Source: Cliona cf. orientalis (lineage: Eukaryota > Porifera > Demospongiae > Clionaida > Clionaidae). From it: a DNA stretch of 64,000 bases. The translations under genes and the position numbers were made by a program. Position 1 is the stretch's first letter; each line of letters starts with the position of its first letter. This document shows positions 1 to 64,000 of the stretch, in pieces. Where the stretch lies: positions 10,955,029 through 11,019,028 of the forward strand of contig OZ005692.1 of assembly GCA_963930775.1 (NCBI GenBank), in the 5' to 3' direction. The notes under the pieces are model-generated. The model was not told the origin of the DNA and ran no database searches. It saw nothing but the letters and a program-made list of their open reading frames with translations.

Positions 1-292
1 TAGGTGGGTGGGGTTCGTAACTCGTCCTCCGCAAGGTCATGTGATTCTCCCAACCTACTGGCCTTATCGGTGAATGAGCTACATGTACTAGCTTGACTGA
101 CTCAAATTCGTTGAAGTACACTGTATCCTGAATTCTAACAAGTAATAATACAATATTATTTATACTATATCTTAGAATTACCTTCAGCCATCAGCAGCAC
201 GCACGGTCTAGTGGGCGTGTCACAATGTAATGCGGCATAATAATTTATTATATTTTTATCTGCCACTCCTTTGTTTTCAAGGTCGATTCCTG
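1..292 (+). promoter_or_regulatory. Conserved upstream block of RING-type NHL gene copy 1
   Basis: The block begins at or before base 1 with GGTGGGTGGGGTTCG and continues through GTCATGTGATTCTCCCAACC. It aligns with 58930-59216 upstream of the copy at 59217, and its first part recurs at 4974 and 26371. It ends with an intron acceptor (TTTTCAAG, about 272-281) just before the ATG at 293, and a GTAATA donor-like site follows TTCTAACAA near 141, so a 5'-UTR intron is likely. Promoter function is inferred from conservation only. Confidence 0.55.
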
Positions 293-2569
293 ATGGCTGA
301 GTCTCAATCTGTTGCCAAGCAAGCCCTGAAGAAGCTGGAGGACCAGCTGACCTGTGCCATCTGCCTCGATGCCTTCAAAGACCCCAAACTGCTCCAATGC
401 TTCCATGTCTACTGCAAGGACTGCCTCCAGCGACTGGTGGTCACAGACAGACAGGGACAACTCTCCCTACGCTGCCCCACCTGCCGACAATCCACCCTCC
501 TTCCCCCGGCTACTAGCGTGTCTGACCTCCAGCCGGCGTTCCATATCCACCACCTCTTTGAGATCCAAGACGCACTGGAGAAGGTGAAAGAGCCTCAAAA
601 GGTAATGTGTGGAAAGTGCAAGAAGGCAAAGCAAGCGGCCACGAGCTACTGCCGCGACTGTGGGGAATTTATCTGCGCCATGTGTACGACCATCCATAGC
701 AACTGGGACGACTTTGCCGGGCACGAGGTGGTAGCTCTTGAGCAGCTAGAGAGCAAAATGAAAGAGCTCGACGCTTTGAAGAAGGTGACCTTTTACTGCT
801 CCCTGCACAAAGGCAAGGAGCTCGTGATTTATTGTGAGACGTGTGAGGAGCTCATCTGCCACAACTGCACCGTCACAAAGCACTGCCGTCCAGAGCACAA
901 GTATAGCCTTGTGGACGACACTTTTGAGCAGCACAAAACTGAGATCGTTACGTCCCTAGAGCCAATCGAAAAGCAGGTTGGCGTCGTAAACAAGGCACTT
1001 GAAGAGCTAGGTCAACAATCGGCTGAGGTAGACAACCAACGTGGAAGGACAAAAACTGAAATTGCGCGATTGTTTCGACAAATTTACGACATTCTTGAAG
1101 CGCGGAAAGCTGACCTAGATAGTCAAGTCGATCAGATAGCGAATCAAAAGCTGAAGAATCTAGCCGCACAGAAAGATGAAGTGGAGACAGTTCAGACCCA
1201 GCTGGCCAGCTGTCTGTCATTTGTGAGGGAGAGCCTGAGGACAGGAAGCCAGGGAGAGGTGATGAAAATGAAGAAGACTGTCATGAAACAGATCAAGGAG
1301 ATGACAGACAACTTCAAGCCAGACATCCTGCCTCCCTGCGAAACAGCAAACATCAGATTCAAAGCATCTCCTGAGCTCACCCAAGCCTGCCAGCAGTTTG
1401 GAAGAGTATTTCTTCAGCAAATATCTCCAGAGAAATGCTGTGCCATAGGCAAAGGCCTGGAAGTAGCTAAGCTTGATGAGAGAGCCACTGCAGTCCTGCA
1501 TGTTGTTGATCAGAAAGGGAAGGCTTACAGCACACCAGTGGAGACTCTGACCTGTGAACTGGTATTAAAGAGCACTGGTGAGATGATAGACTGCTCTGTG
1601 AAGAAGACTGAAGCCAGTGGCCAGTATGAAATCAGCTACCAAGCCACCAGTCGAGGGAGGCACCAGCTGCACATCAAAGTGGAGGGGGAGCACATCAAAG
1701 GAAGCCCATTCCCTATCACTGTGATGCTACCAGTCCAGAAGCTGAGCACTCCAATCAAGATCATCAGTGGACTGAAAGGACCATACGGTGTGACAGTCAA
1801 CCAGAGAGGGGAGATCATAGTAGCCGAGAGGGATGGACACTGTATCTCCATCTTCAGCCCAGCAGGAGAGAAAATTTGTTCATTTGGCTCAAAAGGCTTA
1901 GGACTAGGACAGTTCAATGAACCTCATGGTGTAACAGTGGATGATGATGGCAACATACTGGTGGCTGATGTTAACAACCATTGTATTCAGAAGTTTACTT
2001 CTGATAATAAGCATATTATCACTAGTGTGGGGAGCCATGGCAGCAAACCTCTGCAATTTAACCTCCCAATAAGTATAGCCATTTCTCCAATCACTAAGAA
2101 AATTGCAATATCAGATTTCAGTAATTGTCGAGTTCAGATTCTTAATCCAGATCTGACATTCTACGGTATTATTGGCAGCAAGGGCAGTGGCAATGGACAG
2201 CTCAATGGGCCTCATGATACTGCATTTGATAGTGCAGGAAATATACATGTGACTGATGCCTTGAACAATTGTATTCAAGTCTTTAATCCTGAGGGACAGT
2301 TCTTGAGACAGTTTGGAAAATTAGGCAATGGTGATGGAGAACTAAACTTTCCCACAGGTATAAGCATTGACAGTGATGACACAGTGTATGTGGCTGAGGG
2401 TAACAACCATCGTGTTTCAGTATTCACACTCGAGGGAAAATTTCTGACATCATTTGGCAGCCGGGGAGTTGGACCGGGACAGTTTAATAATCCTCGTAGA
2501 ATAACAGTGGATAGGAATGGAATAATCTATGTTACTGATAGTTCTAATAAATGTATTCAAATCTTTTGA
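293..2569 (+). CDS. RING/B-box/filamin/NHL protein (TRIM2/3/71-like E3 ligase), copy 1
   Basis: A 758-residue single-exon protein. C3HC4 RING at residues 21-64 (C21, C24, C36, H38, C41, C44, C61, C64), first B-box at about 106-145, second B-box at about 169-206, coiled coil at about 210-340, filamin/ABP280 domain at about 378-478 with the signature VEGEHIKGSPF, and six NHL blades at about 488-758. The family acts as cytosolic ubiquitin ligases whose propeller binds RNA or protein. The open frame extends 21 codons upstream, but this ATG is chosen because copies at 5267 and 59217 start here, just after an intron acceptor. All zinc ligands are present, so ligase activity is plausible. Paralogues within the window are more similar to each other than any would be to a named orthologue, so no symbol is given. 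Confidence 0.93.
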   Translation: MAESQSVAKQALKKLEDQLTCAICLDAFKDPKLLQCFHVYCKDCLQRLVVTDRQGQLSLRCPTCRQSTLLPPATSVSDLQPAFHIHHLFEIQDALEKVKEPQKVMCGKCKKAKQAATSYCRDCGEFICAMCTTIHSNWDDFAGHEVVALEQLESKMKELDALKKVTFYCSLHKGKELVIYCETCEELICHNCTVTKHCRPEHKYSLVDDTFEQHKTEIVTSLEPIEKQVGVVNKALEELGQQSAEVDNQRGRTKTEIARLFRQIYDILEARKADLDSQVDQIANQKLKNLAAQKDEVETVQTQLASCLSFVRESLRTGSQGEVMKMKKTVMKQIKEMTDNFKPDILPPCETANIRFKASPELTQACQQFGRVFLQQISPEKCCAIGKGLEVAKLDERATAVLHVVDQKGKAYSTPVETLTCELVLKSTGEMIDCSVKKTEASGQYEISYQATSRGRHQLHIKVEGEHIKGSPFPITVMLPVQKLSTPIKIISGLKGPYGVTVNQRGEIIVAERDGHCISIFSPAGEKICSFGSKGLGLGQFNEPHGVTVDDDGNILVADVNNHCIQKFTSDNKHIITSVGSHGSKPLQFNLPISIAISPITKKIAISDFSNCRVQILNPDLTFYGIIGSKGSGNGQLNGPHDTAFDSAGNIHVTDALNNCIQVFNPEGQFLRQFGKLGNGDGELNFPTGISIDSDDTVYVAEGNNHRVSVFTLEGKFLTSFGSRGVGPGQFNNPRRITVDRNGIIYVTDSSNKCIQIF

Positions 2570-2761
2570 AATTCCCTAGTTAGTTTTATAATTTTACGTG
2601 CACTCTCTGACACTCATCTTCTTGTCTATTGCTATAACTACTTTTAATTTCCCTCATGTATAGTCACAAAAATAATAATTTTAGTCATTTATATTATAGG
2701 CCTGATGCATTATTTTAATGTAGTATGAATCTTATTGGCAAGAGTTTTATACACACTGTGA

Positions 2762-3050
2762 TCACACAGTTTCTCCTCTCCTTAGTTTGCCAAATGCCTC
2801 ACTGAGCATTTGATTATAGAGAGCAGCATAAGGGTTCATAGCTACAACTTGTTTCCCGGCAAATCTACTGCCTAATTTAGCTGCTGTCTTGAAGTCCTCC
2901 AGAGCTCCTTCATCACAACCCTGGAGCCTTCGGATCAGCCCCCACTGGGTGTATGCCAGCTCAGCAACTTTACCATTCCCTCTAGACAGCTGGATGGCCA
3001 CATCGAGAGACAGAGCTAAGTGTACCTGATGTTGGAGACGATAGACTTAG
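2762..3050 (-). pseudogene. TTC36 last-exon remnant
   Basis: The 79-residue frame matches the C-terminal exon of the TTC36 genes at 7841 and 61681, including the NPYAALYNQMLSEAFGKLRR segment. Exons 1 and 2 are absent. Relative to the intact copies there is a small deletion in the sequence GATCAGACACAGC, which shifts the frame, and the acceptor context differs. It is a tail-to-tail neighbour of the NHL gene, as in the other four cassettes. Confidence 0.8.
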
Positions 3051-4172
3051 AGTGGAGTGAAACTATATATCCGATAGTGAAGATAATAAGCAGGTGGCTC
3101 TTAATTAATCATTATTGAAAAATTAATGTAGCTTCTCAAAATCAATGTAGCTAACACACGGAATTTAGTTAAAAGGACCTAGGGAACAGTTGGAACCTAT
3201 TTTGTGTGCATGGCATCTAAAGCTACACACGCTGTGCAATACGTATCATGGTACCATTAGCGTGTCCAAAGAATTTCGAAAAGTTCTGAAAACTGGTACA
3301 AGGATGCTACAGGCATGAAGAGCAACCTTAGAGCAGCCGAACAATATGCATATTGCTGGGGATTTACTCCGTTTTCTTGGTTCTACAACCTTTTGAAGTT
3401 ACTCACTACTGTCTCTCTTTTTGCTCCTTGCATAGTACTACAGACATGGCACCATACAAACTATGGGCCACCAAGGGTCCCCAGAAAATCTACAATATCT
3501 CAGCTCTGGTTAGGAGTTCAATCACGAAACAAATTGCACTAGATAGCTCACAGAATGAGCTATCAATTGACCTCTTAACCATGTAAATTGGTTGCACAGA
3601 AGCGCCGCTAGCTTCATTTTTGTTTGTATTAAGTTTATATGGAGAAAGTGGTTTGGATGGGTATGCCATATTGCCTTGGCAAGTTGCAATGGTTTTATTT
3701 ACGATTGTGTTACAAATACTGTTGGATAGTACTTGCAAATAGCATGATAGTGGGACTTCAATGCTGCTTTAGGTTACTACTGAACCTGGGGCCTCTATCT
3801 TTAGAGCCCAGCAGAGTGAGTTTCTTTCCACAATACCAAGCTATAGCTATTAAACTATTTCTGTATCACTAAATCTGAATAAAATGACCTAAAAAGTATA
3901 TTCCACAAAAACATAGGCCATCAACGACTTGCAATGATGCATATTATTGAAATCAGCACTAGAAAAAACCTATATGTCACAGTAAGGACCACTAAAAGTT
4001 TTGGAGGTAATGAATACTCACAAACCTAGGCAGAAACAGCAGAAATAAGTGCCAGAAAAATTATGTATTGATGTTGCTTACCATCAAATCCAGAAAGTAC
4101 AGCAAAAGAGCTGCCGATTGACGTGCGAAGCATGGAAAACGGTCGAGAATTGGCTTGTGGATATGAAAATCT
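3051..4172. other. Intergenic, no gene recognised
   Basis: AT-rich sequence with short open frames up to 82 codons that lack homology, repeats or convincing splice contexts. The first half (about 3051-3300) resembles sequence at 26217-26360, so it belongs to the duplicated cassette. Confidence 0.5.
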
Positions 4173-4475
4173 TAGCCTCGTACCCAGGCCCGGAAGGAGG
4201 AGAAAAGAGGGCCTGGTACCAATTGCACGCGCATGCGCCAACTACCCCAAGGTGCCGCGAACTACTGTACGCTTTTTCGCCCTCCTCAAGCGGCCTAGGG
4301 TACGAGGCTACACCGATACGACATCGCTTCGTATCCTAGGCGCGAGAGGAGAGCGAAAAAGCGTACAGTCGTTCGCGGCACCCCAGGTTTTCTTGGGGTA
4401 GTTGGCGCATGCGCGTGCAATAGGTACCAGGCCCTTTCTCCTCCCCCTCGATCAAAGGGCCTGGGTACGAGGCTA
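4173..4475. mobile_element. Foldback MITE, 9-bp target duplication (Mutator-like)
   Basis: Ends are TAGCCTCGTACCCAGGC and its inverse. The element folds along almost its whole length (arms of about 140 bp, one arm carrying a small insertion). It is flanked by the direct repeat TGAAAATCT at 4164-4172 and 4476-4484. A 9-bp duplication with long inverted arms points to the Mutator/MULE superfamily. No coding capacity. Confidence 0.85.
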
Positions 4476-4515
4476 TGAAAATCTGTAATGTCACTTTATG
4501 GTGCCGCGTTTAGAT

Positions 4516-4887
4516 TAGTCTCGTCCCCAGACCCCACCCCCAAAAAGGAGGAAGAGGGTCTGGTGACATTTGAGCGCTTTCTTGGTTCTTGCAAGCTCAG
4601 CATTCTTACTTTTGCGAAAGCCAATCAGATTGCAGTTCCACGATTTTCATGTGACCTTGCATCTGGTCGCGCAGCAACGATCGTGCAATGTCAGCTGGCG
4701 GTTTAGCGCTATTACCAATGAGGACGCAGTTCTTTGATTGTGCATTGCATTGCGTAGCAACGTGGGACTGGCACGTGATTGATTGCATAATATTGGCATG
4801 AAATCACGCGCCTGTACAACCAAGAAATCGTTCCAATGTCACCAGACCCTTCCCCGCGCGGGGATTTGGGGGCTGGGTACGAGACTA
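4516..4887. mobile_element. MITE with TAGTCTCGT ends, 9-bp target duplication
   Basis: Ends TAGTCTCGTCCCCAG and CTGGGTACGAGACTA are inverted, and subterminal GGGTCTGGTGACATT is also inverted (near 4556 and 4835). Flanked by CGTTTAGAT at 4507-4515 and 4888-4896. It is related to the neighbouring element through its termini and inserted only 40 bp away. Interior is non-coding. Confidence 0.85.
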
Positions 4888-4973
4888 CGTTTAGATAGAG
4901 TTAACGTGTAAAAAACAAGCGACGCATTTTTGCGGGTTATAATTGTCCTTTGGACTCGCTAGTACTGGTGCAG

Positions 4974-5266
4974 CAGGTGGGTGGGGCTCATCTCTTCACG
5001 CCCACGCAGTCATGTGATTTTTTTTTGGCGACCTCTAGCCAGACGCTCTGATCTGATCTGCTCGTCGCATCCAGCCTTTGCTAGCTGACTGTAAATACCT
5101 CGCTGAACCCTTTGAAGCTGTACCGTGGGATCTGACCTCGCTATAAGTGAGTATCAGTGATATTCAGTATAAATTATTGTCATGATTTGCAAACATTTCG
5201 GAAAATGTGGGTGTGTCAATGGGATTGACGAGCTCTTTTGTGCTATGTTTTTAGATTTAATTTCCG
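4974..5266 (+). promoter_or_regulatory. Conserved upstream block of RING-type NHL gene copy 2
   Basis: Contains AGGTGGGTGGGGCTCATC and GCAGTCATGTGATT, shared with 26371-26540 almost base for base and with the other copies more loosely. A donor-like GTGAGT near 5147 and the acceptor TGTTTTTAG near 5244-5252 suggest a 5'-UTR intron of about 100 bp. The ATG follows 14 bases after the acceptor. Confidence 0.55.
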
Positions 5267-7543
5267 ATGGCTGAGTCTCAATCTGTAGCCAAGCAAGCCC
5301 TGAAGAAGCTGGAGGACCAGCTGACCTGTGCCATCTGCCTCGATGCCTTCAAAGACCCCAAACTGCTCCAATGCTTCCATGTCTACTGCAAGGACTGCCT
5401 CCAGCGACTGGTGGTCACAGACAGACAGGGACAACTCTCCCTACGCTGCCCCACCTGCCGACAATCCACCCTCCTTCCCTCGGCTACTAGTGTGTCTGAC
5501 CTCCAGCCAGCGTTCCATATCCACCACCTCTTTGAGATCCAAGACGCACTGGAGAAGGTGAAAGAGCCTCAAAAGGTAATGTGTGGAAAGTGCAAGAAGG
5601 CTAAGCAAGCGGCCACGAGCTACTGCCGCGACTGTGGGGAATTTATCTGCGCCATGTGTACGACCATCCATAGCAACTGGGACGACTTTGCCGGGCACGA
5701 GGTGGTAGCTCTAGAGCAGCTAGAGAGCAAAATGAAAGAGCTCGACGCTTTGAAGAAGGTGACCTTTTACTGCTCCCTGCACAAAGGCAAGGAGCTCGAG
5801 ATTTATTGCGAGACGTGTGAGGAGCTCATCTGCCACAACTGTACTGTCACAAAGCACTGCCGTCCAGAGCACAAGTATAGCCTCGTGGACGACACTTTTG
5901 AGCAGCACAAAGCTGAGATCGTCACGTTCCTAGAGCCAATCGAAAAGCAGGTCGGCATCGTAAACAAGGCACTTGAAGAGCTAGGGCAGCAATCGGCTGA
6001 GGTAGACGACCAGCGCGGAAGGACAAAAACTGAAATTGCGCGATTATTTCGACAAATTTACGACGTTCTTGAAGCGCGAAAGGCTGACCTGGACAGTCAA
6101 GTCGATCAGCTTGCAAATCAAAAGCTGAAGAATCTAGCCGCACAGAAAGATGAAGTGGAGACAGTTCAGACCCAGCTGACCAGCTGTCTGTCATTTGTGA
6201 GGGAGAGCCTGAGGACAGGAAGCCAGGGAGAGGTGATGAAAATGAAGAAGACCGTCATGAAACAGATCAAGGAGATGACAGACAATTTCAAACCAGACAT
6301 GCTACCTCCCTATGAGTGTGCCAATGTCAGATTCAAAGCATCTCCTGAGCTACTCAAAGTCTGCCAGCAGTTTGGAAGAGTAGTTCTCCAGCAAACATCT
6401 CCAGAGAAATGCTATGCCACAGGCAAAGGCCTGGAGGTAGCTAAGCCTGGTGAGAGAGCCACTGCAGTCCTGCACGTTCTCAATGAGAAAGGGAAGGCTT
6501 GCAGTACACCAGTGGAGACTCTGACCTGTGAACTGGTATCAGAGAGCAGTGGTGAGAAGATAGACTGCTCTGTGAAGAAGACTGAAGCCAGTGGCCAGTA
6601 TAAGATCAGCTACCAAGCCACCAGTGGGAGGAGGCACCAGCTGCACATCAAAGTGGAGGGGAAGCACATCAAAGGAAGCCCATTCCCTGTTACTGTGAAG
6701 CTACCAGTCCAGAAGCTAGGCACTCCAATTAAGACCATCAGTGGACTGAAGGAGCCATGGGGTGTTGCAATCAACAAGAGGGGAGAGATTTTGGCAGCTG
6801 AGCGAAATGCACACTGCATCTCCATCTTCAGTCTAACTGGAGAGAAACTTGGATCATTTGGCTCAAAAGGCTGTGGACCAGGACAGTTCAGTGAACCTCG
6901 TGGTGTAGCCATTGATGATGATGGTAATATTCTGGTGGCAGAGTGCAATCATCATACTCCGCAGAAGTTTACGCCCGAACATAAGTTTTTCGTAAGCGTA
7001 GGTAACCATGGCAGCAATCGTTCACAGTTTGGCACCCCTTCTGGTATAGCTATTTCTCCCATAAGCAAGAAAGTTGTTGTACCTGATCACTTTCATCATC
7101 GAGTTCAGATTCTTAATCCAGATCTGACATTCCATAGTACTATCGGCAGCCAGGGACATGGCAAAGGACAGTTTTTTTACCCCCATGATGTAGCATTTGA
7201 CAGCACAGGAAATATGTATGTGACTGATCCTTCAAATCATCGTGTTCAAGTCTTTAATCCTGAGGGACAGTTCTTGCGACAATTCGGTAAGGCAGGTCGT
7301 GGTGATGGAGAACTGAACTACCCTGCAGGTATCGGCATTGACAGTGATGACACAGTGTATGTGGTTGAGTATACCAATAATCGTGTTTCAGTATTCACAT
7401 GTGAGGGAAAATTTTTGACATCATTTGGCCACCATGGAGATGGACCAGGACAATTCAACAATCCTCGTGGATTGACAGTGGATAAAAAGAATGGATTGAT
7501 TTATGTTTCTGATAGTGGTAATAATCGTGTTCAAATCTTTTAA
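5267..7543 (+). CDS. RING/B-box/filamin/NHL protein, copy 2
   Basis: 758 residues, collinear with copy 1. RING, B-box and coiled-coil sequences are nearly identical to copy 1, whereas the NHL half has many changes concentrated in the blade loops (blade 2 VAECNHHTPQ, blade 3 VPDHFHHRVQ, blade 5 VVEYTNNRVS). All RING zinc ligands are intact. The likely role is a cytosolic E3 ligase with an NHL propeller choosing the target. It is tail-to-tail with TTC36 at 7841. The strong contrast between conserved N-terminus and divergent propeller suggests gene conversion in one part and diversifying selection in the other. Confidence 0.93.
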   Translation: MAESQSVAKQALKKLEDQLTCAICLDAFKDPKLLQCFHVYCKDCLQRLVVTDRQGQLSLRCPTCRQSTLLPSATSVSDLQPAFHIHHLFEIQDALEKVKEPQKVMCGKCKKAKQAATSYCRDCGEFICAMCTTIHSNWDDFAGHEVVALEQLESKMKELDALKKVTFYCSLHKGKELEIYCETCEELICHNCTVTKHCRPEHKYSLVDDTFEQHKAEIVTFLEPIEKQVGIVNKALEELGQQSAEVDDQRGRTKTEIARLFRQIYDVLEARKADLDSQVDQLANQKLKNLAAQKDEVETVQTQLTSCLSFVRESLRTGSQGEVMKMKKTVMKQIKEMTDNFKPDMLPPYECANVRFKASPELLKVCQQFGRVVLQQTSPEKCYATGKGLEVAKPGERATAVLHVLNEKGKACSTPVETLTCELVSESSGEKIDCSVKKTEASGQYKISYQATSGRRHQLHIKVEGKHIKGSPFPVTVKLPVQKLGTPIKTISGLKEPWGVAINKRGEILAAERNAHCISIFSLTGEKLGSFGSKGCGPGQFSEPRGVAIDDDGNILVAECNHHTPQKFTPEHKFFVSVGNHGSNRSQFGTPSGIAISPISKKVVVPDHFHHRVQILNPDLTFHSTIGSQGHGKGQFFYPHDVAFDSTGNMYVTDPSNHRVQVFNPEGQFLRQFGKAGRGDGELNYPAGIGIDSDDTVYVVEYTNNRVSVFTCEGKFLTSFGHHGDGPGQFNNPRGLTVDKKNGLIYVSDSGNNRVQIF

Positions 7544-7840
7544 AGTCCTTATATTAAATTGTGACATTGTGGTTTACAAGAATTTATTATTATGTCACAT
7601 GTTTGTAGTTTCACCTCTCCTTTGTTTATCCAAAAATTAGTATGTACTCAGGTTATGAAATAATTATTGTTCTTGTTCATACGGAAGTATAATTATTAAG
7701 TCTTAAAAATGAAGATACACTATCACTATCTCTGATAAAAAAATATTCTTAAATCTTCATGCAAAATTTGTGTAAAATAAAAACAATTGTTATAATTAAA
7801 ATACTCTAATAGTTGTAGCCAATTAATGAAAGTGCCATGA

Positions 7841-8983
7841 TCATGTAGCTTCTCCTCTCCTTAGTTTGCCGAATGCCTCGCTGAGCATTTGGTTACAGAG
7901 AGCAGCATAAGGGTTCATAGCTACAACTTGTTTCCCGGCAAATCTACTGCCTAGTTTAGCTGCTATCTTAAAGTCCTCCAGAGCTCCCTCGTCACAGCCC
8001 TGGAGCCTTCGGATCAGCCCACGCTGGGTGTATGCCAGCTCAGCAACTTTACCATGGCCTCCAGACAATTGGATGGCCACGTCGAGATCAGACACAGCTA
8101 AGTCTACTTGATTCTGGAGACGATAGACCTACAAGAGAGGAATGATTAATCACTGTAAAACCATAAATCAATAGTCACACGAGTCCTTTCCTGTGCCTAT
8201 TCAAAGCATTTTTTAAAAGCCACTTACTATAGAGCGACTGCGGGTGACGTCATCGCCCATATAAACCAATGTAAATTTTCATGTAAATTCACTTCCGCAT
8301 GGCAAGCAAGACTCGTGTACAAATGTGTGCCATACTCGAGCCACAGTTACAGTTCTTCTGAAATTGCTATACATATGGATGCCTTTCCACTGGTTTATAT
8401 TACTGCTATGCTAGTTTATGAAAAATTCGAAGATAGCCCTACAAAGTGAGCGATTCAGTTTGAATTTGCCATGTGGAAGTGAATGTCATTGCAGTCGCTC
8501 TATAATTAACACTGGGCTTGGTACAAGGGATTCTCTCTCTCTCTCCCACCCCCATCCCTCTCCCTCCCCTCACCTGTGCTCTATTGTTATAAGGTGAGGC
8601 ATAGTTTGGTGCCACAGTGATGGCCTGGTTGAGTAGCTCAAGAGCGTCTCCCAGGCTACCTCCCTCCGCCGCCTTCACAGCCTCCACCTCCAGCAGCTTA
8701 GCACGCTTCACCTCCTCACTCTCAGCCTCACCGATCACACCATCACCAGCATCACCATTCTCACCCAGCTGAAAAATAAATGATCAATGAATTGCTAAAT
8801 ATGTGATTTGTCTGGCCCTTTGAGGCTACAAAGCACAGTGTTTGATTTTGTCCAAAAATCTCGCTGATATTGAAAAGATAAGTTACTTTCACTATCTTTA
8901 CTTACGTCTAGTCCTCCTACTGGATTCTCTGGGTTGAAGATGGCCTCCAGTACCTGATCATCGCGAGAGAACCGACTGGCCAT
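7841..8983 (-). CDS. TTC36: TTC36, tetratricopeptide repeat protein 36
   Basis: Three exons, complement of 7841-8128, 8574-8768 and 8906-8983, all phase 0 with consensus sites (GACGTAAGT and CACAGGTGAGG donors; TTTCAG and TTGTAG acceptors). The 186-residue product is close to the usual length of about 189. The N-terminus has VLEAIFNPENPVGGLD, followed by TPR helices (ALELLNQAITVAPNYASPYNNRAQ), and the C-terminus is NPYAALCNQMLSEAFGKLRR, all hallmarks of the family. TPR proteins of this type bind Hsp70; the function in this organism is unknown. Its start codon lies 83 bp from that of the divergent LRRC57 gene. Confidence 0.93.
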
Positions 8984-9066
8984 CTTAGAACTGCCAAGTC
9001 AGCAAAAAAATATTATTTTGGAGTGCTTCATTTGGAATAACGCTTCGTGGGCGGAGCTATGCAAAA
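8984..9066. promoter_or_regulatory. Bidirectional TTC36/LRRC57 promoter interval
   Basis: Only 83 bp separate the two divergent start codons, and the same arrangement recurs with 81 bp at 62601-62681. Both contain TTCGTGGGCGGAGCTATGCAAAAA close to the LRRC57 start, with a GC-box-like GGGCGG core. Shared transcriptional control is inferred from spacing. Confidence 0.6.
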
Positions 9067-9404
9067 ATGGGGAATAGTCCTAGTGCAGTAGGCCAGAGAA
9101 TAGAACACGGCTCTAAGACTGGAGTCTGCTCTCTCAGAGAGCTCAAGCTTGAGAGGGTAAGTACTGAAAAGCTTAGGTATCTTCTAGAGTTTAACGTACT
9201 ACAAAAAATAACTTGCCATACAATACATCGATCAGATATGATATACATGTAAATTTGGTGTGTTCTAGCTCCCTGAGGAGCTGCTTTCTGTCAAAGGCAC
9301 TCTTAGGACTCTAGATGTGTCGGTGAACAGGCTTACTGTCCTACCACCTTCTATTGGAGATTTCAACAATTTACGAACCCTCAACCTTTCTCAAAACAGA
9401 CTGA
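9067..9404 (+). CDS. LRRC57: LRRC57-like leucine-rich repeat protein, exons 1-2
   Basis: Exon 1 (9067-9156) encodes MGNSPSAVGQRIEHGSKTGV and continues to residue 30; the MGNS start (N-myristoylation type) and KTGV fit LRRC57. Exon 2 (9269-9404) encodes LRR sequence such as LRTLDVSVNRLTVLPPSIG and LRTLNLSQNRLS and ends in phase 1 at a GTGAGT donor. The next exon in family order is at 17011, 7.6 kb away, beyond a deaminase gene and a retrotransposon, and it is truncated there. This copy therefore probably no longer makes a full protein. Confidence 0.85.
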
Positions 9405-9599
9405 GTGAGTTGCCAACAATTTTATTTAACTTGTAATATGATAATCATTATAATCTATATTGATTAAAATAATGAGAAGAGGTCTGAAGATATAATAGTA
9501 AAAAATATATAGCATAATGATAGTGAGTTTCTATATATTGATAAATAATATAAATAGGATATTGATAGTGAGTTTCTATATAAATGGGCTGTTAGTTAA

Positions 9600-10409
9600 C
9601 TAATTTTGTATAAGTGGAGGAAATTCCTGTTCATTATCAAAGTCAAATTCTATAGCTTGCTGGTCCCCTGGTTGTTCACCTGGAGGAAGGTATTCCTCGT
9701 AGTCCACGCGGTAGACCCTAATTCCAGCACTCAGTAATTTGTTCCTGCTCATCTCTGCGGTTTGTTCAGATTCTCCTTTCCAAGCTGATACCGTGTAGAC
9801 CACAACAAATTTAGTTGGTTTGTAGTCATCTTTCATCATACTAATAAGTTTACGAGTACATTTGCTACAGAGCATCAGCCAAGAGTAAAGGATAACATAG
9901 CTTGGTTTCTTTCCTCTTTTTATTTCTAAATACTTTCGCCATAGTCTCGGAAATCTGTCCAGAATGATTTCTTCAGCATGTTTGGGGTTTTTATGCCTTG
10001 AAACCATGTAGTTGTGGAATTTCTCAGGATCCGGCCAGAATGTTTGCTCATAGTTGCATAGTGGTAGGCCATTTCTATAGCTATTCCGGAATACATAATT
10101 GCTGTCAATGTGAATGTCTTCCAATTTCTTAATTTCTTCCTGTACAAAGAAGAGCACAGCAAATTGATATTCATCGTCAAAACGTTGGGCCTTAAACTTG
10201 TCAATGACTGCCCTCATGTTCAATAGAAAGGTCCTTTTTGGTTCATCTCGTGGCCTACCAACGCCATACAGCCTTCTTGCCGTTTCCCTGGCCAATCTGT
10301 CTTGTTGTCGCCTCTTGCGTCTTCCCATTCCAATAACGATGATAATTATAATCCCCAGCACAATTAGTGCTGGGAGAACCATCTTCACTAGCATGTCACG
10401 TAGTTCCAT
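9600..10409 (-). CDS. Membrane-anchored AID/APOBEC-like deaminase-fold protein
   Basis: 269 residues, one exon. Residues 8-28 form a hydrophobic helix followed by a basic stretch (RRKRRQQDR), suggesting an N-terminal signal anchor. A zinc-deaminase signature follows: H144-A145-E146, then 34 residues, then C181-x2-C184 in SWLMLCSKC. The spacing and the SW-x2-LC context resemble the SWSPC-x2-C of AID/APOBEC proteins, but the usual proline is leucine. Later segments (FVVVYTVSAWK, then LLSAGIRVYRVDYEEY) fit the last strands and helices of that fold. AID/APOBEC-like deaminases are reported from sponges and other invertebrates and are linked to nucleic-acid editing and defence. The gene lies antisense inside the LRRC57 intron and is duplicated at 63236. 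Activity and substrate are unknown; it could be catalytically altered. Confidence 0.72.
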   Translation of the reverse strand: MELRDMLVKMVLPALIVLGIIIIIVIGMGRRKRRQQDRLARETARRLYGVGRPRDEPKRTFLLNMRAVIDKFKAQRFDDEYQFAVLFFVQEEIKKLEDIHIDSNYVFRNSYRNGLPLCNYEQTFWPDPEKFHNYMVSRHKNPKHAEEIILDRFPRLWRKYLEIKRGKKPSYVILYSWLMLCSKCTRKLISMMKDDYKPTKFVVVYTVSAWKGESEQTAEMSRNKLLSAGIRVYRVDYEEYLPPGEQPGDQQAIEFDFDNEQEFPPLIQN

Positions 10410-11279
10410 CTTTTTTCTTTCAAACCGGAATAGTAGGGTGGAACTGGCTTGATTTGGTGATGAATATTGTGATGTTAAAGATATTCATTTGAGTGACCTT
10501 GTGCAAGGCTGTGCAGTGTCATGGTTCCTACTGTATATATGGATAATGGTTTGATCTTATTGATAGCTATGAGCTTAGATCATGTTACACCATGCAATCT
10601 GGAAATGCCTTATTTTTCATTGAGAGAAATAATGCCAGATTGGTGTAATACAATCTAGTTCATAGCTATCAATATGACGAACACCCAATCAAGAAGTTCG
10701 CTGAAATGGTTTGATCTCGCTTATGCACACCCCATGTATTATAATTATGTACAGTCCATTGACTGATGAAAATTATGCAAGGTGGTACATTGTCATAATT
10801 TCATGATAATATTATATATAGTGTATCAGGAAGAGTGTACAACTGCGTGGGCGAGCAATGGCTACACTGCAAAAATGAATAGTGGTGTCATCCTACTTGT
10901 ACATGTTAGCCTAACCATAGCTATGTAGAATCCATGTTTCATTTATATACAGAGGTTTGCAAGTAGGTTGAGGGACTGCAGTTGAAGTTGATAACCACTG
11001 TTGTACATAATTGAGTTTGTAGTACTGAAGCCATACAAATCAAAGGATGCCGACAACAGCTAAAACCGCTTACCACCCAACTGCCTTCCCACAGGACTAT
11101 AACTAATTTAAACCCACAGTTAACACTCCTCGGGTTTATCTTCACACACAATAATACTGGAGAGTATCAGATGTGTGTGTGGAGGGTGAGCCAGGTGTTG
11201 CTGGATGCAGCATAGCCTCCCGCCCCTCGAGAGCCTGGGCACGAGGCTGCTTGCAAGTTATAGTTACCAATTCTGTTAA
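10410..11279. other. Non-coding intron sequence with one foldback element
   Basis: Lies between the deaminase start and the retrotransposon, within LRRC57 intron 2. Apart from the inverted repeat at 10557-10675, nothing recognisable is seen; short open frames at 10939-11373 lack any family features. Confidence 0.45.
10557..10675. repeat. Foldback inverted repeat, about 120 bp
   Basis: TTATTGATAGCTATGAGCTT pairs with the inverse of TTCATAGCTATCAATATGA, and internal TTACACCA...ATCTGG pairs with CCAGATTGGTGTAA. A MITE is likely, but no clear target duplication was found. Confidence 0.6.
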
Positions 11280-11379
11280 TTATGCTTGGGTGGAGATGAT
11301 GGAGGCGGGGCCTGACGTTCTGTGCCCCACCTCCATCAATGGCCCAAGGAACTCGTACTGAGTTCTCCCCCAAGCATAA
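11280..11379. repeat. Nested hairpin next to the DIRS element
   Basis: Outer arms TTATGCTTGGGTGGAGA (11280-11296) and TCTCCCCCAAGCATAA (11364-11379). Inner arms GATGGAGGCGGGGC (11298-11311) and GCCCCACCTCCATC (11324-11337). It lies just downstream of the integrase-type gene and may be the 3' terminal structure of the element. Confidence 0.6.
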
Positions 11380-11435
11380 CCTTATAATATTTCTCTTTCA
11401 AATCTTTCATTAAAGCATTCATACAGACCATACTA

Positions 11436-12539
11436 TCATTTTGCTAAAACTGTGGATAGATTTGCCAGTCTTTCTCTTGGGACTCGTACATATAGGAGGT
11501 ATGCTGCACTCTTCCAGCGGCCCAAAGTTTGTATGAGTGAATCTTCGACTCCATATGCAGATGCCGTTGTGGCAGCGCCTATCCTGAAGCTGTGTCCCGA
11601 GTAACTAGTAGAATCGATTCCGGCTGCTGCAAGTTTGGCTTTGGTTATCTTAACAAATTGCTCCCGTGTCAATGGCACCCTGTTCTCAAGATAAAAGAAA
11701 GGACCATCCTCACAGCCTCTGATGGTGGTGTATGCAGCCAAAGCAGCCACGGGGCATAAGTCGTTATTTGTGCGACCCAGACATATGGTTACCCCCTTTC
11801 GAAAAGGATCGGTTTTTGAGGCCTTGATGTTAATTTGCACCATTGTGGGGGTGCATTGGGAATCAAACGTCACGTCTCCATGTGAGAGATGGGCTGTGCT
11901 ATCATAGTCCCTCAAGGAGGGAACGGTTATTTCTCCAGAGCGTAAGAAACCAAAAAAGCATGTGCAGCATGCAGCCCACAACATGACGTTGTTCCACTTA
12001 GATGGCTCCTTGTTTAATTCGGACCTCAGACTCCGAAGGATAGTTGGGGTGATGGGTAGGCGGGCGCGAGTCGAGTGTGGCTTTTGTTTTGCCTGTTCGC
12101 GCTTGATTCCCTTTAGTACATATTCCAGAATTGGCATGGATGCCATATCTGGGTCCCCGTACCCTGAAGTAATCTGCATGTACCTTACAGCTGAGAGATA
12201 GGACTTGATAGATTGGAATTGAAGATTCTCACTGGCTAGACTGGCTACGTATCGGCACAGTAAGGTTTCATTAACAGGTAGGGGTGATGTGTTAATCTTA
12301 GTGCAAAATACAAGGTAACGTCTTTGACCTACGTCATAGGAGCGAAGTGTTGAGGGGGCTAGGGCGTGTTTAAGGAGGTGCTGAACGAATGAATCCAGCT
12401 TGGCGACATCCAGTCTGGGGTCACTGCTGTTAGACTCTCGATCAGACTTGGCTTTAGTGGTGTGGGTAGAAGATTTGCCTGTGGGTGGGAAGAGAGGAAG
12501 GATTGATGGCCGCCCCTTGAGAGTGTGTCTGCATCTGTA
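11436..12539 (-). CDS. DIRS tyrosine recombinase
   Basis: The frame is open from 12539 and overlaps the RT frame by 181 nt in the -1 register, so it is probably made by frameshift or splicing; the first in-frame ATG is at 12179. The N-terminal core-binding region is upstream of that ATG (LKHALAPSTLRSY and later YLSAVRYMQ). Counting from that ATG, catalytic residues are R80 (FLRSGE), H196-x2-R199 (GHSFRIG) and Y230 (AYLLYVR), with W222 (GRWKS) replacing the second histidine, as is common in DIRS enzymes. It would integrate the circular cDNA. Confidence 0.85.
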   Translation of the reverse strand, partial: YRCRHTLKGRPSILPLFPPTGKSSTHTTKAKSDRESNSSDPRLDVAKLDSFVQHLLKHALAPSTLRSYDVGQRRYLVFCTKINTSPLPVNETLLCRYVASLASENLQFQSIKSYLSAVRYMQITSGYGDPDMASMPILEYVLKGIKREQAKQKPHSTRARLPITPTILRSLRSELNKEPSKWNNVMLWAACCTCFFGFLRSGEITVPSLRDYDSTAHLSHGDVTFDSQCTPTMVQINIKASKTDPFRKGVTICLGRTNNDLCPVAALAAYTTIRGCEDGPFFYLENRVPLTREQFVKITKAKLAAAGIDSTSYSGHSFRIGAATTASAYGVEDSLIQTLGRWKSAAYLLYVRVPRERLANLSTVLAK

Positions 12540-14109
12540 TTACTCTTCCCGGGGATGTGTCTGGCTGTTATAATGAAGTTTAATTTAGCCTCAATAAAGA
12601 AAAGGCACCTCATCATATGTGCCAGATGTGGCTCCTTACAAGAGCCTGTGTTGATTACGCCTACAACTGCTTCATTATCTGAGTGACAAAGGATGGTCTT
12701 TCCTCCCCAGAGATGCCCCCATGTACCAGCTGCCAGCACAATGGGGAGCAATTCTTTGGGGGCGATTGAGGCTGAGGCAAACGATGGCACAGTTGTCCAC
12801 TGAAGCTGAAACCACTGCTTTTCCCACAGAGCTGCACAGCCCCATGATCCAGAGGCGTCTGTAAATAATTCAGCGTCAGGGGATTGCCGTTTGAGCTGGT
12901 AAAGAATAGAGATCCCATTCCATGCTGAGATAAAAGTATGCCACCATCGTAAATCCGCCCTGAACGATGTATTGAGCCTGATATGGTGATGGGATTTCTG
13001 TGCTACGCGCAGCAGGGAGAGCATGCCACGGACAAATCTCCTTCCTGGGCGCACTACTGTTGCTGCATGCTGGAGGTGGCCGATAAGCGATTGCAACTCC
13101 CTCTTGGTACAATCTTTCCTGTCCCTCCAGGTTACTATTATTTCCTTCAGCTGGGCTAATTTTTGTTCAGGCAAGCTAATTTCCATTTTTTGTGTATCAA
13201 TAAGGATTCCCAGGAAGACCAGGTAAGTGGTGGGGCCCATACATTTGTGTTGAGCTACAGGGATACCCAAGTCTTTACACGTCTCGAGGAGGATCTCTAG
13301 ATTGGCCGCGCATTCCCCCGATCTTGGTGCCCCTACAACAATGAAATCATCAAGATAGTGATGTGTAAGCTCAGCTCCTCTTGCCCTAACAATCCATTCA
13401 AGTGAGTCTGCAATTGAGTTGAATACTTTGGGTGCTGATCTGAGGCCAAATGGCAATGTGAGATCAATATAGAGCTGTCCCTCCCATTTCATACCTAGCA
13501 ATGGCCTATCGTCTGGGTGTACAGGGACAATGCGGAATGCTGACTCAATATCCATTTTTGCCATGAGTGACCCTTTACCCAATGATAGCACCTGCTCTAT
13601 GATGTCATCCACCTTGACATAGGTCAAAGAGGTCAAGCTGCCATCAATGCCATCATTGACGCTAAAGCCGTCAGGGGCAGACAGGTTGACAATTAAGCGC
13701 CACTTTCCTGGCTGACTGGATTTGGGAATTACCCCGAAGGGGCTAATTTGGACATCTGAGAGTGTGTGCAGTGGCAGTGGGCCTGCTATGTGTCCCTGTG
13801 AGCATTCCTTTTCTAAGTATTCATGTACTACCTGGGGGTTATCCAGAGCTGAACGCATGTTGCTGCTGGATGATTTTAGTGGCTGTCTCCTATTAAAACC
13901 AATTCTAAATCCCCCAGAAATACCACATAGCACATATTCTCTGAATGCGGTGTCTGGATGGCCTTGAAGTGCTTTTTCCCATGCTGCAACCTTTAGGGGT
14001 GTGTTGATTTTGGTAATGCTACTTGGAAGTTTAGTATCGTGGCAAGGGCGGAAGCTATCCAGCTGCTTAAGCTCCGGCGTATATTGATTAGCACCAGCAA
14101 TTAGTGGAC
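12359..14109 (-). CDS. DIRS reverse transcriptase-RNase H
   Basis: About 582 residues from the inferred acceptor at 14109 (TATTACAG on the minus strand); the raw frame runs up to 14308, but its extra N-terminus looks like intron. RT motifs: KWRLIVNLSAPDGFSVND, MAKMDIESAFRIVPVHPDD, LPFGLRSAPKVFN and the catalytic YLDDF. RNase H follows with AELFTDASGSWGCA, HSDNEAVV and a terminal HIPGKSNTDADTLSR. A phase-1 donor (GCTG then GTAGAC at 14436/14435) directly after the gag zinc knuckle would fuse gag to RT in frame; this splice is inferred. Confidence 0.85.
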
Positions 14110-14370
14110 CTGTAATATAGTACATGTATGTATGCATGCAAGGGGTGTAGTTTTGTTGAAAAAATTGTATTATTATTGTAATAAGAGATGAGGAAAGACT
14201 GCTGCTTAAAGAGTGATAGGTCACACTCCCCCGAGAGAGTGGAGAAGCAGTCATGTACTTAAGTATTAGGGGGGAAGGGGGCATACGATAGTATAGTTGG
14301 ATAATCAAAGTTTAATAGGTAGAGATGCTATTATTATCGTTCCAATTCCTCAATTACACTGCCATTTGTG

Positions 14371-15365
14371 CTACTGCTTGGAGAGTGGGGCTTTCTCCAT
14401 CATTGGCTCTTTTGGACCCTGTGGGGCTGGTCTACCAGCTTTGCATGACACCCTTGGGTGGCGCCCCGAGCAGATTGAACACATGTGGCGGAATTTGCAC
14501 ATATTACCGAAACGGCATCCGCCGCGGTTGAAGAGGTAGCATATGTCGCTCCGTGATGCATTAGAACTCATGGGTGCTGCGCGTTTAGGAGGAGGAGGCT
14601 CGGAGTAATATGTGTGCTGCGCAGGTGAATGTGAAGGCCCAGGAAGGTCTGTAGGGCGGGGGCCAGTTGTGTTGGTGGTAGCCATTGGGATTTTTCTGGC
14701 ATGGCCTGTGAAGACCCTATTATAAATGAGTGAGTCGATTTCTGACCATTTGCGGTTTCCTGTTGCAGCCGCTTTCTCACGGAATGCCTCATCGTAGCTT
14801 CTCCAGGCTGGATCCTCGAATTCCTGCGCCGCTCTGATTATGGTGAACATGTATGCTAACAAGTCATTAATTGCTCCCGGGTTGTGTTGCTGGACAGCTG
14901 CCATAAATATCACAAAACATTGGACCCACGTGATGATGTCCTTTATGGGCTTGCGGCGGGCCCGTGCTATCTCCAACCCTGGCAGGATTATGTAATTTTG
15001 AGGGTCCGGCTCTGGGTTGAGGGAGTCGAGAGTACCGGCTGGTTTTAGATCAGCTAGGTCAATGAATTCCCAATTAGCAATTTTATCGTGAATTTTCTTT
15101 GGGATGGCAGGAAGACCATTACCAATCCATACTTTCTTCTCTTTTGCAGCAGAGCCAGATTTGGGGAGTAGCAGATTAAGCCAAGCGGTAGCAGATTCTG
15201 TTGCTGTGGTGGCAGCTAATGCAGAGGATATACCGGATGTGTTAGCCATATTTGGGGTCTTATCTGAGAGGGGCAATTTGGCGTTGGGTGGGATGGCACC
15301 AAGTACGACGGAAGCTAAATGTGCACCATGAGAGAAGAGGAGGGAATTAGAGAGAAAGAGAGAGG

Positions 15366-15408
<43 letters not shown>

Positions 15409-16399
15409 CATGAGAAGGGGGGGGGGACTAATGCCTAGGGTGTCATGCTGTGCAACCCATGGCTGTGAGTGAGGTGGGTAAATGGTCTGACCCCAGCAAC
15501 CACAAAGGTGTACCCAATTTGTCTGGTGGGTGCACTTCTTAACATGCCAGGATGACACCATAATATTATAGCCAGCACTGCAAGTGTGGGCTGTGCACCG
15601 AGCCCGTGATATCCGTGTGGACGTGTGCTGCCCTGTGTCCCTGCTTGGTATATACCCTATTGGCCTTGCACGTATATAAATATGTATAATGATTTATTAA
15701 CCCGTCAACCCTGTGCCAATGCATGTAATAGCCCATCGGCCCGGTGCCGATGTAGGTAGGTATTAGCATGTGTATCTTTATTAGCACGTTGGCCCTGTGC
15801 CAGTGTGTAATCATTTTAATAGCCTGTTAATTAACTCGTTGACCCTGTGGTGGTATTTATTAGCCCATCGACCCACTGCCGATGTGTTTTATTAGCTCAT
15901 CAGCCCTGTGCCGATGTATTATTAGCCGGTGTCCATCAGCCCTGTGCCAATGTACTAGCTACCACCATGCAACGACCCTATGTCGGTACATTCCTTGGAC
16001 CAGAGTTTACCACGGCGGCCAAGCATCGCTGCTTGTATTAATGAAACCATCTCGGCCACATCGGGATGACTTGGCAGTATTACATATATACACGAGTTAG
16101 TTTATCGCCGGTGAGAAGTGGTCGCCCCCTACATGACACTAGCGACCCCGCTACTAGTGCTCACCTCCGCTGGCGGAAGATGATGGTCCTCCCAAAAGTG
16201 GTGTCCCGCTCCCCGTCAAGTGCTTCAGCACGTTCTGGGTGACCTGCGAGGCCAGGGCTTCCATCTGCTCGGCTGACAGCTGTGGCTCTTTTCCCTGAGC
16301 CTCGGGCTCATCCCGAGGGGGATCATGGTGAGCGGGATCGCGAGGAGGCCCACCGTCACGGGGAGGGTTACCGTCAGTGTTCTCGCCCGAGTCCGCCAT
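14371..16399 (-). CDS. DIRS gag-like protein, predicted spliced
   Basis: Predicted exons: complement of 16165-16399 and 14371-15314. Exon 1 encodes MADSGENTDGNPPRDGG and a polar 78-residue leader ending at the strong donor GGAGGTGAGC. Exon 2 starts after an acceptor (CACATTTAG) preceded by a long pyrimidine tract. Phases agree (1 and 1), giving 392 residues. Near the C-terminus are a CCCH finger (C-x7-C-x5-C-x3-H around CRFGNMCKFRH) and a C-x2-C-x3-H-x4-C knuckle (CSICSGRHPRVSC), as expected for a nucleic-acid-binding gag. The exon 2 frame continues without stop into the intron up to 15561, so an unspliced form is also possible. Confidence 0.7.
15340..15425. repeat. GA-rich microsatellite and poly-G run
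   Basis: AG repeats at about 15353-15410 followed by a run of nine G at about 15417. On the minus strand this forms a CT tract just upstream of the predicted gag acceptor. Confidence 0.8.
15690..16000. repeat. Degenerate tandem hairpin repeats in the DIRS leader/intron
   Basis: A unit of roughly 40-60 bp recurs about seven times, each with AGCCCATCGGCCCGGTGCCGATGT-like content, that is a CATCGGC...GCCGATG stem (variants CATCGACCCACTGCCGATG and CATCAGCCCTGTGCCGATG). Changes on one side of the stem are sometimes matched on the other. It sits within the predicted gag intron. Confidence 0.65.
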
Positions 16400-17010
16400 T
16401 CGTCACGAGGGGAGTTCGCTGTTGGGAAGGGAGTCAACTTGGGGCCTGGCTGCTTGACTCTGATGATGCGCGGCTTCTTGCAACGCCGGTTTGCGTGGCA
16501 CACAAACAGCTGATTTCTTGGCGCGTATAGCCGAACGCATGCGCATAATCATGCAGGCGTGGCCCACCTATGAGGCTTACAGCATGCATTAGCATGATCG
16601 CATGTAGTATATACCGTCATGCAGCGGCGCTGCCTGGCTCACCCTCGTATGTTAACTTCGTTTAATGGATTAAACGTCATGACAATAACTCCTGCAAGGC
16701 ATATAACTGACTTCTTATTGCAGGTAGCAGCTGAGGGAAAGCACCTTGTGGCTATGTACACTAGCTGTGGTTTGCACCTTGTACAGACAACATATATAGT
16801 GTACCCCATCAAGGGAATACCCTAGACATGCTTGTGGCCACACAGTTTCTGCAAAATTGTCATGTAGCATTTGCCACCATCACAGAAAATAAGCACATGC
16901 AATATTAACATTCAGGAGTTCATACTCTACCTATTAATTACTGCACTCTTGGTATTATTGATACATGTTATCATTCACAATCTCTCACAAACAGACATAT
17001 GCATGCACAG
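16400..17010. other. No gene seen; right flank of the DIRS element
   Basis: Probably holds the 5' end of the retrotransposon and remaining LRRC57 intron 2. No matching terminal repeat to the 11.2-kb side was found by eye. Confidence 0.4.
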
Positions 17011-17136
17011 CTGAATTACCAGAAACTTTTGGCTCTCTGAAAAAGCTTGAAACTCTGAATGTCGAGCACAACAGTCTCACCTCTCTCCTGGAATCTCTCA
17101 TCAATATCAAAGTTCTCAAAAAATCATCCTTGCTCA
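17011..17136 (+). pseudogene. LRRC57: LRRC57 exon 3, truncated
   Basis: After the acceptor GCATGCACAG, a phase-1 exon encodes ELPETFGSLKKLETLNVEHN and part of the next repeat, matching the LRRC57 order after exon 2. At about 17136 the sequence switches to NHL-gene sequence in another reading frame, and the LRR frame stops within 25 bases. The exon is therefore decapitated at its 3' side. Confidence 0.75.
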
Positions 17137-17739
17137 CATCGTATTCAGAAGTTTACATCTGACAATAAACATATCACAAGTGTGGGGAATCGTGGCAGCA
17201 ATTGTTCACAATTTGACCACCCGTTCACAGCTATTGTTTCTCCTATAAGTAAGAAAGTTGTTGTACCTGAGTATGTTAACCATCGAGTTCAGATTCTTAG
17301 TCCTGATCTGACATTCCATAGTATTATTGGTAGCAAGGGCAGTAGCAATGGAGAATTCGAACGGCCTCATGATGTAGCATTTGACAGTGCTGGAAATATG
17401 TATGTGACTGATGCTAGCAACAATCGTATTCAAGTCCTTAATCCTGAGGGACAGTTCTTGCGACAGTTTGGCAAGTCAGGTCGTGGTAGTGGAGAGCTGA
17501 GCATTCCTGCAGGTATCAGCATTGACAGTGATGACAATGACACAGTGTATGTGGTGGAGTGTACTAATAACCGTGTTTCAGTATTCACACATGAGGGAAA
17601 ATTTTTGACCTCATTTGGCAGCTGGGGGTATGACCCAGGACAATTCAACAGTCCACGTGCATTGACAGTGGACAAGAAAAGTGGATTGATTTATGTTTCT
17701 GATAGTGGTAATAATCGTGTTCAAATCTTTAAAAATTAA
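17137..17739 (+). pseudogene. 5'-truncated NHL propeller fragment
   Basis: Begins inside blade 2 (HRIQKFTSDNKHITSVG) and runs through blades 3-6 to the stop, ending VQIFKN like the copy at 59217. It has no RING, filamin or start. Blade 5 has an extra DN (DSDDNDTVYVV). The open frame reaches back to 17059 only by chance through the LRRC57 exon. Confidence 0.85.
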
Positions 17740-17918
17740 AACCTCTATATTAATTTTATCATTATTAAAATTATTATATCACATGCTTGTAGTTTCTCCA
17801 CTCCTTTGTTTATCTCCAAAAAATTTAATGATTAACATGTTTAGTACATACTCATAATATAATATTACATGGAATACTAATCATAGTCTTTAAAAGGAAC
17901 ATACACTATCAACATAGT

Positions 17919-18160
17919 TTGCCGAATGTTTCACTGCATGAGCATTTGGTTACAGAGAGCATGCAGCATAAGGGTTCATAGCTACAACTTGTTTCCCGGC
18001 AAATCTACTGCCTAGTTTAGCTGCTGTCTTAAAGTCCTCCAGAGCTCCTTCGTCACAACGGTACCCTGGAGCCTTCGGACTAATCTTTACTGGGTGTATG
18101 CCAGCTCAGCAACTTTACCATGTCCTCCAGACAGCTGGATGGCCACATTAACATCACAGC
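17919..18160 (-). pseudogene. TTC36 last-exon remnant with several micro-insertions
   Basis: Aligns to the exon at 7841-8128 but carries 4-nt insertions (CATG near 17936, ATGC near 17961) and a 5-nt insertion near 18060, plus substitutions. The frame is destroyed. It follows an NHL fragment, as in the other cassettes. Confidence 0.8.
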
Positions 18161-18353
18161 TATACAATGAAGAATTTCAATAATCACTAGTTAGCATACA
18201 TAATTATGCTATGCATTTCATACATAATATTATTATATGAGCCTACAACATATCGAACCTGGTCACTCGAAGACTATGTATGTACTCTAGCTATTGATTC
18301 CTAGTAATTATTTGTAAAGAAGGTATGTCACCATACTGCAGCTGTTTCTGAAT

Positions 18354-18437
18354 TCACTCGTTCTTTTCTCGGTATTTTTCTTGTACATTGTTGTACTCCT
18401 CCATCACATCCTTGAACTTTCTAGTCAGTGTCAAATA
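18354..18437 (-). pseudogene. Isolated syntaxin-like exon
   Basis: After an acceptor (CACTCACAG) the minus strand reads YLTLTRKFKDVMEEYNNVQE and then KYREKNE followed by a stop. This resembles the conserved syntaxin-1 stretch before the SNARE helix (LSRKFVEVM-EYN, then YR). No flanking syntaxin exons were found, so it is probably a stray fragment. Confidence 0.5.
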
Positions 18438-19600
18438 CTGTGAGTGTACGTGAGAGAAAGATCGAGAGAGAGAGTGTGTGTGCATGTGTGTGTTTTTGTG
18501 TGCATGAGCGGGATATCATATCATGTCAGTGGTGTAGGAAGATGTTTTTGAGCAGGGGGGCTGAAAGTAAGCAGGTGAAGACTCGCTTTATGCGCACGTA
18601 GTGCGAAAGCTAGGGGGGTCTGGGGGCATCCTCCCCCAGGAAAATTTTTGAGTTTTAGACCTTCTGAGTGCTTTTCTAGTGCATTTTCGAGGACATTCTG
18701 GACTCTTAGCTTGTCACATGTGAACACAGATCAGTAGTGACTACTGATTTGTATTCACATGTGACAATTATTGATATATACACACTGTGGGGCTAAGATA
18801 CACCACAATCATGAATAACTCAACCCTGATTGTGGCAATAGATGAAAAAGAAAAGTGCAAACCTCAGAGGGTGAGCCCCACCCCCTGGCTTGTACAGCAG
18901 TCTAAAAATCAGAGGGGCTCTGCCCCCCCCCCCCCCCCCCCAATCTTATGACTGGGGGGGGGGGGGGGGCAATTGCTCCCCCAGCCCCCCTGGTTCTTAC
19001 GCCAGTGCATGTGGCTTGTATTACACAGTCTTAATAATTATCTATGCTTGCATGATATTGTGTGCTCTGAAGACGAATCTTGGTAACTTGATCACTAGGG
19101 CAGCTGTACAGATGTTTAGTAAGACTTGATTCCGGAGACAAAAGACTTTAATAGTGTGGAATTAACTAAATTCTGTGTGCACAGATAAGCTATTAATTCA
19201 TCTGCAATACTTTCAAAGCAGCAGGTGGGTGGGGCTCATCTATAGTGAACATAATCATACGATTATCTTGAAACCATAGAAACATAGCCTCATGACGTCC
19301 CCAGCTCGATTGCAGCTGCATAATATGTATAATATTATGGTGGTGATAAACAAGTGCGGCTCCACCTGTCACTACAAGGATAACATCCCACAAAAATTAC
19401 TTTATGCAGGACAACATCCAACAAAATGATACTCTAGGCAGGTCAACGTCCAGCAAAATGATGATGCATGTATTGTAACATTTTGAACATTCCAATCAGT
19501 AAGTATATACATATACATGTACACTTTCGCACTCCAATATTGGTCATTATTAAAGTTTGTGTATTGCAAAAAAAAATTTCTATTACATAATACATGTAAC
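18438..19600. other. Repeat-rich intergenic region
   Basis: Holds GT/GA microsatellite near 18440-18500, a repeat with GGGGGTCTGGGGGCATCC near 18614, a poly-C/poly-G hairpin at about 18925-18970, and at 19219-19240 a fragment of the RING-gene upstream block (CAGCAGGTGGGTGGGGCTC). The interval 19388-19572 resembles 26752-26895 upstream of the spectrin exons. No gene is seen. Confidence 0.5.
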
Positions 19601-20750
19601 AAGTATGTTTAATGTCACAATCATGGGATAATGTGGTGATCATCTATTAATAGTACATGCTCATAAAATAATATATAGAGACGTAGTTCATGCACAAATA
19701 GTATCCTGCCTGGGCATTAGTACCGTGCGCATGCGCAGATGGAAGCGGTTGCTGAGGCCACACCCCGCATAGCAACTAAGTGTACGTGTGCAATAGCGGC
19801 GTTCTCGCTCTGCTCGACGTTGCTACCGGACTACTGACAGGTATGATAAAGAAAAGATCTCGCCTCTCGCTTCGCTCGAGGCTCGGTGGCTAGCGCCAGC
19901 GCCTGCTTAGCAGGCCTCTCGAAACGCGCGGCGCTTTCGCGCCGATCGTTCGACAATGCATCTCTAGCTGTAGCTATGGCCCGAGGCACTCTGCTTTGTG
20001 CACACGGCCCTACAGTTCTGACCAATCCTGAGCCTAGTAGTGCGGACTTCTCTCCGTCCGCGCCACGCGTTCATAGCAACCGGGCGCATCAAAGACGCGT
20101 ATCCATGCCCTCATGTAATGACACGGACTATATAAGAAAACTGTCGCTCTGAAAAATATTTTTCGTTGTATATACAAGTATGTTTAATGTCACAATCATG
20201 GGATAGTGTGGCTAGCATGCATGATCATCTATTAACAGTACATGCTCACAAAACATAGAGACATAGTTCATGCACAAACAGTATCCTGCCTGGGCAAGAT
20301 TGTCCATTGGTACCGTGCGCATGCGCAGATGGAAGCGGTTGCAGAGGCCACACCCCTTGGCAAAGCAAGCAAGTGTGCTATGGCAACATTCTCGCTCTGC
20401 TCGAACGTTGCTACCGACTACTGACAGGTATGAACAGACCTCGTCTCTCGCTTCGCTCGAGGCTCGGTGGCTAGCGCCAGCGCCTGCTTAGCAGGCCTTT
20501 CAAAACGCGCGGCGCTTCACGCCGATCGTTTGATCGACTATGCGTCGCTAGCTGTAGCTATGGCCCGAGGCATTAACTTAAGGCTACTCTTCTTTGTGCA
20601 CACGGCCCTACAGTTCTGACCAATCCTGAGCCTTGTAGTGCGGCTTGTTCATAGCAACCGGGCGCTTCCAAGACGCGTATCCATGCCCTCATGTAATGAC
20701 ACGGACTATATAAGAAAATTGTCGCTCTGAAAAATATTTTTCGTTGTATA
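19601..20750. repeat. Direct duplication, two units of about 575 bp
   Basis: Units start at AAGTATGTTTAATGTCACAA (19601 and 20176) and end at GAAAAATATTTTTCGTTGTA. Each holds GTACCGTGCGCATGCGCAGATGG-like sequence, a GC-rich palindromic stretch (GCGCCAGCGCCTGCTTAGCAGGC), and near its end a TATA-like GGACTATATAAGAAAA. Units differ by several short indels. The open frames inside do not agree between units. Confidence 0.75.
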
Positions 20751-20756
20751 TATATA

Positions 20757-21489
20757 ACTAGAGCTCATAGAGCACGTACCCCGCGTGCCATGGCAATATC
20801 ACCCATGGCCATGCCTCTTGTTAGAGACCTCTATTCTTTGAAGTTTAATCTCTTGCTACTCATGAACTTTTTTGTTCCCTTCTGAGATCCATGATCACAA
20901 ATGACATTAATTTTGTGCTAGAAGTATGCTGTAGAGCAGCTCGAGCATGCACAGTAGACTCCCTAGAGCAGCTTGAGCATGCACAATAGACTTCATGAGG
21001 TACTATATACTACCCTAGTAGGTGGGCGTGTCCGATATACTCGTACGATTTGTAGCTTCCCTGGATCTCTTGCTTGCTACTCATGAACTTTGTCGTTCCC
21101 TTCTGAGGTCCACGATCACAAATTTTGAGCTAGAAGTATGCTGTAGAGCCGCTCGAGCATGCGCAGTATACTCCCTGGAAATAGAGAGCAGCTCGAGCAT
21201 GCGCAATAGACTTTAGGAGGTACTAGGTGGGCGTGTCCGAAGTAGGCGTGTCCGACATACTCGCACGATTTGTAGCTTCCCTGGGTATTGCCTAGTGTTA
21301 AGAATGAGACAGGAGGTATTTTTTCGCTGTCTTACATCATTTTGTCCCATTTATTGATCCTACTTTTGCCTAAATGTTGAGATTTGCCGATTTTTGTGCG
21401 GACAGACAACAGACAACAGACAACAGACAACAGACGACAGACAAACCGATTGCTTTACCCCCTGCTGCGCATGCGCGCACGCGGGGTAA
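20757..21489. repeat. Non-autonomous repeat with internal duplication
   Basis: Starts CTAGAGCTCATAGAGCACG and ends GCGCACGCGGGGTAATAAT. Internal segments (CTTGCTACTCATGAACTTT; TAGGTGGGCGTGTCCGA) occur twice. A short CAGACAA array lies at 21403-21446. A related element with the same start, tail array and end occurs at 40138-40552. Confidence 0.65.
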
Positions 21490-21505
21490 TAATATAATTA
21501 TGTAC

Positions 21506-22768
21506 CTTAGCCGTCTGTTGCAGAGTGAGGGGACATGGCCGCGGTGACACAGCGCTACTCAGCCGATCCTCTAGAGCAGCTACTCTCTCCTCCATACCTT
21601 CCAGCCACGACGTCATGTCTCCATGGGTCAGGGAACGGTTGACCTCTACGACCTGGAGGGTGAGAGAGGGAGAGAGAGAGAATCAATAAATATCTACCAT
21701 ACTTTTTCTAAAAATTTGGCTCTTCTAATTATTCAGCACTTTTTACCGAATGATTGAAAATCACGCGTGTATGTGGAATAGAATGCACATGCAGATAGAA
21801 TATTGCATATTAATCTCTAAAAATTCGGCAAAGCTTGAGTAATATCGTTATAATTTGCATGCCAAATTTTTTTAGAATGCAGTATTTTTGAAGAATAATT
21901 ATCATAACTTGAAGAGATTATGCATCAATATGAAATAAAAATTATGAAGGATCTGGGGAATCTTCAACATGGTGGACTTGCCTTATTGTAGGAGGGTAGA
22001 GTGATGGATATCTGTTTGTCAGATTCTGAGAGTATTCCCTCAAGCATCTCAGTGATGGTGCCAAGGTCATAGACCTCCCCTCGAAGACCCTCTAGCACAT
22101 CCTCAGACAGTTTCAGCTGAAAAAAAATGACACCAAGAATGAAAAACTACCTTAAGGAAACTTTTGTTTCCAGGTACTAAAATTAATTTAGTGAAATTAG
22201 CGATTTGCCTAATTTTCGCTAAAAACTGTACCCACAAATATTAATTAACGTTTTTGAATAAATAGAATGCTAATTTTGAAAAATCACTAAAATGAGTACC
22301 CGCCAAACACACTATTTCTGAAATCCACTAAAATTTGTACCCGTAAATAATCGTAGCCCTAAGGTAGAAATGGCTCTACAGACCATCTGAGCTGAATGAA
22401 TATTCTACAATATCAATCTCAGATATCAAATCCTGGGGGGACTAGCTCATGCGTACCTTAGCATCAATCAGAAGAGTTTCCAACTCATCCTGCCGTCCGA
22501 CGCACTCCTTCACCGTGACGACGACCTTTGACCCCTCCTGGACCTTGCCGAGTATCTGCAGCTGCTGGTAGCAGACCCTGAGCACCGGCTCGAGGGTGTC
22601 CGACAAATCCAGTAGCCTCTCTCTCTCCTCCTGCAGCCGCTGTTTCTCGGCCAGAGTCGTGGGGAACTCGAGGGTATCTTTGGAGGAGGATGTTTCGTGC
22701 TCAATCTGTCTTTCTAGTAGGCCTTCCTCTATCACTGTGCAGTCAGCCTCCATCTGATTCACCTGGTC
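21506..22768 (-). pseudogene. Duplicated 3' exons of the spectrin-repeat gene
   Basis: Complement of 22457-22768 (104 codons, intact), 21982-22116 (45 codons) and 21506-21652 (49 codons). They match exons at 27934, 27481 and 26906. The last exon has a 90-nt in-frame deletion relative to 27027-27116, and the middle exon uses a GC donor (AAGGCAAGT). Exon 22457 lacks the 1-nt deletion that breaks its partner. The block ends at about 23029, where an NHL gene fragment begins. With no 5' exons beside it, it is either a dead copy or, if transcription reads through, alternative 3' exons. Confidence 0.75.
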
Positions 22769-23029
22769 CTGAAAATGTAATTTTTTTGATATTGTTCTCA
22801 GTTACTACATGTATTTGCATGGAAACAGAATTTAATGAAGATTCTCTGCAGACAATCTAACTGATTGGTAGTAAGAGTATTCAAAGAGGAGGAGGGAGAG
22901 TATCATATGCTGTGTCAGGAGTCCATGGCTGTGTGTAATAGCTGTTCATACGGTTCATAACTTTTATATTGATATTCATGTTTGGAGGTCATCCTAATTC
23001 ATAAAATTATAGCCCAGGCCAGCCAGCGC

Positions 23030-24539
23030 TGAAATTGCGCGATTGTTTCGACAAATTTACGACGTTCTCGAAGTGCAGAAGGCTGACCTGGACAGTCAAG
23101 TTGATCAGCTTGCGAATCAAAAGCTGAAGAATCTAGCCGCACAGAAAGACGAAGTGGAGACAGTTCAGACCCAGCTGGCCAGCTGTCTGTCATTTGTGAG
23201 GGAGAGCCTGAGGACAGGAAGCCAGGGAGAGGTGATGAAAATGAAGAAGACTATCATGAAACAGATCAAGGAGATGACAGACAACTTCAAGCCAGACATG
23301 CTGCCTCCTTGTGAGTCAGCAAATGTCAGATTCAAAGCATCTCCTGAGCTGCTCAAAGCCTGCCAACAGTTTGGAAGAGTATTTCTTCAGCAAATATCTC
23401 CAGAGAAATGCTATGCCACAGGCAAAGGTCTGGAGGTAGCTGAGCCTGGTGAGAGAGCCACTGCAGTCCTGCATATTGTCGATCAGAAAGGGAAGGCTTG
23501 CAGCTCACCAGTGGAGACTCTGACCTGTGAACTGGTGTCAGAGAGCACTAGTGAGAAGATAGACTGCTCTGTGAAGAAGACTAAAGCCAGTGGCCAATTT
23601 GAAATCAGCTACCAAGCTACCAGTCGAGAGAGGCACCAGCTGCACATCAAAGTAGAGGGGGAGCACATCAAAGGAAGCCCATTCATTGTCACTGTGAAGC
23701 TACCAGTCCAGAAGCTGGGCACTCCAATCAAGACCATCGGTGGAGTTAACCGACCATGCGGTGTGGCAGTCAACAAGAAGGGGGAAATTCTGGTAGTTGA
23801 GAGACATGGACACTGTATCTCCATCTTCAGCCCAACTGGAGAGAAGCTTCGATCGTTTGGCTCAGAAGGCTCTGGACCAGGTCAGTTCAATTATCCTAAG
23901 AGTGTGACAGTGGATGATGATGGTAACATTCTGGTGGCTGATTCTGGTAATAATCGTATTCAAAAGTTTACATCTGACACTAAGCATATCACTAGCGTGG
24001 GGAGCCATGGCAGCAATCATTTGGAATTTGACTACCCAATAAGTGTAGCCATTTCTCCCATCACTAAGAAAATTGTAATATCAGATTACTTTTATCATCG
24101 AGTTCAGATTCTTAATCCAGATCTGACATTCCATAGTAGTATTGGCAGCAAGGGCAGTGGCAATGGACAGTTCAATGGGCCTCATGATACAGCATTTGAT
24201 AGTGCAGGAAATATGTATGTGACTGATTCTTACAATCTTCGTATTCAAGTCTTTAATCCTGAGGGACAGTTCTTGCGACAGTTTGGAAAGAGAGGCAAGG
24301 GTGATGGAGAGCTAAACTTTCCTGCTGGTATAAGCATTGACAGTGATGACACAGTGTATGTGGTCGAGGGTGGCAACCATCGTGTTTCAGTATTCACACA
24401 TGAGGGAAAATTTCTAACATCATTTGGCAGTCAGGGAGATGGACCAGGACAGTTTAATAATCCTTATAGAATAATAGTGGATAAGATTGGAATGATCTAT
24501 GTCGCTGATAGTAATAATAAACGTGTTCAAATCTTTTAA
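23030..24539 (+). pseudogene. RING-type NHL gene lacking its 5' third
   Basis: Starts abruptly inside the coiled coil (EIARLFRQIYDVLEVQKADL) after spectrin-gene intron sequence, then continues open through filamin and all six NHL blades to the usual stop. RING and B-boxes are missing here; a matching first 53 bp of a RING gene with promoter lies at 26371-26751. If translated from the ATG at 23043 it would be a coiled-coil/filamin/NHL protein of 498 residues, so residual function cannot be excluded. Confidence 0.8.
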
Positions 24540-25297
24540 AGTAAAAAATAAAGCCCTTACATTTGATATTAGCTATTATTATATAGTATAGTACTAATAC
24601 TGTAATCTGATTGGTCAATTAGCGTAGAATAATTCACGGTATTCCACTGCGCCAGAACGCGCAATGCGCGTAGTTGAGCTCCACACAGTAACCATGGCGA
24701 TTCAAACAAAAAAGAATGGCGACATCAAATCAGTAGTCCAGAATAACGCTATGGTTAGGTAAGCTCTATTGCTAGCTCTGTCCAACAGACTCTCAGGCAT
24801 TCACAAACGGATAGAAGAAAGCTAGTTCGACCGCTCACAATGACGGCCACGTTGTAGCGGTGGCCATCACTAGCCTACATGCAGCCTGACTAGCTAGTAC
24901 TGTACAGTGAACACCAGTAGTCTATAGGCAGAGTGGTCTATGCATGGGTTCCTTATAGACTCACCAGCTTATTTTCCACTCCAAAGCTGTTTAAAACTTG
25001 TCACGTTCGTCGATGTGCGGCGCCATGGCTGGCTGCCTTTCGCGCGAACCCAGCTGTGCCTTGTCAGCAGTGAATCAAGCGTGAAGAGGGCGGTGCCTAA
25101 GATGACGTGGCCACAGAGTGGTAATTGGTTGACATGACAATGTGTGGTCAGAGTACATGCACACACCAGAGTAATATAGGCAAGTGCGCGGTGGCTGTGC
25201 TGTAGCAATTCCTATAATGTCTCTCTGAGTCTGAGATACAGCCATTGATTCCTAGCTAGCACTACAGTTATTAGTCCTATTCTATTATAATAAAACA
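24540..25297. other. Intergenic, no gene recognised
   Basis: Starts AT-rich then becomes mixed. Short GC-rich palindrome GCGCAATGCGCG near 24658. No homology or splice structure recognised. Confidence 0.4.
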
Positions 25298-25444
25298 ACA
25301 ATTGCACACTCCTTCTCATTGAATAGTGTGTTTATTACTACCCTCGGTGTGAATATTCCACTCGGCCTTCGGCCTCGTGGAATATACCCACACCTTGGGT
25401 AGTAATAAATCACACTATTCAATGAAGGAGTGTGCAATAATTGT
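25298..25444. repeat. Near-perfect foldback element, about 147 bp
   Basis: Arms begin ACAATTGCACACTCCTT and end with GGAGTGTGCAATAATTGT; the two arms of about 65 bp pair with few mismatches around a GGCCTTCGGCC centre (about 25361-25376). Confidence 0.75.
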
Positions 25445-25675
25445 ATATAGTTTACATAAATTTAATAATAATTAATTTTATTAAGTCACATACATGCAGT
25501 TTCTCCTCTCCTTTGTATATATTATATATATAATATTATAAATACAAAAATTAATGTGATAGCACATGTACTATTATTATTCATACAAAATTTAATAATA
25601 ATATTATAATTAACAATTGTTTTGTGTAACAACCATCAAGTCTTAAAAATGAATGTATACTATTAATCATCATCA

Positions 25676-26217
25676 CACAGTTTCTACTCTCTTCAGTTTG
25701 CTGAATGCCTCGCTGAGCATTTGGTTAGGCCATACCAATTTGATGTTTTGTTTCTCAAGTAAATAGGAGCTGGAAACAGATCCGGGTGGTTGGCATGAAA
25801 AAAAACCCCCAACTAATTAACAGGAGGTGTGGCCTAGTAAATCGTGAGCATATCACCAGTCCATAGACAGCCAGCTATCATTTTAGTAGTGAATACTTGC
25901 ATTCTAGAGCAGTTCTTATGATCGTTTAGCTTATAGCACTATCAGTAGCAGACCTAGTCTCGTGCCCAAGAGAAACAAAAAATTAACTTTGTATGGCCTT
26001 ACAGAGAGCAGCATAAGGGTTCATAGCTATAACCTGTTTCCCGGCAAATCTGCCACCTAGTTTAGCTGCTGCCTTGAAGTCCTCCAAAGCTCCTTCATCA
26101 CAACCCTGGAGCCCTCACTGGGTGTGTGCCAGCTCAGCAATTTTACCATGCCCTCTAGACAGCAGTGGTCACATCGAGATCAGACTCTATACTTGATTCT
26201 GGAGACGATAGACCTAG
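25676..26217 (-). pseudogene. TTC36 last-exon remnant split by a MITE
   Basis: The TTC36 exon sequence from TTTCTACTCTCTTCAG to CGATAGACCT is interrupted after GCATTTGGTTA by a 271-bp insertion (25728-25998) and then resumes at CAGAGAGCAGCATAAGG. Further deletions (after CAACCCTGGAGCC) disrupt the frame. Exons 1-2 are absent. Confidence 0.85.
25728..25998. mobile_element. MITE with TTA target duplication (PIF/Harbinger-like)
   Basis: Termini GGCCATACCAATTTG and CTTTGTATGGCC are inverted for about 30 bp with mismatches. TTA is present on both sides (25725-25727 and 25999-26001), and the uninterrupted paralogues show the empty site GGTTACAGAG. It shares its ends with the element at 58284-58758. 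Confidence 0.85.
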
Positions 26218-26370
26218 AGTAGTGAAGATATTATAAGCAGGCTGCTCCTAATTTTATCATTGAAAAGTATATAGCTTTTCAAATGTCACACACAGAAGTT
26301 GATAGGACCTGGGGAACAATTAAACATATTTTGTGTGCATGGCATCTAAAGCTGCACACATGTTGTGGCA

Positions 26371-26751
26371 CAGTAGGTGGGTGGAGCTCATCTATTCACG
26401 CCCACGCAGTCATGTGATTTTTTTTGGCGATCTCTATCCAGACGCTCTGACCTGCTCATTGCTATCTGGTCTTTGCTAGCTGACTACAAATACCTCGCTG
26501 AACCGTTTGAAGCTGTACCCTGAGATCTGACTCTGCTACAAGTGAGTATCAATGATAAGCTTTCAGTATAATAATATATAATTTGGAAACGTTCAAATAA
26601 TTAATAATATAAACCCGAGTATAGACCAAATTCTTGGAAATAGTGGGTGTGTGAATGATTGAAGTGCTATTTGTGCTAATGTTTTTAGATTAATTTCCGA
26701 TGGCTGAGTCTCAATCTGTTGCCAAGCAAGCCCTGAAGAAGCTGGAGGACC
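26371..26751 (+). pseudogene. Promoter and first 53 bp of a RING-type NHL gene
   Basis: The upstream block (AGTAGGTGGGTGGAGCTCATC), the 5'-UTR donor/acceptor and the ATG at 26699 with MAESQSVAKQALKKLED match copy 2. After the codon for D the sequence changes to spectrin-gene flank. This is probably the missing front of the gene whose rear is at 23030, separated by a duplication. Confidence 0.8.
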
Positions 26752-26905
26752 ACAAAATGATACTCTACGGGATAACGTCCAATAAAATTACAACATCCAT
26801 CAAAATTAATGATGCATGTAGTCTGATATTTTGAATATTCCAATCAGTAAGTGAGCGCACTCCAATTTTGGTCATTATTTGTGTATTCCAAAAAAAATTA
26901 TATAC

Positions 26906-29900
26906 CTTAGCCGTCTGTTGCAGTGTGAGGGGACATGGCCGCGGTGACACAGTACTACTCAGCTGATCCTCTAGAGCAGCTACCCTCTCCTCCATACCCT
27001 CCAGCCACGACGTCATGTCTCCATGGTTACTGGTGAACTCCGCCCACCACTCGATGATGAGCTGGAGGTGACCAAGGGCATCACTGGCTTCATCGGACAG
27101 CCTCTCCACGGAATCAGTCAGGGAACGGTTGACCTCTACGACCTGGAGGGTGAGAGAGGGAGAGAGAGAGAGAGAGAATCAATATCTACCATACTTTTTC
27201 TAAAAATTTGACCCTATTAATTATTTAGCACCCTTTATCGAATGATTGAAAATCATGTGTATATATGTGGAATAAGATGCGCATGCAGATAGAATGTTGA
27301 ATATTAACGTCTAAAAATTCGGCAAAGCTTGAGTAATATCGTTATTGCATTTGCATGCCGAATTTTTTAGAATACAGTATTTTTGAAGAATCATCATCAC
27401 AACTTGAAGAGATTATGCATCAATATAAAATAAAAACTATAAAGGATCTGGGGAATCTTCAACATACTGGACTTACGTACCTTATCGTAAGAGGGTAGGG
27501 TGATGGATATCTGTTTATCAGACTCTGAGAGTATTCCCTCGAGCATCTCAGTGATGGTGCCAAGGTCGTAGACCTCTCCTCGAAGTCCTTCCAGCACATC
27601 CTCAGACAGTTTCAGCTGAAAAAAATGACACCAAGAATGAAAAACTACCTTAAGAACACTTTTGTTTGCGGGTACTAAATTTAGCGTAATTTTCGCTGAA
27701 AATTGTACCCGCAAATATTAATTTTTGAATAAGTAGAATGCTAATTTTGAAACATCGCTAAAATGAGTACCCGCCAAACACACTATTTCCGAAATCCACT
27801 AAAATTTGTACCCGCAAATTATCGTAGCCCTAAGGTAGGAATGGCTCTACAGACCATCTGAGCAGAATGAATCTTGACATAATATACAATCAATCTCAAA
27901 TCTCAAATCCTGGGGAGACTAGCTCATGCGTACCTTAGCATCAACCAGAAGAGTTTCCAACTCATCCTGCCGTCCAAAGCACTCCTTCACCGTGACGACG
28001 ACCTTTGACCCCTCCTGTACCTTGCCGAGTATCTGTAGCTGCTGGTAGCAGACCTGAGCACTGGCTCGAGGGTGTCCGACAGTCCTAGTAGCCTCTCCCT
28101 CTCCTCCTGCAGCCGCTGTTTCTCGGCCAGAGTCGTGGGAAACTCAAGGGTATCTTTGGAGGAGGATGTTTCGTGTTCAATCTGTCTCTCCAGTAGGCCT
28201 TCCTCTATCACTGTGCAGTCGGCCTCCATCTGATTCACCTGGTCCTGTGAATTTTTTTAAAAGAAATATCAATGAGTGCAAAAATTAAGTGATATTGTTC
28301 TCAGTTACTACATGCATTTGCATGGAAACAGAATTTAATGAAGATTCTCTGCAGACAATCTAACTGTAAGAGTATTCAAAGAGGAGGAGGGAGAGTATCA
28401 TATGCTGTGTCAGGAGTCCATGGCTGTGTGTAATAGCTGTTCATACGGTTCATAACTTTTGTATTGATATTCATGTTTGGAGGTCATCCTAATTCATAAA
28501 ATTACAGCCCATGCAGGAAGGCCAGCGCTGCAGCCACATGTGCACGCACAAGTATATATACCATAGTGCTATAGTATAGTAGTGTTAGTACGTGCACGTG
28601 GGAGTGCTAGTACATTCCAGAGTGACCTCCAGTCGTGAATATCATTACAAAGGTTATCAACAGTATGAACAACAGCATACATGTGTATACGCAGCTCGAT
28701 ACTCTAGCCCTCTTTATATACTCTTGTCAGTAGTGCAAGAGTAAATTTGGTAATTTTTGTGAAAAACCGCCAAATTAAAAAATCTTGCCAATTTTCCAGT
28801 AATACATGTATGTAAGTAAAAGTTTACATGCACACTCATGCATAAACGTTCAACAGAACTATTAATATTTACCAGATTATCCATGATTTGCTTCACCTGC
28901 TGGAGCAGTCTGCTCGCCTCAGTCTCCAGCAGCGAGCTAAGGGGGTACGCCGCTATGAACCGTAGCTCCCTCTCTGTGATCTCATTGGCCTGTGACACGA
29001 GCGCCGACATCTGGTGCAGCTTCACCATGATCCACTCGTTGTACTCACTAATTCAAAGAAAATTTATAACATTAATTTTTGAGGCGGGAGGGTGAATTAA
29101 GGGAGGTGGGGCAATCATACTCACTAATTTAACTAAGAGAGGAGGGGCAACTAATTCCCTTGAAACTACACAGCAACACATTTAGAGGCGGGAGGGATGA
29201 AATTCAGTAGGTTCATCTTCTACTACCAACCCCAAACCATAAGGGGCAACCATCCCATTGCCTGCTCAGGCAAACCTAATCCCAGCAAAAGGCAGTCACT
29301 TACGAAACATAAGGTGCCTATAGCCTCAAGAACTATATATATAGGGGTGGATATATATACAATGTACATGACAAATTTTTACAAAAATTGAAATTGTTTA
29401 TTTGTTAATTTACCGTTTGAGCAGCTCTAGTGAGTCGACCACATTGTCCTTGAGAGGCTCAAACTTCATCCTCAGCTCCTCAATCTCCTGCTTGATGGCT
29501 ACGCCCCCTCCAACATGGGGATTCCCCACCAGCTCCTCACCGAATGACATCACTCTCCCGTACTGCACCTCAACACTCTTCAACTGACCTGCGTATGTCT
29601 ATGTAATAGAAAAACAATGCATAGTATTACTCGAGAAAGATAAAAAATACTGAAAGTTTATCCAATGTGATACATGTGAAAGAACAACTGCATCACTCAA
29701 GAAAAATAACAAATACTGACAAGTTTATAATGTGTTAAGTGGGAAACAAATAACAAAGTGGTAATTTAATTAAGAAATTCAGCGTGAATCAGAATGGATC
29801 ACTGCATATCAAAGATACACATAAATATTATTTCTGTACTCGTATTTTACCATGTAGGTGGGCAGCAGCGACTGGTCTCCATGAGATGACTCCAGAGGCT

Positions 29901-30568
29901 CTGTCCCGACCATCTTTGTCATCTGGGAGACAAACGATTGGGTACCTCCTCTCATCTTAGCGTAGCCACGCCAACTAATTAGCACCTTGTCAACAGCTGC
30001 AAGACGGGTGTCTATGCTGCCTCGATCCTAAGAGAGTGAGAGAAAATAATAGTCACAATGTCATGTTCATTGAAGGAGTTAAGGAGGAGGAAAAGAATAA
30101 TATTATCACAATAATATTTTTGTTTTTTTTGGGGGGGGGGGGGGGGGGGGGGGGAGTGGGAGATGAGCACTCCTTCTGGTGGAGAGCTACTGTATTGTAT
30201 TGTATTGTATAATTAATTTTGACACTTGGTATATATATGCTCAAATGAACAAACAGTATGCACCAGTATTCCCTATCCCCATGCAGGCTTTTCCATCATT
30301 GACTAGTCTAGGGACTGCGGAAGAGAGAGGCTAATGGAGGGTGTGTCGTCTACATGTAAATCTACTCCATGGTACCCTATGCACCTGTGACACCAGTTCC
30401 GTCCACCTCTGATCCAGAGTTGATAGCTTCCCGTCCATAAACTGCTCAGCCTCTGTCTGCGGGTCCATGCTGTCCAAAAGAGCTCTGCCGAGCTCCACCA
30501 GTGAGGAGAACTGATGCTCCTGAACAGATACCTTCTCCTTCAGTTGCTGCAAGGGTGTGGGTGTGTGA

Positions 30569-30599
<31 letters not shown>

Positions 30600-33500
30600 T
30601 GAGTGTGCGTGTGCAAGTGTGCTGGCGTGTGTGTGAAGGCATGCACTCACGCAGAAGATGTTATGTATTTACAGTTGCAGAGAAGACCCAGTAAAAACTA
30701 CCTGTAGGTTGGTATGCAAGGCCATTTCCAGTACAATGGTAAACAGAGTAGCTAAGTATTTATCTCAAGTTACATGTCACTATACAACAGAGAGTACTGG
30801 TACAGTGGATCACTAACAAATGGTACACTTGAGTATTAGTATAGGTATTTCAAACTCAGGTGCCTATTTCACTTGTAATACTTGTAACTGGCATACAAGA
30901 TTTGTGTATATTATCATAGTACAAGTATACTATAATTATATACACCAAGATGAGTCAGCAAACATCATTTGTAGTAAATACCTCGTGAATGTTTACCACA
31001 TATACCAACATAAAAGTAACAAACACGGCATTGCTATGAAATCACAAGGAAATTGACTAACTTGGAAGTAGTGCTATTTGATATCAGGTCAACTCTTAGC
31101 TATATAGCCAGATGTGAATCTCTCACGTGCACCCTTGCTTCATCGTAAAGAAAGGTATTAATCACCCTTGAAGAAAATGGCAGATTCAAAACAAGACATG
31201 GTAAGCATATTAATTCTTGTAGATATACGCAAGTCATGCATGCAATCTATTTTTTACATGTGTTCATACACTTTTGATGTACAACTCTGGAATGTTAGAG
31301 AGATGAGGCAATCAGTACATTGAACAATGAATTAGCGGAGATTAAAATTGGCATAAAAGACATGAAAGACAGCATAAGCACCCATTCGAAGATTAACACA
31401 GCAGTTTTAATAGTGTTTGCTGCATCCATCATCTTTCTATATCAAAGGCAATGACCATGATCGCATACAAGTGTTGAAACAAGAGAAGAGACCAATATTC
31501 AACTGTAGCCAGTAATCTATTGTACACGTAGTTACTCATTTTGCAAGGTACAGTAGTCAGTAGCGCACACATTAAATCTTACTAGCTATACATGCATTGT
31601 ACAATAATATTTCCAGATGCAGTATAATATATTCATGAGGAAAATACATCATGATCAATATTGTGAATCATAGTGAAAACGTTAGCCTCTAGCTAGCTCT
31701 GCATGTACAATTATGGAACAATGAATTTTAGCTATGAATTTCACTATAAAGAGATCACATGTTCAACACACACGTACACACGGCCATAGCCCTGTACATG
31801 TACAAGATTTTGAATTACTAGCAGCTGTAAAACTGTATAAGTGGCAAGATAAGAGAACATCAATCATATGATGTTTAAAACTTGTCTTTGCAGATGGAAA
31901 ACCCCATTTCTCTCTAATAGGTCACACTACCAAGTTCAAACCATGGAGTGGCACAATCTACCAGGTATAAATACACGAGACCAGGTTATAATAATTATAG
32001 GCAGTGTGTATGGGAATATAAATCTAATGTTGCCCAAGCTCACTCAAGTAGCTACTGTTTCAATCCTTAGATCATTTGATGACTCAGCACTTAAGGGAGA
32101 TTCGTTAGGCCAGAAGACTCCTCTGATTTCTTACTTCCCCCCACCGTGAGTGAGGCACATGATGAGAAGACAAGAAAATGCAAACAAAACAGAAAAGATA
32201 CACGAGATGATGCAGAAGAGAAAATTGAGAGAGGAGAGAATGTACAGCCAACAGGCACTGGAGGAGAAAGAGAAATGAAGTACACATATTGTATGTGTAC
32301 ATTATTCTTGTCACAGTACTAGTAGCTTTACTTTCAGCCATCGCCATATCGGCTCCAACTGACAATACTTGCCATGTGATAGCAGGAGGAAAAGGATTAA
32401 AACTAGCTAGAGAGGGAGAGAGACCTTTTGTAATTTTGGTCAATGTTGATCGAATCAGACAACTGTGTAGTACACCAATGCAAACTCCAACTTGCTGGCT
32501 TCAGTCAATTAGAATTAGTACCAAGAGTACAAACTGTGCGATCACAAAACTATATGATAACATACTCGAGGTCAGCTACCAAGCCACCAGTTGAGGGAGC
32601 CACCAGCTGCACATCAAAGTGGAGGGTGAGCACATCAAAGGAAGCCCATTCACCGTCAATTGGATCAAGAAGCTTGGCACTCCAATCAAGACCATTAGTG
32701 GAGTGCAGAGGCCATGGGGTGCGGCGATCAACAAGAAAGGAGAGATTTTGGTAATTGAGAGAGGTGGACACTGTATCTCCATCTTCAATCCACAGGGAGA
32801 GAAATTTCGATCGTTTGGCTCGAAAGGCTTTGAACCGGGACAGTGCAATCGTCCTGAGGGTGTGGCAGTGGATGATGATGGCAACGTACTGGTGGCTGAT
32901 GCTGGCGACCATCGTATTCAGAAGTTTACATCCGGCTATAAGTGTATCACTAGTGTGGGGAGCCATGGCAGCAATCCTCTGCAATTTAGCAACCCAACAA
33001 GTGTATCAATTTCTCCAATCACAAAAAAAGTTGCAATATCAGATTACCTTAATAATCAAGTTCAGATTCTTAATCCAGATCTGACATTCCATAGTACTAT
33101 TGGCAGCAAGGGCAGTGGCAATGGACAGTTCAATGGGCCTCATGATGTAGCATTTGATAGTGCAGGAAATTTATATGTGACTGATCGTACCAACCATCGT
33201 ATTCAGGCCTTTAATCCCGAAGGACAGTTCTTGCGACAGTTTGGAAAGAGAGGCAATGGTGATGGAGAACTAAACTATCCTACGGGTATAAGCATTGACA
33301 GTGATGACACAGTGTATGTGGTTGAGGCTCGCAACGATCGTTTTTTTGTATTCACACATGAGGGAAAATTTCTGACATCTTTTGGCAGCCAGGGAGATGG
33401 ACCAGGACAATTCAACAGTCCTTACAGACTAACAGTGGATAGGAATGGATTAATCTATGTCTCTGATACTGGCAATAACCGTCTTCAAGTCTTTTGAAGT

Positions 33501-36500
33501 AAACATATTCATAGTTTAGAACTCAACTATAATAATTATGTTCGATATGCATAGTACTATTAGCACTGTAACATCAGACAGTTTACAGACAATATCTAGG
33601 GAATTTACTCCCACTCACCTATCAATTTCATTCGTACTATTAATATACTATACACGCACATAGTACATGCTATATACAATACATGCAAGTGGTAACACAT
33701 TTGGACCACCCTGTGGACAACAGAATCATTGATTTTCAAGCTCATCATCATTAAATTTGGAGAGGTAAGAAGTAAACTATTGCTAATATGACATATTTAG
33801 GAAGCTAAATATTTTGTGAGAATTAACATAATATAGCTATATAATAGTTGAATGTGCCAACTTATAGGTATATATACATGTACAAAAAATGGGTGTGTCA
33901 TCCCTTAGTCTATAGCTATAGTGCCAAAATTTGACCAGGTTCAATAACTACACAGATTTGGGCAGAGCCACCAAAAGGATCGACCCACAATAGACAAATA
34001 CCCTCAACATGAGTACCATTCCTGGCCACAATAGTCAAATTTGTGATACCTGTGCTCAACGTACTAATGCAATTAATAATGAATTGGCAACTCTCAAGAA
34101 TGAGGTGAAGAAGCTAAGAAAGCAAGTCGCTTATTTCTTTCTTGCAACTCTGGTTGCTACTATTGCTATTCTCCTGGCCTTGACGTCATTTCCTAGTCTA
34201 AGACTATCCTTTGCAAAAACATACATATCTCCCAAGGATTGCTTTGCCACAGGCAGGGGGTTGGAAATGGCTGTGGTTGGAGAGCAAGCTAATGCGGTTT
34301 TACGTATAGTTGATACATCAGGGAAAGGATACAATATACAGAAGGAGACAGTGGTGTGTGAGTTTGTGTCTGAACCAAGTTGGGTAAAGATTGACTGTAA
34401 CGTGAGGAAGGTGATGGAGAACCAGTATGACATCAGCTACCAGCCCACTGGTCAAGGGAGGCACCAGCTGCATATCAAAGTGGAGGGGGAGCACATCAAA
34501 GGAAGTCCATTCATTGTCCTTGTGAAGCTACCAGTCCTGAAGCTGGGAAATCCAATCAAGATCATCAGTGGAGTGAAGCAGCCATGGGGTGTGGCAGTCA
34601 ACCAGAGAGGGGAGATCATAGTAGCTGAGAGTACTGGGCACTGTGTCTCCATCTTCAGCCCAACTGGAGAGAAGCTTCGATCATTTGGCTCACAGGGCTC
34701 TGGACCAGGACAGTTCAACGAACCTTATGGTGTGGCAGTGGATGATGATGGCAATATTATACTGGTGGCTGATTCTATCAACCATCGTATTCAGAAGTTT
34801 ACATCCGACAATAAGCATATCACATTGTCAAGTGTGGGGAGCCAAGGCAGCAATCGTTCGCAATTTAACAGCCCAATAAGTGTAGCCATTTCTCCCATCA
34901 CTAAGAAAATTGCAATATCAGATAAGTCTAATCATCGAATTCAGATTCTTAATCCAGATCTGACATTCAATAGTAGTATTGGCAGCAGGGGCAGTGGCAA
35001 TGGACAGTTCAATGGACCTAATGATGTAGCGTTTGACAGTGTAGGAAATATGTATGTGGCTGATCGTAACAACCATCGTATTCAAGTCTTTAATCCTGAG
35101 GGACAGTTTTTGCGACAGTTTGGAAATGAAAGCAAGGGTGATGGAGAGCTAAACTTTCCCACAGGTATAAGCATTGATAGTGACGACACAGTGTATGTGG
35201 CCGAGGGTCTCAACCATCGTGTTTTAGTATTCACACGCGAGAGAAAATTTCTGACATCATTTGGCAGATGGGGAGATGGACAAGGACAATTTATAAAGCC
35301 TTTTAGAATAATAGTGGATAAGAATGGAACAATCTATGTCGCTGATACTTCTAATAATCGCCTTCAAATATTTGCAAAACTGTTAAAGCCACCACATTAA
35401 TTTTTATAGGGCGATTGATTTTGGTCCTTGCTACAAGTATTTTAGCGATATAACAAGTATGATCCTGTTTTACTATAGTAATACTTTTGAGTGTATTTTT
35501 AGTTACACATTTAGTATGGGACTAAATTGGAACCAAGTGCTAAAAACAGTGGATAGGAATGGATTAATGTTTAAATAATATTATAGTAGATATAAACAAT
35601 TAAGTCGTCAGTTTAGCACTCAAAATTATATTATACAATGTCATAAGATTATTCACATTCGATGCTATACTTTTAATTTTGAAACATCAGTCTATCCATA
35701 GGCAATAATCATCATGAATAAATTTAATGCTAAGATATGAGTGAGGGGAGGGGGAGGAGGATCTTCAGGAATACCACTCACCTATAAATTCATTTACTTT
35801 CATTGTGTATACAAGTGGTAATACATTCGGCCCTCCTCTGGAAAGAATCCTTGATTTTCATGCTCACCATCTTATGGCAAGGTAATACTTAAACTATGCA
35901 TTGTTAATATTTATCCCTGCTGTGCTAGTGAGGATCAAGTTAATAATAACAACATACATTGCATGTATCATAATATTAAAATTGTTATAGAGATAGTAGA
36001 CTCGATAAGTAGGGACAGTTCAGACACTCCCATATCGTATTATGTAATACCATCACGCCCGGTACATTTTAGGCATTCTAGACTTCAAATTCAAAACCTT
36101 TGGCTACTGTTTTTACCACTATGAACCATTGCCTTAGGTCAAGCTGGGGGGGGGGGGGGGGGGGGGGGGGGGGCGTGGCAACTTGTAGGCATAAAAAGTG
36201 GGTGTGTCAATACTAGCTAGCTAGTGCCAAAATTTGATCAGTTCTTTCATCGTAATCAACAACACATATTTGAGCAGAGCCACCAAAAGGACTCAGAATA
36301 GACTTCTACAGAAATACCCTCAGTATGAGTACCATATTATCGGATGGTCGTTCTACTGCACAAAATCCTGGCAATAATGGTCAAATTTGTGACACAAAAC
36401 TTACCGGTGCTCAATGCAATAATGAAATGAACGATGAGTTAGCAACTCTCAAGAATGAGATCAAGCAGCTAAGGAAGCAAATTATTTATTGGTTTATTGC

Positions 36501-39500
36501 CACTCTGGTCATCATTACTGCTGTTTTTGTGGCTTCAGTATCATTGACTACCCTCCATAAATACGTACGACGTATCTCCCAAGGATTGCTTTGCCACAGG
36601 CAGGGAATTGGAAATGGCTGTGGTTGGAGAGCAAGCTAAAGTGGAGGGGGAGCACATCAAAGGAAGCCCATTCACTGTCACTGTGAAGCTACCAGTCCAG
36701 AAGCTGGGCTATCCAATTAGGGTCGTCAGTGAACTAAAGAAACCATTGGGTATGGCAGTCAACAAGAAGGCACAGATTTTGGTAGTTGAGAAGGATGGGC
36801 ATTATATCTCCATTTTCAGTCTGATAGGAGGGAAATTAGGGTCATTTGGCTCTGAGGGCTCTGGACCAGGGCAGTTCAATGAACCTTGTGGCATAGCAGT
36901 GGATGATGATGGCAACATACTGGTGGCTGATACTATGAACCATCGCATTCAGAAGTTTACATCCGACAATAAGTATATCACAAGTGTGGGGAGCCATGGC
37001 AGCAAGCCTTTGCAATTTGACAGCCCAATAAGTGTAGCCATTTCTCCCATCACTAAGAAAATTGCGATATCAGATTGGAATAATCATCAAGTTCAGATTC
37101 TTAATCCAGATCTGACATTCCACAGCATGATCATTGGCAGTGAGGGCAGTGGCAATGGACAGTTCACTGGGCCTCATGATGTAGCTTTTGACAGTGCAAA
37201 GAATTTATATGTGACTGATCGTTCCAACCATCGTATTCAGGTCTTTAATCCTGAAGGACAATTCTTGAGACAGTTCGGAAAGAGAGGCAAGGGTGATGGA
37301 GAACTAGATTTTCCTGCTGGTATAAGCATTGACAGTGATGACAGAGTGTATGTGGTTGAACCTCTCAACAATCGTGTTTCAGTATTCACACATGAAGGAA
37401 AATTTCTGGCATCATTTGGCAGTGAGGGAGATGGACCAGGACAATTCAACAAACCTTACAGACTAACAGTGGATAGGAGTGGATTAATCTATGTCTCTGA
37501 TACTGGCAATAATCGTCTGCAGGTCTTTTGAAATTTAGTGAAAATAAACATATTCATAGTTTATCACTCAACTATAATAATATTATTATCCATGCATAAA
37601 ATTAATTACATTTGGTATATACATAGTATTATTAGCACTTGTAATATTAGGTTGTTCACGGGCAATAGCCCAGTAGATATCATGACCAAATAAGGCTTTC
37701 CTCTCACTCACCTACTGGTATGTTAAGCTATGCATGCAATAGTACATGCTATACACAATACATGCAAGTGGTAACACATACGGGCCCACCCCGTGGACTT
37801 CAAGCTCATCATCTTTTGGCAAGGTAAGAAGTAAACTATTGCTAGTATTCACCCCTGACATATTTAGGAAGCTCAATATTTTATGAGAATTAACACAATA
37901 TAGCTACATAAACAGTTGCATGTGCCAACTTGTAAGTACAAAAAATGGGTGTGTCATCACTTAGTCTAATAGTATATCTAGTACCAAAATTTGATAGTTT
38001 CAACAACTACGCAGATTTGGGCACAGCCACCAAAAGGATCGACCCACAATAGAGATCTACAGAAATACCCTCAGCATGAGTACCATGATATTATCGGATG
38101 GTCATCCTGCTGCACAAAATCCTGGCAATACGGGTCAAATTTGTGAAACCTGTGCTCAATATACTAACGCAATTAACAATGAATTGGCAGCTTTCAAGGC
38201 AACTTTCAAGAATGAGATGAAGAAGCTAAGGAAGCAAGTTGCTTATTTCTTTCTTGCAAATCTGGTTGCTATTACCGCTACTCTCCTGGCCTCGACATCA
38301 TTTCCTAGTCTAAGACTATCCTTCGCAAAAATATATGTATCTCCCAAGGATTGCTTTGCCATAGGCAGGGGATTGGAAATGGCTGTGGTTGGAGAGCAAG
38401 CTAATGCAGTATTACATACAGTTGATACATCAGGAAAAGGATACGTTTTACAAATGGAAACAGTAGTGTGTGAATTTGTGTCTGAATCAAGTGGGGAAAC
38501 AATCGATTGCATTGTGAAGAAGATGGAGAACCAGTATGAAGTCAGCTACCAAGCCACCAGTCGAGGGAGGCACCAGCTGCACATCAAAGTGGAGGGGGAG
38601 CACATCAAAGGAAGTCCATTCAATGTCCTTGTGATTCTACCAGTTCAGAAGCTGGGCATTCCAATCAAGATCATCAGTGGACTGAAGGAGCCATGGGATG
38701 TGGCAGTCAATAAGAAGGGGGAGATTTTGGTAATTGAGATGCATTGTATCTCCATTTTCAGTCAGATAGGAGAGAAACTAGGATCATTTGGCTCAGAAGG
38801 CTCTGGACCAGGACAGTTCAAACGTCCTTTTGGTGTAACAGTGGATGATGATGGCAACATACTGGTGGCTGATACTGGCAATGATCGTATTCAGAAGTTT
38901 ACATCCGACAATATGCATGTCTCAAGTGTGGGAAGCCATGGCAGCAATCATTTGCAATTTAGCACGCCAACAATTGTGTCCATTTCTCCCATCACTAAGA
39001 AAATTGCAATATCAGACTGGGATAATCATCAAGTTCAGATTCTTAATCCAGATCTGACATTCCACAGTAGTATTGGCAGCAAGGGCAGTGGCAATGGACA
39101 GTTCAAAGTGCCTAATGGTATTGCATTTGACAGTGCAGGGAATATGTATGTGACTGATGCTGAGAACCATCGTATTCAAGTCTTTAATCCTGAGGGACAG
39201 TTCTTGCGAAAGTTTGGAAAGAGAGGCAAGGGTGATGGAGAACTAGACTTTCCTGCTGGTATAACCATTGATAGTGATGACACAGTGTATGTGGTTGAGG
39301 AAGAGAACCATCGTGTTTCAGTATTCACACATGAAGGAAAATTTCTGACATCATTTGGCAATGAGGGAGATGGACCAGGACAGTTTTCTAATCCCCATAG
39401 ACTAACAGCGGATAAGAATGGAATAATCTATGTTGCTGATAATGATAATAATCGTATTCAAATATTTTAGAGTCATCTTTTGTAAGATGATTAATTTTGA

Positions 39501-42500
39501 ACACCTTATACTTTTTTTATAATCCTACTTTATTGCCGTATAGCGGAAAACTTTGGCAAGATTTTAAATTTGGCATAGGTCACCAAATTAAATGCACACC
39601 TGTGGCAGTATAAGGCTTCAGATTGCCAAATCTAAACTCCACCAATATCAATGGAGAGCCATTTCGCCAAATTTAATGCTTGCCAAAGTTACCCACTGTA
39701 CAGTATACATTTGGCAGGAGCAGCCAGGTTGGCAATTGCCCAGGTCACATGACTGTGGGTGAGTACCACTCCATACTGCATGCCACATGATTGTATATCA
39801 TGGCTGTAGGTACTCCACCCATAGATATTCAGCACCTGTGCACACATGATCCACCGTACAGTAGTATGTCATATGATCGGTCACATATTATTTGGGGAAA
39901 GTGTGAGTGAGGGCCCATAATATTATTTGGGGGGCAGAGGGTAGGGGGGTGGAGGGGGGCTGAGTGCAGTGGCAATGAATAATTTAGACAACCCCCCCCC
40001 CGGCCCCCCGGCCCCCCATGCATGCAGTGCCAGGATGTAGTATTTGACAGTGCAGCTGGAAACACACAATGAATGAGGCTCACACTTGACAATGTGCAAG
40101 AATCTATTGTATGCATAAGTCATCACATACAAGAAACTAGAGCTCTGTAGAGCACATACCCCGCACGCTCTGTAGCCACTATAGCGTCGTATTGAGGCAT
40201 ACATGTAGCTGTTTCATGACGTGACGACCCTTTCCAACACAGTGCTTGAGCATGCGCAGTCGCATCCGCATACTATTATGCTAAAAGAGTGGGTGTGGTC
40301 GATAAATCACAGGCATGCTGAACAGAAAATGCACTATTTGTAGCACTAGTAAGCCTTTTTGAGGAATTTGAAACGCGTACAAACCAGTTTTTCACCGATA
40401 TCCACCGATTGGTTGTGCTTTCAGTACGAATAGATACCTAGAACGCGAGATCTGGCGATTTTCGTGCCGACAACTACGACGACGACGACGACGACAGACA
40501 TACAAACTGATTGCTTTACCCCTTGCGCATGCGCACGGGGTAACAATTATTGAGCATTGAGTAGATATTATACATACGTTGTAGACCAGGACAATGAATA
40601 TGCAGTGTAAGGGAAATGAATAAAGTGCATCAAGCAGAGGGTGCCATGGGGACTCCATGAATCATGGTATTCAATACACTCATCATGAATTTACTACACG
40701 TACTAGGTCATCCACTCTAGGTATAATGATTATGAATATTATATGACTACTTACACGATCAGCCCACCACACCCCCTTAGGCTATAGATAGGCAGGCGCC
40801 CCTGGACACAAGAACCTTTGTTTTCAAGCTATAAGCTGCTATCAAATTTATAGTCAACTAGCGAGGTAAGCACACACTGGATCCTGTTCACGTCTAGAAG
40901 GCTTGGCCTATAGAGTTCATCTTTGAGAAGGAGTTATGCATGGATTTGAGATGATTAAAACTTTTCTCTTCAAAATCTTAGGTCATGTCTAGAAGACTTG
41001 AGTACAATCATTATGAAGGTAATATGTAATTGCTAACAAATTAGGGAGAAAAAATTTGCATGTTCAAATTAATCCACATAACAAGTACGCTCATTCTTGT
41101 TACACCAAAACTGGCAGAATAGAATAATAATATTCTTGCCAGTGTTGGTGTAACAAGAACGAGCATACTTGCTATGTGGATTAGTATGTTCAAATTTGTG
41201 AAAATTTTTTCCTGGTGAAACTGCTGTTCTAATGTGCATGTATCATTCCTCAGACACTTTGGATATCAGAGACTTATACGTGATATTATCCAATTTCTGG
41301 GAGGCCAGAAATAAATGGTTTAATATTGGACTTGGTCTGAATCTGGAAGTAAGTGATCTGGAGGAAATTCGACAAACAAATAGAGATCACGTGGATGACT
41401 GCTTTAGGGACATGCTTGAGAAATGGCTAAGGACCAGCCTAAGACCAACTCAATCCAACCTAATTACAGTACTAAGAGAGAGAACTGTTGGATTCAATCA
41501 ACTGGCAGAAGAATTGGAGAGCAAGAGCTTTGAGAGAGATAGGGTAATACATCAACTTAGAATGGCATCCACCAGGTATAGAAAGAACAGCCTACCTGCC
41601 CCCAGCCTAGTAAAGTGTAAGTCAGTCATCAAGATCGGTGTTATCATGCTTATCGCTATAATTCTTTTGTTCACTGCGTTCAATCTCAGAAGTACATATT
41701 TTAATCGTATTTCTCCTAAGAACTGCTTTGCCACAGGCAGTGGGCTAGAAACGGCTGTGGTTGGAGTGAAAGCTAAGGCAGTTCTGCATCTAGTCAATCA
41801 AAGAGGAGCAGCTTACACTAAACAAGTGAACATGATAACATGTGAACTAATACACGAATCAATCGGCAAGATACCAGATTGTGAAATCATATGGAGATCT
41901 AACTATATCAAGGTAAAGGAGGCCAATGTTGGCCAGTATGAAGTCAGCTACCAAGCCACCAGTCAAGGGAGGCACCAGCTGCACATCAAAGTGGAGGGGG
42001 AGCACATCAAAGGAAGCCCATTCACCATCATGATTGTGAACCTATCAGTCCAGAAGCCTGGCACTCCAATCAAGACCATCAGTGGACTGAAGTGGCCACT
42101 TGGTGTGGCTATCAACAAGAAGGGTGAAATTTTGGTAGCTGAGAGCGGTAGACACTGTATCTCCATATTTAGCCCAACTGGAGAGAAGCTTCGATCATTT
42201 GGTTCACAAGGCTCTGTACCAGGACAGTTCAATGGTCCTCAGGGTGTAACAGTGGGTGATGATGGCAACATACTGGTGGCTGATGCTATGAACCATCGTA
42301 TTCAGAAGTTTACATCCAATAATAAGCACATCACAAGTGTAGGGAGCCGTGGCAGCAATCCTCTGCAATTTGGTTACCCATTAAGTGTAGTCATTTCACC
42401 CATTACAAAGAAAATTGTAATATCAGATTGGGATAACGATCGAGTTCAGATTCTTAATTCAGATCTGACATTCCATAGTAGTATTGGTAGCAGGGGCAGT

Positions 42501-45500
42501 GACAATGGACAGTTCAATGGGCCTCATAATGTAGCATTTGACAGTACTGGGAATATGTATGTGACTGATGCTAACAACCATCGTATTCAAGTCTTTAATC
42601 CTGAGGGACAGTTCTTGCGACAGTTTGGAAAATTAGGCAATGGTGATGGAGAACTATACTTTCCCACGGGTATAAGTATTGACAGTGACGACACAGTGTA
42701 TGTGGTTGAGCACGACAACCATCGTGTTTCAGTATTCACACGTGAGGGAGAATTTCTGACAACATTTGGCAGAGGGGGAGATGGACCAGGACAATTTAGT
42801 TCTCCTTATGGAATAACAGTGGATAAGAATGGAATGATCTATGTTACTGATACTTCTAATAATCGTATTCAAATATTTTAGAGTCATATTTTGTAGGATG
42901 ATTAATTTTGATCACCTTATATTACTTATTACAATCCTACTTTATTGCATATACCGTATAGAATGAAACTTTGGCGAGATTTTTAATTTGGCGATTTGGC
43001 AAATTCAGATAGGCCACTAAATTAAAACTCGCCAATTGAACTTAACGTATGCATACCAATGGCGGTATAAGGCTTTAGATCACCTAGTTTAAAACTTCAC
43101 CAATATCAATGGAGAGCCATTTTGCCAAATTTAATGCTCACCAAAGTTATCCACTGTACAGTATACATTTGGCAGGAGCAGCCAGGCTGGCAATTGCTTG
43201 GGTCACGTGACTGTGGGTGAGTACCACCCCATACTGCTACATGCATGATTGTATATTGTGGCTGTAGGCACTCCACTTATAGCCTGTGCACACATGGTCC
43301 ACAGTACAATAGTATGTCATGTGATCGGTCACATTTTTGGGGAAGTGTGAGTGAGGGCCCACATTCAGGGGGTGGAGGGTAGGGGGGCTGAGTGCAGTGG
43401 CAATGGACAATTTAGATGACCCCCCTCCCCCCGGTCCCCCATGCATGCAGTGCCAGGATGTAGTATTTGACAGTGCAGCTATAGAAACACACAATGAATG
43501 AGACTCACACTTGACAATGTGCAAGGATTTACTGTATGCATAAGTCATCATATACAAGAAGCAATTATTGAGCATTGAGTAGATATTTAAAAGCCAAATA
43601 TTATGCATACGTTGTAGACCAGGACAATGAATAGTGTAAGGGAAATGAATCTAGTGCATCATCCAGTGCACTGGGTGGGGACTAGATGAATCATGGAATT
43701 TTTAACACACTCACCATGAATTTATTGCACGTAGGTCATCCGCTCATATATTTACCGGTATTATGATTATGAATATTATGTGACTGCTTACACAGTCAGC
43801 CCACCACACCCCCCTATAGGCCTTGGACACAAGAACTCTTTGTTTTCAAGCTTTAAGCTGCTATCAAATTTATAGTCAATTGGCAAGGCAAGCACACTCT
43901 GGTCCTGTTCATGTGCATGGATTTAAATTGAGATAGTGAAAACTTTCCTCTTCAGAATCTTAGGTCATGTCTAGAAGACTTAAGTACAATGAAGGATTGT
44001 TAACAAAGGAGAAAAAATTTTAAAAAATTTTCTTCCATTTTACTGTACACATGTGTACTGTTTTCACTCAATTCCTCAGATCCTTTGGATATTAGAGATT
44101 TAAATGAGATATACTCCAAGCTTTGGGACGCCAGAAATAAATGGTTTAGTATAGGACTTGGTCTGAATCTGGAATATACCGACCTGAAAGAAATTCAACA
44201 AACAAACAGAGAGGATGTGGAGAAGTGCTTTATGGACATGCTTGAAAAATGGCTAAGAATCAGCCTAAGACCAACGCAATCCAATCTAATAACAGTTCTA
44301 AGAGAGAGGACCATTGGATTTAATCAACTGGCAGAAGAATTGGAGAGCAAGAGCTTCGAGAGAGATAGGGTAATACATCAACTTAGAATGGCATCCACCA
44401 AGAGGTATACAAAGAACAGCCCACCTGCCCCCAGCCTAGTCAAGTGTACATGTAAGTCAGTCATCATCAAGATCGGTGCTATCGCTATTTTTTTGTTCAC
44501 TGCGTTCAGTCTTAGAAGTATAATATATAATAATCGTATTTCTCCTAAGGACTGCTATGCCACAGGCAGGGGGCTAGAAGTGGCTGTGGTTGGAGAGAGA
44601 GCTAAGGCAGTTCTGTACCTAGTCAATCAAGGAGGAGCAGCTTACACCAAACAAGTGAGCACGATATCATGCGAACTAATACACGAACTAACCGGCAAGA
44701 CACCAGATTGTGAAATCATATGGAAAGCTAACCATAAGGTAAAGAAGGCCAGTATTGGCCAGTATGAAATCAGCTACCAAGCCACCTATCTAGGGAGGCA
44801 CCAGCTGCACATCAAAGTGGAGGGGGAGCACATCAAAGGAAGTCCATTCACTGTCAATGTTGTCAAAATCATCAGTGGACTAAAGTACCCATGGGGTGTG
44901 GCGGTCAACAAAAAGGGTGAGATTTTGGCAGCTGAGAGTGATGGACACTGTATCACCATCTTCAGCCCAACTGGAGAGAAGCTTCGATCATTTGGCTCAG
45001 AAGGCTCTGGACCAGGACAGATCAACGAACCTTATGGTGTGGCATGCAGTGGATGATGATAGCAACATACTGGTGGCTGATGTTGTCAATCATCGTATTC
45101 AAAAGTTTACATCCGACAATAAGTATATCACAAGTGTAGGGAGCTGGGGCAACAATCCTTTGCAATTTAACCTCCCAGCTAGTGTAACCATTTCTCCAAT
45201 CACTAAGAAAATTGCAATATCAGAATGGGAGAATTATCGAGTTCAGATTCTTAATCCAGATCTGACATTCCACAGTAGTATAGGCAGCAAGGGCAGTGGC
45301 AATGGACAGTTCGATCAGCCTTATGATGCAGCATTTGACAGTGCAGGAAATATGTATGCGACTGATGCCTCGAATAATTGTATTCAAGTCTTTAATTCTG
45401 AGGGACAGTTCTTGCGACAGTTCGGAAATAAAGGCAAGGGTGATGGAGAACTAGACTATCCTATGGGTATAAGCATTGACAGTGATGACACAGTGTATGT

Positions 45501-48500
45501 GGTTGAGAATGACAACCATCGTGTTTCAGTATTCACACATGAGGGAAAATTTCTGACATCATTTGGCAGTGAGGGAGATGGACCAGGACAATTCAACTTT
45601 CCTTATGGAATAACAGTGGACAAGCAGGGAACAATCTATGTTGCTGATTTTAGCAATAATCGTATTCAAATATTTGCAAAACCGATAAAGTCACCACATG
45701 AAACTTAAGTAGAATGATCGATTTTGGTGAGTACCATGACGGTCGCCATGCTGATACACAACACGAGGTTCTGGACCAGGACAGTTCAATGCCCCTCAGG
45801 GTGTGACAGTGGATGATGATGACAACATACTGGTGGTTGACTGTTTGAACCATCGTATTCAGAAGTTTACATCCGACTATAAGCATATCACAAGTGTGGG
45901 GAGCTATGGCAGCAATCCTTTGCAATTTGACCGCCCAGTAAGTGTATCTATTTCTCCCATCACTAAGAAAATTGCAATATCAGATTAGAATCATCAAGTT
46001 CAGATTATTAATCCAGATCTGACATTCCATAGTAGTATTGGCAGCTATGGCAGTGGCAATGGACAGTTCGATCGGCCTTATGATACAGCATTTGACAGTG
46101 CAGGAAATTTATATGTGACTGATGCCTGGAACAATCGTATTCAAGTCTTTAATCCTGAGGGACAGTTCTTGCGACAGTTTGGAAAATTAGGCAATGGTGC
46201 ATGATGGAGAACTAGATTTTCCTGCTGGTATAAGCATTGACAGTGACGACACAGTGTATGTAAATGAGTACAACAACTGTCGTGTTTCAGTATTCACACA
46301 CGAGGGAAATTTTCTGACATCATTTGGCAGCCAGGGAGATGGACCAGGACAGTTTTATTATCCCCATAGAATATCAGTGGATGGGAATGGAATAATCTAT
46401 GTTGCTGATACTAGTCGTATTCAAATATTTTAGAGTCACCTTTTGTAGGATGATTAATTTTGATTAGCTACCTTATACTATTTATTACAATCCTACTTTA
46501 TTGCATACCATATAGCCAGAAAATTTGGTGGGGAATTAAACATGGTGGTTTGGCGGTCTATATTACAACCACCAAATTAAAATCCGCCAAAATTTCCTAC
46601 TTGCATATATACGCATTGCGATCCTGTACCGAACCGCCAAATTTAAATCTGTAATAGCGATTTTGGGCTCAACCGCCAAATTTAATTCCCGCAAATATTT
46701 CCGGCTGTACGGTATACTGTATAGTGGGAAATTTGGTGAGGTTTATAATTTAGAGATTTGACGAATTCAGTATAGGTCACCAAATTAAAAACTCGCAATT
46801 GCATGAACTAAATGCATGCACACCTATGGCAGTATAGGCTTCAGATCGCCAAATTTAAACTTCACCAATACCAATAGATTCACCAAATTTAATGCTCGCT
46901 AAAGTTACCTGCTGCATTTGGCAGGAGCAGCCAGGCTGGCAATTGTCCGGGTCATGTGACTGTGGGTGAGTACTACCCCATACTGCTAAATGATTGTATA
47001 TTATGGCTGTAGGTACTCTGCTTATAGATAGTCAGCACCCGTGCACACATGGTGGCAGGATAAGCACACACTGTACTTGACTGATTCTTGGAACCAAGTG
47101 TTAATAACAGTAAATAGGAATGAAAAGTAGCAAAAATAAACAAGTCGTCAGTTTAGCACTCATGCAAATATAACATTCAATACTACACTATTGATATCAC
47201 TGAGTCTACTCACAGGCAATGAATAAACAATATGAGTGAGGGGAGGGGATCTTATGAATACTTCCAACACACCTATGAATTTCATTTACTTGCATTGTTT
47301 ATGCTATGCACACACTTAGTATTATACAACTGGTAGGTACAAAAAAGTGGGTTTGTCAACACTATATAGTTAGCTATAGTGCCAAAATTTGACCAGCTTG
47401 AATATTTCTTCACCATAAATAACTACACAGATTTGAGCAGAGCCACCGAAAGGACTCAGAATAGATCTACAGAAATACTCTCAGCATGAGTACCATATCG
47501 GATGATCATCGTCCTGTTGTACAACATCCTGGCAATAACGGTCAAAATGTTTCTGGTGCTCAACACACTAATGCAATGAATGACGAGTTGGCAACTCTCA
47601 AGAATGAGATGAAGCAGCAAAGGAAGCAAATTATTTGGGTGTATTACATTCTTGCCATTCTGGTTGCTATCATTGCTTTTCTCTTGGGTACCTTGATAGG
47701 ACTTTCTGAACTATCCTTTATAAATATTATTATATACTAAGATTATAGTTGTCCGTGCGTCCGTGCGTCCGTCCGAGCGGGAGGTGACCGGAAGTGATTT
47801 GACCCGAGCTAAAAAGTTTTCTTTCTGGGCGTCACTGGACTTGGGACGATACAGCAGACAGCCAACTAACGGCGGCTGGCTATGGCCCAGCAGCCACTAA
47901 AGTGAGCTGCTTAAAAAAAACGGCAGGACAGTATTTAGACTGAACTGTACACTTACATATGGCGGCCTGGAGAATGCGAAAGAGTGACATTCTGGAGTCG
48001 ATGTTGCCCATAGGTGCTTTCCAGAGGGAGGCGATTCTATTCTAAACGTATTTTCTTGGGACCCCTTGTGAGCGAAGCTGCAAGACAAGTAACGAATGCT
48101 TTAGCTAGGTGATTGACAAAGTCACATGATTAGGCAGGATGTGCACATGCGCACAAATACGTAGGTATAGGTCGTCGACCACACATGCACAATAATAGCA
48201 CAAGGATAAAGGAGTGAGCGAGCGAAGCGAGCTCACTCCTTGTAAATATATATGTACATGTCTCTCCCAAAGATTGCTTTGCCACAGGCAGGGGATTGGA
48301 AATGGCTGTGGTTGGAGAGCAAGCTAATGCAGTTTTGCATACAGTTGATACATCAGGGAAAGGATGTGCTTTACAACAGGAGACAGTAGCGTGTGAACTT
48401 GTGTCTGAATCAAGTTGGATAAAGGTTGAATGTAATATGAAAAAGGTGACGGAGAGCCGGTATGAAATCAGCTACCAGCCCACCAGTCGAGGGAGGCACC

Positions 48501-51500
48501 AGCTGCACATCAAAGTGGAGGGGGAGCACATCAAAGGAAGCCCATTCACTGTCACTGTTACTAGACAGTTTGGTGGCCCAAAGGGGACTATTGAGGGGTA
48601 TTTTTACAGCTTAACATCACATCAACCTCTGATTATAGCAGGTGCAACGGGAAGTATCTCAGTATTCGATACATCTCAAAATACAGTAAAATCATTTGGT
48701 TCATCTGGATCAGGTCCAGAAGAGTTCAGTTTACCCTGTGATCTTGCTGTGGACAAAGATGGATTTCTCCTAGTAGCAGATTGCACGAATCACCGCATTC
48801 AAAAGTTTAACCAATGGACACACAAACACATTAGACCAATTGGGAAGATGGGTAAAGGCAATTGTGAGTTTAAAAACCCACGTGGAATAGCAGTCCATCC
48901 CAAAAATGGTATGGTATATATAGCCGACACTGATAACTATCGCATTCAAGTTCTGAATCAAAACTTAACATTCCACAAGATACTGGACACAACCAAGCGG
49001 TTTGTGCCACTGGCCATAGCATTCGATAGCACTGGGAATATCTATGCTATTGACAAATATAATCATAGAATTCTAGTTTATACTAGTTCTTACTGCTAAA
49101 GGAGAGTTCATAAGACATTGTTCACCACCGAGGGCAAGTTTCTAACTTCAATTGAGGACAAGGATATGCCCCCTAATAAGCACTTCCATCCCGATGGAGT
49201 TGCAGTGGATGATAAAGGAATTATTTATGTCATATATTGGCATACTGGTATAAAATGGTTTTAACAAGATTGCTATATATAATAATTACTATTATTATGT
49301 ATGCTTATTATGAACATTGCTAAATACAGAGTTGACACTACACTATAATTAACTAAATCTTGTTGATATTTTAGTTTTATGAGCTTATGATCACTGATTT
49401 CATGCATAGAAACTCACCATTAATAGTAATATTATAGTACGATACATAATACACATCGATATGAAGCATAATGAGCATATAACATGTACCTTTATATTGG
49501 TGCAGTAATCCTCTGTCTCCTTAAGAGTGTAGCCGTAGCTGTCCCTGTTCACCAGCTCCTCAGCTCTGCTTAGCCAATCCTCAAAGACAACACACTGGGT
49601 CTGGAACTTACTCCACAGCAACAGGCTTTCGTCAAGAAACGTTTGCTGCTCCTTCACCTATAACACACACACACAGAGACACACATTAATATGCACAAAA
49701 TTGAATTCCAAAGCTCTATAATCTGTTATGGACAAAAAAATATTAAATCGTAGCTGACAAAATGAAAAAAATGATTTCTTGCCAAATAATTATACAGTAT
49801 TGAAAACCTCCCAATAATCTACTGGCCTATACCTTTCCAGCGACATCCTCATAAGCTTTCCTCAGCTTCCTCACAGTCTCCTCCCCTTTCTCCAGAAGCT
49901 CCGCCTCTTCCTGACACACCCCCTTCAGCTCGGCAAACGAATCGTCCAGCTCCTTCAGCTGCTGGCTCATCTGCAGCGAGTACTGCTCCATGTCGACGAT
50001 GAAATCCATGAGGTCGCGACGTTTCGACTCCATCACTTCCCTGAGGAGAACTCCATCCGGCTGTTCCTTCAACTCCTGACAGGTCTCAGCTATGCTCTCT
50101 AGAACGGCCTATATGAAATTTAGTATTGTAATTTGCATATTTTTTGCTATTAAACATATTGTCTTGTGCAAAATGACACGGAATTTTTTTTTATGCAAAA
50201 AATTTTACTTATATTGTAGCAAATATATGGCATGCGTCAAAAAAAAATTAACATAAAAAGCAAAAGAGTTTTTATGAACAAAATTCAATAAGCAGTATAG
50301 CGATAATATTATCAACTCTGACTTACTTTCTCAGCTTTTTCGAATGTCAGTTGTATCTTCCTTCTCTTGAGCCTCTCCTGGAGGCGGTCCCACCAGCTGT
50401 TCACCCACTGCAGCCGATGCTGCAGCTGCCCGGCTAGCTCTTTAGACGCCGTCACTATCACAAAGTTAGTGTTGGCCTTAGCACGCTTCACCTGGGCAGG
50501 AAAATTAAACATATAAAATGAATTAACATGGAGGGTTCGAGTGAAGGAGAGAGAGGGGGGGGGGGGGGGGGAGAGGAGAGAAGAAAAAGAGAGTATTTTT
50601 GTTTGGAATCCGGTTGTCAGAGAATGTATCAGAAAAGGGTTGTCACAACCTCTTTCTCTCTCCTTCTCCCTCTCTCATAATATTACTGTAGTTAATCACA
50701 TGATCTATCCAATGCATTATTTTTACGAATTCTCATAATGTTTATATATGAGCGACTGACGACCTTTACCAGAAAAACCGCGCGTTTTTCAAAATTGAAA
50801 TTTTTTTCTCCATGCGTTGTATTAGATTAAGTACGGTATCTCACCTTCTGTGACTGGACTGGTATTTGGCTGAGTGTCTCTGTCAGTTCCTCAAGAATGG
50901 AGTCGATCTTCCTGTGCTGGGGCTGGTAGCCACCAGGATGGTAGGACACCTCAGCGTCCAGCTCTGCATCATGGTACATCTTGACAAAGCCAAGACCCTT
51001 CACCCAGTTAATGGAGTACTTGGAACTGGTAGAAGTAGACCTATATACACAAAATTAATAATGGAGATAGGTAGGTATAATAACGGAAGGGAGAAAATAT
51101 TAATTTTAGTTGTTCCCTTGAAAAAAATATGAAAGGATAAAGAAGGAAGGACAGTTAATCTGTCCATACAAGAATCTTTGTTACCGTAGATCACGAAATT
51201 TTTGCTGCTAAAAAAATTTTCGTTGATGACCTTTTCCAACAGTGAACACACGAAATATTTTGTGTAAAGTACGTTGACCTATACCTATTTTGGTCACTAA
51301 AGTCTGGCGACAAAATTTAGACTATGCGAAAAAATTACAAACAAAATATTTTTATCAGCGAAAATATCCCAATCTACGGTATTTATCCGTAGATAGCAAC
51401 TGAGAACGATGCCAACTCACTTTTTATGCAAGAAATCTGACTATTCTCACCTTGTCTCTTGGGTGATGGCCTCCGACTGTTCCGTGCTGGCTACGGTACT

Positions 51501-54500
51501 CGCCCCCTCTCCCTCTCCCTCTCCCTCCTCCTTATCGACGGAGGTTTCTTGGTCACCTCCTCTGCCGTCTCTCAGCGTACTCTCTGAGACAACACTCCCT
51601 CCTGCAGGGGCACCAAGCAAGCACACCAAAGAAATAATATAAATCACTCAAGTATTAGTACACTGTAGCAATTATACACTGTATAAGAAAATCTGACAGA
51701 GTTACAGATTTAAAATAATTTTTGCTTCTCTGAATCTCGATAAAATTAGTATTAGTATTAGGCTAATAGTATATATACACAAAGTCAGATAGGTATTTCA
51801 ACTCAGAAGGGTATTTCAAACTCAGGTGCCTATTTCATTTGTAATACTTGTAATTGGTATACAAGATTTATACACATCAAAGTACAAGTATACTATTAAT
51901 ATTCAAATTATCATTATGATTATATTGTGTAGCTAGAAGATACATGTGTACATACATGTACATGTAATATGCTAGTAACAGGTGATTTGAATCATAACTA
52001 TCCCAACCTTCAGCAGCAGCTGTTGTCTCTCCCTCCTCTTCTTGCTCAGGTGGCTCTGGACTCATGGCAAACTGAACCTCATACGCCTTGTCCACGTCAG
52101 ATCCATCCTCCTCTCCATCAGACTGTGGCCGGGGGAAGAAGGAGCAATAGATAATCAATTTCTGGTTCTTTTTGGGGGGGGGGGGGGGGGGGGGCAGATA
52201 TCTTCTAGCAATACAGTACTGAAATCTTTGGATATTCTACTACTAGGGAGGTCAACCTTAGTGATGGGAAATTCCTGTGCTCCCCATCCTCAAAATAAAT
52301 CATTGAAGGAGCAATTACTAGTAAAAACCGGAAATATTGGTGGGAATTAAATTTGGCGGTTGAGCACTACAAGAATATTGGTGGATTTAAATTTGGTGGT
52401 TCAGTACGGGATCACCATATGTATATATGCGAGTAGGAAATTTTGAATTTGGCGGTTGTACTATAGACCGCCAAACTGCCAAATTTAATTCCCCGCCAAA
52501 TTTTCCGGCTATACGGTAGGCTAAAGATACAGTTTTATAGCATCCAGTTCAAGAGCAGCTGCCACACTCACCTCTGTAGCACTCATGCCAAATCCAACTT
52601 CATACTCATTAGTCTGGTCGACGCTAGACCCCTCCCCCTCTCCCTCTCCCTCTTCTGGCTCTGGGCTTGGGCTGATCACATGATCAATCACTCGACGTCC
52701 ATACTCATCGTCCGATAGGTCGGGGTCCACCGACGTGTCGTGAACTCTGACCTCTTCCAGCGAGCCAACTGTCAACCCCTCGCTGCCTAGGCTTCCGAAT
52801 TCTCCCGAGCTGAACAGTTCTCCACTCGCGGCACCATATCCAAATTGATGCCCACCATCACCAACACTACCGCTGCCTCCGCCCATACTGCTGCCGGTGC
52901 TGTCCCTTGACCTTTGACCCATGACCTCCACCTCTTCTGCGTCCATCTCGTCCTGTGAGTAGATCCCTTCGATTACTCGGGTGGGCTCCTGGCGAAGGAG
53001 GGAGTAGGCGTTCTGGATCCACTGCTCCACTCCCTCGAGCTCCTTCAGGAACTTGTCACTCTGAGTCTCTAGCTCACTTTCAAGACTCTCTAGCCGGTCG
53101 TCGTAGTTCTGACATAACTGCTGACACCTGCAGAAATGATACCATGGTGTAAGGCATACAGTGTATTACACACCCAAAAATAAACTATATCGTACTTAAT
53201 CTAATACAATGCATGGAAAAATAATTTCTTTTGAAAAACACACATTTTTCTGGTAAAGGTTGTCAATCGCTCCATATAGTTATGAGAACTCGTAAAATGC
53301 TAATTTATTGCATTAAATTGGATCATGCGTTGTATTTGATTAACTACGGTACAATGTAAATTATCTGTAGTCGCTTCTCTCTGCAACAGCCATTAAGTTC
53401 AAACTCTAACTGGAAAAATTTCCACTAGTATTGACACTGTATAATTATGCATCTTACCTTAGGCTGAGAAGCTGTGCCTTGCCCTGGATGTCCTTGAGTT
53501 CAGAGAAGACAGGGCTGGAGGAGCCGGCCGAGGGGGAGAAGGGAGGGTGATCCGACGGAGAGAGAAGGGGAGACGGAACTGAGAAGAGAAACAGAGAGAG
53601 AAATAAATACTCACTAGAATTCAATTCTTTCATTATTATGCTATTATAAATATACAGTAGTGTTCAGAGCCCAAGGGATTGCCCAACGAAATATTCTGTG
53701 CCAGACTCTGTCCAGCAAAATGCTCTCCACCATATTATATTCATTGCATGATAAGTTAGTACAAGTAAACTATTCTCAAGTACAAAAATTTGTTACTTTG
53801 TGCAAAACGAAATTTTTAACAATAAAAAATTCGCAAAATTAATTACAGTATTCTAGTGTTTGTAGTCTCACCTTGTTCCTGCTGGACTACCTGCTGCTGG
53901 TGTTGTTGTTGGTGAGGAGGGCCGAGGACCATCGGAGTGGGGGCATCCACCAGCTGCTGGAGGTCACTCTGATACGATGACAGGTCCTCCCTCGCATCCT
54001 GGATGTGTGTGTGTTTCAATATAATATCTTTAGATCGTACTTGTAACAAATACAATGATTTAATCGGTTGAATTGGAGTATTATCTTTCAGGAAAAAAAC
54101 TCCATAAAATCATATAAGAAAAATTTTTGGACTATGATTAGGCTTGTTTATACGTGACCTGCTATGAGAAAAGGGACCATTTGCGGACGGTGATAGTACC
54201 GTATTCAATTTTTATGCCCAATTAGCTTGCTTTCAATAAAATTATGTAGCTGGTTGTGAGTAGCTACAGCCTATGTTTGTACAGGCACAAACAGAGCGGA
54301 TTAGCTACATGAATAGTACTGTAACATTACTCCATACATGCAACAAGCTACACACTACAAACAAAAAAAATTCTCAAATGGTCCCTTTTCTCATAGCTGA
54401 TCACATAATATTATATCAAGCCTAGCTTTTGGCATCGGTGATCATCCTTGCGAAACATACAATACTCTATTCTCATAGAACCTCACATCATGTATATGTA

Positions 54501-54921
54501 CATTACATGGTACACTAGGCAGTAGTTTACTGAATTTCCATGTTACCTTGAGCTTGTGAAGGTGCCGCTGCTGCTCAGCGTATCCCTTAATCAAGGGGCT
54601 CTCCGCTAATTTCCTCTCGGCCTGGTCAAGCCCCGCCCCTATCCTAGAGATCTCTGTCGTGTGGAAGTGTACGACTCCTTGAAATAGCTGCTCCTGTTTG
54701 GAAGACATGAGTCGAACGAGGGAATCGAACTTGAAAGAAATTTCAAGACTGTCGTCGATCTGTGATTGGCACTCTTCGCGCTTGTCAGATACCTCCTGGA
54801 TTAAGTGCTGTGAAGGAGAGGGAGAGGGAGAGGGGGAGAGAGATAGAGATAGAGAGAGGGGGAGAGAGGGAGAGAAAGAGAGAGAAAGAGAGTGAAAGAG
54901 AGAGAGAGAGAGAAAGAGAGG

Positions 54922-54991
<70 letters not shown>

Positions 54992-56810
54992 GGAGAGAGG
55001 GGGGAGAGGGGGAATAATATTATATCAATTTCACTCAAAAATTTGTAACCTCAATGATAATTGCACTATTAGGTCCATTAAGATCACTTAAATAATTTAA
55101 TTGGCTGCAACCATAAGCACTTTCACCATCTCATAATAGCCACATTTGCCGTGTTTTTGCCGTTGGTGTACAAGCCAATTACAACGACATTACTAGCATA
55201 TCTGTAGAGCTGTTGGATAATGGGCTCCAGCATTCCCCCTAATAACCAAACTTCAGCCACTACAAACCAATTTTCCCGGAGGAATCCTTCGTGGATGGAA
55301 CACTTAGCACACCCACACTGGCTACACACACAAACATTTCACTATAATACAGCCCAAGCACTGGCCCCCCTCCCCACTTCACCACTCACAAGCTAACCAC
55401 ATCACTGATTCAGTTTACTACAGAAGAAGCCTTAAGCTATCTATCTACCTGAGTAGCCAAGCCAAAGCAAAGCCAAGCCCCACCAGCACCAGCAGCAGCC
55501 CTTGTCAACAAAAAACAAGGATTTCAATTTTGCATAGAGTCATGAATAGATTATGAAAGTGAGAAGCAACCTTGGATTAACACACCAAGATCATCAATTG
55601 CTGGTTCTTTAGGCCAGTGACAGGGAAGGGGTGGGGAATCAGATATTATGGTGCAATGCTTTAGTACTATTCTCTATGTACACTACAACTCAGGAGGGTT
55701 GGAGAACATAATATTACCGTATAGCGGGAAATTTCAAGGGAGAAAACTTTCATGAATTTCGCGATTTTTCAGCTATCCGTGAAAGTTTTCTCCATGAAAT
55801 TCTAGGCATGCCACACCCATTATGCGACCAGTTTTAACATTCCACGAAAGTTTTCTCCGCGAAATGCTCCCTTCCTACCAATCCGCGAAAGTTTTCTCCC
55901 TCGAAAATTTCCTGCTATACGGTATTATAGCGGAGAAAAATGCTATGTCAGCATTCTTGTAGTGACCACCCACCCACCTGTAGTTGATGGACGGCACTGC
56001 AGGTGGACTTGTACTTGTCGGTGGAGTCGGGTACAGAGTTCAGCCAGCCCCAGGCTCCGTCGTACCACAAACTTAGGGCCTGCCAGAAAATAAACATAGC
56101 AATGACTACTCTTGACAAAATTCATACAATTATATATTCATATAATAATAATATAGTATAGCACTAGCTAAGTATTATAATGTAGATACATGCGTAGTAT
56201 ATATAATATATGTACCCTAGGGGCTGCCAAAAGAATAAATATATAGTCTACTCTTGACAACATCCGTACAACTGGTAGAATAATACACGTATGTATTAAA
56301 AACATAGGTGTTTAATATGGCGTATGCACACGGTAAAGAATGTAAACAACTGTTGTTATGAAAGTGTCATGTTTGTAGGGCAGATTAAAATATTTATACA
56401 TATACGTCAGAATTAACGAAGGTCAAGTGGTTTTTGAAGCTCTTATGAATACTACATGATTAAATCATCCACTCATCAGTACCAGCAAAATTGCTTAGTA
56501 CAAAGCACCTAGCAGAATGATCAAATTCATAATCACCTGTTCTGAAGAGGGACCTGGTTTGGCTTGATCTGAAGTGTCCTCGTCATCTGCAAGAAAGTAA
56601 GTGTAGCCGTTAAAATTTCCTCGCAGATTCTTCAGCGAGAGTGTAAAAATTATCATAAAAAAATCACAGGCTTTTGGGCTTCGGTTTTGTATGAGGTAGC
56701 GCTCACCCACCGTACGTTCCGATCAATCATCCTAAAACATAAACTACGATTGTTTTTGATATCTTCTTACCTCCTCGGGGGTGGTGAAGACTCGCTTCAG
56801 TGCCCGCCAT
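26906..56810 (-). CDS. Spectrin-repeat-like protein, 20 exons (3' end not in window)
   Basis: Exons (complement): 56771-56810, 56537-56586, 55978-56079, 54547-54807, 53872-53998, 53458-53578, 52572-53127, 52008-52122, 51451-51601, 50845-51040, 50327-50491, 49833-50108, 49490-49657, 30385-30546, 29851-30027, 29414-29598, 28873-29047, 27934-28244, 27481-27615, 26906-27142. Every junction has GT/AG sites and compatible phase. It starts MAGTEASLHHPRG and has tryptophan-bearing helices typical of spectrin repeats (WVNSWWDRLQERL; FEDWLSRAEELV; IIEWWAEF; MTSWLEGMEERVAALE). Acidic/serine-rich linkers lie in exons 52572, 52008 and 51451. No actin-binding or KASH domain was seen. Nesprin- or dystonin-like scaffolding is a guess. 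Exon 27934-28244 lacks one base near 28053, shifting its frame. About 1,236 residues if that base is an error. Confidence 0.75.
28245..28872. other. Spectrin-gene intron, partly duplicated at 22769-23029
   Basis: From 28255 to about 28530 it matches 22780-23029 (CATATGCTGTGTCAGGAGTC is shared). The match ends at GGCCAGCGCT, the breakpoint beyond which the other copy joins NHL sequence. The rest is unremarkable. Confidence 0.6.
30128..30155. repeat. Poly-G run
   Basis: Uninterrupted run of about 27 G after TTTTTTTT in a spectrin-gene intron. Length is unreliable in assemblies. Similar runs are at 36148-36172 and 52174-52194. Confidence 0.8.
30547..31176. other. Start of the large spectrin-gene intron
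   Basis: GT/GA microsatellite at 30550-30640, then AT-rich sequence. A segment near 30835-30935 (TATTTCAAACTCAGGTGCCT) recurs near 51805-51895, so a dispersed repeat is present. No gene seen. Confidence 0.5.
31177..31454 (+). CDS. Small coiled-coil, tail-anchored membrane protein
   Basis: Two exons, 31177-31200 (MADSKQDM, donor GTAAGC) and 31299-31454 (acceptor AATGTTAG), phase 0, 59 residues. A short heptad-like segment (STLNNELAEIKIGIKDMKD) is followed by a C-terminal hydrophobic helix (TAVLIVFAASIIFLY) and RQ. The layout copies the N-terminus of the adjacent NHL membrane proteins (NNELATLKNEVKKLRKQ then a helix), so it may be a stand-alone version able to pair with them. No database family is recognised; coding status is inferred from splice sites and composition. 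Confidence 0.55.
31455..32155. other. No gene recognised
   Basis: AT-rich. One open frame of 93 codons (31868-32149) lacks any domain feature and a splice context. Confidence 0.4.
32156..33497 (+). pseudogene. Membrane-anchored filamin/NHL gene with a nonsense codon
   Basis: From 32289 one frame encodes a hydrophobic helix (YIILVTVLVALLSAIAI), a poorly conserved filamin start with cysteines, then SYQATS, an in-frame TGA at 32592-32594, and on the far side HQLHIKVEGEHIKGSPF and six intact NHL blades. Intact paralogues have CGA (Arg) at the TGA position, so one C-to-T change at a CpG explains the stop. A polar, lysine-rich cytosolic-type leader at 32160-32277 lies in another frame and may belong to it. 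Apart from these, the gene is preserved to its usual stop, implying recent loss or recoding. Confidence 0.75.
33498..33880. other. Intergenic; related to 37532-37914
   Basis: Contains TACATGCAAGTGGTAACACAT and GGAAGCTAAATATTTT, which recur before the gene at 38076 (CAAGTGGTAACACATACGG, GGAAGCTCAATATTTT). The array therefore duplicated with its upstream DNA. Confidence 0.6.
33881..34008 (+). promoter_or_regulatory. Upstream block of membrane-NHL gene 1
   Basis: AAAAAATGGGTGTGTCATC, then GTGCCAAAATTTGACCAG, then CAGATTTGGGCAGAGCCACC and ACCCTCAAC just before the ATG. The same ordered motifs precede the genes at 36325, 38076 and 47486. They differ entirely from the RING-type upstream block, so the two classes are likely expressed differently. 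Confidence 0.6.
34009..35400 (+). CDS. Coiled-coil/TM/filamin/NHL membrane protein 1
   Basis: 463 residues. Short N-terminal tail with CDTC (residues 12-15), heptad-like NNELATLKNEVKKLRKQ (23-39), a transmembrane helix at about 41-60, filamin domain at about 74-180 with three cysteines shared by all paralogues and VEGEHIKGSPF, then six NHL blades (about 195-452) and a short tail AKLLKPPH. Basic residues before the helix predict N-inside, propeller-outside topology. Compared with the RING genes, the RING, B-boxes and long coiled coil are replaced; the filamin-NHL part is the same module. Function is unknown; a cell-surface recognition role is inferred. Confidence 0.88.
   Translation: MSTIPGHNSQICDTCAQRTNAINNELATLKNEVKKLRKQVAYFFLATLVATIAILLALTSFPSLRLSFAKTYISPKDCFATGRGLEMAVVGEQANAVLRIVDTSGKGYNIQKETVVCEFVSEPSWVKIDCNVRKVMENQYDISYQPTGQGRHQLHIKVEGEHIKGSPFIVLVKLPVLKLGNPIKIISGVKQPWGVAVNQRGEIIVAESTGHCVSIFSPTGEKLRSFGSQGSGPGQFNEPYGVAVDDDGNIILVADSINHRIQKFTSDNKHITLSSVGSQGSNRSQFNSPISVAISPITKKIAISDKSNHRIQILNPDLTFNSSIGSRGSGNGQFNGPNDVAFDSVGNMYVADRNNHRIQVFNPEGQFLRQFGNESKGDGELNFPTGISIDSDDTVYVAEGLNHRVLVFTRERKFLTSFGRWGDGQGQFIKPFRIIVDKNGTIYVADTSNNRLQIFAKLLKPPH
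35401..36182. other. Intergenic with poly-G run
   Basis: No gene. A fragment ACAGTGGATAGGAATGGATTAATG at about 35548 is a scrap of NHL blade 6. A G run of about 25 lies at 36148-36172. Confidence 0.55.
36183..36324 (+). promoter_or_regulatory. Upstream block of membrane-NHL gene 2
   Basis: AAAAAGTGGGTGTGTCAATA, GTGCCAAAATTTGATCAG, GAGCAGAGCCACCAAAAGG and TACCCTCAGT precede ATGAGTACC, the same order as at 33881. Confidence 0.6.
36325..37531 (+). pseudogene. Coiled-coil/TM/filamin/NHL gene 2, frameshifted and deleted
   Basis: The N-terminus (MSTILSDGRS, coiled coil NDELATLKNEIKQLRKQ, TM helix) is open, but a small indel near 36563-36575 (TACGTACGACGTATC against ATATATGTATC in the gene at 38076) shifts the frame. 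In the restored frame, 183 nt (61 codons) of the filamin core are missing at 36634-36640, between GAGCAAGCTAA and AGTGGAGG, keeping frame. All six NHL blades to 37531 are intact. It is probably a pseudogene; an assembly error could explain the frameshift but not the deletion. Confidence 0.75.
37915..38075 (+). promoter_or_regulatory. Upstream block of membrane-NHL gene 3
   Basis: Same motif order as at 33881 (AAAAAATGGGTGTGTCATC, GTACCAAAATTTGATAG, CACAGCCACCAAAAGGATCG, ACCCTCAGC), ending at ATGAGTACC. Confidence 0.6.
38076..39470 (+). CDS. Coiled-coil/TM/filamin/NHL membrane protein 3
   Basis: 464 residues, same design as the gene at 34009. N-terminal tail with CETC, coiled coil with an extra five residues (AAFKATFKNEMKKLRKQ), TM helix (YFFLANLVAITATLLAS), filamin domain with the conserved cysteines, six NHL blades. 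It ends at IQIF without the C-terminal tail of gene 1. Blade 5 reads VVEEENHRVS, a pair not seen in the other copies. Predicted type II membrane topology. Intact. Confidence 0.88.
   Translation: MSTMILSDGHPAAQNPGNTGQICETCAQYTNAINNELAAFKATFKNEMKKLRKQVAYFFLANLVAITATLLASTSFPSLRLSFAKIYVSPKDCFAIGRGLEMAVVGEQANAVLHTVDTSGKGYVLQMETVVCEFVSESSGETIDCIVKKMENQYEVSYQATSRGRHQLHIKVEGEHIKGSPFNVLVILPVQKLGIPIKIISGLKEPWDVAVNKKGEILVIEMHCISIFSQIGEKLGSFGSEGSGPGQFKRPFGVTVDDDGNILVADTGNDRIQKFTSDNMHVSSVGSHGSNHLQFSTPTIVSISPITKKIAISDWDNHQVQILNPDLTFHSSIGSKGSGNGQFKVPNGIAFDSAGNMYVTDAENHRIQVFNPEGQFLRKFGKRGKGDGELDFPAGITIDSDDTVYVVEEENHRVSVFTHEGKFLTSFGNEGDGPGQFSNPHRLTADKNGIIYVADNDNNRIQIF
39471..40984. other. Intergenic block, paralogous to 42882-43966
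   Basis: Contains a foldback repeat with TTTGGC motifs (39530-39715), a G-rich/C-rich stretch at 39940-40020, and an inserted repeat at 40138-40552. The two blocks share long stretches such as GGCAGGAGCAGCCAGG and TGACAATGTGCAAG, so the Death-type genes arose by duplication of gene plus upstream DNA. No gene seen. Confidence 0.6.
40138..40552. repeat. Repeat of the CTAGAGCTC family
   Basis: Starts ACTAGAGCTCTGTAGAGCACA and ends TTGCGCATGCGCACGGGGTAA, with an ACG trinucleotide array at 40475-40493 near its end. It is shorter than the relative at 20757-21489. It is absent at the matching place in the paralogous block (near 43560), which gives an empty site. Confidence 0.7.
40985..42881 (+). 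CDS. Death domain/TM/filamin/NHL membrane protein
   Basis: Exons 40985-41018 (MSRRLEYNHYE, donor GAAGGTAATA) and 41254-42881 (acceptor ATTCCTCAG), phase 1, 553 residues. Residues about 14-98 match the Death domain pattern (KWFNIGLGLNLEVSDLEEI; CFRDMLEKWL; LRPTQSNLITVL; FNQLAEEL). A TM helix lies at about 137-154 after a basic stretch, then the filamin domain (about 165-275, VEGEHIKGSPF) and six NHL blades. Predicted topology is Death domain in the cytosol and propeller outside. Death domains recruit adaptors in apoptosis and innate signalling, so this has the layout of a signalling receptor. The intron carries a MITE. Confidence 0.87.
41068..41185. mobile_element. 118-bp foldback MITE with 8-bp target duplication
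   Basis: Arms ATTAATCCACATAACAAGTA and its inverse near 41170-41185 pair through most of the element. ATGTTCAA flanks both ends (41060-41067 and 41186-41193). The paralogous intron at 43990-44079 lacks it. An 8-bp duplication is typical of hAT elements. Confidence 0.8.
42882..43966. other. Intergenic block, paralogous to 39471-40984
   Basis: Foldback TTTGGC repeat at 42950-43170, C-rich stretch at 43420, and conserved upstream sequence TTTGTTTTCAAGCTTTAAGC near the Death gene start. No gene seen. Confidence 0.55.
43967..45708 (+). pseudogene. Second Death domain/TM/filamin/NHL gene, frameshifted
   Basis: Exon 1 (ATG at 43967, MSRRLKYNE) has lost the GT donor present in its paralogue (GAAGGATTG in place of GAAGGTAATA). 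Exon 2 from 44080 encodes the Death domain (KWFSIGLGLNLEYTDLKEI; CFMDMLEKWL), TM helix, filamin domain and blade 1. A 4-nt insertion at about 45044-45049 (GGCATGCAGTGG against GGCAGTGG) shifts the frame in blade 2; the rest is open to 45708 and ends AKPIKSPHET. Two independent lesions make a pseudogene likely, although protein regions are well kept. Confidence 0.8.
45769..46433 (+). pseudogene. NHL propeller fragment
   Basis: Starts at the end of blade 1 (SGPGQFNAPQGVTVDDDDN) and covers blades 2-6. It has an in-frame TAG near 45986 (GATTAGAATCATC with 3 nt missing), and a 4-nt insertion near 46198 (GGTGCATGATGG against GGTGATGG). Blade 6 is shortened (ADTSRIQIF). No filamin or N-terminal part. 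Confidence 0.85.
46434..47334. other. Intergenic with foldback TTTGGCGG repeats
   Basis: 46505-46720 carries ACCGCCAAATTTAATTCC and its inverse, ending CCGGCTGTACGGTA; the same family in inverse order lies at 52320-52517 in a spectrin intron. 46725-46920 carries the related TTTGGTGAGG repeat. No gene seen. Confidence 0.6.
47335..47485 (+). promoter_or_regulatory. Upstream block of membrane-NHL gene 4
   Basis: AAAAAAGTGGGTTTGTCAAC, GTGCCAAAATTTGACCAG, GAGCAGAGCCACCGAAAGG and ACTCTCAGC precede ATGAGTACC, as in the other three. Confidence 0.6.
47486..49264 (+). pseudogene. Divergent coiled-coil/TM/filamin/NHL gene split by an insertion
   Basis: N-terminal part 47486-47740 encodes the tail, coiled coil (NDELATLKNEMKQQRKQ) and TM helix (YYILAILVAIIAFLLG). 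About 510 bp unrelated to paralogues then intervenes (about 47740-48250). The filamin domain resumes at SPKDCFATGRG (about 48261) and is followed by NHL blades that differ much more from the rest (GTIEGYFYSLTSHQPLII; VADCTNHRIQKFNQWTHKH). A stop lies at 49097-49099, after which the same frame continues to 49264 with a recognisable blade remnant (TTEGKFLTSIEDKD). A functional spliced form cannot be excluded, but no good splice sites bound the insertion. Confidence 0.65.
47741..48250. repeat. Insertion of unknown family
   Basis: Holds GTCCGTGCGTCCGTGCGTCC (tandem GTCC/GTGC units) at its left and the hairpin AAGGAGTGAGC...GCTCACTCCTT at its right (about 48208-48240). Inverted termini and target duplication are not clear. 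Confidence 0.5.
51182..51381. repeat. MITE in spectrin intron
   Basis: Ends TACCGTAGATCACGAAA and inverse CCCAATCTACGGTA; internal GAAAATT motifs in both orientations. Lies between exons 50845-51040 and 51451-51601. Confidence 0.6.
52320..52517. repeat. Foldback TTTGGCGG MITE in spectrin intron
   Basis: Starts CCGGAAATATTGGTGGGAAT and ends GCCAAATTTTCCGGCTATACGG. Same family as 46505-46720. Confidence 0.65.
54140..54424. repeat. MITE with long inverted ends in spectrin intron
   Basis: TAGGCTTG near 54139 pairs with CAAGCCTA near 54418; subterminal ATGAGAAAAGGGACCATTTG pairs with its inverse at 54377-54396. Confidence 0.7.
54813..55008. repeat. Long GA microsatellite
   Basis: AG/GGAG repeats next to the acceptor of exon 54547-54807. 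On the minus strand this supplies a very long pyrimidine tract; the Ser/Leu-rich open frame through it is not a protein. Confidence 0.85.
55010..55977. other. Spectrin-gene intron with one MITE
   Basis: 55716-55925 has ends ACCGTATAGCGGGAAATTTC and TTTCCTGCTATACGGT, with GCGAAAGTTTTCTCC repeated inside. No coding features are recognised in the rest. Confidence 0.6.
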
Positions 56811-57055
56811 GATCAAGATTCAGAGCTTGTACTTCAGCACACATAAAAGTTGTGGTGGGCAATATTTAGAATGTGATCCTGCCACGCATGCGCAGTATAT
56901 GCATATATGAGATATCAGCAAGAGTACATGTACTCTTGATATCAGGCCTTGAATAAGATTAGCATATTCAATACCCTGGCCTGGCTGTGTGACATTTAAT
57001 AAACAGAGAAAAGGCTTCAAATTGTAGACTATTCCTTGAAAGAAAGATTCTCAAA

Positions 57056-57653
57056 ATGCCAAGGTAGGTCTACCCAAATCATGAAATTTGTCAATGTGAT
57101 CTAAATTATGCATGATCTTGATACGTATAAAAATCTCAGCAAAGGTTCTGGAAAGAAGAGCAGTGGCAAGAAGGCTGCTAAATCTCCCAGCAGTAAACCA
57201 AAGGCAACAAAGCCAAAGCGACTGCAGAAGCCAAAGAAGGCAACAGTGGCGGATCCAGGATTTCTAAAAGGGGGGTTGTAGTACACTCTTGCGCGCGAAG
57301 CGCGTGCAAAATTTTAGAAGCCACGCCCACTTTGGGGCAAAAACACGCCCATTTTCGATCGTTTTTGATACAAACCACTAGCCCTACCAGTCCAATCGAT
57401 CTGTTTTCGAACGAATTTTCTTCTAAAGCATTCTAAGGTGAGCCATAGTAGGAATTTTCTTAGTTCTATAGCCAGAAAGGGGGGTTCCGTTTAGTAACAA
57501 GTTTATCATCAATACTTCTTAGTTTTAGATGCAGCCCAAAGGGGGGTACACTTGCACCCCCCTTACCCCCCCTGGATCCGCCACTGGGCAACTACAGTCA
57601 GTTATACTACCACCACAAAGACGGTCACCAAGAGAAGGACGGTCAAGAAATAA
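57056..57653 (+). pseudogene. Small lysine-rich protein gene interrupted by a MITE
   Basis: Exon 1 57056-57063 (ATG CCA AG, donor GTAGGT) joins exon 2 from 57140 in phase 2, giving MPSKGSGKKSSGKKAAKSPS and more lysine-rich sequence. At 57244-57586 a MITE with a 5-bp target duplication splits the frame, adding a premature stop. Beyond it the frame resumes (TTTTKTVTKRRTVKK) to TAA at 57651-57653. The composition resembles histone H1-type tails or other basic chromatin or ribonucleoprotein tails, but no family is assigned. Divergent from the spectrin gene, 245 bp between starts. Confidence 0.6.
57244..57586. mobile_element. MITE with CAGTGGCGGATCCAGG ends
   Basis: Perfect 16-bp inverted termini and GGCAA on both sides (57239-57243 and 57587-57591). 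GC-rich subterminal GGGGGG/CCCCCC blocks. Superfamily is uncertain: CAGTGGCGG ends occur in hAT-like elements, but the 5-bp duplication is unusual for hAT. Confidence 0.8.
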
Positions 57654-57757
57654 AAAAAAAACTACCTATCCTAGTCTACTTTATAGTGAACGGCTCAAGT
57701 TTAGGCATGGCCCCTGGGGCACTGTCTATTAAAACTTTAGTAGTTTAAAAGCTAGAC

Positions 57758-58185
57758 TACCGTATTTATTCGAATAGTAGCCGCGGCTACTATTAATTTC
57801 AGCCTTGCTGGAGTGCGGCTACTAATCGAGGGCGGCTCTTATTCGAGGACGGCTTTTATTTATTTCGGAGGGATACCTTTGCGCCGATCCGGTGGTATCT
57901 TGTTGTGATAGACTAGTTTTTCAGGACTACTTTTCGAATAGACGAGTTATTATGATCGAAAAACAGCAGCAGAACCAAGCCAGGGACGTCTTCTGTCATG
58001 TTTTGCCTCGAGCTGACGATCGTTTATGGCGTGCGAACGTGGCCACACCCACTTTATTGTGTTCACGCATGCGTGCGGCTACTATTCGAGGGCGGCTACT
58101 ATTTCTTTGGTGGACCTCCAGGTGCGGCTACTATTCGAGGGCGGCTACTATTCGGGGTGCGGCTTCTATTCGAATAAATACGGTA
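57758..58185. mobile_element. MITE with ACCGTATTTATTCGAATA ends
   Basis: Inverted ends TACCGTATTTATTCGAATA at both sides, flanked by or starting with TA. Subterminal arrays of GCGGCTACTATTCGAGG. A 125-codon open frame inside (57892-58269) runs through the arrays and is not considered a gene. Confidence 0.8.
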
Positions 58186-58283
58186 TATTATAGCAACAAA
58201 TACTATAGGCTGAGATTGATCTCATATAAATCCGTTCTTGTGATTTTTTTTATTGTGATCAGATCATGATCATGTGACAGTAA

Positions 58284-58758
58284 GGCCATACCAATTTGAA
58301 TATATGTTTCTCGGATCCGGCCGGGTCACATTTTGCTGAATTCCAAAAAAAAAAAAAAAAAGGGTGTGGTCAAGTGTTGGCAATAATAAACGCTGTATAT
58401 CGACAAGGTGCATGCACATAAGTGCTGTCCTATGTAATCGACGGTGCACATGTGGCCTAAGCTGTTGTCAGCTGATCTCTCGTTCTAGCTCGAGCTAGCT
58501 ATCTTTGATTAGAGAAATGGCTGTGTCATCTGCGTGGCTAAGCGTCGTTGTCTTCTTTTAAAGTATGGAAAATTAATTAGTTTTGGGGCTTTGTTAACAG
58601 ACATGTGGCTTTTATATTAATTTTATGTCACTGTATTGTGGTTTGTTTGAACTTTGCATTGATAATAGTCAGATTCAGATTTTTTTTTTTTGCCTGCCAC
58701 CCAGGTCTCTTTTGATGGCATGCCTGTCCGAGAAACATATATTCAAATTGGTATGGCC
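58284..58758. mobile_element. PIF/Harbinger-like MITE with perfect 32-bp ends
   Basis: GGCCATACCAATTTGAATAT and 12 further bases are perfectly inverted at the other end. TAA flanks both sides (58281-58283, 58759-58761). It contains an A17 run and an opposed T12 run. Same termini as the insertion in the TTC36 remnant at 25728. Confidence 0.88.
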
Positions 58759-58929
58759 TAAATTCAGTGTGTGTAGCTTCTGTGCGCGTTTATAATATTG
58801 ATCTCTTATAAATCGGATCAGTTCCTATGATTGTGTTACCATGATCATGTGACGGTAAATACAGTGTGCATAGCTTTTATGCGCGTTAATATTTTGCACC
58901 CAGCCTCGTACATATCGCATGCATTATAT

Positions 58930-59216
58930 AGGTGGGTGGGGCTCGTACTCATCCTCCGCAAGGTCATGTGATTCTCCCAACCTACATGTACTGGCATATC
59001 GGTGAATGAGCTACATGTACTAGCTTGATTGACTCAAATTCGTTGAAATACACTGCATCCTGAATTCTAACAAGTGAGAAATATACTGTATTTATATAAA
59101 TTTATACCTTCAGCCGTCTGTAGCACCATAGATTATATAGCACGCAGGTCACTGGCTAGTGGGCGTGTCACGATATGATTATATCTGCCACTCCTTTGTT
59201 TTTAGGTCGATCCCTG
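58930..59216 (+). promoter_or_regulatory. Conserved upstream block of RING-type NHL gene copy 5
   Basis: TAGGTGGGTGGGGCTCGTAC, GCAAGGTCATGTGATTCTCC, a GTGAGA donor after TTCTAACAA (about 59074) and the acceptor TTGTTTTTAG before the ATG. Aligns closely with 1-292. Confidence 0.6.
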
Positions 59217-61493
59217 ATGGCTGAGTCTCAATCTGTTGCCAAGCAAGCCCTGAAGAAGCTGGAGGACCAGCTGACCTGTGCCATCTGCCTCGATGCCTTC
59301 AAAGACCCCAAACTGCTCCAATGCTTCCATGTCTACTGCAAGGACTGCCTCCAGCAACTGGTGATCCAAGATAGACAGGAACAACTCTCTCTACGCTGCC
59401 CCACCTGCCGACAATCCACCCTCCTTCCCCCGGCTACTAGCGTGTCTGACCTCCAGCCAGCGTTCCATATCCACCACCTCTTTGAGATCCAAGACGCACT
59501 GGAGAAGGTGAAAGAGCCTCAAAAGGTACTCTGTACAAAATGTAACAAGAATCGTTCCGCTACTAGCTACTGCCGCGATTGTGGAAAATACATATGCTCC
59601 CTATGCACAACTATACACAGCGATTGGGACGACTTTGCCGGGCACGAGGTGGTAGCTCTAGAGCAGCTAGAGAGCAAAATGAAAGAACTTGACACTTTGA
59701 AGAAGGTGACTTTTTACTGCTCCCTGCACAAAGGCAAGGAGCTCGAGATTTATTGCGAGACGTGTGAGGAGCTCATCTGCCACAACTGCACCGTCACAAA
59801 GCACTGCCGTCCAGAGCACAAGTACAGCCTCGTGGACGACACTTTTGAGCAGCACAAAACTGATATCGCTACATCGCTAGAGCCAATCGAAAAGCAGATC
59901 GGTATCGTAAATAAGGCGCTTGAAGAGCTAGGCCAACAATCAGCCAAGGTAGATGACCAGCGCGGAAGGACAAAAATTGAAATTGCGCGATTGTTTCGAC
60001 AAATTTATGAGGTTCTTGGAGCGCGAAAGGCTGACCTAGACAGTCAAGTCGATCAGCTTGCAAATCAAAAGCTAAAGAATCTAGCTGCACAGAAAGATGA
60101 AGTGGAGACAGTTCAGACCCAGCTGGCCAGCTGTCTGTCATTTGTGAGGGAGAGCCTGAGGACGGGAAGCCAGGGAGAGGTCATGAAAATGAAGAAGACC
60201 GTCATGAAACAGATCAAGGAGATGACAGACAACTTCAAACTAGACATGCTGCCTCCCTGCGAGCGTGCCAATGTCAAATTTGTAGCTTCACCCGAGCTCA
60301 TCCAAATGTGCCAGAAATTTGGAGAGGTATATCGAAGTCATGTGTGTCGTGAGAAATGCTATGCCACAGGCAAAGGCCTGGAGGTAGCTGAACCTGGTGA
60401 GAGAGCCACTGCAGTCCTGCATAGTGTTGTTGATCAGAAGGGGAAGGCTTACAGCACACCAGTGGAGACTCTGACCTGTGAACTGGTGCCAGAGAGTGCT
60501 GGTGAGAAGATAGACTGCTCTGTGAAGAAGACTGAAGCCAGTGGCCAGTACGAAATCAGCTACCAAGCCACCAGTCGAGGGAGGCACCAGCTGCACATCA
60601 AAGTGGAGGGGGAGCATATTAAAGGAAGTCCATTCACTGTCACTGTGAAGCTACCAGTCCAGAAGCTGGGCACTCCAACCAAGACCATCAGTGGACTGAA
60701 GAATCCATGGGGTGTGGCAGTCAACCAGAGAGGGGAGATTATAGTAGCTGAGAGATATGAACACTGTATCTCCATCTTCAGCCCAGCTGGAGAGAAACTT
60801 CGATCATTTGGCTCAAAAGGCTCTGGACCAGGACAATTCAATGAACCTCGTGGTGTGGCAGTGGATGATGATGGCAACTTACTGGTGACTGAGTGCAATC
60901 GAGTGCAAAAGTTTACGCCAGAACATAAATTTATCACAAGTGTGGGTAGCGATGGCAGCAATCATTTGCAGTTTAATTACCCACTTAGTGTAGTTGTTTC
61001 TCCCACCAATAAGAAAATTGCAATAGCAGAGTGGCATAATCATCGAGTTCAGATTCTTAATCCAGATCTGACATTCCACAGTAGTATTGGCAGTGAGGGC
61101 AGTGGCAATGGAGAATTCAATTGGCCTCATGATATTGCATTTGACAGTGCAGGTAATATGTACGTGGCTGATGCTAACAATAATCGTATTCAAGTCTTTA
61201 ATCCTGAGGGACAGTTCTTGCGACAGTTTGGAAAGAGAGGCAAGGGTGGTGGAGAACTAAAGTTTCCTGCTGGTATAAGCATTGACAGTGACGACACAGT
61301 GTATGTGGTTGAATTTACCAATAATCGTGTTTCAGTATTCACACGTGAGGGGAAATTTCTGACATCATTTGGTAGCCTGGGAAATGGACCAGGAGAATTT
61401 AATAGTCCACGTGCATTGACAGTGGACAAGAAACATGGATTGATGTATGTTTCCGATAGTGGTAATAATCGTGTTCAAATCTTTAAAAATTAA
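59217..61493 (+). CDS. RING/B-box/filamin/NHL protein, copy 5
   Basis: 758 residues, same domains as copy 1. The RING is nearly identical, but two patches differ sharply: B-box 1 (CTKCNKNRSATSYCRDC, then KYICSLC) and the stretch before the filamin domain (ELIQMCQKFGEVYRSHVCR). Zinc ligands are still present in both patches. NHL blade 2 is shortened (VTECNRVQKFTPEHK), and the C-terminus is VQIFKN as in the fragment at 17137. Patchy divergence in otherwise near-identical DNA suggests recombination with another, unseen family member. Confidence 0.93.
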   Translation: MAESQSVAKQALKKLEDQLTCAICLDAFKDPKLLQCFHVYCKDCLQQLVIQDRQEQLSLRCPTCRQSTLLPPATSVSDLQPAFHIHHLFEIQDALEKVKEPQKVLCTKCNKNRSATSYCRDCGKYICSLCTTIHSDWDDFAGHEVVALEQLESKMKELDTLKKVTFYCSLHKGKELEIYCETCEELICHNCTVTKHCRPEHKYSLVDDTFEQHKTDIATSLEPIEKQIGIVNKALEELGQQSAKVDDQRGRTKIEIARLFRQIYEVLGARKADLDSQVDQLANQKLKNLAAQKDEVETVQTQLASCLSFVRESLRTGSQGEVMKMKKTVMKQIKEMTDNFKLDMLPPCERANVKFVASPELIQMCQKFGEVYRSHVCREKCYATGKGLEVAEPGERATAVLHSVVDQKGKAYSTPVETLTCELVPESAGEKIDCSVKKTEASGQYEISYQATSRGRHQLHIKVEGEHIKGSPFTVTVKLPVQKLGTPTKTISGLKNPWGVAVNQRGEIIVAERYEHCISIFSPAGEKLRSFGSKGSGPGQFNEPRGVAVDDDGNLLVTECNRVQKFTPEHKFITSVGSDGSNHLQFNYPLSVVVSPTNKKIAIAEWHNHRVQILNPDLTFHSSIGSEGSGNGEFNWPHDIAFDSAGNMYVADANNNRIQVFNPEGQFLRQFGKRGKGGGELKFPAGISIDSDDTVYVVEFTNNRVSVFTREGKFLTSFGSLGNGPGEFNSPRALTVDKKHGLMYVSDSGNNRVQIFKN

Positions 61494-61680
61494 AGCCCCT
61501 ATATTAATTTTGTCATTATTATCACATGCTTGTAGTTCCTCCTCTCCTTTGTTTATCTCCAAAAAATTTAATAATTAAACTGTTTAGTACATACTCCATT
61601 ATTATTATAATATTATGTGGAATACTAATTATAGTCTTTAAAATGAACGTACATTATCATCACATACATGTACATTACAA

Positions 61681-62600
61681 TCACACAGTTTCTCCTCTCC
61701 TTAGTTTCCCAAATGCTTCACTGAGCATTTGGTTACAGAGAGCAGCATAAGGGTTCATGGCCACAACTTGTTTCCCAGCAAATCTGCTGCCTAGTTTAGC
61801 TGCTGCCTTGAAGTCCTCCAGAGCTCCTTCATCACAACCCTGGAGCCTTCGGATCAGCCCCCGCTGGGTGTATGCCAGCTCAGCAACTTTACCATGTCCT
61901 CCAGACAGCTGGATGGCCGTGTCGAGATCAGACACAGCTAAGTCTACTTGATTCTGGAGACGATAGACCTAGGAGAGAGGAATGATTAATCATTGTAAAA
62001 CCACAAATCAGTATATAGTTACGTGAGCCCCTATTTAAATTTAACAATTTAAAAGCCACTTAATATTAAACACTGGGCTTGGTACAAGGGATTCTCCCTC
62101 TCTCTCTCTCTCAATATGTGCGTCTCTCTCCCTCCCTCGATCCCTCCTTCCCTCTCTCTCTCTCTCTCCCTCACCTGCGCTCGGTTGTTATAAGGTGAGG
62201 CATAGTTTGGTGCCACAGTGATGGCCTGGTTGAGTAGCTCCAGAGCATCTCCCAGGCTACCTCCCTCTGCCGCCTTCACAGCCTCCACCTCCAGCAGCTT
62301 AGCACGCTTCACCTCCTCACTCTCAGCCTCACCAATCACACCATCACCAGCCACACCATCCTCACCCAGCTGAAAAATAAATGATCAATGAATTGTCAAT
62401 TTATAATTTGTATGGCCCCAAAAGTGAGCCTGGCCTTTGAGGCTACAAAGCATAGTGTTTGATTTTGTCCAAAAATCTCACTGATTCTGAAAAGGTAAGT
62501 TATTTTCACCATCTTTACTTACGTCTAGTCCTCCTACTGGATTCTCTGGGTTAAAGATGGCCTCCAGTACCTGATCATCGCGAGAGAACCGACTGGCCAT
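61681..62600 (-). CDS. TTC36: TTC36, second intact copy
   Basis: Complement of 61681-61968, 62175-62369 and 62523-62600; same exon lengths, phases and splice motifs as the copy at 7841, 186 residues. Differences are few (for example DTAIQLSGG, GETV at the C-terminus). A CT microsatellite in the second intron (62090-62170) is longer than in the other copy. Divergent partner LRRC57 begins 81 bp away. Confidence 0.93.
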
Positions 62601-62681
62601 CTTAGAACTGCCAAGTCAGCAAAAATGTTATTTTGGTGTGCTTCATTTGGAATAACACTTCGTGGGCGGAGCTATGCAAAA
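62601..62681. promoter_or_regulatory. Bidirectional TTC36/LRRC57 promoter interval, second copy
   Basis: 81 bp between divergent start codons; shares TTCGTGGGCGGAGCTATGC with 8984-9066. Confidence 0.6.
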
Positions 62682-63040
62682 ATGGGGAATACTCCTAGTG
62701 CATGTAGTGCAATAGGCCAGAGAATAGAACACGGCTCTAAGACTGGAGTCTGCTCTCTCAGAGAGCTCAAGCTTGAGAGGGTAAGTACTGAAAACCTTAG
62801 GTATCTCCTAGAGTTTATTAATGTACTACCTACTTGGCAAAAGATAAATACAATACATCGATCAGATATGATATACATGTAAATTTGGTGTGTTCTAGCT
62901 CCCTGAGGAGCTGCTTTCGGTCAAAGGCACTCTTAGGACTCTAGATGTGTCCGTGAACAGGCTTACTGTCCTACCACCTTCTGTTGGAGCCTGGGATTTC
63001 AACAATTTACGAACCCTCAACCTTTCTCAAAACAGACTGA
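62682..63040 (+). CDS. LRRC57: LRRC57-like protein, exons 1-2, second copy
   Basis: Exon 1 62682-62780 encodes MGNTPSACSAIGQRIEHGSK and KTGV sequence (33 residues, three more than the copy at 9067). Exon 2 62899-63040 encodes the same leucine-rich repeats with two added residues (GAWDF for GDF), ending in phase 1 at GTGAGT. The following exons are not in the window; the antisense deaminase gene again starts about 200 bp into intron 2. Confidence 0.82.
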
Positions 63041-63235
63041 GTGAGTTGAACAACTTGATGATTATGATAATCATTATAATCTATATTGATTAAGATAATG
63101 AGAAGAGGTCTATAGATATAATAGTAAAATATAGCATAATATATTAATGATAGTGAGTTTCTATATATAAATACTCTTGATATAAATACTGATATAAATA
63201 GGATATTGATAGTGAGTTTCTATATAAATGGGCTG

Positions 63236-64000
63236 TTAGTTAACTAATTTTGTACTAAGTGGAGGAAATTCCTGTTCATTATCAAAGTCAAGTTCTATAG
63301 CTTGCTGATCCCCTGGTTGTTCACCTGGAGGAAGGAGTTCCTCATAGTTCACGCGGTAGACCCCAATTCCAGCACTCAGTAATTCATTCCTGTTCATCTC
63401 TGCGGTTTGTTCAGATTCTCCTTTCCAAGCTGATACTGTGTAGACCACAACAAATTTAGTCGGTTTATAGTCATCTTTCATCATACTGATAAGTTTACGA
63501 GTACATTTGCTGCAGAGCATCAGCCAAGAGTAAAGGATAACATAGCTTGGTTTCTTTCCTCTTTTTATTTCTAAATACTTTCGCCATAGCCTCAGAAATC
63601 GGTCCAGAATGATTTCTTCAGCATGTTTGGGGTTTTTATGCCTTGAAACCATGTAGTTGTAGAATTTCTCAGGATCTGGCCAGAATGTTTGCTCATAGTT
63701 GCATAGTGGTAGGCCATTTCTATAGCTATTCCGGAATACATAATTGCTGTCAACGTGAATATCTTCCAATTTCTTAATTTCTTCCTGTACAAAGAAGAGC
63801 ACAGCAAATTGATATTCACCCTCAAAGCGTTGGGCCTTAAATTTGTCAATGACTGCCCTCATGTTCAATAGAAAGGTCCTTTTTGGTTCATATCGTGGCC
63901 TACCAACACCATACAGGCTTCTTGCTGTTTCCCTGGCCAATCTGTCTTGTTGTCGCCTCTTGCGCCTTCCCATTCCAATAACGATGATAATTATAATCCC
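63236..64000 (-). CDS. Membrane-anchored AID/APOBEC-like deaminase, second copy (5' end off window)
   Basis: The frame is open to the window edge and still in the hydrophobic N-terminal helix there, so only about 20 N-terminal residues are missing. HAEEIIL, SWLMLCSKC and AGIGVYRVNYEE are conserved with the copy at 9600. The C-terminus is changed by a 1-nt indel (FPPLSTKLVN against FPPLIQN). Both copies keep every predicted zinc ligand and the catalytic glutamate, which argues for function. Confidence 0.72.
   Translation of the reverse strand, partial: GIIIIIVIGMGRRKRRQQDRLARETARSLYGVGRPRYEPKRTFLLNMRAVIDKFKAQRFEGEYQFAVLFFVQEEIKKLEDIHVDSNYVFRNSYRNGLPLCNYEQTFWPDPEKFYNYMVSRHKNPKHAEEIILDRFLRLWRKYLEIKRGKKPSYVILYSWLMLCSKCTRKLISMMKDDYKPTKFVVVYTVSAWKGESEQTAEMNRNELLSAGIGVYRVNYEELLPPGEQPGDQQAIELDFDNEQEFPPLSTKLVN

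Follow-up and report, generated by a model that had tools for sequence, protein, structure and literature searches.

We present here a family of putative membrane receptors of the sponge Cliona cf. orientalis, found in a window of 64,000 nucleotides (the whole stretch of DNA analysed), in which the filamin repeat (FLN) and six-blade NHL propeller of the TRIM-NHL kind stand behind a transmembrane (TM) segment, preceded either by a Death domain or by a short coil. Both fusions, Death-TM-FLN-NHL and coil-TM-FLN-NHL, are real. From the sequences we lean towards the reading that they are membrane sensors with the N-terminus inside, with and without Death, whose propellers are swapped with those of cytosolic TRIM-NHL ligases through gene conversion.

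On the whole, the gene structures described by an earlier sequence-only reading of the window are borne out (Table 1). In the Death-TM form, exon 1 is joined in frame across a GT/AG intron to exon 2, which encodes all of Death, TM, FLN and NHL. The open coil-TM genes at 34009 and 38076 have Filamin and NHL domains exceeding the Pfam cut-offs, together with a hydrophobic 19-mer, and breaks, as had been claimed, are seen in the coil-TM copies at 36325 and 47486; the latter has about 500 bp extra against a 98-99% identical copy at C4:10867942. Also broken is the second Death copy (43967), which has lost the GT donor of exon 1 and has an open frame of 350 aa ending within the propeller, and for which intact counterparts exist elsewhere in the cluster. 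The genes of TRIM form at 293, 5267 and 59217 are single ORFs, with domains assigned by Pfam for the 293 gene, the one TRIM gene of the window that was scanned, and by eye for the other two. Membrane-anchored FLN-NHL proteins with and without Death are thus present as uninterrupted ORFs, the propeller being joined to different heads, and their Filamin-NHL C-terminus is of the TRIM-NHL kind by Pfam and by fold search. Pfam scans of the TM forms find neither RING nor B-box, both of which are present in the 293 gene, and those of the TM forms and their relatives find no NACHT domain. That the same FLN-NHL module occurs everywhere holds insofar as all forms have FLN-NHL; the broken copy with an ORF start at 48218, however, carries a different propeller.

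Table 1. Features of the window (positions counted from its first nucleotide)
Feature	Position	Strand	Evidence and remarks
TRIM gene, RING/B-box/coil-FLN-NHL	293..2569	+	ORF; Pfam RING, B-box, Filamin, NHL
TRIM-FLN-NHL gene	5267..7543	+	single ORF; domains read by eye
Headless FLN(part)-NHL ORF	32595..33497	+	ORF, Pfam
Coil-TM-FLN-NHL gene, open, Death-less head	34009..35400	+	ORF, Pfam, hydropathy
Coil-TM-FLN-NHL copy, broken	36325..37531	+	
Coil-TM-FLN-NHL gene, open	38076..39470	+	ORF, Pfam, hydropathy
Death-TM-FLN-NHL gene, exon 1	40985..41018	+	MSRRLEYNHYE + 1 base; GT donor/AG acceptor preserve frame
Death-TM-FLN-NHL gene, exon 2	41254..42881	+	uninterrupted frame, Pfam; Death, linker, TM, filamin, six NHL blades, stop
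Predicted Death domain, exon 2	41254..41535	+	profile, Pfam of relatives, structure model
TM helix, exon 2	41625..41699	+	KD 2.78; K/R 4 before vs 3 after
Filamin repeat, exon 2	41712..42026	+	Pfam PF00630 1.8e-14; by descent part of head (FLN tree)
Six-blade NHL propeller, exon 2	42063..42878	+	Pfam PF01436 2.5e-47; exchangeable module
Second Death-TM-FLN-NHL copy, broken	43967..45708	+	exon 1 without GT donor; frame break within propeller
Coil-TM-FLN-NHL copy, broken, second propeller type	47486..49099	+	
TRIM-FLN-NHL gene	59217..61493	+	single ORF; domains read by eye

Among the matches listed, there are at least nine copies of Death-TM-FLN-NHL (seven open) and at least 16 copies or fragments of coil-TM (10 open), all within a single cluster on chromosome 4. 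AID/APOBEC-like deaminase genes are located in the same cluster. The start ATGTCTAGAAGA is present in six of the seven Death copies examined; for the seventh, 441 bases of upstream sequence are covered. For the coil-TM form, the in-frame text before MSTI (KDRPTIDIYRNTL) is kinase-end-like by eye; we reject a kinase origin, as the query matches only this cluster (17 matches, all C4, with stops in 8 of them), and take the text as a 5' leader. On other contigs there are divergent Death-TM-FLN-NHL proteins; P0020 and P0035 are divergent members of this architecture, and P0034 has TM-FLN-NHL. A chance arrangement is unlikely, since the order of the parts recurs in several copies and again in relatives on other contigs. 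Moreover, because Death-TM-FLN-NHL is found in divergent proteins elsewhere, the architecture is probably older than the local copies, contrary to the local origin that had been proposed.

The head of the coil-TM form aligns with the Death-to-TM linker of P0035 with a top score of 88 vs a shuffle mean of 22.6, and for 10 of 12 coil heads none of 1000 shuffles scores as high (of the 13 coil proteins, all but P0031 were compared), the window coil head P0022 standing at 22 of 1000. The P0020 linker shows a weak likeness to the coil heads, with one row of the 12 unmatched in 1000 shuffles. By this homology, the coil-TM form is best read as a Death-less form descended from a Death-TM linker and not as a third invention, so that the three N-termini do not represent three independent local inventions. 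Two propeller types occur under the coil-TM heads.

Domain searches of the predicted proteins, proposed earlier as a check, place Filamin and NHL above the Pfam cut-offs, while Death is supported by profile and model. The Death region of the window protein is modelled as a Death domain (pLDDT 90), with FADD, RIPK1 and Fas among its PDB matches and resembling FADD, Fas and TNFR1 in fold, at weak Foldseek E-values (0.13 and up). The Death profile finds FADD in the PDB at E 7.3e-5, and Pfam Death is detected at E 0.01 or better in 18 of the 19 members of the window Death alignment and above cut-off in the relatives P0020 and P0002. A predicted six-helix Death fold is thus accompanied by a profile match, although the window copy itself stays under the Pfam cut-off of 22.6 bits, with 16.7 bits for the full protein and 21.3 bits for the isolated region.

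A hydrophobic 19-mer lies right before FLN in all 17 open copies (7 Death, 10 coil), with KD 1.88-2.96; in the coil copies at 34009 and 38076 it has KD 2.54 and 1.88 and starts 33-34 residues ahead of FLN. Among 21 TRIM/NHL control ORFs, the three from the window reach at most 0.83-1.12; another two approach the receptor values: TL092 (2.28, ahead of the TRIM Met) and, in a stretch rich in cysteine, TL090 (1.96). The flank on the N side is more basic than that on the C side in 15 of the 17 open copies, with D10862 even and D11043 reversed, which is consistent with an N-in orientation. In the predicted structure of the Death-TM-FLN-NHL protein the TM helix is at residues 129-149 with low confidence, and filamin, linker and TM are poorly modelled. 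Cysteines are fewer in the TM forms, 1.42 per 100 residues (35 TM rows) vs 2.10 (17 TRIM rows), with p 1e-5.

The NHL block is predicted with pLDDT 90-99 from residue 271, its nearest folds being Lin41, Thin, TRIM71 and TRIM2. On this model, variation is concentrated on one face of the propeller: the 30 most variable sites include 25 in BC/DA loops, 5 in strands and none in AB/CD. The sites of the first test were picked after viewing the sequences; a repeat with loops from the predicted structure gives the same one-face pattern and lower dN/dS (BC 0.57, DA 0.63), the overall range for the BC+DA face being 0.57-0.80, below 1. The variable-site tests exclude C10868 and C11049 (second propeller type) and, like the permutation and third-position distance analyses below, the near-identical D11089, D11091, C10989w and C10993w, which are kept in the hydropathy, sequon/Cys and Death dN/dS analyses and in the trees.

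Filamin and propeller have different histories. For FLN the nearest neighbour is of the same class in 19 of 19 cases and the class separation is matched by 0 of 1000 permutations, for all sites and for third positions alike; for NHL the figures are 13/19 and 722 of 1000, and 14/19 and 630 of 1000 at third positions (TRIM genes limited to six of the local cluster). In third-position distance, the filamin of local TRIM genes is nearer to distal TRIM (0.29) than to the main local receptor classes (0.46-0.50), whereas their NHL is nearer to the main local receptor classes (0.20-0.25) than to distal TRIM (0.45-0.51). In the FLN tree the receptor filamin is a separate lineage of its own, with Death lineage B apart from other receptors. 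AU tests on NHL reject both a coil clade (p 0.0002) and one of TRIM genes (p 0.0004), and on FLN reject a local-pool clade, a group named once the NHL tree was known; the FLN/NHL trees omit TL092, TL095 and TL096 as truncated. On these trees, permutations and AU tests, the exchanged unit is taken to be the propeller while FLN tracks head class: the locus had been thought to swap N-termini onto a propeller, and it seems that mainly the propellers move under the heads, with a boundary near the filamin end. Phylogeny differs across this boundary, silent sites included, as expected for module exchange by gene conversion. The exchange would be partial, since class signal is left in the propeller: the nearest-neighbour agreement of 13/19, reached in 16 of 5000 permutations, exceeds the 5.9 expected, so a complete loss of signal is rejected, and class labels need 12 changes on the NHL tree, where shuffled labels average 23.3 and none of 200 shuffles gets that low. 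Once three close partners are left out, the agreement is 8/16 vs 5.2 expected for all sites (592 of 5000) and 10/16 for third positions (39 of 5000).

This residual signal, and the repetitive and conserved nature of NHL, could alternatively mean that constraint or saturation has erased class signal in the absence of exchange. We regard this, already disfavoured, as very improbable: third positions are unsaturated in the main local classes (0.11-0.26) and distal TRIM propellers are far (0.44-0.52), which shows that propellers track location and filamins track class. That the TM genes are a birth-and-death by-product, near-functionless duplicates with young open frames, would suit the many copies that are broken (among the matches listed, 6 of coil and 2 of Death type) and a duplication of 13.3 kb, in which window 32509-45762 and C4:11080324-11093582 are 98.9% identical. 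It is nevertheless improbable, in view of a Death dN/dS of 0.27-0.37 at dS 1.40-1.79 between two Cliona lineages (7 of 10 pairs with computable dS), the divergent proteins sharing the architecture and the separate receptor filamin lineage. The same 13.3 kb, with ungapped runs of 3.7 and 3.9 kb holding 1 and 6 mismatches, may instead be two haplotypes, part of the copy number then being an assembly artefact. To this we give a substantial chance, short of even, as there are zero N runs in the window or the other pieces examined and copies are not equally intact. Neither the fusion nor the exchange findings depend on this question, because near-identical copies were removed before the exchange tests.

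As to location, the TM forms might reside in an internal membrane (ER, Golgi or endosome) with a lumenal propeller, and serve trafficking, adhesion or quality control. The more basic N flank would suit any secretory membrane, and sequon enrichment, at one point considered as proof of an extracellular propeller, is dropped, as it is not significant (0.43 vs 0.20 per 100, p 0.10), with sequons absent from 6 of the 17 Cliona TM ectodomains. (A sequon count left out TL082, TL089, TL090 and TL097; TL095, omitted as truncated from the first tree, was retained in the Cys and sequon test.) Against this, the variable face, and the local expansion in which some copies are broken, point to a role in recognition or conflict, and a Death head is unusual in quality control; we therefore consider an internal location unlikely.

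In the reading we favour, the products would be single-pass type II membrane proteins, N-in and C-out, one class with a cytosolic Death domain and the other with the short coil derived from the Death-TM linker, both with a filamin stalk and an outward NHL propeller. The propeller would be the recognition module, binding ligands through the variable face of BC and DA loops. Propellers would pass among receptors with Death, receptors without it and the cytosolic TRIM-NHL ubiquitin ligases nearby, through gene conversion or unequal exchange for which the conserved filamin end is the likely homologous anchor; this exchange would be frequent though incomplete. Binding at the surface may cluster the proteins, upon which Death forms would recruit Death-domain partners, and Death-less forms may act as decoys, dimer partners or anchors, possibly to an immune purpose. 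The proposal of ubiquitin-type, Death-type and possible decoy forms thus seems a fair reading, and the exchange suggests one changing recognition part common to inside and outside sensors. More speculatively, and we think rather doubtfully, one variable propeller pool may feed three outputs, namely ubiquitin ligases in the cytosol, surface receptors that signal through Death and surface decoys with no Death domain. Filamin-anchored gene conversion would keep copying propellers between the three, so that specificity from one compartment could be deployed in others, giving matched recognition inside and outside without adaptive immunity, possibly aided by the deaminase genes of the cluster.

It is of interest to compare these proteins with known systems. 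No membrane filamin-NHL or Death-NHL family is found in the titles and abstract openings of the open-access papers listed by our searches, which is not proof of absence; these gave no description of a receptor architecture in which, in an early-branching animal, a membrane protein joins Death to a filamin-NHL propeller of TRIM type. If true, a genome would share one evolving recognition part among intracellular ubiquitin ligases and membrane receptors, an idea directly testable by comparing propellers between haplotypes or species, and would offer a natural example of a Death-less, decoy-like form retaining linker, TM, filamin and propeller. Teneurins, of type II membrane topology, display an NHL propeller outside the cell, and a teneurin-like chain ranks 39 among the fold matches of the window protein; they are, however, far larger and are not known to carry Death or a filamin of the Cliona kind. 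TNFR-type death receptors have extracellular N-terminal cysteine-rich repeats and a cytosolic C-terminal Death. The Cliona proteins resemble this family (Fas, TNFR1) in a single TM between Death and an unrelated ectodomain, and differ in the order Death-TM-FLN-NHL, with Death N-terminal (type II order) and a filamin-NHL ectodomain in place of the TNFR repeats. With TRIM2, TRIM3 and TRIM71/LIN-41 the TM forms share filamin followed by the six-blade propeller, the closest solved fold to the window protein being Danio Lin41 filamin-NHL (32% identity), while RING, B-box and long coil are missing and TM with Death or a short coil is found instead. The Death domain, finally, is of the same expanded family as in the sponge NLRD (Death-bearing NOD-like receptors): of the 150 Death matches listed, at least 7 have a listed NACHT match no more than about 4.1 kb downstream on the same strand, with coordinates compared by eye. 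Putative membrane NLRs are mentioned for sponges (PMC12909245); the Cliona TM forms differ from NLRD in having a membrane anchor and, in Pfam scans, no NACHT.

The gene of the Death type in the window has two exons, and the Death domain, the linker, the transmembrane helix (TM), the filamin repeat (FLN) and all six NHL blades lie within exon 2. Upstream of six of the seven Death copies compared (out of nine) stands the exon 1 start ATGTCTAGAAGA; it is not found within the 441 bases searched upstream of D10854, the copy near 10,854 kb of contig C4, and in the broken copy at window 43967 exon 1 has no GT donor. Each of the coil-TM genes, at 34009 and at 38076, runs as one open frame from its own ATG. 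The sequence-only reading had proposed a fusion that would fall if Death or TM exons were never joined to NHL exons; judged from gene structure, the joining appears mostly settled, because a single exon carries all parts. In the relative P0002, a tandem pair of Death domains stands ahead of TM-FLN-NHL, and by eye exon 1-like text precedes the second, which suggests a duplicated 5' unit.

Across the 216.8 Mb assembly searched (149 contigs), in which the window occupies C4:10955029-11019028, Death-TM occurs in an ORF with NHL at nine places among the matches listed, all at C4 10.85-11.10 Mb, and seven of these copies are open through the last blade. For coil-TM heads, the matches listed fall at 17 places, every one in this C4 cluster; since 11035399 and 11035600 share one ORF, they make 16 copies, of which 10 are open and the other 6 broken or fragmentary. 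A second coil-head query had 17 candidates, each of which matched and lies on C4. Of the open copies, two in the Death class and two in the coil class nearly duplicate others in sequence, and a pair of almost identical segments of 13 kb may represent two haplotypes. One window stretch has about 500 bp extra relative to an otherwise 98-99% identical copy (C4:10868191-10868208), with flanking matches overlapping by 18 bp at its ends, and looks like an insertion that helped to break a coil-TM gene.

Features in the window and the surrounding C4 cluster
Feature	Position	Strand	Remark
Death-type gene, exon 1	window 40985-41018		encodes MSRRLEYNHYE; ends read from sequence
Death-type gene, exon 2	window 41254-42881		GT/AG borders, frame kept across intron
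Open Death copies	C4 10854938, 10862741, window 41202, C4 11039472, 11043013, 11089014, 11091845
Broken Death copies (2)	window 43967; C4 11033192		the latter with frame ending inside propeller
ORF pair	window 9600-10484 and 63236-64000	-	95% identical over 132 residues compared
Candidate DIRS-like element	window 11436-15693	-
Candidate insertion	window 47730-48237
Low-complexity ORF	window 54442-55050	-
Separate Death ORF	L081:803-1912 (C4:10905802-10906911)		370 aa

On the whole, the heads keep their lineage and the propellers mostly follow location, a pattern characteristic of gene conversion or unequal exchange. Among 19 local-cluster genes compared by DNA distance (5 Death, 8 coil, and 6 TRIM with RING/B-box/coil heads), the nearest neighbour has the same head class in 19/19 for FLN and 13/19 for NHL, and the mean class separation is matched in 0 and 722 of 1000 permutations, respectively; third positions alone give 19/19 and 0 of 1000 for FLN, and 14/19 and 630 of 1000 for NHL. 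The propeller is not free of head-class signal: owing to close pairs, its 13/19 exceeds an expectation of 5.9 (equalled in 16 of 5000 permutations), and once three close partners are taken out the agreement is 8/16 at all sites (592 of 5000) and 10/16 at third positions (39 of 5000), each against 5.2 expected. Along 20-codon windows in 15 genes, scanned as far as alignment column 190, class agreement is 15/15 up to columns 70-90, 13/15 at 80-100, 8/15 at 90-110 and 4 to 10 of 15 beyond; the break lies within the conserved text YQATSRGRHQLHIKVEGEHIKGSPF. The FLN tree needs 3 head-label changes and the NHL tree 12, compared with a mean of 23.3 on the latter for shuffled labels, no shuffle being as low as 12. 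When Death lineage B is counted apart, as is the second propeller type, the third-position distance from local to distal TRIM is 0.29 in FLN and 0.45-0.51 in NHL, and that from local TRIM to the main local receptor classes is 0.46-0.50 and 0.20-0.25. AU tests on NHL reject a single coil clade (p 0.0002) and a single TRIM clade (p 0.0004), and on FLN the local propeller pool is rejected as a clade. The second, distant propeller type is found under the coil head, in coil genes 10868 and 11049 (C4 kb) and the relatives P0023, P0026 and P0030; the broken window copy at 48218 has 98% identity to 10868.

Variation is concentrated on one side of the propeller, as analysed in 17 genes with the common propeller type. 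The BC and DA loops of a four-stranded blade share one face by topology, and with loops taken from a predicted structure the mean entropy is 1.14 for this face and 0.50 for the AB and CD face (p 1e-4), a contrast alike in TRIM, Death and coil forms. Among the 30 most variable propeller sites, 25 fall in BC/DA, 5 in strands and none in AB/CD. Pooled dN/dS is 0.57 in BC, 0.63 in DA, 0.15 in AB, 0.33 in CD and 0.48 in strands, and for 30 sites hand-picked by eye it is 1.03 overall, 1.56 within coil genes and 0.79 within Death and TRIM genes. NHL propellers usually bind their ligands through the BC/DA face.

In each of the 17 open copies, a hydrophobic 19-mer stands shortly before FLN (hydrophobicity score KD 1.88-2.96), and the three window TRIM genes peak at KD 0.83-1.12. 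Two of the 21 TRIM/NHL control ORFs come near the receptors, TL092 (KD 2.28, upstream of the TRIM protein's Met) and TL090 (KD 1.96, in a cysteine-rich part of its 949-aa ORF). Under the positive-inside rule, the more basic TM flank stays inside; in 15/17 open copies, the 15 residues ahead of the TM peak hold more K/R than those after it (D10862 being even and D11043 reversed, 2 to 3), which suggests that the N-terminus would lie inside and the propeller outside. Cysteines per 100 residues number 1.42 in TM forms (35 rows) and 2.10 in TRIM (17 rows; p 1e-5), as would be expected for an oxidising compartment, and sequons show no significant excess in TM forms over TRIM (p 0.10), both p values being optimistic because the rows are related and include near-copies. 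Six of the 17 Cliona TM ectodomains have no sequon.

As for the relation between the two receptor classes, a Cys4 stretch lies between Death and TM in the relatives P0035 (ICQICDTKLTCPQCTKENMAKLE) and P0020, and similar text is present in coil heads (GQICDTKLTSAQCTNEMNDELATLK in P0024). In local alignment with the P0035 linker, the top coil head (P0029) scores 88 against a shuffle mean of 22.6, and 10/12 heads stand at 0 of 1000 shuffles, the exceptions being P0022, encoded at window 34009 (22 of 1000), and P0034 (321 of 1000); against the P0020 linker, just 1/12 reaches 0 of 1000. The filamin tree, built from a short alignment with 26/42 inner branches below support 80, places the coil class on one side of one branch (18 rows, support 87) and groups it with the main Death class (33 rows, support 93), separate from TRIM. 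Because of this linker likeness and tree grouping, the best reading of the coil class is a receptor form from which Death was lost; the reverse direction, with Death gained rather than lost, is a possible reading of the same relation. A Pfam filamin match is missing from seven relatives located on other contigs (P0011, P0013, P0014, P0015, P0017, P0018 and P0019), which by eye retain the filamin end alone.

Between Death lineages B (10854, 11039) and A, Death dN/dS is 0.27-0.37 in the 7/10 pairs with computable dS, imprecise because dS is 1.40-1.79, the remaining three pairs being saturated. Distinct copies within lineage A give Death ratios of 0.20-0.62. Their filamin ratios are near or above 1 (1.04-1.65, from 7 to 31.5 non-silent and 2 to 8.5 silent changes) and could reflect relaxed or diversifying selection.

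Other ORFs accompany the cluster. Both members of the ORF pair have an N-terminal hydrophobic segment, which in the second is cut by the window end. The first gives weak AID/APOBEC-like deaminase matches (NAD1 below the cut-off at E 0.002) and nothing in PDB at E 1, and shows HAE and CxxC by eye; of 29 matches in the genome, 19 lie at C13 8.39-8.46 Mb, adjoining TRIM-NHL genes clustered at C13 8.36-8.38 Mb. By eye, adjacent ORFs look like a tyrosine recombinase, a reverse transcriptase/RNase H and a CCCH protein of gag type, together a putative DIRS-like retroelement inside the cluster, and a long S/L-rich low-complexity ORF is probably not a gene.

The window Death copy scores below the Pfam Death cut-off, and 18/19 members of its family alignment match Pfam Death; the full Death-TM-FLN-NHL relatives P0020 (31.8 bits) and P0002 (27.7) exceed the cut-off of 22.6. 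An AlphaFold2 model of the window Death region has a mean pLDDT of 90, and its top 20 Foldseek hits are Death domains or Death-holding chains, with probability 0.80-1.00 and weak E values (0.13 and up). Inside the cluster, a separate ORF carries Death above the Pfam cut-off followed by a region without Pfam match, a layout resembling L018 on C11. Among 150 scored Death matches (545 candidates), at least seven have NACHT downstream on the same strand within about 4.1 kb, in a by-eye comparison with 104 NACHT matches listed (103 of 490 candidates scored). Among known proteins, a PDB profile search with the Death family retrieves the Death domains of FADD, PIDD, ankyrin and RIPK1 (best E 7.3e-5), and DEATH domain enrichment in sponges as such is already known, according to PMC4772301.
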